A stretch of 40,788 nt of DNA from positions 1-40,788 of the forward strand of contig JANXAS010000028.1 in the NCBI GenBank assembly GCA_025062195.1, in the 5' to 3' direction. The notes below the pieces were generated by a model. It was not told the DNA's origin. It saw only the letters and a list, made by a program, of their open reading frames with translations, and ran no database searches. Shown in pieces: positions 1 to 40,788 of the stretch. The translations under genes were made by a program, and so were the position numbers. Origin of the DNA: Armatimonadota bacterium (GTDB lineage: Bacteria > Armatimonadota > Fervidibacteria > Fervidibacterales > Thermosaccharophagaceae). Position 1 is the first letter of the stretch. Each line of letters begins with the position of its first letter.

Positions 1-390
1 AGAAAAATCGGGCGGATTTTATCCGCCCCTACAAAAAAATTTTCGCTCTATACTCAAAAGTTTGTTGTTGTAAGAACGCTCTTTTCGTCCACCTACCCGA
101 AGTAGGTGGCTAAAGGGACGAAGCAGGCTAAAGCCTGCTGATTTCAAAAGCCTGCTTTAGCAGGCTTCGTCTTTTAGACCCCGAATTAGATTCGGGGTCT
201 AATAGGATTTGTCTCGTGGCATTTCTACAGAGCCTAAAATTTCTCGTTTTTGCTGCTGAAACTTTTGGTTCGGGTCAGAGCCTGCGCTTTACATTAGCCA
301 CCAACAAACTTTGTAGTAAAGAGCGAAAATTTTTTTCGGCAAGCCAGTAGGCTTGCCCTCCGAAATGAAGTTTGTTGGTGCTTTGTATCC

Positions 391-459
391 ATGCCACTGG
401 CTTTAGCCAGTGGTTGATGACGAAGCAAATGAGCGCCGAATTCATTCGGCGAAAATTTT
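391..459 (+). repeat. Two-hairpin composite repeat, copy A
   Basis: The unit is ATG, an 8-bp-arm hairpin (CCACTGGC, loop TTTA), the spacer TTGATGACGAAGCAAATGAG, then a second 8-bp-arm hairpin (CGCCGAAT, loop TC) followed by AAAATTTT. The same architecture and spacer recur at 13152-13217 and, inverted, at 13051-13117. It resembles paired REP/BIME elements. Confidence 0.7.
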
Positions 460-521
460 CTTCTAAAGATGGCGCTAAGAGAATTCCTCATTGACCATGG
501 ACTAAAGCCCATAGCATGGTT
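459..521 (-). repeat. Degenerate copy of the two-hairpin repeat
   Basis: Read on the minus strand this shows a hairpin with TTTA loop (arms at 495-502 and 507-514, 6 of 8 pairs matching), a spacer resembling that of copy A, and a decayed second hairpin. It lies tail-to-tail with copy A, giving an inverted pair. Confidence 0.45.
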
Positions 522-681
522 TTGAAGAAGTGTTCACCAAAAACATTTGAGGTAGGGAGCGATGCATTTTAAAACTTCAGGGCACAAGACTTGTTCAACC
601 ATGCAATGGCTGAGTTATCACGCGAGAAGTTTGTTCTTCCTATATGCCTATATGCATGTAATTTGCGCTGCTGGGTGGCGA

Positions 682-1869
682 TTAATCGCTCCCAAATAGT
701 TGCTCTGCGAGGAAAATATTTGTCAAGGCTTTTAGCCACTGTTCTGCCAATTGTTGTTTTGTGACACCTTGTAGTTTTGCATCTTCTTCGGTTACTTCAA
801 GGAGTATTTCGCCACGAGCTTTTATTGCCACTCTTGAGCCATCTGTCCATAGATGCACTTCATAGCGTCTCAAGCCGGCGTCAAGCAATTTATTCAGCTT
901 TTCTGCCAAAAATTTTGCCCTTTTTGTCCCTTCAAGCCCCTCGCTTAGGCTTGCAAGCCTGCATAAGACTATTGAGCGAACTTTAACTACTCCCACAATT
1001 TTATCGCCAATTTTTTCCTCCTCAACCTCCGCTTTCCCGCCAGAAACAACCCCCCTTCTAATAATCGGTATGCCAAGTTCGTTTAGCTTATCCTTGACCC
1101 AATTAATTCTATCCCTTAACCCAGGATGAGTGGCATTATAAGCTTGCCACAATGTTTGCCCACCATACTTTAATGCCTCAACTTTCTCAAGTTTTTCAAA
1201 TACAGTGAGCATTCCGACGGGGTTAAAGCCAGCCTTTAGCAAATAATTGAAGCCATAAATGTCAGCTTCCGTCTCAAATTTACGGCTATAACCGAGCATG
1301 ACAGCGTCAATTAAGCTGGCGACAATCAATGGCAATTGCCTTGCAAATTCGCTACTTGAGACAGTTGCTCCAATAATAGCTGCTATAATAGCTGGAGCCA
1401 ATTTTCGCTCTTCCTCCATAGCTCTCAATGCGTGCCTTAAGACATTGTGTGCAATTTCGTGCGCAAGCACTGCTGCAATTTCGTGTTCGCTATCAGTTAA
1501 GTCAATCAATCCCTTCGTTACATACACAAACCCGCCGGGAAATGTGAAAGCATTTGGGGTTTGACGGTCAATCACCTTAACGACATAGTTGATTTTCGGG
1601 CGCTCCGTAAAGGAGGCAATCCTTTTGGCAATCTCGCTCAACCTGTTAATCAGTTCCTTATCGGTGACGAGCTTTTCCTTTGCCTCAAAGGCATTTGCGG
1701 CTTGCTTCCCAAGTTCAATCTCCTCAGGCGTTGCTTCCGGTGGAGGTAGTTGACTGCTCTTTGCGGCGCTCTTTTGTGAGGTTTTTGCGATTGTGCCACA
1801 TGGCAACACTATTGTGCAAATAAAAGCAATTATCAATGCAAAATTGTGCACTTTCCGATAATGGAGCAT
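682..1869 (-). CDS. Exported M48 zinc metalloprotease with extra C-terminal domain
   Basis: The protein carries the zinc protease motif HEIAH with downstream ETEAD supplying the third ligand, and the family block THPGLRDRI, so it belongs to peptidase family M48 (BepA/LoiP type, periplasmic quality control). The chosen ATG follows GGTGAT by a few bases and gives 395 residues with an N-terminal hydrophobic segment (FALIIAFICTIVL) that acts as a signal peptide or anchor; an upstream in-frame ATG at 1929 has no ribosome site. HEIAH is at residues 137-141 and ETEAD at 199-203. The last ~95 residues (pattern ILLEVTEEDA...LAEQW) look like a segment I associate with cyanobacterial MscS-like channel proteins; that link is from memory and uncertain. 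It is the last gene of the proteasome operon, 93 bp after prcB. Confidence 0.88.
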   Translation of the reverse strand: MLHYRKVHNFALIIAFICTIVLPCGTIAKTSQKSAAKSSQLPPPEATPEEIELGKQAANAFEAKEKLVTDKELINRLSEIAKRIASFTERPKINYVVKVIDRQTPNAFTFPGGFVYVTKGLIDLTDSEHEIAAVLAHEIAHNVLRHALRAMEEERKLAPAIIAAIIGATVSSSEFARQLPLIVASLIDAVMLGYSRKFETEADIYGFNYLLKAGFNPVGMLTVFEKLEKVEALKYGGQTLWQAYNATHPGLRDRINWVKDKLNELGIPIIRRGVVSGGKAEVEEEKIGDKIVGVVKVRSIVLCRLASLSEGLEGTKRAKFLAEKLNKLLDAGLRRYEVHLWTDGSRVAIKARGEILLEVTEEDAKLQGVTKQQLAEQWLKALTNIFLAEQLFGSD

Positions 1870-1962
1870 TTTTATCACCACAAAATTAGACGCTACCTGA
1901 CCCTTATCTTCTCGCTGAAATGCGTTCATGTTCGGTGTTACAAATTCAGTGCTATAAATGCT

Positions 1963-2751
1963 TCAATGCTGCGGGCGAAGGCTCTTACGCAATTCCTCAA
2001 GCGTTTCATTTGGTATAGTTGCAATGCCTTCCTTTGTAATCGTCTTAGCCAAAGGTAATGCTCTATCAACCCCACCAGTTGCTGGATCTATTCCGGAGGC
2101 AATATCAAGTAGCAACATTGTCTCTTGTAGCGCTTCTTCAAGTTCCATTTTGTGGAACGGGCATCTTTTGCGGACGATGTAATCTAACGCACCGCGAATA
2201 CGCTCTGCACCGGAACCAACTGCACCATATTCACGGCTTTCAAATCTTGCTCCCAATGCATCGTAGAAGAAAATGCGCCCCTCACCTCTCTTCAAATCGT
2301 ATGTGCTTACGATTGGGAGGAAACCGCCTATGCCTTGCATCAACTCCGGAAGTGCACTCATTAGCACCCTTGACACTTCGTTAAGCTTGCCCTCCAAGCT
2401 CAGTTCTTGAAGTTGACTCCTTGCGTAGTATTTGAACGAGTGCCTTAATAGGCGCACAGCCTCTATCGCCCTTGCATAAGAGCCGGCAATGGCAATTAGC
2501 GTGTAATCATCAAGTGCCATTATTTTCTCGGCTTCCTCGTAGAGTATTGTGTTGCTCGCCATTGCCCTTCTATCCGCTACATTTAAAACGCCACCGCTAA
2601 ACTTAACCGCAATGACTGTCGTGCCATGAGCAACCATTGTTCCTTCAGGTTGTGTGTCATAATGACGGTGTGATTGTATGATTGCGGCGTGCCGCAGAGG
2701 TTCGTAGCCGTATGCTCTTAGCAGCTCCAAAAAGTCGCCTCGCACATTCAC
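1963..2751 (-). CDS. prcB: Proteasome subunit beta
   Basis: This is the catalytic subunit of the bacterial 20S proteasome. After a propeptide of about 43 residues comes HG-TTVIAVKF, where the first Thr (residue 44 with this start) is the N-terminal nucleophile exposed by self-cleavage. The partners are visible at the right distances: Asp at +16 in VADRRAM and Lys at +32 in AEKIMALDDYT, matching Thr1, Asp17 and Lys33 of PrcB. The block IAGSYARAIEAVRLL is also typical. The start is ambiguous. A GTG at 2796 would overlap the modifier gene by 38 bases; the GTG used here lies 7 bases after the modifier stop, with GGGGAG upstream, and leaves a short N-terminus starting near GDFLELLRAYGY. The alpha subunit gene, usually adjacent, is not in the window. 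Confidence 0.93.
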   Translation of the reverse strand: MNVRGDFLELLRAYGYEPLRHAAIIQSHRHYDTQPEGTMVAHGTTVIAVKFSGGVLNVADRRAMASNTILYEEAEKIMALDDYTLIAIAGSYARAIEAVRLLRHSFKYYARSQLQELSLEGKLNEVSRVLMSALPELMQGIGGFLPIVSTYDLKRGEGRIFFYDALGARFESREYGAVGSGAERIRGALDYIVRKRCPFHKMELEEALQETMLLLDIASGIDPATGGVDRALPLAKTITKEGIATIPNETLEELRKSLRPQH

Positions 2752-2758
2752 AAGTTCA

Positions 2759-2935
2759 TCACTCCCCGCTGCGCTGCCTATATCGGCGCGCCTCACGAGG
2801 GTCTATTCGGCGCATCCGCTCAAGCAACTCTTTCGTATCTGGAGGTTGAACATCTGGCGTCCTCGGACCTTCTTCACCATCATGATGCTTTGGCAGCGGT
2901 TCGTTCGGCACTTGACGGCGCAATTGCTCTGGCAC
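2759..2935 (-). CDS. ubact: UBact, Pup-like protein modifier (58 aa)
   Basis: This small gene begins with GTG behind a strong AGGAGGTGA site and encodes 58 residues. The protein is charged, rich in Pro, Arg and Glu, has no predicted globular core, and starts MPEQLRRQVP. Its C-terminal half contains PDTKELLERMRR and REARRYRQRSGE, the typical tail of UBact, the Pup-like modifier of several diderm phyla. The last residues are Ser-Gly-Glu: the terminal Glu is the residue joined to target lysines by a PafA-type ligase, so no Gln-to-Glu deamidation is needed. It sits between the Dop-type gene and prcB, the expected place. Its small size makes it easy to miss in automatic annotation. Identification rests on the tail sequence plus the locus. 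Confidence 0.92.
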   Translation of the reverse strand: MPEQLRRQVPNEPLPKHHDGEEGPRTPDVQPPDTKELLERMRRIDPREARRYRQRSGE

Positions 2936-2985
2936 TTTCTTTCACCTCCTACATTTCAAGTTTAGTAGTGTCAGGTTGGAAGTGA

Positions 2986-3003
2986 ACGAAGTGTCAACTT
3001 CGT
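2986..3003. other. Hairpin in the dop-ubact spacer
   Basis: A perfect 7-bp inverted repeat, ACGAAGT-GTCA-ACTTCGT, lies in the 169-base spacer between the Dop-type gene and the modifier gene. It could affect mRNA processing or partial termination, letting the modifier be made at a different level from the enzymes. No T-run follows, so a full terminator is unlikely. Confidence 0.35.
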
Positions 3004-3104
3004 GCACAAAACCTCGTTGGCTAAGGAGAGCCACACCCCGTTTACGCTCACCCACTTTTGACCGCCAGCGAAGCTTAACTGTCGGTAGCTTGACGACTCT
3101 CGCT

Positions 3105-4637
3105 TCACTCAGCATTTAACACTTCGCACAACTTGATGAGTTCGTCAATTGAAAGGTTCTCATCCGTTAGCTTTTCCAAAACATGGCACGCTTCTCCTCC
3201 AACTAAGTTGCGAAGGTCAATAGCTCGTTCCACACCGTCAACACAAACCTTCACAATGCCCCAAGAGACGCTCAGGAGTGATGAGTTGAAGCGCTCAATT
3301 AACCTCCCCCGTATTAAAGCCCTTGTATTGCATGGCGGATTGTGTATTGCATTTTCAATGTCCCTTTCCTCAACCACTTGCCTCATCAAGTTGTTTGCCT
3401 CAATGGCGTAATAAAGCCCTTCATTCGGATCCACATTGTGATATGCCAAGTCAATTGCCTTCAATCTCTCGTCATCCCAATCAGTTCCTTCAGCCTCAAT
3501 GAACATTTCCATCAATCGTCTTTTGGCGACCCAATCAAGCCTATCACTTAGAGTCGCTGGATCTGTTTCAAGCTCATCAAGGACTTTATTCCACTCGCTT
3601 AAAACCCAATGGATATCCTCATCGGCATCATCAAGCAGTGTTTGGGCTGCTGTTAGATAAATTCTTTGGATGTCTATTGCGCTCATCTTCCGCCCATCGG
3701 CAAGCTCAACAAGCCATCGCATGCTCTCATCCATTGAAATTTCATGTAGCGCTTTAACTGGGTGCGCTATCTTCAACCAATCCGGCACTCGCCAATGGCG
3801 TTCAAGCAGTTTCACAACGATCGCAGTTGTTCCAACCTTGAGAGCGATGGCATACTGCGACATATTTGCATCTCCGACGATGATATGCAGGCGCCTGTAT
3901 TTGCTTCTGTCGGCGTGCGGTTCATCCCTCGTGTTAAATATAGGGCGGCGAAATTGCGTATCAGTGCCAACGAGCGAGTCAAAATATTCGGCACGCTGTG
4001 AGAGTTGGTATTTCACCCCTCTCTTCCTACCATAGTTTGTTTCGCTCCCAACTTTACCAGCTCCGGTGTAAATGATGCGCGTGCAAAGGAATGGTATGAA
4101 TGCATCCACTGCAACTTCAAACGGAACTGAACGGAGCATGAGGTAGTTTTCGTGCGTCCCATAAGTTGAGCCGTGGAAATCGGTGTTGTTTTTAAACACC
4201 TTTACTGCAGCGCCGAACTTCGCCGAGAAGTTGCTCGCGCACATAAGAACGATTCTTTCACCGGCTTTGTCATGTGCAACCAATTCTTTCAACCGACGGC
4301 ATTCTGGAGTTGAATATTCCGGGTGGGCATGATCATGGTATAGCCTTGCGCCATTTTTGAGCACTCTATCACATGGTTCAAAGGCATTTGGCGACCTTGA
4401 AATAGTCTCCCTGTCAAGTTCCTTTTCCTTTGGGTCAACTTCCAATCGCTTGGCGACAAACCCCCTCATATCAAGTCTTGGGGATTCGTGTGAATAGTCC
4501 CAGCGAAGGCATGCCTGATATGGATAACTCTCAACGATCGCCTTAACAGCGCATGGCAACTCAATTAGCGAACAGCCTTCAATTAGCACGCCGTATTCAT
4601 TCTCAAGTCCGAAGAGTAAGTCCACAGCCAACACCAT
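3105..4637 (-). CDS. dop: Dop/PafA-family enzyme, Dop-type (depupylase-like)
   Basis: The protein is a carboxylate-amine ligase-fold enzyme of the Pup pathway. It begins with the nucleotide-binding motif FGLENEYG and contains NGARLYHDHAHPEYSTPEC, whose Asp (residue 102) matches the catalytic Asp of Dop. Further blocks are DKAGER, FKNNTD, YGTHENYL, LSQRAEYF and NTRDEPHAD...YRRLHIIVGDANMS. HAHPEYS, rather than GSHPEYA, and the WDY-ES-D-RG stretch before it are features of Dop rather than of the ligase PafA. At 510 residues it has full family length. In UBact systems, where the modifier already ends in Glu, a Dop-type enzyme would mainly remove the modifier from substrates; this is inference. 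It starts 28 bases after the ATPase gene, so the two are probably co-transcribed. A dual ligase role cannot be excluded, as no second family member is in the window. Confidence 0.9.
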   Translation of the reverse strand: MVLAVDLLFGLENEYGVLIEGCSLIELPCAVKAIVESYPYQACLRWDYSHESPRLDMRGFVAKRLEVDPKEKELDRETISRSPNAFEPCDRVLKNGARLYHDHAHPEYSTPECRRLKELVAHDKAGERIVLMCASNFSAKFGAAVKVFKNNTDFHGSTYGTHENYLMLRSVPFEVAVDAFIPFLCTRIIYTGAGKVGSETNYGRKRGVKYQLSQRAEYFDSLVGTDTQFRRPIFNTRDEPHADRSKYRRLHIIVGDANMSQYAIALKVGTTAIVVKLLERHWRVPDWLKIAHPVKALHEISMDESMRWLVELADGRKMSAIDIQRIYLTAAQTLLDDADEDIHWVLSEWNKVLDELETDPATLSDRLDWVAKRRLMEMFIEAEGTDWDDERLKAIDLAYHNVDPNEGLYYAIEANNLMRQVVEERDIENAIHNPPCNTRALIRGRLIERFNSSLLSVSWGIVKVCVDGVERAIDLRNLVGGEACHVLEKLTDENLSIDELIKLCEVLNAE

Positions 4638-4665
4638 TCCCTTTGAACTCGCCTATAGTTTGAAG

Positions 4666-6408
4666 CTACACAACAGGGCTTATGTTTATATCACGCTCGC
4701 GGCGCCATATTGGGCGGACTTCAACAACATTTTCAGGCTCATAGTCAATGAGCTTGAGCCAGTCTTCAAGGTTCTCGCTCTTCGGGAATATCTCGCTCTC
4801 ACGATACTCAAGGAACGCAGCCTCACATAGGTCATTTAAGGTTACGCCTTCACCTTCATCACCATTCTCTATCGCTCGCCTCAGAGCAAAGTCTTTTGCG
4901 CGCTCAACTAACGACATGATTAGGGCACCGCTGATTAAGTCGCACCAATAAAGTGTTTGTCGCCTGCCGTTGCGCAGGTAGATATCAACGAAGGCAGTCT
5001 CGGAATTCCTTCGGAAGAGGAAATCAATCGTGCGGTCTATCAGAAACTGCCTTGCAGCCTCGTGGCTGCCATGCTCGGCTATCAGACTTGAATGTATTGG
5101 GACAGATTCATTCAAGTATATTGCGAGTATCTCCCTCGATGCATCCCTATTTGGGCGTGCTATCTTAAGCTTGCGGTCTATCCTCCCCGGGCGAAGTATC
5201 GCAGGGTCAATGTAATCTGGACGATTTGATGTGAGCATGACGACCACATTCTCCGTGTCAACCAAGCCATCCATCTCAGCGGCAAACTGCGGGACGACTG
5301 TGTTAGCCATGTCAAGCCACTTGCCTGAACTCCTTGTGCGCAGTATGGCGTCTGCCTCATCAACGAAAATGAAAACAAGGTATCCTTCCCTTGAGCGCTC
5401 ACGGGCGGTGGCAAATATTTCCCTGATCGCCCTTTCGGTCTCTCCGACCCACATGCTCAGTATTTGTGGTCCGTTTATGAGCATGAAATACTCTCGCACA
5501 TCGTTTCCGACTTTTTCCCTGTATGCTTTTGTCACATTATAGGCAGTTGCTTTCCCTATAAGCGTCTTGCCGCACCCAGGAGGTCCATAAAGCAGTATGC
5601 CCTTTACTCGCTGCTTCCCGAACTTGCGATAAAGCTCGGGATATAAAAGTGGGACTTCAATGAGCTCTCTTATGAGCCTGATCGCTTCATCCTGCCCACC
5701 TATCTTGCTCCATGGTGTTTCGGAAACCTTCTCAAGAAAGTAGTCCCTAACTTCCACCCTTTGAAACAGCTCAACTGCAACTCTGAGACTCGGCTCAAGG
5801 CGCACTTCATCCCCAACTTTTATCTCGCATTCGGATAGGTCGCTTGAGCGTCTGACTATTTTTGCTGATAGCCCGTGCCCATCAAGAGATACGCGCAGCC
5901 TGCCATCCGGAAGCAATTCGCTAACCTTCGCAATCGGTCCATCAGTTGCGTAACCCAAATCTCCTATGACAGCGAAGGCATCGTTAATCTTCACCCTCGT
6001 GCCAACCTTTAATGAAGGTGCATCCAAGTTTGGATCAATGTTGGCATAGTATTCGGCATCGCCAACAGCTATATGTGCTATGCCTTCCTCAGGCGACCCA
6101 AGGAATGTTCCGATGCGATTCGCTGGAGACGTGAGCTTTTCATAAACTTCTTGAAACTGCTCAATGACACGCCTCGCCTCTTCAAGCTGTTTTTCGTCCA
6201 CCTCAAGTTGGTGGCGCAGCAAAAGTAGCAGCCCATAACGCTTATCGCTTTCCGGTGTGCGCATGAGTATCTCATCAACTATGGCGGTTGCTTTAAAACG
6301 AGTTTCAAAACCGTGGTTGAAGTGGCTCCCACTTGGTGATGAACTTGAGTCCCTTGTTCTTTCATTACCTTGCCTGTTATTGCGAGAGCCTCTTTTGTCG
6401 GACATCAT
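4666..6408 (-). CDS. arc: Proteasomal AAA ATPase ARC/Mpa
   Basis: This is the hexameric unfoldase that feeds modified proteins to the proteasome. With the ATG chosen behind GAGGTGAAA it has 580 residues; an earlier in-frame start at 6462 adds 18 unlikely residues. Order of parts: a disordered Ser/Asn-rich start, a coiled coil (about 65-95) that would bind the modifier, tandem OB domains (about 100-210), and one AAA module with Walker A GPPGCGKT (275-282), pore-loop MWVGE, Walker B VFIFVDEAD (345-353) and the second region of homology TSNRPDYIDPAILRPGR. The pore loop has Met-Trp where many relatives have Lys-Tyr. The C-terminus is INISPVV and lacks the GQYL-like tail that docks Mpa onto the alpha ring. 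It is the first gene of the UBact-proteasome operon. Confidence 0.93.
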   Translation of the reverse strand: MMSDKRGSRNNRQGNERTRDSSSSPSGSHFNHGFETRFKATAIVDEILMRTPESDKRYGLLLLLRHQLEVDEKQLEEARRVIEQFQEVYEKLTSPANRIGTFLGSPEEGIAHIAVGDAEYYANIDPNLDAPSLKVGTRVKINDAFAVIGDLGYATDGPIAKVSELLPDGRLRVSLDGHGLSAKIVRRSSDLSECEIKVGDEVRLEPSLRVAVELFQRVEVRDYFLEKVSETPWSKIGGQDEAIRLIRELIEVPLLYPELYRKFGKQRVKGILLYGPPGCGKTLIGKATAYNVTKAYREKVGNDVREYFMLINGPQILSMWVGETERAIREIFATARERSREGYLVFIFVDEADAILRTRSSGKWLDMANTVVPQFAAEMDGLVDTENVVVMLTSNRPDYIDPAILRPGRIDRKLKIARPNRDASREILAIYLNESVPIHSSLIAEHGSHEAARQFLIDRTIDFLFRRNSETAFVDIYLRNGRRQTLYWCDLISGALIMSLVERAKDFALRRAIENGDEGEGVTLNDLCEAAFLEYRESEIFPKSENLEDWLKLIDYEPENVVEVRPIWRRERDINISPVV

Positions 6409-6604
6409 TTTCACCTCACACCATAAAATGCAAATAAAATGCCGAGCGCGAAGTTGGCACATTGCTTAACATAGGGAAGTGCATGGCGAAGGTGTGAAAT
6501 CAGATAGCGGCATTCCACCACTGATGACCATTGAGGAAGATAAGGTGCACTGTTAGCTAAGTATCATCATGCATAGTAGCGCACAAGCATCAAACTGCCA
6601 ATCT

Positions 6605-7279
6605 TCATGGTGAAAGAAAAGCGAATGAAGGAGCTATCATTTTGAGCGCCATGAAAATAAATGCACACCCAAATCCAACCATGAATACACCGCAAGCCCT
6701 AATCAACACTTTGTATGTTGAACCACGAAGTAAAGCCACGCCTCTTTCAATAGCTATTCCGATTAAAGCCAGCCAAAGTATGTCTCCAAGTATATGCCCA
6801 ATGTAGAATGTGCCAACGCCGAGCATGCCGGAGTTAAGTGAAATGCCTATCATGCTTGCTCCAACAGTCAGCCACCAAATGGACCAATACGGGTTTGAGA
6901 GGCTGCTAATGACACCCGCTGAAATTGAACTTAGTTGTGCATGCCTATCAAGCTTCCTCTCAACCGATATGCTATCTGAGTCTATGTTCGTCCGCAGCAT
7001 GCTAATGCCCATTAGGATGATCATACTGCCACCGATGATCCCGATGAGCACCTTCAAAAGCTTGACATTTGCAAGATGTAATCCGAAGGCGAGCACGACA
7101 GTGGTTGGCAACTCAATTGCTGAGTGCCCGAGTGCTACGAGCACCGCGGCAATAGCGCCGTAACGCATGGCGCGTTCAACTGCCGATATAGTCAGCGGCC
7201 CGGGCATTAGCGCCCCTGATAGGGCGACCATAAATGAGCTTCCGAACAAACCGACAAGCTTTACCACGCTGTTCTCCAT
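6605..7279 (-). CDS. LysE/RhtB-family exporter
   Basis: The 224-residue protein is almost entirely hydrophobic with about six membrane helices. The N-terminal block SGALMPGPLTISAVERAMRY, followed by a short loop and a Gly-His pair (VALGHSAIELP), is characteristic of the LysE translocator family, which exports amino acids or other small molecules. The substrate cannot be told from sequence. The ATG follows GGTGGGGGCAC, a good ribosome site. It lies 196 bases upstream of the ATPase gene on the same strand and 92 bases after the zinc-ribbon gene, so membership of the proteasome operon is uncertain. Confidence 0.82.
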   Translation of the reverse strand: MENSVVKLVGLFGSSFMVALSGALMPGPLTISAVERAMRYGAIAAVLVALGHSAIELPTTVVLAFGLHLANVKLLKVLIGIIGGSMIILMGISMLRTNIDSDSISVERKLDRHAQLSSISAGVISSLSNPYWSIWWLTVGASMIGISLNSGMLGVGTFYIGHILGDILWLALIGIAIERGVALLRGSTYKVLIRACGVFMVGFGCAFIFMALKMIAPSFAFLSP

Positions 7280-7371
7280 GTGCCCCCACCATCATTTCCG
7301 TTTGACAGCAGCATGTCATCCAGCCGTTGAGCTATGGGAAGGAATGACTCTGGCGATTGAAGAGTGTCATA

Positions 7372-7650
7372 TCATGTTGGTTGACCTTCCGCAGCTTTTC
7401 CACAGCTTGGGCAATACCGCCACGATGGATGGAGTTCTTTTCCGCAACCGTCACAACGCCGCCTCAGTTGCGCACCGCAATTCGGGCATACATTGTAGTC
7501 GCCTCTTACCATCTTCCCGCAGCTTGGGCAGGCATAGCAGCACACGAATTCAACTGCCCTGCTGATCTCCTCAAACAGCCATACAAGTGGCACACTTATG
7601 CAGCACGCAAAGCAGTGGCAATGCCATCCGTGATGATGCCTATGGCACAT
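7372..7650 (-). CDS. Small double zinc-ribbon protein with His/Cys-rich N-terminus
   Basis: This 92-residue protein ends in two zinc-ribbon units with CPSC-x9-CPNC and CDGC-x10-CPSC spacing, typical of double zinc-ribbon (DZR-like) domains. Its first 16 residues, MCHRHHHGWHCHCFAC, are unusually rich in His and Cys and could bind an extra metal ion. A short hydrophobic stretch (ISVPLVWLFEE) joins the halves. The ATG follows AGGTGG. The partner and role are unknown; such ribbons often mediate protein or nucleic-acid contacts. It is in the leftward gene run between the moaA group and the LysE-type exporter. Confidence 0.72.
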   Translation of the reverse strand: MCHRHHHGWHCHCFACCISVPLVWLFEEISRAVEFVCCYACPSCGKMVRGDYNVCPNCGAQLRRRCDGCGKELHPSWRYCPSCGKAAEGQPT

Positions 7651-7833
7651 CGCCCATCACCACCTGCTGAAAGATAAGCACAGCCAATGCGAAAGGAGCT
7701 TATGAACTATTTGATTGGTGTAGAGCGGGTTGTGCTCACCATAAGTTAAGCAATTACCCTGGCATAACTTTTTAATCTAACCTTCCGTGAGCAGCCTCAA
7801 CTGTGACTGTGCTATCCATCTGCGGATATAGCA

Positions 7834-8340
7834 TCATCCCTTCGTGCGCCACTTGGCAAGTTCGCTTACAAGCTTAATCACTTCCTCGCGATTGCAGTTG
7901 AAGCGCAGGCGCACACTTCTGAACGGGACAAGCGGCGTCCATCTATCAAACGGCGATAGCACTATCTCATCCCCATCAATGTAGCACGCCCTGACATGCT
8001 CCCAATCAATTGAGCGCCAGTAAAGCATTGAGAGCGCTTCTGCACCGCGCTTTGTCAGACGGTAGCGCACTGGCAACAGAAAATCTGAAAGAGCGCATGT
8101 CAGCACAAACCCGCCTATTAAGCCGCCAAACCATGAGCCAAGGAGCATGTAGCCGATTCCAACCGTAATTGCAATGGAGACAACAACAAGCGCCGAACCA
8201 ATTGGTCTCTTGCGAGCCATGTGCACACTCCACTGCATTAGCACCGCTTCATCTCTCAATTTATCGTTGCCAGAGCTGCGCTTACTGCACCTTGAGCTTT
8301 TTGACGGCTTAGTATGGCGAGCCCTGATGAACCATCTCAT
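7834..8340 (-). CDS. Unrecognised membrane protein with two helices
   Basis: The product is about 168 residues. A basic N-terminus is followed by two closely spaced membrane segments (ALVVVSIAITVGIGYMLLG and GLIGGFVLTCAL) and then a soluble tail: YRLTKRGAEAL, a strand-rich part with WEHVRACYIDGDEIVLSPF, and a basic end. The tail resembles PH-like (bPH2-type) membrane-associated domains in pattern, but I do not recognise the family. The start is uncertain: ATG here follows GGGTGG, a GTG is possible at 8349, and ATG at 8238 would drop the basic extension. It begins only 18 bases after the moaA stop, suggesting co-transcription. Confidence 0.68.
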   Translation of the reverse strand: MRWFIRARHTKPSKSSRCSKRSSGNDKLRDEAVLMQWSVHMARKRPIGSALVVVSIAITVGIGYMLLGSWFGGLIGGFVLTCALSDFLLPVRYRLTKRGAEALSMLYWRSIDWEHVRACYIDGDEIVLSPFDRWTPLVPFRSVRLRFNCNREEVIKLVSELAKWRTKG

Positions 8341-8358
8341 ACAAACCACCCATTTAAG

Positions 8359-9366
8359 TCATCCACCAATTTCCTTCATCGTCATGTTGCCAAAGGGGCA
8401 TTCATAAGTGCCCTCAGCGATACAAGCATAATTGTGTCCCAACGGTTTAAGCATGGCAGCCCTTCGGAATGCTTCCTCAACCATTTCATCGCCGCCTTTG
8501 AGCGCTCGCTTCATGTCAACGCCGATATTATATGCCAAGCATGCCCGCAGTATGCCATCGTAAGTTAACCTGAGCCTGTTACAGGAGATGCAAAATGGCT
8601 CGCTTACAGGCGCAATAAAACCAACCGTCCCAAGAGCACCCTTAATGCGGAAATACCTTGCCGGTCCTAAGCCCGGTGGCTCATCGGCTCTCTCAATTGG
8701 CTCAAGCTCAAATTCCCCCTTTATGATTTGGAGCACCTGAGCAGCACTGATAAATTGCTGAAGGAAGAAATTACGCTCGCAACCAACTGGTTGGAGCTCT
8801 ATGAAGCGCACATGCAAAGGTCTATCAATGCTGAGCGAAGCAAGCTTGATTACCTCATCCAAGTTGAAGCCGCGCATGACAACGCAGTTCAACTTTACAC
8901 ATTCAAATCCGGCATTTAGCGCCGCTTCAATGCCTTCAAGTATCCTTAGAGAGCTTGCGCCATTCAACGCCTCAAGCTTCCTCTCAATTAAGGAATCAAG
9001 GCTTATGTTGATGCGCTTAAGTCCAGCCCTGCAAAGTGCATCAGCATGATGAGAAAGGAGCATCCCGTTTGTCGTCATAGAGATATCGTTGAGTTCGCTG
9101 AGTGCAGCTATCCCGTTGACCAAATCAACTATGTCATCCCTCATCAACGGCTCTCCGCCGGTTATTCGCACACCCTTTATCCCGAGCTTGGCTGCACATT
9201 TTATCACCCTGATTAGCTCGTTAGAGCTTAGATGGTTCTCACGGTTTCCATAGGTATGCGCGATTGTGCCACCGGCACAATAGGCACATTTCAAGTTGCA
9301 GTTGTTGGTGACAGAGACGCGCAGGTATAGGATGCGCCTACCGTGAAGGTCAACCAACTCGCCCAT
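8359..9366 (-). CDS. moaA: GTP 3',8-cyclase MoaA
   Basis: The radical SAM enzyme that starts molybdenum cofactor synthesis, turning GTP into 3',8-cyclo-GTP. All diagnostic parts are visible in 335 residues: the first iron-sulfur site CNLKCAYC, the SAM-binding ITGGEPLMR, the second cluster site CISCNRLRLTYDGILRAC, and the C-terminal Gly-Gly needed for activity. The ATG follows GAGG by nine bases. No other moa, mog or moe gene is in the window, so the rest of the pathway must be elsewhere. It heads the leftward gene run and is divergent from the DUF1232 gene, so 9367-9509 should hold both promoters. Confidence 0.96.
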   Translation of the reverse strand: MGELVDLHGRRILYLRVSVTNNCNLKCAYCAGGTIAHTYGNRENHLSSNELIRVIKCAAKLGIKGVRITGGEPLMRDDIVDLVNGIAALSELNDISMTTNGMLLSHHADALCRAGLKRINISLDSLIERKLEALNGASSLRILEGIEAALNAGFECVKLNCVVMRGFNLDEVIKLASLSIDRPLHVRFIELQPVGCERNFFLQQFISAAQVLQIIKGEFELEPIERADEPPGLGPARYFRIKGALGTVGFIAPVSEPFCISCNRLRLTYDGILRACLAYNIGVDMKRALKGGDEMVEEAFRRAAMLKPLGHNYACIAEGTYECPFGNMTMKEIGG

Positions 9367-9509
9367 TTTGCATCGCCTCGTGGATTAGTCAAAGACATAG
9401 CCATGAAGCCATTATAGCCACATGAGTTGAGTGTGCCATCGTTGTTGACGGTGCCTTTAACAGAAGGCATAATTGAAAGCGCAACTAAGGATGTGGGAGT
9501 GTTCAAAGT

Positions 9510-9806
9510 ATGTGGAGATTAATTTGGCACCTTCCAAACATTGTTCGTCTATGTGCCCGCTTGATGTCCGATAGGCGAGTGCCCATAACAACAAGGCTCA
9601 TTTTACCTTTCGCGCTGCTTTGCATTGTGGCATACATCGCCACGCCTTTTGATGTCCTTCCAGAAATTTTCATTCCTGCTGTAGGATTGCTTGATGATGT
9701 TTTCATGGGCGTTCTCATCGTTGTAGCTGCTATTAGCCTTTTCTTCAGGCTATGTCCAAACGATGTCCTTTGGGAACATATTGACCGAATAAAGATGGGT
9801 GAGTAG
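9510..9806 (+). CDS. DUF1232 family small membrane protein
   Basis: The 98-residue protein has the DUF1232 signature: a hydrophobic stretch, then IATPFDVLPE and VGLLDDVFMG, which form a membrane-associated helical hairpin. The molecular function of the family is unknown. It is short but full length for the family, and the conserved core starts about 35 residues in. A GGGAG lies about ten bases before the ATG. The next gene, UPF0182, starts 75 bases later on the same strand and is also a membrane protein, so they may form one transcript. Confidence 0.8.
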   Translation: MWRLIWHLPNIVRLCARLMSDRRVPITTRLILPFALLCIVAYIATPFDVLPEIFIPAVGLLDDVFMGVLIVVAAISLFFRLCPNDVLWEHIDRIKMGE

Positions 9807-9881
9807 TTGAAGCAATGCAGCAACTATTATTAACTGCGTTCAATTCCAAAGCGGTTAAACCGTAGGGAGGGATGCAGATTA

Positions 9882-12671
9882 ATGAAAGCGCGCACATTAA
9901 TTCTGCTTGCGGCTTTGGCGTTGCTCCTTATCTCGGCGAAGCACATAGCATATCTTTGGACGGAGTATCTTTGGTTTGATAGCTTGGATTACAGCTCTGT
10001 CTTCATCAGGCGGCTTGTAGCGCAACTATCAGTTGGTGCTGCCGCATGGTTGCTGTTCGTCCTGATCGTCTTCTCAAATGTGGTCATCGCATACAGGTTA
10101 GCCGGAATACACAGGGTGAGAACTTATCTGACACAAGCATTACATCCGACAGCAGTTAGCCGAATTGAAAGGATGATGTTAGTGTTGTTGTTTATGGCAG
10201 TTTGTGTTATCGGGTTGAGCGTTGCAGTCTCAATCGCACGGCAGTGGGAGACAGTTTTGAAGTTCATCTATGCAGTCCCATTCAATCTTAAGGAGCCGAT
10301 ACTCGGGCAAGACGCATCCACATATATGCTTGCGTTGCCGTTCTATAACCTGCTTTACAAATTCCTGCTGCTGACGCTCCTGATAGCGCTCGTTGCAACG
10401 GTGCTTATGTATCTTGCTTCATCGGCGGTTGATCTCGTTGCGCATCGCCGTTACATAGCTTCATATGTTAGGGGGCATATCAGCTGCTTGGTCTCTGGAT
10501 TGCTTTTGATCAAGGCATTCGGATACAGGTTGGATATGTTCAAGCTCCTTTTTGATTATGGTGCTGCTGGAGCAATATCATCCGCTGTTTGGGGGGCAAG
10601 CTACACTGATGTCTATGTTCGCTTGCCGGTGCTTTATGTGATGATGGCGCTTGCTGTCTTTGGTGCAATACTGCTCCTTCTAAACGCCTATTGGAGAGCT
10701 ATAAAGCTCATTGTTTACACAATCGTGCTCATATTTGGAGCTTCATTTATCGCCGGTGTAATGCTGCCCGGTTTGGTGCAAAATTTCATAGTCAAGCCGA
10801 ACGAACTTATGATGGAGAGAAAGTTCATATCGCACAACATCAAGTTCACTCTAACCGCATACGGTCTTGATGGCATCACCGTTAAGAATTACCCAGTCAA
10901 GGAAGAGGTCACAGATGGGCTTATTAAAGCCAACATTGACACAATTCAAAATGTGCGCCTGTGGGACTATAGACCGCTAAAGCAAGTTTATGACCAGCTT
11001 CAGGAAATCAGGTTCTACTACGACTTCAATGATGTTGATGTTGACCGCTATTACATCAACGGGAAGTATCAGCAGGTGATGATTGCTGCTCGCGAACTTA
11101 ACCATGAGCTTCTCCCAGCTGGGGCGAAGAGGTGGATGAGCCTTCACCTTCAGTATACACATGGGTATGGAGTTTGCATGAGCCCTGTTAACGAGAGTGA
11201 GCCAAATGGTATGCCAAAGTTTTACCTTAAAGACATCCCGCCAAAATGGTTTGGTCCGGGAAAGCAGCCAGAGGAGCTGCGGATAGAGCGCCCGGAAATT
11301 TACTTCGGTGAGATTGACTCGCCATATGTGATTGTCAGAACGAAACAGCCGGAGATTGACTACCCTAAGGGAGCAAAAGCCTTCAAGATGTGTGTATATC
11401 AGGGCAGAGGTGGCGTTGGCATCGGTTCAATAACGAGGCGAATCCTATTCGCCTTAAGGTTCAATGACCCAAACATACTCCTCTCACGGCTCATAACTAA
11501 GAGGAGTCGCATACTCTACTACAGGCAAATAACTCAACGAGTTAAGCGCATTGCACCATTCCTTACTTACGATGCCGACCCATACATAGTTATCGCTTAT
11601 GGAAGACTGTTCTGGATCATTGATGCATACACTCACAGCCATCTCTTCCCGTATTCCGAACCGATAAAGTGGGGCAACGCTCACATCAACTACATTCGCA
11701 ACTCAGTTAAGGCAGTTGTAGACGCATACAATGGCGACGTGAACTTTTACATTGTTGATCCGAAAGACCCACTCATACGCACATATGCGTCCATCTTCCC
11801 GAAGCTATTTAAGCCAATAAGCAAGATGCCGCAAAAGCTCAGGGAGCATATTCGCTATCCGGTTGACTTGATTTGGATGCAGGCTACCATCTACTGTAAG
11901 TATCACATGACAGCGCCAGAGCAGTTTTACAACCGTGAAGATGAATGGGAGATAGCAAATGAGCTTTTTGGTTCATCTGGAGCTGTGGGGAGCTTAAAGA
12001 AAAACAAGCAGCGTGTGGAGCCATATTATGTCGTCATGCGTCCGCCAGGATTTGATAGGATTGAGTTCGTGTTGATGCTTCCATTTACACCGACGAAGAA
12101 AGATAACATGATTTCGTGGGTGGCTGCATTTTGTGATGCTCCTCGTTATGGCAACATAGTTGTATTTCGTTTCCCGACAACTCAACTCATTCAAGGTCCG
12201 ATGCAAATTGAAGCGCGCATAGACCAGCATCCGGAGATAAGCCCTTACCTTTCACTGTGGCAGCAGCGTGGGTCGGATGTCATAAGGGGGAATCTTCTTG
12301 TCATCCCGATGGATAGTTCACTCTTGTATGTTGAGCCGATATATCTTCGCGCAGAGCAATCTGAGATACCGCAGCTGGCGAGGGTTGTTGTTGCTTCGCA
12401 AAATAAGCTTGCTATGGGAGTAAATTTGTCTGATGCTATTGAGAGGCTGTTGGGCAAGGCCATGGCTTCAACAGCTACAGATGAACATGTTGTTGAACCA
12501 TTGAGGGGGCATGCTACAACGGATACAACGGAATTGGTGAAGCAACTTTCGGAAGAGTTTAATGCCCTCTCAAATAGTGTCAAGGAGGGTAAGTGGGGCG
12601 AGTTCGGACAGCGCTTGGAAAACTTGGGCAAACTAATTGAGCAGTTAAAAGAGGGAATGGGCATTAAGTAA
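9882..12671 (+). CDS. UPF0182 family membrane protein (929 aa)
   Basis: A large membrane protein of the UPF0182 (COG1615) family, whose function is unknown. Seven hydrophobic helices occupy about residues 5-310. They are followed by the family hallmark PNELMMERKFISHNIKFTL and a long extracytoplasmic part with AYDTYTHS-like segments such as IDAYTHSHLFPYSEP and the block YIRNSVKAVVDAYNGDVNFY. The C-terminal 45 residues are charged and helical, matching the coiled tail of many relatives. The start follows GGGAGGG by about ten bases. Length fits the family norm (about 900-1000). Leftmost helix and start look sound. No frameshift is seen. Confidence 0.92.
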   Translation: MKARTLILLAALALLLISAKHIAYLWTEYLWFDSLDYSSVFIRRLVAQLSVGAAAWLLFVLIVFSNVVIAYRLAGIHRVRTYLTQALHPTAVSRIERMMLVLLFMAVCVIGLSVAVSIARQWETVLKFIYAVPFNLKEPILGQDASTYMLALPFYNLLYKFLLLTLLIALVATVLMYLASSAVDLVAHRRYIASYVRGHISCLVSGLLLIKAFGYRLDMFKLLFDYGAAGAISSAVWGASYTDVYVRLPVLYVMMALAVFGAILLLLNAYWRAIKLIVYTIVLIFGASFIAGVMLPGLVQNFIVKPNELMMERKFISHNIKFTLTAYGLDGITVKNYPVKEEVTDGLIKANIDTIQNVRLWDYRPLKQVYDQLQEIRFYYDFNDVDVDRYYINGKYQQVMIAARELNHELLPAGAKRWMSLHLQYTHGYGVCMSPVNESEPNGMPKFYLKDIPPKWFGPGKQPEELRIERPEIYFGEIDSPYVIVRTKQPEIDYPKGAKAFKMCVYQGRGGVGIGSITRRILFALRFNDPNILLSRLITKRSRILYYRQITQRVKRIAPFLTYDADPYIVIAYGRLFWIIDAYTHSHLFPYSEPIKWGNAHINYIRNSVKAVVDAYNGDVNFYIVDPKDPLIRTYASIFPKLFKPISKMPQKLREHIRYPVDLIWMQATIYCKYHMTAPEQFYNREDEWEIANELFGSSGAVGSLKKNKQRVEPYYVVMRPPGFDRIEFVLMLPFTPTKKDNMISWVAAFCDAPRYGNIVVFRFPTTQLIQGPMQIEARIDQHPEISPYLSLWQQRGSDVIRGNLLVIPMDSSLLYVEPIYLRAEQSEIPQLARVVVASQNKLAMGVNLSDAIERLLGKAMASTATDEHVVEPLRGHATTDTTELVKQLSEEFNALSNSVKEGKWGEFGQRLENLGKLIEQLKEGMGIK

Positions 12672-12745
12672 TTGGAGCTTTTTGTTTTGGTAGTAGCCTC
12701 GCCATCCAAGTTTCGTGGCTAACACGAACATTCCCGTCAAGGTGG

Positions 12746-12900
12746 TTTGTAGTAAGGCACGAAGCGAAGCGTAGTGCCGTCAAGAATGGAACATGGGACA
12801 CGGGGCAAGGGACAATTTAGGGCGCCACTACGCTAACGCTTCGTGGCTAACTACGAATTTGCTATTTGGCTCGTAATAAGGCACGCAACGAAGTGGAGTC
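12746..12900. repeat. Cluster of three TTCGTAGT/AGCCACGAAGCG repeats
   Basis: A 33-base motif occurs forward at 12746-12778, reversed at 12824-12857 and, more decayed, forward at 12871-12900. The consensus is roughly TTCGTAGTTAGCCACGAAGC followed by GTTAGCGTAGTGGC. Related copies are at 13310-13343 (reversed), 13663-13697 and 26360-26395 (both forward). Each can fold on its own through GCCAC/GTGGC arms. Confidence 0.6.
12807..12858 (+). repeat. 52-bp direct repeat, first copy
   Basis: Begins AAGGGACAATTTAGGGCGCC and ends GGCTAACTACGAAT. The second copy is at 13293-13344; only two or so base differences are visible, which suggests recent duplication. Confidence 0.75.
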
Positions 12901-13050
12901 AAGAAAGTTTTGGCTTGGCAGTAGCCTCGCCCTCCCAACGATGGAGATTGTTCCTGAATTTTTTCGCCAATTCATAGGGCAAGGGTGCGGGCTTGTGATT
13001 TTTCGTTTTGATTTTTCGGCAAGGCATTAGCCATGCCCTCCAAGGGAAAT

Positions 13051-13117
13051 TTTTTCGCCGAACGAATTCGGCGCTCATTAATTCGTCATCAACCAATGGC
13101 TAAAGCCATTGGCATGG
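13051..13117 (-). repeat. Two-hairpin composite repeat, copy B (inverted)
   Basis: Read on the minus strand: CATG, hairpin with arms CCAATGGC around TTTA, spacer TTGATGACGAATTAATGAG, hairpin CGCCGAA around TTCG, then AAAAAATTT. It has the same layout and almost the same spacer as copies A and C, with different first-hairpin arms. Confidence 0.72.
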
Positions 13118-13151
13118 GTGAGCAAGAAAAATTTTGGCTTTTATTCCAACC

Positions 13152-13217
13152 ATGCTACGGACTTTAGTCCGTAGTTGATGACGAACTTCCCTGAGCGCCG
13201 ACTTTAGTCGGCGAAAA
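13152..13217 (+). repeat. Two-hairpin composite repeat, copy C
   Basis: ATG, hairpin with arms CTACGGAC around TTTA, spacer TTGATGACGAACTTCCCTGAG, hairpin CGCCGAC around TTTA, then AAAA. Both arms of each hairpin differ from copy A yet still pair perfectly, so structure rather than sequence is kept. Confidence 0.72.
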
Positions 13218-13292
13218 CTTTAACAAAAACAAACCGAGTAAATTTTGCCCTCATTAATTCGTCAATGAAACATCGGACAAGAGACAAGAGGG

Positions 13293-13344
13293 AAGGGACA
13301 ATTTAGGGTGCCACTACGCTAACACTTCGTGGCTAACTACGAAT
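13293..13344 (+). repeat. 52-bp direct repeat, second copy
   Basis: Matches 12807-12858, with GGGTGCC for GGGCGCC and AACACTTCG for AACGCTTCG. It contains a reversed copy of the TTCGTAGT motif. Confidence 0.75.
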
Positions 13345-13420
13345 CTGACTAATAAAGTTTTTGGCTTGGCAGTAGCCTTGTCCTCCAAGGGTTTTGGCTT
13401 TCATGATGAAGATTATTGTC

Positions 13421-13547
13421 CGTAGGACTTACGCAGTTGGCATTGTTTCGTAAGGGCAGACCAAAGTCTGCCCGAAAAATCATCGTAAAAAGTTATTGTT
13501 TTGGGCGGATTTCATCCGCCCAAACACCTAACTGCGTAACTCCTATG
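13421..13547. mobile_element. MITE-like element with 18-bp terminal inverted repeats
   Basis: The ends are CGTAGGACTTACGCAGTT and, inverted, CATAGGAGTTACGCAGTT, matching at 16 of 18 bases. The 127-bp interior codes for nothing and holds two perfect hairpins, 13454-13473 (GGGCAGAC/GTCTGCCC) and 13503-13521 (GGGCGGAT/ATCCGCCC). The GGACTTACGCA end resembles termini I know from DDE-type insertion sequences, which suggests a non-autonomous element; that is inference. No target duplication longer than two bases is evident. A decayed relative of the left end and first hairpin is at 15479-15540. Confidence 0.55.
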
Positions 13548-14027
13548 TCGTTTCGTGATTCAAATGGCAGTATGGATGGCATATTTCCGAAAGCTCTCAC
13601 AGACAGTGATGGCTATGTTTTTTTTAATTTTTCGCTCTTTACTACAAACTATGCTGTTTAGGTTTGTAGTTAGCCATGAAGCTAAAGCAAGGTGGCGTTA
13701 AATTGGTGCAAAGTGTGATGTTATCATTTTACATGTTACATACACTTTGCATTTTGCACTCATACGACGGCACTTCGTTTTACTTCGTGTCTTGCTACAA
13801 ACCAACAAACTTTCGAGTAAAGAGTGTTTGGATTTTTCTGCAAGTTGGCACCTTGGAGCGCATTAAGGCAACCCATAGCGTCAATGTGCTCAATGTGGCA
13901 TAATAATGAGTGGCTGCGTAAAATAAGAGTTCCTCTTCCCTAAGCAACTGCAGGTGCTTTGCAAGTGTTGCAGTAGGAGTTATACTCATCAGTTGCATAA
14001 AATTTCAACAGAATGGGGGTAAAAGTT

Positions 14028-15383
14028 ATGGACAAGAGGCAGATAAAAGCTACGGTAACACGGCTGCTTAATTCCGTTGACATCAAAACTGAAGAAGAAC
14101 AAGCAAAAATAATAGACTACATAGCTGCTTTCAAAAGTGCTGCACTTGAGCCACTCAGCAGGGCGCTTGTTGATGGGGCGAGTTTTCGCAAGCGCATGGT
14201 AGCTGCTATCTGTCTCGGAAAGATTAAACATCCAAAGGGTATTGAGCCTTTGATGCATGCCTTAACAGACCCGAGTGTGAATGTGCAGCGTGTTGCAGCG
14301 GATGCGCTCGTATCAATTGGCAAGGCAGCTGTTCCTTTACTTGTCAAGGGGCTTGAGCATGAAGATATTCGTGTAAGAAAATGGTGTGCCTATATACTTG
14401 GCAAAATAGGGAGTAAAGATGCTGTTCAACCTTTGATTAAGCGCTTAGAAAAGGAGCCACCCGATTTACAGCGCACAATTATAACAGCGCTCGGGCAAAT
14501 AGGCAGCAAGCGTGCATTGCCAATCTTGCTCAGCTTGTTCAAGACTTCATCAAATGTGGAAATACAAAAGCATGCAGCTGAGGCTCTCGGTATGGTTGGA
14601 GATAAGCGAGCTGTGGCTGCACTGATTGAAGGTCTTGAATCCACAAGCTATGAGGTTAGGAAGGCATCAAGTGAGGCATTGGTGCAAATTGGCGGCGATG
14701 CCGTTGTCAGCTTGACAAAGGCGTTAAAGCACCCACAGCAGTTTGTGCGTAATGCTGCTGCAAAGGCGCTTGGCGAGTTGCGTGACAGAAGGGCAGTAAA
14801 AGGGCTTATAATGGCGCTCAAGGATAGGAATGTGAGAGTTAGGCAATCTGCTGTTCAAGCCCTCGGTTACATAGGCGATAAACGCGCATTCAGTCAATTG
14901 AGCCGTTTGCTCAGGGATCCAAATCATGAGGTGAGGTTCAGTGCTGTCAAAGCGCTTATAAAAGTTGGAGGTCCAATGGCATCATCTTTGCTCAGAAAGG
15001 CTTTAAATGATGCTGACTGGCTCGTTCGTTTGACGGCTGCTCAGGGGCTTGGGCAACTTAAGGATGCAAAAGCTGTTGAGCTGCTATGCAAGGCTTTGGG
15101 TGATACAGAGTGGAGTGTGCGTTATCATGCAGCAAAGGCACTTGGCGAGATACGGGATAAAAGAAGTTCGCTTCCTTTGATACAACTTGTTTTTGATGAG
15201 CATCCGCAAGTCAGGCAGGCTGCAGTTGAAGCGCTTGGCGAGATAGGCGATGAGCGAGCATTGGATGCGTTAAGGTATGCAGCGTCGTTTGATATACCTG
15301 AGATCCGTGAAGCAGCTAAGGTAGCGATAAGCAAAATACTCCGTCCGAGAGAGCACTTGAGGTTGCCAAGAAGGGTCAAATGA
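14028..15383 (+). CDS. HEAT-repeat (PBS lyase-like) protein, 13 repeats
   Basis: The 451-residue protein is built almost wholly of about 13 helical repeats of 30-32 residues, with consensus RAVxPLIxALxDxxxxVRxxAAxALGxIGDK. This is the PBS-lyase type of HEAT repeat (EZ-HEAT), a curved scaffold for protein-protein binding. There is no catalytic domain, signal peptide or membrane segment, so it is probably a cytosolic adaptor; its partner is unknown. The ATG used lies behind GGGGG with good spacing; an ATG 15 bases earlier lacks a ribosome site. It stands alone between two long repeat-rich spacers and shows no operon. Confidence 0.88.
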   Translation: MDKRQIKATVTRLLNSVDIKTEEEQAKIIDYIAAFKSAALEPLSRALVDGASFRKRMVAAICLGKIKHPKGIEPLMHALTDPSVNVQRVAADALVSIGKAAVPLLVKGLEHEDIRVRKWCAYILGKIGSKDAVQPLIKRLEKEPPDLQRTIITALGQIGSKRALPILLSLFKTSSNVEIQKHAAEALGMVGDKRAVAALIEGLESTSYEVRKASSEALVQIGGDAVVSLTKALKHPQQFVRNAAAKALGELRDRRAVKGLIMALKDRNVRVRQSAVQALGYIGDKRAFSQLSRLLRDPNHEVRFSAVKALIKVGGPMASSLLRKALNDADWLVRLTAAQGLGQLKDAKAVELLCKALGDTEWSVRYHAAKALGEIRDKRSSLPLIQLVFDEHPQVRQAAVEALGEIGDERALDALRYAASFDIPEIREAAKVAISKILRPREHLRLPRRVK

Positions 15384-16319
15384 ATCGTGCTCTTTGAAGG
15401 TAGCGAGGTAAGTGAGAGAAATCCATGCCATCTAAAGTTAGGTCAGCCATCATAATCTAAAGGTAGTTCGTATATCACTGAGGTTAGGCAGGTTGCATTG
15501 TTTGTATAGCGGACGATAGTCTGCCAAAAATCATCACAAGAGCGAATAGCGCAAATGGTATAAATTGTAAACCCAAATAGAGGAAGTGCTTTAGCTCCGA
15601 ACGAAAGATTTTCACGGTTTTAAAAATAAACTTGCGCCATAAAATTTTGTTAAACTTTATGCGGCTTGGCTTGAGCACGATGGGGACGATTTTTGAAACT
15701 TTATGGCAAAAAATTGCTCAAACATACAACGGTTGAGTTATCACGCAAAAGCAAGAAGAAGTTTCTTAATTTTAGGGGTTGTGCAATTGAAGTAGGGGCG
15801 GATGAAATCCGCCAAAAATCAGGCAGGTTTTAACTACTCATACATCTTGTTCTGTGGGCGGGTGGAATTTGCCCGTAGTGGTGATTTTGAGGCAATATTT
15901 GGGGAGGCTTTCGTCTGTCCCACGAAACAATTTCAACTGTGTAAGTCCTGTATTTTTTGAAATGGCGCAAGCCAGCTATTAATGACAAAGCAGAAAGCGG
16001 AATTCGTTCGGGGATGTGAGGGCGCATAAAATATGCCCAAATTTTTGTGGGCAGTGGGGCGAGACTTATACTGAACCCAAACCTTTTGGCTCATCATGAG
16101 GTTTGCCCTCCCAATTTCATGAGGGCGATGCTGCTGTCAAGGTTAGTTAGTAGGGTAATGCTCCAGCATGGCTCGTGGGTGGAGTTCCTGCCGAGCAAAA
16201 ATAATTAAAGGTTTTCGTGGGCAGTGCTATACCTTGCCAAGAATTTTTTCTCCATCTAAAGACAGCGTCCATGGAAATCATCTAAGTGACAAAGTCTCCC
16301 GGTGCCAGAGGTGTAGGAT
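15384..16319. repeat. Spacer with decayed hairpin repeats
   Basis: No gene is seen. Recognisable repeats are a hairpin at 15797-15813 (GGCGGAT/ATCCGCC), a looser relative near 15855, a GGGCGCATA/TATGCCC hairpin near 16020, a decayed MITE-end segment at 15479-15540, and a right-end-like CAACTGTGTAAGTCCTGTA at 15934-15952. These look like older, mutated copies of the families at 12.7-13.7 kb. The smpB promoter should lie near the right edge. Confidence 0.6.
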
Positions 16320-16769
16320 ATGAAAGTGGTGGCGATGAACAGGCGCGCAAAGCGTGATTTTGAAATACTTGAAACTTACGAGGCGGGTATTGTCCTAACT
16401 GGTAGTGAGGTGAAATCATTGCGTGTTGGGCGTGTGGACTTGAGCGAGGGTTTTGCGAAGGTTGAAGACGGCGAAGTATGGCTGTATGGAGTTCACATAG
16501 CGCCATGGGAAGGAAGTAAGCACTTTGCTCCGCCACCAGATAGGAAGCGAAAGTTATTGCTTCACAGGCATGAGATAAATCGCCTTATAGGGGCTGTTAG
16601 TCAAAAGGGTCTTACGCTGATACCGCTGCGCGTCTACTTTAATGAGCGCGGTTACGCTAAACTGGAATTAGCCCTTGCAAGAGGTTTGAAGAAACACGAT
16701 AAGCGCAAGGCGCTAATTGAAAGGGAACTCAAAAGGGAGATAGATAGGCATCTTAGGGGGCGCAGGTGA
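16320..16769 (+). CDS. smpB: SsrA-binding protein SmpB
   Basis: SmpB binds tmRNA and brings it to stalled ribosomes for trans-translation. The 149-residue protein has the expected blocks: N-terminal NRRAKRDFEILETYEAGIVL, TGSEVKSLRVGRVDLSEGF, HIAPWEG, RKRKLLLHRHEI, LTLIPLRVYF and the basic tail with ALARGLKKHDKR and ERELKREIDR. Length and order are those of the family. An AGGTG precedes the ATG by eight bases. The ssrA gene, which is often close to smpB, was looked for on both sides and not seen. Confidence 0.97.
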   Translation: MKVVAMNRRAKRDFEILETYEAGIVLTGSEVKSLRVGRVDLSEGFAKVEDGEVWLYGVHIAPWEGSKHFAPPPDRKRKLLLHRHEINRLIGAVSQKGLTLIPLRVYFNERGYAKLELALARGLKKHDKRKALIERELKREIDRHLRGRR

Positions 16770-16771
16770 GA

Positions 16772-16788
16772 TTTAGGGCGCCCTAATT
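16772..16788 (+). terminator. Palindrome just after smpB
   Basis: TTAGGGC is followed directly by GCCCTAA, then ATTT, two bases after the smpB stop. The arms have 7 bp, no loop in the DNA sense and only a weak T-run, so termination is possible but not certain. Confidence 0.35.
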
Positions 16789-17125
16789 TGCCATGACTGC
16801 AAATGGCGCAATGCAGGTGTTGTGTCGCTTGTGATTGGTAGTCATCTTTGAAGTGATACTTTCATGTTGCATTCCATGAGGTTATAGGCAAGTTGTGAGT
16901 GACAGTATGCATGAGTTTGTCTGAAGAAATTTGGGTGGCTATTAACGGCACTCCAATTTGTTTGTTGCCTTACTATAAACATCTGCTTTTGAACCATGCA
17001 CCTGCCATTGGAATGATTGATGGATCGCTTTTGCCGCTACAATTTGCATCGTGAGGGTGTTGAACCCCAACTCTTATGGCCATGTTGAGTTTGATTTGCA
17101 CCAAGTCCATAACGGAGGTGGTGGA
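16789..17125. other. Spacer between smpB and the transaldolase-like gene
   Basis: About 340 bases with no gene, no clear hairpin repeat and no tmRNA-like ends. It probably holds the promoter for the next gene. A ribosome site GGAGGTGG is at 17114-17121. Confidence 0.4.
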
Positions 17126-19258
17126 ATGATGGCATGGCTAAAAGGCGATTGTGACCCGATTGGTGTTTCTGTAGCCACGGAACGAATGCAAAGGCTGCTT
17201 AAGACGATCCTAAATGTAGTGTGTGGAAATGATAAACGCACAAGGCATCTTATGGATGGTGATGATGCTCGCATTGCCGCTTACAAGCTTGTTTTCTTTA
17301 CAACGCCATCCGAATACCGAAGGCTTGCTTCCGCTATAAGGGACGAGCTCAAAAGTCGTTTTCCTGATGCTGACGCCGAGCTGCGAAGGCGCTATATTCA
17401 GTTCGCTCTCTATTGGGCTGACTCAATCCACTCTCCAGTTGACCTTGACCATAACCTGACAAGGGTTGAGTGGCACGGGGAAAGCATTTTGACCGATGGC
17501 GAAATTGAAGCTGAGAGAGAACAGTTGCTGTCGTTACTCAGTTGGATGCAGGAGCAAGACACAAAAACCGCAGTTGAGGTGCTTGATTACCTTCGCCAAT
17601 ACGCATTCAATGTCAATAGCGTTAAGGGAGAAAATCTGTTTCGCGCTTGGGCATTGAAATGGGAGGCGGAAAATGGTGAGGATCCATTTGGCACGCTTGA
17701 AAACTATATAAAGCACAGGGCTGCCCTGTTTGCCCGCGGCAATTACTATGTTGAGCAATACTTTGCAAGACGAGCTGGTAAGACGATAACGCAGTTCTTT
17801 AATGACTATAGTGAGCAAGCTGACGATTGTCGCAAGCTTGGGAGTTTGGGTGGGACGACAAATCCAGTTATAGCAACGCTTGGCGAGGATGACATACCGA
17901 GAAAGTGGGCTCCGGTCAGGAGGAGAATAGCTGAGCAACAAATTAAAGACGGATTGGATGATGAGTGGGCTGGAACGACATTCACAGAAGAAGTTGTTGT
18001 CAATGCAATGCTTGGGCAGCGACCAGTTTTTCTCCTTGAGGGTCTTGGGCGAGTCGCATTTCAATTGCGCACAGATAAACATGAAGACCTTGAATACCTG
18101 CTCAATGAGGCTCCGGAAATATACATGCGCTTGTGCAGGCGCTTGAAACCAGTTGATGAAATATTGCTTGAGGATGCTGATGAGCTTTACCATCGCCTAA
18201 GCAAAGGGCGTATTGGGCAATCAAACAATCACTTCAAGGTATCGGTAACAGGTTTGGTTGGGCTTAAAGTGTTGCGTGAGTTCAATGCCGGAAACAACAA
18301 ATATGGTGTTCGCCTATACACCAATGCCACAGTGACGCATGACCTATCACAAATTGCAGCGTCGGTTGATGCCGAAATTGAGGGCATGATGAGATATAAG
18401 CAAAAGACAGGTGAGCAACTCGCTGAGGAGATAACAGAGGGCGGTTCTGTAGTCACATCAATGATGGGACGCTATTTGGATGCAATGCGTGAGGAGCGCC
18501 TTGAGATAATCCTGAACGCCATTGACGAGCCTTTGAGGAGTGAGGTGAAGTCAAAACTCAAGAAGGGAGCTACATTGGATGACCCAGTGCTTAAGGATGA
18601 AAGGGTGCTCGCTGAACTTCGCAGCAAGGGCATTGAGTTTAACCCGGACGAGGAAGAGCAAGCCATTAAAGACCTGCCGACGCTTATCACAAAGATGGCT
18701 GTAATTTACGCTGTGAGGAAATATGGTTGGCAGGTTGGCAACCGCATACTCTCGGCATCCAAACGCAACTTTGAGCAGAACACCGACCTTGAAAATGAAG
18801 TGCGCTACTCCACAGACTTCGGCGACATACAGGCGTTGAGCATAGGGCGTGAGTATAAGCCAAACGAAGAGCCGTTAAAGGGATTTGATTGGGAAACAGC
18901 CATGCCTGTAGAGGATGAGAACAACCGTTGGTGGCGCGTTTACAAGGCTATCTTAAGAATGTATCCGGATGGAGAGAAGCATCTTCAGTTTGGCGGGTTC
19001 AAACCGGAGGAGTGGATGGAGAGACGCTACAACAAAGCTACATGGCAGCAGTTCACAGATAAGTGGTGGTTTAATTGCAAGCGTGCAAGGATGTGTGTTG
19101 AGTTGCTGCAAGGGAAATACGATGGTCAGAAAGGCTTTGAGGAGTTCGCAGAGGGCTACTATGGGCACTTGGGAAAGCTCGCGGTTGAGAAGGCACGAGA
19201 ATTCCTTTGCGCTTTCTTCAACCCGGATGAACGGAAAGAGCATGGATGGGATTGGTAG
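17126..19258 (+). CDS. Very large transaldolase-like protein (710 aa)
   Basis: Three blocks in order match the transaldolase barrel: LGSLGGTTNPVIAT (strand 1 motif, Thr-Thr-Asn-Pro), GRVAFQLRTDKHEDLEYLL (like GPVSVEV), and HFKVSVTGLVGLKVLREF with following TNATVTHDLSQIAASVDA, where the Lys (residue 371) sits at the Schiff-base lysine position. Normal transaldolases have 210-330 residues. Here a 235-residue N-terminal part precedes the TTNP motif, about 60 residues are inserted after it, and 250 residues follow. The reaction is unknown; the carboligase substrate may differ from fructose 6-phosphate. The start chosen has a strong GGAGGTGG; a GTG at 17051 would add 25 residues unlike protein. 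No related sugar-phosphate gene is adjacent. Confidence 0.75.
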   Translation: MMAWLKGDCDPIGVSVATERMQRLLKTILNVVCGNDKRTRHLMDGDDARIAAYKLVFFTTPSEYRRLASAIRDELKSRFPDADAELRRRYIQFALYWADSIHSPVDLDHNLTRVEWHGESILTDGEIEAEREQLLSLLSWMQEQDTKTAVEVLDYLRQYAFNVNSVKGENLFRAWALKWEAENGEDPFGTLENYIKHRAALFARGNYYVEQYFARRAGKTITQFFNDYSEQADDCRKLGSLGGTTNPVIATLGEDDIPRKWAPVRRRIAEQQIKDGLDDEWAGTTFTEEVVVNAMLGQRPVFLLEGLGRVAFQLRTDKHEDLEYLLNEAPEIYMRLCRRLKPVDEILLEDADELYHRLSKGRIGQSNNHFKVSVTGLVGLKVLREFNAGNNKYGVRLYTNATVTHDLSQIAASVDAEIEGMMRYKQKTGEQLAEEITEGGSVVTSMMGRYLDAMREERLEIILNAIDEPLRSEVKSKLKKGATLDDPVLKDERVLAELRSKGIEFNPDEEEQAIKDLPTLITKMAVIYAVRKYGWQVGNRILSASKRNFEQNTDLENEVRYSTDFGDIQALSIGREYKPNEEPLKGFDWETAMPVEDENNRWWRVYKAILRMYPDGEKHLQFGGFKPEEWMERRYNKATWQQFTDKWWFNCKRARMCVELLQGKYDGQKGFEEFAEGYYGHLGKLAVEKAREFLCAFFNPDERKEHGWDW

Positions 19259-19266
19259 TGGTGGAT

Positions 19267-19285
19267 AGTTAACCAGACAGGTTAA
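19267..19285 (+). terminator. Hairpin after the transaldolase-like gene
   Basis: A perfect 7-bp inverted repeat GTTAACC-AGACA-GGTTAAC starts eight bases after the stop codon. There is no T-run, so it may stabilise the mRNA end rather than terminate. Confidence 0.4.
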
Positions 19286-19707
19286 CCTCGCATTTGGGTT
19301 GAGCAACTCAATTCTCAATGCACGGATGTGATGGCATGTGACATTGCAATTGGTGCGGTGTAAAGGAAGATGAAACCTTAGTGGGTTTGTTCTTGCGTTG
19401 CGCTGTGCTGATTCGGCGCTCAAGCCATCGCCATTTACTCATGAGCGATTCTTCCGAAGTAGCGCATTGTTTGATATGCCATCTGGATGAGCTTATGAGA
19501 GGCTATCAAAGGGTGCGCCTGTATTCGCTTTAAAAGCTGCTGCTTAACAACGAAGATGGGTGGTCAGATTAAACTTGACGACAATAACATCGTCTAATGA
19601 GTTGGGTTGAGATGGGCGGTTACCTGTGCAGCATAAAATTAGCGATGGCTTGTCCGTTCAAAGGGGGATGGGTTTTCCATCTTGCATCTTCAGCGTAGGG
19701 CAAGGGA
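19286..19707. other. Spacer before the sigma factor gene
   Basis: About 420 bases with no gene and none of the hairpin families seen elsewhere. The promoter of the sigma/anti-sigma operon should be here; an autoregulated ECF promoter is expected but I cannot point to its boxes. Confidence 0.35.
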
Positions 19708-20337
19708 GTGTATAAATTGAAGGTGCGGAAGGCTCAGAATTTGGATTATCTTACCGATGAGGAACTTGTTAAGCTTTCGTGTGCCGGTGAAAGGGAAGCG
19801 TTTGCCATTCTCATCAGGCGATATCAAGATCGCATCTATAGCTTGGTGTATCGCTATGTTGGCAATCCTGAGGACGCCTTGGATCTGACTCAAGAAACTT
19901 TCATTAAGGTGTTCACAAAGCTGGGTGAGTTTAAGGGCAAGTCAAAGTTTTACACATGGCTATATCGCATTGCTGTGAACGTGTGCATTGACTTTCGTAG
20001 AAGGCAGCACATAAGTGCGGTCTATTGGGATGACATAAAGCCGGTTGAGTTGAACCCTTTTGAAGTTGACGAGTCGTCGGAGCATTATGATGTGCCAGAC
20101 GAAAATGGCGACCCGGAGAGAAGAGCAATTGATAGCGAATTAAGGTTGAGGATTCGTGAGGCGGTTGATGCTCTTCCCGAACAGCTTAGGGTTGTTCTTT
20201 TGCTGCGTGAATATGAAGACATGTCCTATGAGGAGATAGCCAAAATCATCGGTTGCCCAGTCGGAACCATAAAAAGCAGGCTCTTTCAAGCAAGGGAAAT
20301 GCTTAAGAGGATGCTTGCTCCATACATGCGCATTTGA
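19708..20337 (+). CDS. ECF RNA polymerase sigma factor (RpoE-like)
   Basis: A group 4 sigma factor of 209 residues. Region 2 is seen as YQDRIYSLVYRYVGNPEDA-LDLTQETFIKVF and FYTWLYRIAVNVCIDFRRR. Region 4 is seen as LPEQLRVVLLLREYEDMSYE and the helix-turn-helix IAKIIGCPVGTIKSRLFQAR. The linker is acidic. The start is a GTG with AGGG a short way upstream; a TTG nine bases later is also possible. The next gene, 19 bases downstream, encodes a membrane zinc anti-sigma factor, followed by an RseB-like sensor, the usual layout of an envelope-stress circuit. Confidence 0.94.
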   Translation: MYKLKVRKAQNLDYLTDEELVKLSCAGEREAFAILIRRYQDRIYSLVYRYVGNPEDALDLTQETFIKVFTKLGEFKGKSKFYTWLYRIAVNVCIDFRRRQHISAVYWDDIKPVELNPFEVDESSEHYDVPDENGDPERRAIDSELRLRIREAVDALPEQLRVVLLLREYEDMSYEEIAKIIGCPVGTIKSRLFQAREMLKRMLAPYMRI

Positions 20338-20356
20338 AAAGAAAGGGTGGTGAAGC

Positions 20357-20842
20357 ATGCGAAGGGCATGCGCAAAGGCTCGCAAGTATATGTCGCTGAT
20401 GATTGATGGCGAAATAACGATGAGTGCAAGGAGATGGTGTGAGGCGCATTTGAGGGAATGCATAGCGTGCAGGGCTGAATGGAATGCTTTGCAACTTATA
20501 AAGAGAACAATGCGTGCGCAAGCTAGCCCCGTAAATATTAAGGCACCAGTTGATGTGTATGAGTGCATAGCGCCCAGATTAGCCGAGATTGAGTTAAGTT
20601 CAATGGCGGGGCAAAGCTTTCGCCGCAAATGGCTAACATTGGGGTTCGCATTTGCCCTCACTATGCTGTTTGGATTGTGTTGGCTCGGAATAAAGGTCAA
20701 GCAATTGATGGTTCAGGATGTAGCATACAGTGAGGTCTCACCAATTTATGTGCATGCGCATATCCTTGGGGCTCAAGAGGCGCAGGTGTTACCCAACCCC
20801 ACGGTGAGCGTTTCCATAATTGAAGCTGCTAACCTGCAATGA
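20357..20842 (+). CDS. Membrane anti-sigma factor with zf-HC2 domain
   Basis: The N-terminal 50 residues form a zinc-binding anti-sigma domain: Cys5 and the H31-LRE-C35-IA-C38 motif, with DGEI between them, as in zf-HC2/ZAS proteins. One membrane helix follows (WLTLGFAFALTMLFGLCWLGI, about 92-112) and then a short outer part of 50 residues. It should hold the upstream sigma factor at the membrane until released by proteolysis. The ATG follows GGTGG. At 161 residues it is complete. The outer domain is small, which fits with a separate sensor protein, encoded next, doing the sensing. Confidence 0.88.
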   Translation: MRRACAKARKYMSLMIDGEITMSARRWCEAHLRECIACRAEWNALQLIKRTMRAQASPVNIKAPVDVYECIAPRLAEIELSSMAGQSFRRKWLTLGFAFALTMLFGLCWLGIKVKQLMVQDVAYSEVSPIYVHAHILGAQEAQVLPNPTVSVSIIEAANLQ

Positions 20843-20908
20843 GACACAGAAAGGCACAATGGTGATACAAACCATTAAATCCAGCTAAGAGATGGTGAAG
20901 TTAAACCT

Positions 20909-21964
20909 ATGGGAGGAAGGTTAACAGTTGCAGTGACCATTGCTGGAGCAGTCTTTGTGTTGACCCTTGTTTCAATAGTGTGGTGCGGTGTGCCGTATGG
21001 GGGCAAATGCAGGGTTGACGGGGTTCAGTTATTGCGAGAATGGGTTACAAAGTGTGTGCCGAGAAGTTATAGCGGTGTGCAGAAAGTGGTATTTGTTCGT
21101 GGCGGTATGAGAAGCGTATGGAAGTGGCGTGTGTGGCATGATGCCGCAGGGAGATCTCGCATGGAATTGATAGAGCCGATGCTCGGAAGGGATAGTGTGA
21201 TAATCAGTGACGGAAAAACGACATGGCATGTAATTGGCGGTGGTAAGGTGGTCATTCAATCTCAGGATGTTTTCAGGGCACCTTGGGAGGTTAACGCTGA
21301 GCGGCTTGACCTTCTTTTACAAAACTACAGGGTGAATGCCCTTGGTAAGGAAGAGATCTGCAAGAGGGAGTGTTACATCGTTTCTTTTGAACCGCACTAT
21401 AACTTTAACCCCTCTCGGAAGGTATGGCTTGATGCCGACGCTTACATTCCACTCAAAGTTGAAGACTACAATCCAGACGGCACCCTCGCATGGCAGATGG
21501 AGTATGAGGAGTTTAGCATTGATGAACGCATATCACCTTTGCTTTTCCAACCGAGCATCTCAAAGGAGACAAAGATAATCAATTGGGGCTTCTCAAGGAA
21601 AGGTCCGTTTAGGATTTCCGAGCTGCCAACCAACTTGGGGTTCACTCCATTGCTTCCAGCATCGTTGCCATCTGGATACACATTTGACAAAGCATTCGTA
21701 ATTGAGCTGCCAGGGTGGCAAGGCAAACCTGTTTTGCACCTAATCTATACCGACGGGCTAAATGTCATATCCGTTTTTGAGAGTAAAGAGGCAATGTTAG
21801 GCGAGCATCCAAAGCCGCATAAACATGGAAAGCCGATGCAGTTTTTCGTGCCGCAAAGTGTCGTCCTAAGGCATGTGGGCAATGTTAGAGTTGTGTTCAT
21901 CTCTCGTATTTCAAAGTCAGTTCTTGAACAGATGGCTCAGTCAATCTCGGCTCCAGTAAAGTGA
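20909..21964 (+). CDS. RseB/MucB-like periplasmic regulator
   Basis: The 351-residue protein has an N-terminal hydrophobic signal or anchor (about 5-28) and then a lipoprotein-carrier-like (LolA/RseB) half-barrel with blocks YSGVQKVVFVRGG, VIISDGKTTWHVIG, YIVSFEPHYNFNPSRKVWLD and PLKVEDYNPDGTLAWQMEY. The second half (FTPLLPASLPSGYTFDKAFV, LIYTDGLNVISVFES) matches the C-terminal domain of MucB/RseB. Such proteins bind the outer part of the anti-sigma factor and block its cleavage until lipids or mislocalised proteins are sensed. Its place after the anti-sigma gene supports this. It is followed after 48 bases by gspE. Confidence 0.83.
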   Translation: MGGRLTVAVTIAGAVFVLTLVSIVWCGVPYGGKCRVDGVQLLREWVTKCVPRSYSGVQKVVFVRGGMRSVWKWRVWHDAAGRSRMELIEPMLGRDSVIISDGKTTWHVIGGGKVVIQSQDVFRAPWEVNAERLDLLLQNYRVNALGKEEICKRECYIVSFEPHYNFNPSRKVWLDADAYIPLKVEDYNPDGTLAWQMEYEEFSIDERISPLLFQPSISKETKIINWGFSRKGPFRISELPTNLGFTPLLPASLPSGYTFDKAFVIELPGWQGKPVLHLIYTDGLNVISVFESKEAMLGEHPKPHKHGKPMQFFVPQSVVLRHVGNVRVVFISRISKSVLEQMAQSISAPVK

Positions 21965-22012
21965 ATAGTGAATATAGCGCTTTAGCCATATGGCATTTGG
22001 GGGCGATGTTAC

Positions 22013-23758
22013 TTGCGCAGAGAAGGCAAAGTTAATTCCGGTGGCATGCAGAAACTTTATGGCGAATTCATAGGTGAATTGCTGATCAGGCTCGGGAAGC
22101 TATCAAGGGAGAAGCTTGAAGAGGCTTTAAAATTGCAGGCTCAAAGCTCGGGGGATAAAAGGCTGGGTGAGCTTTTGGTCGAGCTCGGCTACTGCACAGA
22201 GGATGATGTTGTTGAGGCACTCTCAATTCAAACTGGATTGCCGATTGTTAACCTGCGCGAGGAGAGAGTTGACCCGGATGCCATAATGCTACTTCCGCCC
22301 GAAGTAGCATACAGGCATATGGTTCTTCCTATTGAGCGCAGAGATTCTGTGCTTAAAGTGGCGATTGCAGACCCACTTGATATTGCGGCTGAAGATGCCC
22401 TTCGCTTCATTACCGGATTGAATGTGGAACCATATCTTGCCCGCCCAAGTGAAATAAAGTCCCTCATTGAGCAGCACTATATGCGAAGGGTGATGCAGGA
22501 AAGTCAGGATGAGCAAATTGAAGTGATTGAGGAAGTCGAGGAGGAAATAGGTGATCCAACTCGCCTCGCAAAAGAGGCGCTTGTTATAAGGCTCGTTGAT
22601 ATGCTCGTCAGAAACGCAGTTAGGGAGAGAGCAACTGACATTCACATTGAGCCATTTGAGCGCACCTTGAGAATACGCTACAGGATTGATGGTGTGCTTC
22701 ACGAAGTCCCTGCTCCAGCAAAGCGCTTTCATGCGGCTATCGTATCTCGTATAAAGATCATGTCAAACCTTGATATAACGGAGAGGCGCAGACCTCAGGA
22801 TGGGCGTATAAGAATACGGGTGCTCGCCAGGGAGATTGACCTTCGTGTCTCAATCATACCGACGATGTTTGGCGAATCAGTTGTCCTAAGGATACTTGAT
22901 AGGTCATCATCTCTCCTGACGCTTGAGCAGTTGGGAATGATGGGGGATGACTTAAGCCGCTTTGAGCGAATCATACAGGCACCTTATGGTATACTGCTCG
23001 CAACGGGTCCAACAGGCAGCGGTAAAACGACAACACTCTATGCAGCTATACAGAGGTTGTATACGCCGGAACTGAAGTTCATCACGATTGAAGACCCTGT
23101 AGAATATCAGATTGATGGTGTAAACCAAATACAGATAAACCCGCAAATTGGGCTCACATTCGCAAATGCCCTAAGGTCAATTCTGAGGCATGACCCTGAC
23201 ATAATCATGGTTGGCGAGATCAGGGATAGGGAAACCGCCGAGATAGCCATTCATGCCGCTTTAACTGGTCACCTTGTGTTTTCAACACTGCACACAAATG
23301 ACGCTCCAGGAGCAATCACAAGGCTTCTTGAAATGGGCATGGAGCCGTTTCTCGTTTCGTCAGCTCTGCAAGGCATACTGGCTCAAAGGCTCGTTAGAAA
23401 AATCTGTGAACATTGCAAGGTTGAGTATGAACCGGGAGAGGTAGTGAGAAGAATGCTTATCTCCGAGGGGTTTGAGGAAGCGGTGGATTGTAAGTTTTAC
23501 CGCGGCGCCGGTTGTGATGAGTGCCGCTATACAGGCTACTTTGGTCGCACAGGCATATTTGAGTTGCTCGCAATGGATGAGGCGATCAGGGAATTGGTTC
23601 TGCGAAAAGCCCCCGCTGGAGAAATAAGGCAGGTGGCAATTGAGCACGGCATGCATACTCTACTTCAAGATGGATTGAGGAAGGTCTTGCTCGGCATAAC
23701 GACGATTGAAGAGGTTGAGAGAGTAACCCAACTGCCAAATGGCAACCCGCCAAGATAA
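22013..23758 (+). CDS. gspE: Type II secretion ATPase GspE
   Basis: The cytoplasmic assembly ATPase of type II secretion or type IV pilus systems, 581 residues. Order: an MshEN-type N-terminal domain (about 15-155), a short acidic linker, the N2 domain with ATDIHIEPFE, Walker A GPTGSGKTT (332-340), Asp box ITIEDPVEYQ, Walker B DIIMVGEIRDRETA (396-409), His box LVFSTLHTND, and a four-Cys zinc site made of CEHC and later GCDEC. The start is TTG behind GGGGGCG; the next in-frame ATG, 33 bases on, has a poor ribosome site. It is the first gene of the secretion run and the likely engine for the pseudopilus encoded downstream. Confidence 0.95.
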   Translation: MRREGKVNSGGMQKLYGEFIGELLIRLGKLSREKLEEALKLQAQSSGDKRLGELLVELGYCTEDDVVEALSIQTGLPIVNLREERVDPDAIMLLPPEVAYRHMVLPIERRDSVLKVAIADPLDIAAEDALRFITGLNVEPYLARPSEIKSLIEQHYMRRVMQESQDEQIEVIEEVEEEIGDPTRLAKEALVIRLVDMLVRNAVRERATDIHIEPFERTLRIRYRIDGVLHEVPAPAKRFHAAIVSRIKIMSNLDITERRRPQDGRIRIRVLAREIDLRVSIIPTMFGESVVLRILDRSSSLLTLEQLGMMGDDLSRFERIIQAPYGILLATGPTGSGKTTTLYAAIQRLYTPELKFITIEDPVEYQIDGVNQIQINPQIGLTFANALRSILRHDPDIIMVGEIRDRETAEIAIHAALTGHLVFSTLHTNDAPGAITRLLEMGMEPFLVSSALQGILAQRLVRKICEHCKVEYEPGEVVRRMLISEGFEEAVDCKFYRGAGCDECRYTGYFGRTGIFELLAMDEAIRELVLRKAPAGEIRQVAIEHGMHTLLQDGLRKVLLGITTIEEVERVTQLPNGNPPR

Positions 23759-23820
23759 GGCTCACAATCCAAACCCTAACTTAACTTCGCAGCGCTATAG
23801 GTAAGGCGTGGTGATATGCC

Positions 23821-25035
23821 TTGCCCACATTCCGTTATGTGGCTCTCAATCAGAGAGGCATTCAAGTGCGCGGTGAGTTGGTGGCTAACACTCGTGAGGA
23901 AGCCTTCAATCTCATAAGGCAGATGGGGCACTACCCGCTTGAAGTTCAAATTGTGTTGGATGGCAAGCCAAAGAGCGGGTTCACATTTAAGGGTAGAATA
24001 AGCCACCAAGACTTAACCCTCCTTTCAAGGCAGCTTGCCAACTTGCTTAAGGGCGGTTTGCCGCTGATGCGTTGCCTTGAGGCGCTAATTGAGCATACGG
24101 AAAACAAAACCCTCTCAGATGTGTTGATGCAGGTTGCCAATGAAGTTCGCTCAGGGAGTGCTTTCCACGAGGCGTTGAGCAAGTATGGCAGGTTTTTCCC
24201 GCCGCTTTACATTGCACTCATAAAGGCTGGTGAGACTGCCGGGCGTTTATCACTCATACTTGAATGGCTCGCTGACTATATGGAGAGACAGCAGGCAAGG
24301 CTTTCGCAAATACGAGCCTCACTTGCGTATCCGACATTGTTGATCACGCTCGGGAGCATAGCAGTCTTTCTGCTCATCACATTCATGGTTCCACGCTTTC
24401 AGGCGATATATGAAGAGCTTGGGCAAGCGTTGCCCACCCCCACAATAGTTCTGATGAATATATCGCAGCTTGCATCCAGATGGTGGTGGGCATTCATACT
24501 CGCCATCATCGGTCTTTTGATGCTCTATCGTCAAATAGCATCAACGGAAGCCGGCAGAATGTTGATTGACAGGGTGAAATTGCGCATACCAATTTATTCT
24601 CGCCTTGCTATGAAGATGGCGGTTGTCAGGTTCGCAAGGTCACTTGCAACTTTGCTTCGTGGAGGTGTGCCAATACTTGAGGCGCTTGACATAGCTAAGG
24701 ATGTGCTCGGAAACGAAGTGCTCGCTGCGGAAGTGAGTCAGGTCAAAGGGAGGGTGAGAGAAGGCGAGAGGATAGCGGAGCACCTTCGCGCTGCGAACTT
24801 GTTTCCGCCGTTGCTCATTCACATGGTGGCTGTTGGTGAGGAGATAGGGGACTTGCCGGGAACATTGACAACTGTTGCTGAGACGCTTGATGTTGAAGTT
24901 GATGCATCGCTCAAAACACTTGTCGGGCTGCTTGAGCCGGCAATAATCTTGGTGATGGGCGCTGTAGTGGCTTTCGTTATATTCGCGATGGTGCTTCCCA
25001 TATTCCAGATGAATCTGATGGCTGGGATAAGGTGA
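23821..25035 (+). CDS. gspF: Type II secretion inner-membrane protein GspF
   Basis: The polytopic platform protein contacted by GspE. It has 404 residues, begins with the family motif PTFRYVALNQRG, and contains two repeated T2SSF domains, seen as LTLLSRQLANLLKGGLPLMR...LSKYGRFFPPLYIALIKAGE and VVRFARSLATLLRGGVPILE...LFPPLLIHMVAVGEEIGDLP. Three membrane helices are visible, the last ending in ILPIFQMNL-like VLPIFQMNLMAGIR. The start is TTG after GGTGAT, since an in-frame stop lies just upstream. It follows gspE by 62 bases. Confidence 0.95.
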   Translation: MPTFRYVALNQRGIQVRGELVANTREEAFNLIRQMGHYPLEVQIVLDGKPKSGFTFKGRISHQDLTLLSRQLANLLKGGLPLMRCLEALIEHTENKTLSDVLMQVANEVRSGSAFHEALSKYGRFFPPLYIALIKAGETAGRLSLILEWLADYMERQQARLSQIRASLAYPTLLITLGSIAVFLLITFMVPRFQAIYEELGQALPTPTIVLMNISQLASRWWWAFILAIIGLLMLYRQIASTEAGRMLIDRVKLRIPIYSRLAMKMAVVRFARSLATLLRGGVPILEALDIAKDVLGNEVLAAEVSQVKGRVREGERIAEHLRAANLFPPLLIHMVAVGEEIGDLPGTLTTVAETLDVEVDASLKTLVGLLEPAIILVMGAVVAFVIFAMVLPIFQMNLMAGIR

Positions 25036-25074
25036 AAGCAGTTGTAACGAACGCTTCTTAGGAGGCGAGAGGAG

Positions 25075-25536
25075 ATGGTTATCGCCCGTTGCAAAAGAAT
25101 TGTAAGAAGGCGTTTTGGCTTCACTTTGATTGAGTTGATGGTTGTGATGGTCATACTCGTTCTTTTGGCTGGTGGTGTAAGCGTTATGGTTGTTGGGCGG
25201 ATTGAAGAGGCGAAGAGGGCGAGAGCGAAGATGGATATTCAAGCGCTTGAAGCTGCCTTAGACATGTATTATGCGCACAATGGGCGCTATCCGGCGACTG
25301 AGCAGGGATTAAGAGCTTTGATCGCCAAGCCGACAACGGAACCGATACCGCGAAATTGGCAAGGTCCTTACCTTAAACATGGCAGGCTGCCGAAAGACCC
25401 TTGGGGAAACGACTATCAATACATCTTTCCCGGCAAACATAACCCGGACAGCTTTGACCTTTACTCCTTCGGACGAGATGGAAAAGAAGGCGGAGTTGGT
25501 CTTGATGCAGATATTGGCAACTGGGAGGAGCAATGA
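25075..25536 (+). CDS. gspG: Major pseudopilin GspG
   Basis: The main subunit of the pseudopilus. A basic 15-residue leader ending in Gly precedes FTLIELMVVMVILVLLAG, the prepilin peptidase site and methylated-Phe helix with Glu5. The body has the GspG features ALDMYYAHNGRYPATEQGL and a C-terminal DPWGNDYQYIFPGKH followed by DLYSFGRDGKEGG, the calcium-binding type end. At 153 residues it has normal size. An AGGAGG site is close upstream. The prepilin peptidase gene is not in the window. Confidence 0.96.
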   Translation: MVIARCKRIVRRRFGFTLIELMVVMVILVLLAGGVSVMVVGRIEEAKRARAKMDIQALEAALDMYYAHNGRYPATEQGLRALIAKPTTEPIPRNWQGPYLKHGRLPKDPWGNDYQYIFPGKHNPDSFDLYSFGRDGKEGGVGLDADIGNWEEQ

Positions 25537-25567
25537 GAATCAGCTAAAAGCTGCTCCTTTATCTCGG

Positions 25568-26200
25568 ATGGCAATTTGGAGCCGCAAAAATGCTTTCCGG
25601 GGGGCATTCACGCTAATTGAAATCGTTGTCGTAATGGCTATTATAGCCCTCGTGATATCGCTTGCGCTGCCTAACTTCGCTGCCTACTATGAAGCTGAGA
25701 GGATGCGTTCGCTGTCAAGGCGGATCATCGCCTGCATGAAGTATGCTCACCAATATGCTGTAAGCCGAAGATGCATTGCTGTAGTATCGTTGGATGAAAA
25801 CGAGAGAGTTATACAAGTCCTTGTGCCAAAGGAACATGTATCAGTGGATGCCATTCAGTCCGGCGAGATAGACATTCAATCCGAGTCGGTATCGGAATTG
25901 ATCGTCGGAACTAACAGGTATCAACTCCCAAGCGAGTTGGTGATGTTGCTCAATGACAGGTGGGTTGAATTTTCGCCGGAGAGATTTGTGCCAGCTAAGG
26001 AAAGGCAATTTGGCGTTGTGAAAATACCCGATGGAGTTGAAGTTGAAATTGTTGACACAGAGAGCGGTTCAAAGCTTGATAGCATTATGTTTCGTCAGGA
26101 CGGGACCGCAACTGGCGCAATGGTGAACATGAAGGGATGGCGAGGCTTTCAAATCACAATCCAAGTTGATCCAGTCACTGCAAGAGTGAGCGCCGAATGA
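25568..26200 (+). CDS. gspH: Minor pseudopilin GspH/FimT-like
   Basis: The protein has a 13-residue basic leader ending in Ala, then FTLIEIVVVMAIIALVISL, the prepilin helix with Glu5. The body of about 180 residues (RMRSLSRRIIACMKYAHQYA, then strand-rich parts ending in GWRGFQITIQVDPVTARVS) fits the GspH/FimT group. The start is uncertain. The ATG used gives a normal leader; an in-frame ATG at 25505 inside gspG would give a longer one, and open frame continues farther back as an overlap with gspG. Ala instead of Gly before the cleavage site is unusual but tolerated. A 530-base spacer separates it from gspI. Confidence 0.82.
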   Translation: MAIWSRKNAFRGAFTLIEIVVVMAIIALVISLALPNFAAYYEAERMRSLSRRIIACMKYAHQYAVSRRCIAVVSLDENERVIQVLVPKEHVSVDAIQSGEIDIQSESVSELIVGTNRYQLPSELVMLLNDRWVEFSPERFVPAKERQFGVVKIPDGVEVEIVDTESGSKLDSIMFRQDGTATGAMVNMKGWRGFQITIQVDPVTARVSAE

Positions 26201-26732
26201 GAGACATGCTCTCGCTTTGGTGGTATGCCTCCCTTAAGTGGCGGTAAGGGTGCATAAAGCGAGCCCTAAATGTTGGGGTGTTGTTAGCCGCTGACACTTA
26301 TGGAATACTTGCAATCTTCTCGCCACTAAGAAACTTAGCATGGGCGTGGTTCAAAGGTGTTCGTAGTGAGGCACGAAACGAAGCTTGGTGCCACCAAAAC
26401 GCTGCTTTGTTAAAGCCATCTTCAGAAATTAAAGGTGGCATCCAATGCGAGCCTCCGAGGTATCGTGGCTTGCACGAGATTGTTGTTCATCTTCTGTCGC
26501 CAGCGGGGAACGATATTGCAAATATCCGTTTCATGTGACGCGTGCATCATGTCATAAAAATGCTTTCGGTGAAATTCCGCCCCCATTCGCATCGTGATGG
26601 GGATGAATTCCCACGCACGCCGGATGCTACTCTAATTTTTGAGGGTGTGAAGATAGTATGAACCAGTAGCCTTTGAGCATGGTGTGAAAACGGTTTAATA
26701 TCGACGCTGTCCAACCAAAGGTGATGCAAACA
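26201..26732. repeat. Spacer with a repeat inside the secretion run
   Basis: This 532-base gap splits gspH from gspI. It contains a copy of the TTCGTAGT-GGCACGAA-CGAAGC repeat at 26360-26395 and no credible gene. Other parts of the gap resemble no family seen elsewhere in the window. Confidence 0.5.
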
Positions 26733-27269
26733 ATGAAGTTCGGCGCATTCAATCATCGGCTGTTTTTCACGAACACCGTATGCGGGATGATGAATTCAAG
26801 CACTGCCGCCTTTACGCTCCTTGAACTGCTGATTGCGCTCGCCATCACGGTCATAGCTGTGGTTGGAATAGTTCGTGGCGTTAGCAACGGGCTTATGGCA
26901 GTTCAATCGCTCTCAAAACGAAATGAGGCGATAAATCTTGCGAGGATGAAGATGGAAGAGTTGCTCACTTCAATGGATGAGCAAACGGATGAGCAAGAGG
27001 GCGATTTCGGTGAAGCGTTCCCACAGTTCAGGTGGGAGGCTCAAATTTCCGATGCACAAGTTGAAGGGCTGAAGGTTGTAACGGTAAGGGTGATTTGGCG
27101 TGAGGGGGTTAATGAACGGGCAGTCTCGCTCAGCACACTCATTGGGCAGGAGAAGTTAACATCGTTACCGCCGTCGGAGTCTGATGGCGAATCGCAAAGC
27201 AGGGGCGAGCCTTCAGAGGGCGAGAGTTTGAGCGCCACTACCGGGGGAGGTCGGGATGAAGCGCAATAG
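26733..27269 (+). CDS. gspI: Minor pseudopilin GspI
   Basis: A prepilin-like protein with AAFTLLELLIALAITVIAVV as cleavage site and helix, Ala at -1 and Glu5 present. It continues with LSKRNEAINLARMKMEELL, typical of GspI, and ends in a Ser/Glu/Gly-rich tail. The start is unclear: ATG here follows AAAGGTGAT; GTG at 26721 and ATG at 26790 are alternatives, the last leaving a seven-residue leader. It overlaps gspJ by 14 bases, so translation is probably coupled. With GspJ and GspK it should form the pseudopilus tip. Confidence 0.85.
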   Translation: MKFGAFNHRLFFTNTVCGMMNSSTAAFTLLELLIALAITVIAVVGIVRGVSNGLMAVQSLSKRNEAINLARMKMEELLTSMDEQTDEQEGDFGEAFPQFRWEAQISDAQVEGLKVVTVRVIWREGVNERAVSLSTLIGQEKLTSLPPSESDGESQSRGEPSEGESLSATTGGGRDEAQ

Positions 27270-28218
27270 CTGCACTCCAACACATGCTTGCACTGCATCA
27301 AAACTCTCTGGGATGACATTGGTTGAGTTGCTTGTCACACTGACCATTGCGACGCTGCTTTTTGGTGGACTTGTTTTTGTCTTTAGGGCAGTGGGGCTTT
27401 CAGAACAAGTTTGTGAGGAGCAGTTGGTGTTGATCAGAGCGGGGCGAGTTGCGCTTGAACGAATTTCAAGGGACTTGCGCAGCTGCTATCCGATGCGCGT
27501 GCAAATTCCCGAAGAGCTTGCTGGCATCAGTGCCATGAGTCTTACCCGTGAAAGCTCAACGGCACAAATTAGCTCTTCGGGCATCTTGCGCTCACCAAGC
27601 GGCTCAACCGGTATAACGACACCAAACACAATCCTCACATTCCTCACAGAAGACAATTACAATGAGCGCTTGCAACTTGACCAGGATTCACTCCGCTTAA
27701 CTGCCGCTGCCAATGACCCTCGTTCACACGAACAGCCATCGTATGACATCGTTGAAGTCGCTTACTATATTGACATTGACCCGGGGACAAGTGAGGAGGG
27801 TTTGGTTAGGGCAGTCGGATTGCTGCCCGGTTTAGTGAGTGAAAGAGCTACTGGTGAGGAGCAGAAGAGAACTGTGCTTTCGCCGAACATCTGGGCGCTT
27901 AACTTTCGCTACTTCAACGATACCGACTCTCAATGGTTGGATGAGTGGCATGACTTTGAGAAGTTGCCAGCTGCTGTTGAAGTGACAATTGGTGTATTCC
28001 CAACGAGGGCGATAGAGCAGTTGCGCTCCCAAAGGGTTGACCAAAAGTTGGTATCGCCATTAATCTTGACGACCGTTTTGCCCATAACCATCCGACATGT
28101 TCCTACTGCTCTGAGCCTTGAGCAATTACAGCAGGGACAGCGAATGCAGGGAGCGCAAGAGGGACAACAGCTTGGTGGGGAACAAATCGCTGAACCAGAC
28201 GAAGAAAACACGCGATGA
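27256..28218 (+). CDS. gspJ: Minor pseudopilin GspJ
   Basis: The leader MKRNSCTPTHACTASKLSG is followed by MTLVELLVTLTIATLLFGG, giving Gly before the cleavage site and Glu5. The region AGRVALERISRDLRSCYP and a strand-rich body with VEVAYYIDID and NIWALNFRYF...WLDEWHDFEKLPAAVEVTI match GspJ. The C-terminal 45 residues are rich in Gln, Gly and Glu and are probably disordered. GGGGGAGG lies before the ATG within the end of gspI. At 320 residues it is longer than usual (about 200). Confidence 0.87.
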   Translation: MKRNSCTPTHACTASKLSGMTLVELLVTLTIATLLFGGLVFVFRAVGLSEQVCEEQLVLIRAGRVALERISRDLRSCYPMRVQIPEELAGISAMSLTRESSTAQISSSGILRSPSGSTGITTPNTILTFLTEDNYNERLQLDQDSLRLTAAANDPRSHEQPSYDIVEVAYYIDIDPGTSEEGLVRAVGLLPGLVSERATGEEQKRTVLSPNIWALNFRYFNDTDSQWLDEWHDFEKLPAAVEVTIGVFPTRAIEQLRSQRVDQKLVSPLILTTVLPITIRHVPTALSLEQLQQGQRMQGAQEGQQLGGEQIAEPDEENTR

Positions 28219-28359
28219 AATTTGTAACGGCATCTTGCGGTTAAATTATGAGCGCTGTTCTTTGCTCAAGAGTTTGGGCAGTTAGCCACCGTAGGCGATG
28301 GATGAAGATGAATCAAAAGTTCTCGGTAAAGCGAGAAAGGAATAGGTGAGCGTCAACCC

Positions 28360-29991
28360 ATGAGCTTGAATGGCACTTTTGTTAGCGCCCATCTTGCGGA
28401 TCGTGATAGAGCGATTGCACTCATATTCGTTCTTTGGCTTATAGCGGTGCTTGCTTTGCTTTCGGCGTCCTTGCTTTTAACCGTGCGCATGGAGGTTCGC
28501 AGCAGCGCGTTGCAGGAAGACGAAATTAAGGCTTACTATCTTGCAAGGGCTGGTATTGCGCATGCGCTGCGTCTGCTGTCAACCGACGAGATGAGCTTTG
28601 ACAGTTACAGCGAGCAATGGGCGCTCATTGATTCGGAGAAGGAAGGCGCATTGAATGATGTGGGAAGGTATATCGTGCGAGTTGAAGATGAAGCTGGGAA
28701 GTTGAATTTAAACATAGCAACGAGGGACGAGCTTGTTCGCTTCTTCGGTGACGAAGCGCTCGCCGACGCAATTATTGATTGGCGGGATGAGGATGATATC
28801 CCTGCAGCCTACGGTGCTGAGGCGGACTGGTATCTATCCTCTGGGCTGCCATACAAGCCGCGCAACGCCCCGTTTGAGACATTGCACGAATTGCTTCTTG
28901 TGCGCGGTATGACTATAGATTGGTTTTATAACTCCACCCAATATTCGGCATATAGAGTTTACGATGTTGAGGGGCAATCCGCATTGCCGCTGCATGACTG
29001 CTTGACAACATATTCAGCCGTGCCAAATGTAATGCCGGATGGCTCACCGCTTGTAAACTTGAACGAGGCATCGGCTGAGGAGATGAAAAGGGTTTTGGGT
29101 GATATCCTTACGGACGAGGAAATAGAAGCGATTTTGCGATACCGTGAAGGAGCGCCATCGCAGCAGGGCACACAGCGCCCCACAGGTCAAAGACCATCCT
29201 CGGAGCGACCGGCAAATCAGCCATCTGCGCCCACACAAGGTGGTGAACGCCCACAAAGTTTGGCACCGCCTGCAGGTGTGCCGTCTGGGGCGGGTTTCGG
29301 ACAAGACACAACACCGCAGATGGGTATTCAGATTCCACCAAACCGAGCAGCGATTCAACGCCCGCCCAGCTCCGTTCCGGGCGACGGACAGAGTGTTGAA
29401 GGTGCCCCGCCGCAAGATATAAATCAAGACACATCACAGCAGGCGGCGCAGGCAGGTGAAATTCGGCGGGCAGTCTCATCAAATAGGTTTGGTTCACTGG
29501 CTGACCTCTTTTCCGTGCCGGGATTGCCCACCGATAAGGCACGGCAAATAATTGACCGAGTAACTATATGGGGTGGCAGAGCAAGATATAACGCCATCAA
29601 TATCAACACAGCGCCGCTTGAAGTTCTGTTGAGTTTGCCGTGGATGACTCAAGAGATAGCGAACGACATTGTCTCGTTCAGGCAGCACCGTGGCGCTTTT
29701 GAGTCGCTCTCGCAGTTGCTTGACTTATCATCAATTGATGAGCGCTCATTCAGGCAGATAATTGACAGGGTGAGTGTGCGCACACAGGTGTTCCGAATTA
29801 TATCGGTGGGTTGGATGGACAGCGGTGCACGCTATGTAATAGAGTGTGTTATTGAGCGCATATTAACGCAGCCGTTAACAGGCGAATCTGTGCAGGGCGT
29901 GGAATCTCGCACGGCAAGCCCTTCGGGACAGCCATCCAATGCGTCGCAAAGCAATGTGACATTTGTAGTGCGCTACTGGCGGGAAAGGTGA
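28360..29991 (+). CDS. gspK: Minor pseudopilin GspK with long Pro/Gln-rich insert
   Basis: The N-terminus DRAIALIFVLWLIAVLALLSASLL is the GspK-type prepilin helix, which lacks Glu5; here Arg-Ala stands where Arg-Gly is usual. The body has helix-hairpin-helix units: GKLNLNIATRDELVRFFGDE (about 113-132), SPLVNLNEASAEEMKRVLGD and ININTAPLEVLLSLPWMTQE with SFRQHRGAFESLSQL. Residues 265-370 are a low-complexity stretch rich in Pro, Gln, Gly and Ser that most relatives lack; it splits the protein in two folded parts. GspK caps the pseudopilus with GspI and GspJ. The stop overlaps or abuts the next gene, so expression is coupled. Confidence 0.88.
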   Translation: MSLNGTFVSAHLADRDRAIALIFVLWLIAVLALLSASLLLTVRMEVRSSALQEDEIKAYYLARAGIAHALRLLSTDEMSFDSYSEQWALIDSEKEGALNDVGRYIVRVEDEAGKLNLNIATRDELVRFFGDEALADAIIDWRDEDDIPAAYGAEADWYLSSGLPYKPRNAPFETLHELLLVRGMTIDWFYNSTQYSAYRVYDVEGQSALPLHDCLTTYSAVPNVMPDGSPLVNLNEASAEEMKRVLGDILTDEEIEAILRYREGAPSQQGTQRPTGQRPSSERPANQPSAPTQGGERPQSLAPPAGVPSGAGFGQDTTPQMGIQIPPNRAAIQRPPSSVPGDGQSVEGAPPQDINQDTSQQAAQAGEIRRAVSSNRFGSLADLFSVPGLPTDKARQIIDRVTIWGGRARYNAININTAPLEVLLSLPWMTQEIANDIVSFRQHRGAFESLSQLLDLSSIDERSFRQIIDRVSVRTQVFRIISVGWMDSGARYVIECVIERILTQPLTGESVQGVESRTASPSGQPSNASQSNVTFVVRYWRER

Positions 29992-29996
29992 GGGGA

Positions 29997-31598
29997 ATGT
30001 TTAGAAGGAGCTTTTTTGTCGGATTTGATATTGGCGAGAGGGAGCTCAAAGTTGCAATATTGCGCCGACACGGTTTGGATGTTGAGATAGTTGGTCTGAA
30101 CAGAACGCAGTTGCAGTCCGAGGGCGAGGAGAGATGTGAGGAAGTCGGCAGGAAGCTGTCTGAGTTGCTCTCGTTGCATCGCGTGAAGAGCGCTGCAATT
30201 TGTGCCTGTGTGCCGATGACGGCATGCACGGTGCGCAGGCTCACTCTACCGCCGGTGAGAAAGTTGGAGACGATTGAACAGCTCGTTCAGATGGAGGCGC
30301 AAAATCAAATACCGCTCCCGCTTAGCCGCGTCGCTTTCAGCTATATTGTGCAAGCTCTCAGACATGATAGCATACATGTGTTAGCCGGGATGTGCAAACA
30401 TGAAGCTATTGAGTTCCTGTTAAGGGTGGCTCATATAGCGGGGTTTGAGTTGCGCTTGATCGTTCCATCGGTGCTTGCCTGTTGGCATGCGGCGAATGAC
30501 GAGGCGCTTAATGAGCGGTTGACTTGCGTGGTTGATATTGGGGCGACGAGCACCGACATAGTGGTTGGGCATAGTGATGCTGTCTTTGTGGCGAGGAATG
30601 TCCTTGTGGGCACGGGACAGCTTTTGAAAGCCATCTCTGAGGATGCGGGTTGCTCCTTGGAGGAAGCTGAGTGGAGGATGCGCAGAGGTGGGATTGAGTT
30701 GGAACTCTTTGACGAGCGCAAAGCCGACAACGCCGTTAAGAACTCGTCCGTCCTCAATTGGCTTTTGAAGCTTGAGGAGGAGATTTTGAAGACGGCCCAA
30801 ATAGTTGAGCGCTCATTCAACGAGGTTATCAAAAAAATCCTTTTGTGCGGTGGCGGTGCGCTTATACCAAATCTCGCCGAGTGGCTTGGGAGACGATTAG
30901 GGGTAAGTGTGCGATTGCTTGATATGCCGAGGCTATCCGGAGGTTATGCGGGGTTGATGGACAAGAGCGAGTTTATGCCGATGACCGCTGCTTTCGGGGC
31001 AGCGCGCTCTTTGGCTTTGCGCAAGCCCACGCTCAATTTCGTCCCGCAGAGTAGATTTAGGTTGGCGGTTACCCAGAGGATATGGAAGCAAGCTGCGATA
31101 CTGCTCTTTGCCGCAAATGTTGGGTTGATAGTGTTGGCACTCTCATACGGCTCACAGCTGAAGAAGTTGCAATACGAAGCTGAGGCAATGGCGAGGGCAA
31201 TTGAAGAGAGACGCTCACAGCTGCGCTCAGAAGTTACTGTGGGGAATTTTTCGCCGACAGTGATGGCTATGCGGGATTTGCTCTCAGAAGCATCCGATAT
31301 CAGGGGAGATTGGCTTGAAATGCTTTATGGATTGAGCATGGCGTTGCCAGAAGGAGTATGGCTGAATGAGCTTGAATGCACGCGCGGGCGTGAAGTCACA
31401 ATGCGCGGCACAGCTTTAAGCTATCGCCTGTTTGATGAGGCTGTCCGTTCCATTAGGCAATTGGGAGCCGGCGATAATAAACAAATCCCGATGTTCTCAG
31501 ATGTGATTGTTGCGGGAGTTGTGAGCCGCGAAGTTAATGGCAGAACTGTTGTTGACTTCAGATTAATATGCACCTTAGCTCATCAAGGCACACGGTAA
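29997..31598 (+). CDS. PilM-PilN fusion (GspL-like inner-membrane protein)
   Basis: The first ~345 residues are an actin-like ATPase of the PilM type: phosphate-1 loop VGFDIGERELKVAIL, phosphate-2 loop VVDIGATSTDIVV and adenosine motif LLCGGGALIPNLAEWL. A membrane helix follows (AAILLFAANVGLIVLALSYG), then a coiled coil and a periplasmic PilN-like domain ending in FRLICTLAH. Fused, this equals GspL of type II secretion, whose cytoplasmic half is PilM-like, but the intact nucleotide motifs are closer to PilM. The ATG here follows GGTGAGGGG; a GTG at 29988 overlapping the gspK stop is the alternative. PilO and PilP-like genes follow directly. Confidence 0.87.
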   Translation: MFRRSFFVGFDIGERELKVAILRRHGLDVEIVGLNRTQLQSEGEERCEEVGRKLSELLSLHRVKSAAICACVPMTACTVRRLTLPPVRKLETIEQLVQMEAQNQIPLPLSRVAFSYIVQALRHDSIHVLAGMCKHEAIEFLLRVAHIAGFELRLIVPSVLACWHAANDEALNERLTCVVDIGATSTDIVVGHSDAVFVARNVLVGTGQLLKAISEDAGCSLEEAEWRMRRGGIELELFDERKADNAVKNSSVLNWLLKLEEEILKTAQIVERSFNEVIKKILLCGGGALIPNLAEWLGRRLGVSVRLLDMPRLSGGYAGLMDKSEFMPMTAAFGAARSLALRKPTLNFVPQSRFRLAVTQRIWKQAAILLFAANVGLIVLALSYGSQLKKLQYEAEAMARAIEERRSQLRSEVTVGNFSPTVMAMRDLLSEASDIRGDWLEMLYGLSMALPEGVWLNELECTRGREVTMRGTALSYRLFDEAVRSIRQLGAGDNKQIPMFSDVIVAGVVSREVNGRTVVDFRLICTLAHQGTR

Positions 31599-31638
31599 GT
31601 TTAAGCTGCTCCTAAAAGAGGATGTGAGGTGTTTATTG

Positions 31639-32259
31639 ATGGCACAGCCCTTGAGTGAGGGGCAAGTAACTGTTAGGGGACTGAATTTGCGCTTCTTGAT
31701 CATTCATGTGGTGCTCGCATTGCTCTCCGTTTTCATTTTGGCTTTCTGGGTGGCACCGATGCGAAGCGCGACTCGTCAAATGTATAGGGCGCTTGAGGAC
31801 CAAAAACGACAGTTGAAGGAACTTAACAGGCAAGCTCAATTGGCAAAGCAACTTAAGAGGGATTACGAGAGGTTGAGAAGATTAGTTGGCTTGCCGTTGA
31901 AGAAGTTTGAGCGTGGCAAGCTGATATCACAGCTTGTCTCAGAGGTGAGTGAGGCAGCATCTCAGTGTGGGCTTAGCGTGAGCGCCTTTCAGCCGGGTGA
32001 GCCTATTCCTGAGCGAGATGGGCGCTGGGTTATGGTGCCAATTGAAGTGACGATGGATGGGACGATGAAAGCGTTGGCACATTTCCTTGCAGCCTTGCGC
32101 AGGATGACGCCACTCACAATTGTTGAGAGAGTGGTTCTGAGCAGCTCACAAGATGGCGCTGATAGAATGCGCATTCAAATGCGCATCTCAAGGTATGTGC
32201 TTATTGAGAGTGATTCATGGGCGACTTCGCAACGCAGCGGCGTAAGGATGCCGCGGTGA
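31639..32259 (+). CDS. pilO: PilO/GspM-like inner-membrane protein
   Basis: A 206-residue single-helix protein: a short cytoplasmic start, helix FLIIHVVLALLSVFILAFWV, a coiled coil (MYRALEDQKRQLKELNRQAQ...), then a ferredoxin-like periplasmic domain with VSAFQPGEPIPERDGRWVMV and PIEVTMDGTMKALAHFLAAL, which is the PilO pattern. In the machine it pairs with the PilN part of the preceding fusion. The ATG follows GAGGTG; the GTG at 31624 is less likely. Its last four bases overlap the next start. Confidence 0.85.
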   Translation: MAQPLSEGQVTVRGLNLRFLIIHVVLALLSVFILAFWVAPMRSATRQMYRALEDQKRQLKELNRQAQLAKQLKRDYERLRRLVGLPLKKFERGKLISQLVSEVSEAASQCGLSVSAFQPGEPIPERDGRWVMVPIEVTMDGTMKALAHFLAALRRMTPLTIVERVVLSSSQDGADRMRIQMRISRYVLIESDSWATSQRSGVRMPR

Positions 32260-33218
32260 TCATTGTGAGGTTTGAGCTAACGAAGCGTGATGCAATCATA
32301 CTCGGCATCTTCATTCCGTTCCTGGTCGCGTGCTGCTATGCATATGTAAGACATGCAACTTCGTCGGGAGCGCCAGCTCAAGCGGGAAGGGAAGCCACAG
32401 GGGATGCCTCTAAGTCCGCCGTTCAATCGGACTTTAACGATGCCAATGTTGGCGGTGCTCGCGATGCCGACATTGAAAGCTTCATAAAGAGGCGTTTGGA
32501 GAAGACACAAAGGTATTCTGTGATATGGCAGCGCAGTGTATTTAAACCTGCAACTTTAGGTCGCAGTGTGAGCAGTCGCCATACAACAGCTAATAAAGCA
32601 GTCTCCACACTGCTTCCACCGTTGCCCCCGCCAATTGGCACTCAGGCTCAGCCGCAAAAGCCGTCAGGAAGTGCTCGTGAGCCAAGTGAGTATCGTCCCC
32701 CGGAAAAGCCAAGGGATATAGCATACACGGCATTCGTGTTGGTGAATGGTAAGCCGATGGCTTTGGTTGAAAAGACGAGCACTAAGGAGGGCTTCTATGT
32801 CCAAGAGGGGGATTATGTCTTTGGGATGCGTGTAGTTCGCATAGCATCTGATGCAATTGAACTTGAGCATGATGGGCGCTCAATTTACTATGCGCTTGGT
32901 GAGAATAAGGAAAAACGGGAGCTGATGGCTCGCACTGTCTCCTCACAAAAGGTATCGCAAACTGGCACTTCAACTCCACAACAACAGCCAGCAGCACAGC
33001 AGGCTGCAAAGGTGGAGCAAACCGGGCAGGTTCAGCAAATTCAGCAGGCTGAATTACAGCCTGTATCTCCACCGCCACCACCAGCCGGTCTTGACGAGCG
33101 TTCAAGGTTCTTTGAGCGTATGATGCGGCGCTTGCGCGAACGCTACGGAGACAACATACCGCCGGATGTTATGGAGCGCATAAATCGCTTCAGAAGAAGG
33201 TCGGAGGAGGGGAGTTAA
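32256..33218 (+). CDS. PilP/GspC-like inner-membrane linker protein
   Basis: One N-terminal membrane helix (AIILGIFIPFLVACCYAYV) is followed by a Pro-rich linker, a small beta domain (YTAFVLVNGKPMALVEKTST, YVQEGDYVFGMRVVRI, IELEHDGRSIYYAL) like the homology region of GspC/PilP, and a Gln/Pro-rich tail ending in a basic helix. GspC and PilP join the inner-membrane platform to the secretin, encoded next. I chose GTG, whose GTGA overlaps the pilO stop, a common coupling; an ATG at 32217 would overlap by 43 bases. Whether it is closer to GspC or PilP is not clear. Confidence 0.78.
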   Translation: MIIVRFELTKRDAIILGIFIPFLVACCYAYVRHATSSGAPAQAGREATGDASKSAVQSDFNDANVGGARDADIESFIKRRLEKTQRYSVIWQRSVFKPATLGRSVSSRHTTANKAVSTLLPPLPPPIGTQAQPQKPSGSAREPSEYRPPEKPRDIAYTAFVLVNGKPMALVEKTSTKEGFYVQEGDYVFGMRVVRIASDAIELEHDGRSIYYALGENKEKRELMARTVSSQKVSQTGTSTPQQQPAAQQAAKVEQTGQVQQIQQAELQPVSPPPPPAGLDERSRFFERMMRRLRERYGDNIPPDVMERINRFRRRSEEGS

Positions 33219-33345
33219 AAGTCATACGAGAGCTAACTTAAGAGCTTAAGAGAGTCGTGATTGCTGTATGAATTACGAGTGCATCGTCGGTGATGAGTTC
33301 TTTTGATGTCGCATGAATTTGAGCTATTTATGAGGTGAGGTAAAC

Positions 33346-36300
33346 ATGAGGCGTTGCTTGCTTGTGTCGCTCAGGCGGTGCAAGGCAGCGAGAATTATGT
33401 GGCTTGTAGTGTTGCTCATTCTCCCAATCCTTCAAGTTGGCTCATGGTCTGGCGCTCAAGAAGCGCAGGAGCAAGTGGGACAAATTGATGGCGGACAAGG
33501 GGAGGTAGATGCGCCCGAGCCAAAAAAGGTCCAGGAGGAGAAGCCCTCGGAGCCACCAAAGCAAATTGAAAGCGCTCAACCAGCGAAACCCGAAAAACAA
33601 CCTGAGCCACGTTGGCAGCGGGGTGAGGGACGAGCTATCTTCCCCGGATATGGCAGGGTGGTTTATGACAAGGAGATGAGGCTTGAATTTTCATTTGTGC
33701 GCACGGACATTGAGCATGTCATCCAGTTCTTCAGCAAAGTGACTGGGAAGGTTTTTGTCCTTCATCCGCAGCTTGAAGGGACTGTGACGATTATCGCGCC
33801 GTCGCCTCTGACGGTTGAGCAAGCCTTTGAAGTCCTTTCAGCGGTGCTGCATGTGCGCGGCTTTGCTATGCTCGGCTCACCCCGTGATTTCATCATCAGG
33901 ATAGTCCCGCTAAGCGAGGCAAGGACTCAAGCCACGCAGTTGCGCACCGATGTAAAGCCGCATCAGGAAATGAGCCCACAGCAAAATGGCGTGCGTTCAT
34001 CAGTGTCAGCCGATCAACTTGTCACGCAGGTAATACCGCTGCGCTATGCTAACGCAAGGCAATTGCAGCAAGAATTGGCGCCACTTGTCTCAGCACAGAA
34101 TGCACTTATTACGAGCACGACGGCGGGCAATTTGCTAATTATCACTGACACCGAGCGCAATGTGGAGAGGCTAATGAGCATCGTGCGCATGGTGGATGTC
34201 AGCGTTGCTGAAGCGATGGAGCTTGCGATCATCAAGCTAAAACATGCCGATGCAGAGCAGCTTGCGCAAGTGCTGACGAGGTTATTTGGCATAGTTGAGC
34301 CAACCATAGCCCGCCCAGGAGCGCAGCCTGGTCAACCACTGCCACCTGAGGGTGCAAAGCAACCGGCACAACCGCAACCTCAGCTGAGAGCTGTGGAACT
34401 GCAGGTTCAAGTTGTTCCAGAGACGCGCACTAACTCGCTCATCGTGTGGGCAAGCAAAGAGCGTTTGAAGATGATCAGAGACCTTGTTGAGCAGCTTGAT
34501 GTTGAGACGGCAGAGTTGCTCACATTTGAAGTCATATCTTTGCACCATGCCGATGCTGTTGAGGTTGATAGGATATTGTCGGAGATATTTGAAGTCATGC
34601 CCGGAGCAAGGGTGGAAGGCGGCGCTACACCATCTGTGCGGCTGCCGAGAACTGCAGAGACAGTGAGAGGCGCATTGAGCGCTTATGCACTCATTTCTTC
34701 AGACCCAAGGACGAACTCACTCATCGTTGCAGCCACTGCCGAGAAGATGCAGTTCATCAAAGCCATAGTTGAGAGGCTTGATGTGGACATCATGCCGCCA
34801 ATTGAAATTGAAGTTATACCGCTAAGGTATGCGGATGCTGTAACTCTTGCAGATACATTGCGCACTCTTTTCCAAGAGGGCATAGCAGTCGGAAGGCTCG
34901 CACAGGACTTTCGCAGCCAGTTTGAGAGGTTCAGGACGCGCGCAGTAACTCGCTCAAGGGGCGAGCTTGAAAGGCAAATAGCGATAAGCGCTGATGAGCG
35001 CGCAAACGCGCTCATAGTTGCTGCGACCAAGGAAAACATTGAGCGTGTGAAGCAGCTTGTAAGTGAGCTTGATAAGGACTTTGCACCGCCGGTAATGGCG
35101 AGGGTGTTTAGGCTCCAGTATGCGGATGCAGCTCAAGTTGCTGACATGCTGAATCAACTCTTTGAGCAGACTCCTGGTGGACAGAGAGGCTTTGGTGGTT
35201 TCTTCTGGTGGTGGGCTGGTAGGCAGCAGCCCACAGGTGCGGCACGCTTGGCTGGCTTGCGCCGAAATGTCGTTGAAGCGGATGTGCGCACGAATTCCGT
35301 CATTGTAACGGCGACAGAGGATAATATGCGCGAGTTTGAGCGCCTGATAAGGGAGCTTGACCAGCCGGCTGCACTCACAAATTTGGTGCGCATCTACAAG
35401 ATACAGAATGTGAACGCAAGCGAGCTTGCCAACACGATAAACTCAATACTTGCGCAGCAGCGCCGTCCAACAGGCTTTTTCTTCTTCGTGTTTGCCGCAA
35501 TGCAAAGGCAGTTTCAAGGTCCTCTGCGCAACCTACAGGATATATCTGTCACTGCTGATGCGAAGACAAACTCGCTCATCGTGACTGCACCACCTTATGC
35601 GTTTGATGTCGTTGAACAGCTTATAGAGCAGCTTGATACAGTGCTACCGCAGGTCTTTATTGAGGTCATGATTGTAGATGTGACGCTGACAAAGGAACTT
35701 GAACTTGGAGTTGAGTGGGCAGTCCTTCAGAAGAGGCTGTTTGGCGAGACTATGGACTCAAAGCTCGGGACGGAGCTTGGTGTGGAGCAAATTGGTGGCG
35801 GGCTCTCTTGGGATGTCGTCAGCAGAAACTTCCAAGCACTCCTGCAAGCGCTTGCGCGAGAGAACAAAGTCAGGGTGCTTGCAACGCCTCATATACTCAC
35901 GCTTGATAACACTCCTGCGACCATAACAATAGGAAAGTCCTACCCAGTTCCAAGGAATGTCATAATCACAGCCACAGGTCCGCAATACACAATAGCTTTT
36001 GAGGATATCGCTTTAACGCTTGAAGTCACGCCGCACATCAACAGCAGCGGCTATGTGCTCATGGACATACGGCAGACGATAAACGACATAGCAGAAAAGG
36101 TCATACTGCAGGGTCAGGAATTGCCAGTTATAACGAAGCGTGAAGCAATAGCGTCAGTGCAAGTCAAGGATGGTCAAACGGTGGTCATCGGTGGGATATT
36201 GAAGCACGACTTGCGCAAGTTTGTCCAAGGTGTCCCGCTCCTGAAGGATTTGCCAATAATAGGGTCGCTGTTCAGCAGAACAAAGGATGTGAAGGAGCGC

Positions 36301-36591
36301 ACGGAGCTTATGGTCTTCATAACGCCACGCATCATCCGCACCGGTGAGGAATTGCGAGACATAACGGAGAGGGAAAAGCGCTCCCTATCATATCCGCGAA
36401 TGCTCAAGAAGCTAATCCAAGAAGGCACCAAGGAGGACAATCAAACCGAAGAAGAGAAAGGACAGAAGAATGAACCAGCCAATAAGCAGGGCGATGAAAA
36501 AAGCACAACCGATGCTGCCGGACAGCAAACAATAACTTTGGGCGATTTCAAGATTGAAGTGGGTGTCAAGAAAGAACCCAAGGGTGAATGA
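33346..36591 (+). CDS. gspD: Secretin GspD with six N1-type modules
   Basis: The outer-membrane channel, 1081 residues against 650-700 for classical GspD. Order: signal peptide (to about 37), a Pro/Glu linker (40-90), an N0-like domain (112-187), six N1-type modules each closing with a TNSLIV-like strand (about 225-285, 290-387, 391-481, 485-578, 581-674, 677-764), the secretin core (about 768-1000) with VEVTPHINSSGYVLMDIRQ, VQVKDGQTVVIGGIL and PLLKDLPIIGSLFSR...ELMVFITPRII, and a charged tail. Classical GspD has two or three such modules after N0. Two modules carry aromatic-rich loops (GGFFWWWAG; GFFFFVFAA). The last gene of the secretion run, 127 bases after the PilP-like gene. Confidence 0.95.
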   Translation: MRRCLLVSLRRCKAARIMWLVVLLILPILQVGSWSGAQEAQEQVGQIDGGQGEVDAPEPKKVQEEKPSEPPKQIESAQPAKPEKQPEPRWQRGEGRAIFPGYGRVVYDKEMRLEFSFVRTDIEHVIQFFSKVTGKVFVLHPQLEGTVTIIAPSPLTVEQAFEVLSAVLHVRGFAMLGSPRDFIIRIVPLSEARTQATQLRTDVKPHQEMSPQQNGVRSSVSADQLVTQVIPLRYANARQLQQELAPLVSAQNALITSTTAGNLLIITDTERNVERLMSIVRMVDVSVAEAMELAIIKLKHADAEQLAQVLTRLFGIVEPTIARPGAQPGQPLPPEGAKQPAQPQPQLRAVELQVQVVPETRTNSLIVWASKERLKMIRDLVEQLDVETAELLTFEVISLHHADAVEVDRILSEIFEVMPGARVEGGATPSVRLPRTAETVRGALSAYALISSDPRTNSLIVAATAEKMQFIKAIVERLDVDIMPPIEIEVIPLRYADAVTLADTLRTLFQEGIAVGRLAQDFRSQFERFRTRAVTRSRGELERQIAISADERANALIVAATKENIERVKQLVSELDKDFAPPVMARVFRLQYADAAQVADMLNQLFEQTPGGQRGFGGFFWWWAGRQQPTGAARLAGLRRNVVEADVRTNSVIVTATEDNMREFERLIRELDQPAALTNLVRIYKIQNVNASELANTINSILAQQRRPTGFFFFVFAAMQRQFQGPLRNLQDISVTADAKTNSLIVTAPPYAFDVVEQLIEQLDTVLPQVFIEVMIVDVTLTKELELGVEWAVLQKRLFGETMDSKLGTELGVEQIGGGLSWDVVSRNFQALLQALARENKVRVLATPHILTLDNTPATITIGKSYPVPRNVIITATGPQYTIAFEDIALTLEVTPHINSSGYVLMDIRQTINDIAEKVILQGQELPVITKREAIASVQVKDGQTVVIGGILKHDLRKFVQGVPLLKDLPIIGSLFSRTKDVKERTELMVFITPRIIRTGEELRDITEREKRSLSYPRMLKKLIQEGTKEDNQTEEEKGQKNEPANKQGDEKSTTDAAGQQTITLGDFKIEVGVKKEPKGE

Positions 36592-37022
36592 AGCAGAATT
36601 TGCTTACCTCTTCTTTAATCCGGACCTCAGCTGCAATTTATCCACCAAACTTGCGGGTTATACTGTAGATGCGGGCATTGCCAATATGCACCGTGTTTCG
36701 CAAGGTGTCGCTTGTTAACGGTGTATTATTGATCCGTATGGGGGCTTAGCGTGGGTTTCGTAATACCGTTTTCAAAAATTATGCTCCATCCAACATATGC
36801 GGCGTCGTGGCTTGTCCATAACGGCTTTTCAAATTCCATCACCAAAAAGTGACAGCGCTACAGGATAAAACTTTTGTTGTCTCGTGATTTAAATTGGGAT
36901 GCGGGAGCTGCTGAAGGTTTTCAAAGATAGGATGAATATGCTGCTTTGGTTCCTTGAAGCCGTGCAATACTACTTGCCTGATTGCGTCAGAGCACATCCA
37001 TGCAGTGGGAGAAGAAGTTCGC
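36592..37022. other. Spacer between gspD and rimO
   Basis: About 430 bases with no gene and no clear repeat or terminator. An in-frame ATG at 36954 could extend RimO upstream, but the extra residues do not look like protein. Confidence 0.4.
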
Positions 37023-38432
37023 ATGATTGAGAAGGAAAGGAAACGCAATGCATCAAACAGTGCTCTTCATGGAGCATTTCATGGGCGCTTGCCAAAGTGC
37101 ATAGTGGTTTCACTTGGCTGTCCAAAGAACACCGTTGACTCTGAACGCTTGCTTGCCGAACTATTGCGCCATGGATACAGCCTAACGACAAATGCTGAGG
37201 ATGCCGATGTCATCATCGTCAACACATGCGGGTTTATTAAGGCTGCAGTTGAAGAGTCTTTGGATGTGTTGCGAAGGCTTTCCCGATATAAGCGCAATGG
37301 TAGAGCGCGTTCTTTGATAGCCGCCGGCTGCCTATGCTCTCGTGCACCGGAGCTTATTAAACGATTTGTCCCACAAGTGGATGCATGCCTGCCAGTGGAT
37401 AAGCTCCTTGAGATACCGAGAGTGATTCGTTCATTAAATGGGGCGGTAACTTATGATAAGTGTTCTAAACTGCGAGATGACAAAGATGGGGTTCGTAAAG
37501 AGCCGTTCGGGGCAAGGTTGCTCAGCACACCCAGCTGGTATTCGTATTTGAAGCTCGCCGAGGGTTGTGATCGCTCATGCAGCTTTTGCGTTATCCCGAT
37601 GATACGCGGCAGCCAGAGCAGTCGCAAGTTGGAAGAAATTGAAGCCGAGGCAATGTGGCTCGCATCGGTTGGGGTTAAGGAGCTGATTCTCGTTGCGCAA
37701 GAGACAACAAGATATGGGTTTGACCTGTATGGCAAGCTAATGCTGCCAAAGCTATTGCGCCAGCTCGTTAAGATTGAGGGCATCCATTGGGTGCGCATAC
37801 TTTATGGTTTCCCGACAACAGTTACAGATGAGCTGATTGAAACTATGGCAGCGCTTGTGAAGGTCGTTCGCTACATAGATGTCCCGTTTCAACATGTCCA
37901 CCCTGAAATATTGCGGGCGATGAGGCGTCCCGGCGACGCGGAAAGCTACTTGAGGTTAATAGAGCGGCTGAGGTCTGCCATGCCGGATATTGCTATTAGA
38001 ACCACTTTCATCGTCGGCTTTCCCGGGGAGAGTGAAGCTCACTTTGAAATGCTGCTTGAGTTTGTTAGGGAGGCAAAGCTTGACAGAGTGGGTGCTTTCA
38101 CATTTTCGCCCGAGCCGGAAACTGATGCAGCAAAGTTTGATGGGCAAGTTCCGGATGAAGTCAAATTGGAGCGCTATAAGCGTTTAATGGAGCTTCAAAG
38201 TTACATCTCGTTTGAGCGCAACAGGCAATTCATTGGGAAGGAGATTGAAGTTTTGATTGAGTCATGGAGCGAGCATAAAGGGGCATGGGTTGGGCGAAGT
38301 TATCGCGATGCACCTGAGATTGACGGTGCCGTTTATGTGAGCGGCGACGGATTAAAGCCGGGTGAGTTTGCCAAGGTCATTGTTGAAGGCTCCGATGAAT
38401 ACGACCTATTTGCGAAGCTTTCGCAGCGATGA
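37023..38432 (+). CDS. rimO: Ribosomal protein S12 methylthiotransferase RimO
   Basis: A radical SAM enzyme that adds a methylthio group to Asp of ribosomal protein S12. The N-terminal UPF0004 domain has its three cluster cysteines in SLGCPKNTVDSE, VNTCGFI and AAGCLCS. The radical SAM site is EGCDRSCSFCVIPMIRG (CxxxCxxC). FVGFPGES-like IVGFPGESEAHF and a C-terminal TRAM domain (ISFERNRQFIGKEIEVLIE...) complete it. SLGCPKN and the CVIPMIRG block separate RimO from the tRNA enzymes MiaB and MtaB. The ATG used lies behind GGGAGAAG and gives 469 residues. The next gene begins shortly after the stop. Confidence 0.95.
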   Translation: MIEKERKRNASNSALHGAFHGRLPKCIVVSLGCPKNTVDSERLLAELLRHGYSLTTNAEDADVIIVNTCGFIKAAVEESLDVLRRLSRYKRNGRARSLIAAGCLCSRAPELIKRFVPQVDACLPVDKLLEIPRVIRSLNGAVTYDKCSKLRDDKDGVRKEPFGARLLSTPSWYSYLKLAEGCDRSCSFCVIPMIRGSQSSRKLEEIEAEAMWLASVGVKELILVAQETTRYGFDLYGKLMLPKLLRQLVKIEGIHWVRILYGFPTTVTDELIETMAALVKVVRYIDVPFQHVHPEILRAMRRPGDAESYLRLIERLRSAMPDIAIRTTFIVGFPGESEAHFEMLLEFVREAKLDRVGAFTFSPEPETDAAKFDGQVPDEVKLERYKRLMELQSYISFERNRQFIGKEIEVLIESWSEHKGAWVGRSYRDAPEIDGAVYVSGDGLKPGEFAKVIVEGSDEYDLFAKLSQR

Positions 38433-38469
38433 AGAGCACAACCGGCACAGCCGCTTGGGGGTGCTAACT

Positions 38470-40422
38470 GTGAATGAGGAAATTGAAGAAGCTGGTGCAG
38501 CTAAAGCATTGAAGCATTATGTGCCCTTATACATTGCGCATTTGGCACAAATTGCGATGCTCAGAGCCGGCAAGCCATTGCATTCAAGCGAAGTGAGAGA
38601 TGCCATCGCAAGCGAGATTAACATTTCAACTGAATACCTCAGACAGCAGCTGCGCTTGAGCAATCTTTTTGTCTTCAGCAAGCACCGTTGGGAACTTCAT
38701 TGGCGGTTTGGTGCATCATACAGCTCAATTGAGGGTGTGTTGAGCGAGGCTTTGGCGAGTTTGGGTTATCCGGCATCACTAAGTGATTTGAGCCTTTGGC
38801 TCTCACAAGCCGGAAAGGGAAACATTGAACAGGTCGTTGAGATTGTAAGAGGGCTTTTGGCGACACGCACGCATGTATTTTGGGAGGTGAGCGAAGGCAA
38901 GTTTGGATTGCGCTCGTGGCTGCCGGACTTGAGCAGTTACAATGAGGACGATGTTATTGCTGATAACTTCTTCGGCGAGGAAGACAGGGTCAAGCAATTG
39001 CTCCAGCGTGTGGATGAAATGTCCTTAGATTGGAGCTTGCCGTTGTCTGAGGTGTGCAAAAAGGCAATTGATGGATTGGGGCAAGCGCTATCACATCACG
39101 AGATAGTGTTAACCTGTTGGCGCGGTCGTAACAGGGAGCAAAGCGGTGAAGAGATATTGCGCGAACTATTTAGTTCAGCAGGGCTACATGTTATCTCTCC
39201 GGGATACTGGTGCACCGACAGCCTGATCGAACAGATGCGTCAAATTGCGTCCGAGGAGGACAGATACGCCAGCAAGTTCATGCAGGAGGTTTTGTCTGAT
39301 CCGGATAAAGCGATGAAGCGTGCTTATGCTATTATCAAGCGCTCAAAGGTGCGACCATTGCCAATCACATCAGAAGATTGGGATGAATTGGTTGCGTGGA
39401 TGAGGACAAGGGATGAGCCAGCCCAAATTCATGTCATGCTCTCCGAAGCCCTTGAGATTGACCCAACACACGAGGCTTATTATCCAACGCTGTATGAAGT
39501 GCATGAGAGATTAAGTAAAGATGTCCGATTTGTTAGGCTGGGGAATCACAAGTGGTGGTTAAAGGAAAAGATACCCGAATGGGTGAATGTTATCCCGGAG
39601 GAATTGGTTCCGGTGCCGCCGAGTGCTCCATCAGCTCAAGGGCTGCAAGCCGTTGAAGTTGAACTCCCGGATGAGGCACTTGAGCCGGACTTGCTCAAAT
39701 GGGTCTACGAGCCGAAATATGAAGATGTTGGTGAGCCGGCAAGCGTGAGTAGCATACCAAAAAGCAAGCGCTCAACTCTTATACCGTTGCCATACCATCA
39801 CATTGCTTCTGGGACGATGAAGCTTCGCCAGATTGACAGATGGCTGTTTCATGGCGATGAGAAGCTGCAGCACTACATTGCTGTTGATGAGAATGGGAAT
39901 GAGTTCGCAGTCTGGGTCAACATGGAGAAGGGTATTATGTTCGGCTTCAAAGGGTGGTATGAGGCGAGAGGTATTGGTGCAGGGGCTGTTGTAAGGGTTG
40001 AGGTGATGCGCAACTCTGACAGAATTATGGTCTCATGGGATGGGAAATATGATAGTCACTTGCACATGCCAACTGGAAGAATGCAACAGTTGCTCAATTA
40101 CTCGCGGCAGGAAGTTGTGATGAGGGCGAGCATCCTTGAGCTGATGCAATCGCTCATAATGCCGTTTTATGAGGGTGGGATGCACTTCATTCGCCTATGG
40201 GCTGAGGTTAATTTGCTTCGCAGAACAAGCAAGCGTCTAATCGCATCCAATTTGAGCATATACGCATGTTTTGGGAAGCATCCGGAGAGGGAGGGCTATT
40301 GGGTCTACGATTATGAGAGGAGCAGCGAGGGCATAAGGCGGGAGAAGCGTAAGCTCGTTGAAAGGCTGCTAAAGCAGAGCAGTGAAGGGCAGGACAATAA
40401 ATTAAGTTGGCGGCGCTCCTAA
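38470..40422 (+). CDS. Unrecognised protein with repeated winged-helix-like modules
   Basis: I do not recognise this 650-residue family. Three stretches look alike: a helical part ending in a turn and a strand of the type VFSKHRWELHW (residues about 14-80), VFWEVSEGKFGLRSW (about 80-145) and FVRLGNHKWWLKE (about 350-400). This is the shape of winged-helix modules such as HARE-HTH, but it is only a pattern match. After a Pro-rich linker (VPVPPSAPSAQG) comes a strand-rich part (MKLRQIDRWLFHGDE, FAVWVNMEKGIMFGFKGWYE, GAVVRVEV) and a basic helical end. There is no signal or membrane segment. The GTG start follows GGGGG; an ATG at 38362 would overlap rimO by 71 bases. A DNA- or RNA-binding role is inference. 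Confidence 0.7.
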   Translation: MNEEIEEAGAAKALKHYVPLYIAHLAQIAMLRAGKPLHSSEVRDAIASEINISTEYLRQQLRLSNLFVFSKHRWELHWRFGASYSSIEGVLSEALASLGYPASLSDLSLWLSQAGKGNIEQVVEIVRGLLATRTHVFWEVSEGKFGLRSWLPDLSSYNEDDVIADNFFGEEDRVKQLLQRVDEMSLDWSLPLSEVCKKAIDGLGQALSHHEIVLTCWRGRNREQSGEEILRELFSSAGLHVISPGYWCTDSLIEQMRQIASEEDRYASKFMQEVLSDPDKAMKRAYAIIKRSKVRPLPITSEDWDELVAWMRTRDEPAQIHVMLSEALEIDPTHEAYYPTLYEVHERLSKDVRFVRLGNHKWWLKEKIPEWVNVIPEELVPVPPSAPSAQGLQAVEVELPDEALEPDLLKWVYEPKYEDVGEPASVSSIPKSKRSTLIPLPYHHIASGTMKLRQIDRWLFHGDEKLQHYIAVDENGNEFAVWVNMEKGIMFGFKGWYEARGIGAGAVVRVEVMRNSDRIMVSWDGKYDSHLHMPTGRMQQLLNYSRQEVVMRASILELMQSLIMPFYEGGMHFIRLWAEVNLLRRTSKRLIASNLSIYACFGKHPEREGYWVYDYERSSEGIRREKRKLVERLLKQSSEGQDNKLSWRRS

Positions 40423-40788
40423 CCGCTGATGCCTCTCTGATAATCAAGTTGTTGTCCGATGCGAGGATGGCTTTAGCTACGAATAAGAGACATGATGCCG
40501 TTATGCAGTTTGAATCATGAAACGATAAGAACTATCGCTGTGTAGTGTCGCTCACTGTGTGCGACGAAATTTACAGTATCCAACCTGTTGCAGAGCAAAC
40601 AAACGGCTGGGCAACATACCATCCAATTTTTAGGCATTTTTAAGCACAATGCTTCACCTGCCCTTTAAGCGTTACCGAACTTTGGACTGAAAATGCTTGC
40701 CCAAAATGAACGAACACAAGCATTTAAAAGCCAACTTTACTCAAAAGCTTGTTTTCGCTTTTCACACATGCCACTGGCTTTAGCCATT
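40423..40788. repeat. Spacer ending in a truncated hairpin repeat
   Basis: No gene is seen. Near 40735-40770 there is a reversed copy of the AACAAACTTT-AGTAAAGAGCG-type motif, and from 40767 the start of another two-hairpin repeat (CATG, CCACTGGC, TTTA, GCCA), cut by the window edge. Its first arm is identical to that of copy A at 394-401. Confidence 0.55.

Follow-up and report, generated by a model that had tools for sequence, protein, structure and literature searches.

A large transaldolase-like protein family of Armatimonadota, likely a divergent branch with class I aldolase chemistry

Results and discussion

The 40,788-nucleotide contig of an Armatimonadota bacterium analysed here (referred to as the window) carries a gene for a 710-residue transaldolase-like protein at 17126..19258 (+ strand, stop included). 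This protein belongs to a conserved branch of the transaldolase superfamily, which is real but unlabelled in the libraries searched. There are good grounds to regard it as a Schiff-base (class I) enzyme, either aldolase or transaldolase, of a branch that is new and divergent within the transaldolase/FSA superfamily; the protein is probably a sugar aldolase not yet characterised. We favour a role as an aldolase of sugar catabolism over that of a housekeeping pentose-phosphate transaldolase, because in relatives the gene adjoins one for a UxaE-type epimerase or a LacI-type regulator.

The gene and its surroundings

Translation of the window reads 17126-19255 open as 710 residues with no internal stop, and the full-length relatives of the product are about 40-45% identical to it. 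Directly 5' of the ATGATG start, the sequence GGAGGTGG (17114..17121, +) is a probable ribosome-binding site. If translation began at an alternative GTG at 17051, the protein would be 25 residues longer, and the variation of the N-terminus among relatives bears on this alternative. The upstream neighbour is smpB (16320..16769, +; PF01668), and the downstream neighbour encodes a sigma-70-type (ECF-like) sigma factor (19708..20337, +; PF04542/PF08281). Since the intergenic gaps are roughly 350 bases on the smpB side and 450 bases on the sigma factor side, the gene is probably transcribed alone. Predicted promoters were no commoner in the window than in shuffles, the terminator scan found four terminators against a mean of 2.7, and an Rfam search of the window gave no match.

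Elsewhere in the window, a proteasome cluster (1963-6462, -) comprises a proteasome subunit (PF00227), a Pup ligase (PF03136, 525 bits) and a proteasomal AAA ATPase. Between the genes for the subunit and the Pup ligase lies a 58-aa ORF (2759-2935) that ends in RQRSGE and resembles a Pup/UBact-type tag. A run of genes at 22013-36591 (+) appears by eye to be type II secretion/type IV pilus-like, with an ATPase, an inner-membrane protein, several pseudopilins and a large secretin-like protein, all likewise assigned by eye.

Distribution of the family and its escape from domain libraries

In a profile search, the full-length family was recognized in 14 of 291 Armatimonadota genomes, and these member genomes fall into four families. 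A search of 101 genomes (that of the window and its relatives) yielded full-length relatives in seven, the window's own genome included, and short matches to proteins of about 475 aa in nine others. When genome contigs were searched with the single window protein, no relative was found; the family alignment recovered eight loci. The eight named records carrying the gene are six Armatimonadota metagenome-assembled genomes (MAGs), one record titled uncultured bacterium and one titled Bacillota. Viral origin or spread was considered and rejected, as two alignment-based scans of viral contigs found no relative. The window protein is itself an odd member of the family: compared with the other six sequences in the first family alignment, it is 18 residues shorter after the GEDD motif and has an additional C-terminal tail of about 50 residues (660-710; 19103..19255, +).

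The window protein gave only chance-level matches against Pfam, and no match against NCBIfam or the PDB sequences. None of nine family members matched PF00923 (TAL_FSA) at E ≤ 1, and the family does not reach the curated cut-off of that model (27 bits). Comparison of the family alignment with the PDB sequences returned only three unrelated rows (E = 2.4-2.5). In a search of the literature restricted to open-access papers, nothing was found on large transaldolases of such kind.

Relationship to the transaldolases

The link between the family and the transaldolases runs through Armatimonadota TAL_FSA proteins of about 475 aa that are themselves uncharacterised (L008-L016, in 9 of 101 genomes); these are about 23-25% identical to the family and reach the Pfam TAL_FSA model. 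By hhalign, the family alignment matches that of the 475-aa proteins with a probability of 98.8% (E = 6 × 10-17) over 448 columns, the N-terminal region included, and the 475-aa family in turn matches the canonical transaldolases at 99.4%. Two of these proteins, scanned singly, matched PF00923 at 73.4 and 69.1 bits, and the profile of their family, searched against the PDB, gave transaldolases first (E = 1.6 × 10-14). A direct hhalign comparison of the window family with the canonical transaldolases fell short of significance (probability 4.2%), so the tie to transaldolase is transitive, although it is a strong one.

The lack of any direct family-model match would be expected if the motifs were chance matches in an unrelated protein. 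This idea is scarcely credible in view of the comparisons of profiles and folds and of motifs that, as described below, are invariant and keep their order; an unrelated alignment used as a negative control scored only 0.3% by hhalign, and chance matching is already refuted at the profile level.

The 475-aa proteins share with the window family the helical region at the N-terminus, the motifs of the barrel, the Gln/Met pair and Thr at the position of residue 444, but their inserts are shorter and the His ahead of the Lys is missing. All nine genomes that encode them have another PF00923 match too. A gene for a 410-aa protein (L062:8259-9488 and L063:7170-8399) precedes that of the 475-aa relative in two genomes belonging to a single genus; the L062 copy matches the class II aldolase model PF01116 (46.8 bits) as a divergent, aldolase-like sequence.

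Domain layout and predicted structure

As the first-pass annotation of the window had pointed out, the protein is unusually long: reading frames with canonical PF00923 matches in the phylum have lengths of either some 220 aa or 360-450 aa. Of the long N- and C-terminal parts described in that annotation, the former was recovered and the latter was not. Residues 1-204 (17126..17737, +) constitute an N-terminal region that the AlphaFold2 model predicts to be all-helical, whereas transaldolases align structurally with the stretch from about residue 205 to residue 659 (17738..19102, +), which leaves no long separate C-terminal part. The latter region is assigned as a transaldolase-type barrel with long insertions on the basis of VIA-align, the isolated domain and the sizes of the insertions. 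The phosphate-site motifs at 444-449 and 545-547 lie inside it, and the extra length of the chain stems also from inserts and the tail. Relative to a 223-aa transaldolase, the spacings between successive motifs differ by -3, +35, +32, +7, +22 and +64 residues, so that about 204 residues in front, the inserts and about 50 residues behind account for most of the 710.

The AlphaFold2 model, computed from nine sequences, has a mean pLDDT of 71. Its N-terminal helices are mostly of high pLDDT, and values below 50 occur at 221-259, 543-553 and 555-592, among other poor stretches; the three named cover the strands with Asp and TTNP and the final strands of the barrel. In a Foldseek search against the PDB, the three best matches were transaldolases (E = 0.02-0.07, probability 0.99-1.00), and all other rows among the matches listed had probabilities of 0.23 or less; no match reached an E-value of 0.001. 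With VIA-align, transaldolases occupied rows 1-27 of 50 (Z = 9.2-11.9), nearly all of them spanning the model from residue 203-220 or so to about residue 655-669, and the best, 3r5e, aligned 326 of its 360 residues to model residues 205-659 (Z = 11.9, rmsd 4.0). When the barrel domain was folded alone, the mean pLDDT fell to 62, and VIA-align again placed transaldolase/FSA chains first (rows 1-28 of 50; best Z = 11.9, rmsd 4.6, 280 residues aligned); the best Foldseek match was 3r5e (E = 0.072, probability 0.41). The Z scores of up to 11.9 and the transitive profile link together indicate a (beta/alpha)8 barrel of the transaldolase type. A comparison of predicted structure with transaldolases, suggested in the first-pass annotation, was favourable across the barrel, but the model itself is poor (pLDDT < 50) at the Asp/TTNP strands and the last strands. 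Because of these low values, the prediction that Lys371 and TTNP lie in one common site is drawn from the alignment, the model being of low confidence there.

The N-terminal region has no Pfam domain. By hhalign it is common to the 475-aa relatives from about residue 51 on, and in the family alignment its first 20-25 residues or so are variable. VIA-align also gave myosin-tail and exportin rows for the N-terminal helices, presumably reflecting a common helical arrangement. It had been proposed that the protein might be a subunit-fused form; this proposal has to be abandoned, as the 475-aa relatives have the N-terminal region too and Pfam reveals no second catalytic domain. Since the region aligns with that of these relatives, it is an inherited part of the lineage. 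The TAL-PGI fusion (963-aa frame, G055, L033) is also a large protein with a transaldolase barrel, but its extra part is C-terminal and, by eye, glucose-6-phosphate isomerase-like, whereas that of the window protein is N-terminal and helical.

The predicted active site

The sequence motifs on which the first-pass annotation was based, TTNP (residues 244-247), VAFQL (310-314), FK (370-371) and others, do occur in the order given there: all seven motif patterns are found once each, in order, in 15 of 15 full-length sequences (some of which are the same gene twice). In an alignment of 17 sequences (six of the family, six intermediate sequences of about 475 aa and five canonical rows), Thr244, Asn246, Lys371, Asn400, Thr402, Arg449 and Phe643 are invariant in 17/17. 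By alignment, all of these columns except that of Phe643 correspond to known site positions of transaldolases. The lysine picked out in the first reading as the Schiff-base residue coincides with the invariant Lys column, so that Lys371 (18236..18238, +) is the predicted Schiff-base lysine. Around it would stand TTNP with Asn246 (17855..17866, +) and, on the strand after the Lys strand, Asn400 and Thr402 (18323..18331, +). Asp227 (17804..17806, +) may correspond to the catalytic Asp that strand 1 carries in the superfamily, Asp6 of FSA; the Asp227 column has Asp in 14/17 and is gapped in the canonical rows L035, L028 and L031, for which reason the equivalence is deduced from spacing. The barrel, the Schiff-base Lys with the residues around it, the changed pair Gln313 and Met446, and the sugar-catabolic neighbours in relatives all support the first-pass suggestion that this is a distinct aldolase acting on a substrate of its own.

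Gln313 (18062..18064, +) stands in the column that has Glu in all five canonical rows, so the acid-base Glu of transaldolase proper (EC 2.2.1.2) is missing. This Glu is E96 in TalB, in which the numbering of the site also includes K132 and R181, and E60 in T. acidophilum. Met446, in the motif TSMMGR (444-449; 18455..18472, +) together with Thr444 and Arg449, occupies the position of Phe in canonical transaldolases and Tyr in FSA. The Gln313/Met446 pair is found in 6/6 family and 6/6 intermediate rows, as opposed to Glu/Phe in 5/5 canonical rows, and it is present in all seven of the 475-aa proteins aligned. Finally, His369 (18230..18232, +), two residues before Lys371, is present in 6/6 family rows and 0/11 other rows.

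The site residues reported for FSA are Asp6, Asn28, Gln59, Lys85, Thr109, Ala129 and Tyr131; Gln59, Thr109 and Tyr131 hold a water molecule, and Tyr131 is the main proton shuttle (PMC13259622). The window protein resembles the E. coli FSA in the pairs Gln59/Gln313, Thr109/Thr402, Lys85/Lys371 and Asn28/Asn246, but differs from it in having Met446 at the place of Tyr131 and 710 residues instead of 220. As the 17-sequence alignment has no FSA row, the match of Gln313 with Gln59 runs via the canonical Glu column and the Gln described for FSA (PMC13259622). The family thus combines the Gln and Thr of FSA with neither the FSA Tyr nor the transaldolase Glu. In TalB, the single exchange F178Y is reported to turn the enzyme into an aldolase (PMC3962226), and this makes Met446 a point of interest.

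SKR (545-547; 18758..18766, +) is a candidate for the second anion-binding Ser/Arg. Arg449, Ser545 and Arg547 are found in 6/6 family rows, and in the 17-sequence alignment Arg449 is conserved in 17/17 and Arg547 in 15/17; by the alignment, Arg449 is presumably the equivalent of R181 of TalB. The three residues fit the phosphate site described for TalB, which consists of two Arg and one Ser, R181 among them (PMC3962226).

The best structural matches were transaldolases of 350-360 aa, namely those of Neisseria gonorrhoeae (3clm) and Corynebacterium glutamicum (3r5e), with Z = 11.7-11.9. Two Armatimonadota relatives of this type (L028 and L031) have the Lys, the Thr/Asn of TTNP/TSNP, the Asn, Thr and Arg as in the family. 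The window family differs from the 350-360-aa enzymes by Gln/Met for Glu/Phe and by the added N-terminal domain and inserts, and has no significant direct profile match to them. Glu93 of the Neisseria enzyme is described as lying near a Lys-Cys switch and is not the catalytic Glu (PMC8964421). The sulfofructose transaldolases belong to the same superfamily as the window protein: BmSF-TAL has Glu61 in short chains of 218-226 aa, in contrast to Gln313 in a chain of 710 aa, and that of Faecalicatena (F2) is reported to be a natural Gln variant with a D/K/Q triad (PMC11659671). By eye, no genes for sulfoquinovose use stood out next to those of the window family.

Replacement of the acid-base Glu by Gln and of Phe/Tyr by Met in all six members and all six intermediates, together with the long inserts, might be taken as signs of a catalytically dead descendant of transaldolase with a regulatory or structural role. 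We regard this as very unlikely, since the Lys, the Thr and Asn of TTNP, the Asn, Thr and Ser and both Arg are kept in 15/15 full-length sequences. Moreover, FSA itself has Gln at this position (PMC13259622), and a natural Gln transaldolase candidate is reported to be expressed during growth on sulfoquinovose (PMC11659671).

Class I aldolase or transaldolase chemistry is the likely prediction. By such a mechanism, Lys371 would attack the C2 ketone of a ketose and the C3-C4 bond would then break, with the dihydroxyacetone unit staying bound to the enzyme until it either leaves (aldolase) or is transferred to an aldehyde (transaldolase). The two arginines may hold the negatively charged far end of the substrate, a phosphate or possibly a carboxylate. 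As Gln313 replaces Glu and Met446 replaces Phe/Tyr, the handling of water and protons would have to differ from that in both known groups.

Neighbour genes in relatives

The first-pass annotation had proposed genome context in relatives as a check. Fifteen distinct member loci, the window included, were compared, with duplicates of one contig entered a single time. At four of them (L018, L019, L051 and L052) the gene immediately upstream is of the LacI type, and at five others (L020, L021, L025, L082 and L083) the next gene of appreciable size belongs to the UxaE family. In L020, L021 and L025 the UxaE-family neighbour has the same direction and is a divergent form of about 580 aa (PF16257, 101-130 bits), whereas that of L082 and L083 is convergent and of 453 aa (476 bits for the L082 copy). 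At a sixth locus, L050, a UxaE gene is close by, after an epimerase-like gene and on the other strand. Neither LacI nor UxaE adjoins the gene at five loci: the window, L022, L023, L024 and the truncated L084. Such neighbours suggest that in relatives the protein serves as a class I aldolase in the breakdown of ketoses or keto-uronates.

The divergent UxaE copies (L020:3061-4812, L021:6083-7813 and L025:10628-12376) are about 580 aa long, those of L021 and L025 being 57% and 55% identical to that of L020, and in L021 and L025 a GH38-type gene is next along. A profile of this form (E ≤ 1 × 10-60) detected it in nine of 291 genomes, namely in 4/14 member genomes versus 5/277 others (kinship ignored). 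After the LacI-aldolase pair of L018 and L019 comes a gene for a protein of about 700 aa with a signal-peptide-like start (L018:9965-12055 and L019:9929-12076); the L018 copy has no Pfam match.

UxaE is reported to connect two hexuronate isomerase pathways in Thermotoga (PMC6353982). One may ask whether the family in relatives is a keto-hexuronate aldolase, cleaving the fructuronate or tagaturonate handled by UxaE to dihydroxyacetone and tartronate semialdehyde, with the window copy acting on a similar acid. Two UxaE types, the true 453-aa one (L082) and the divergent one (L020, L021 and L025), adjoin this one gene family; PF16257 was found in 9/14 member genomes and the mannonate dehydratase UxuA in 2/14 (both just above the cut-off; member genomes only), and the two conserved arginines could bind a carboxylate. 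However, the genome-wide tie of UxaE to the family is not tight (9/14 versus 31/94 others, p = 0.036), the window's own genome has no UxaE match, and the absence of UxuA can have other causes, as in the route by UxaE, mannonate kinase and phosphoketolase reported for Lactobacillus suebicus (PMC6978723). The uronate substrate is thus a doubtful assignment, and the presence or absence of UxaE or UxuA, taken alone, is not decisive for the role of the family. A fuller scheme, in which a third acid-base arrangement (Gln/Met and the family-specific His) goes together with direct cleavage of the keto-hexuronates from the UxaE step to the two products above, bypassing mannonate/altronate and KDG, is decidedly speculative and improbable as a whole.

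Transaldolases in the member genomes

The window's genome, which is 96.95% complete, encodes a split transketolase and yet has no PF00923 match even at E ≤ 10. Recognised TAL_FSA genes are also scarcer in the member genomes than elsewhere (PF00923 in 6/14 versus 231/277 other genomes; Fisher p = 0.001, a value that ignores kinship and is inflated by it, because the members cluster in four families). The phosphate-site Arg/Ser/Arg are retained as well, so the protein could be the cell's pentose-phosphate transaldolase, standing in for the canonical enzyme. We consider this unlikely. Six of the 14 member genomes carry a recognised TAL_FSA gene as well. Four genomes of the same order (G001-G004) have neither the family nor PF00923, and therefore absence of transaldolase is common here; two of the four are only about 60% complete. 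In addition, cells are reported to be able to dispense with transaldolase by the sedoheptulose-bisphosphate route (PMC7029132), and the LacI and UxaE neighbours and the Gln/Met site point elsewhere.

Conclusions

An entire conserved family escapes the domain libraries used in annotation, and therefore genomes like that of the window appear to be without any transaldolase- or FSA-type protein. The Gln/Met pair of this family is a natural test of transaldolase transfer versus aldolase release, which have so far been studied by engineered Glu/Gln and Phe/Tyr exchanges, and the UxaE neighbours in relatives give a defined and testable proposal of a new sugar-acid route.
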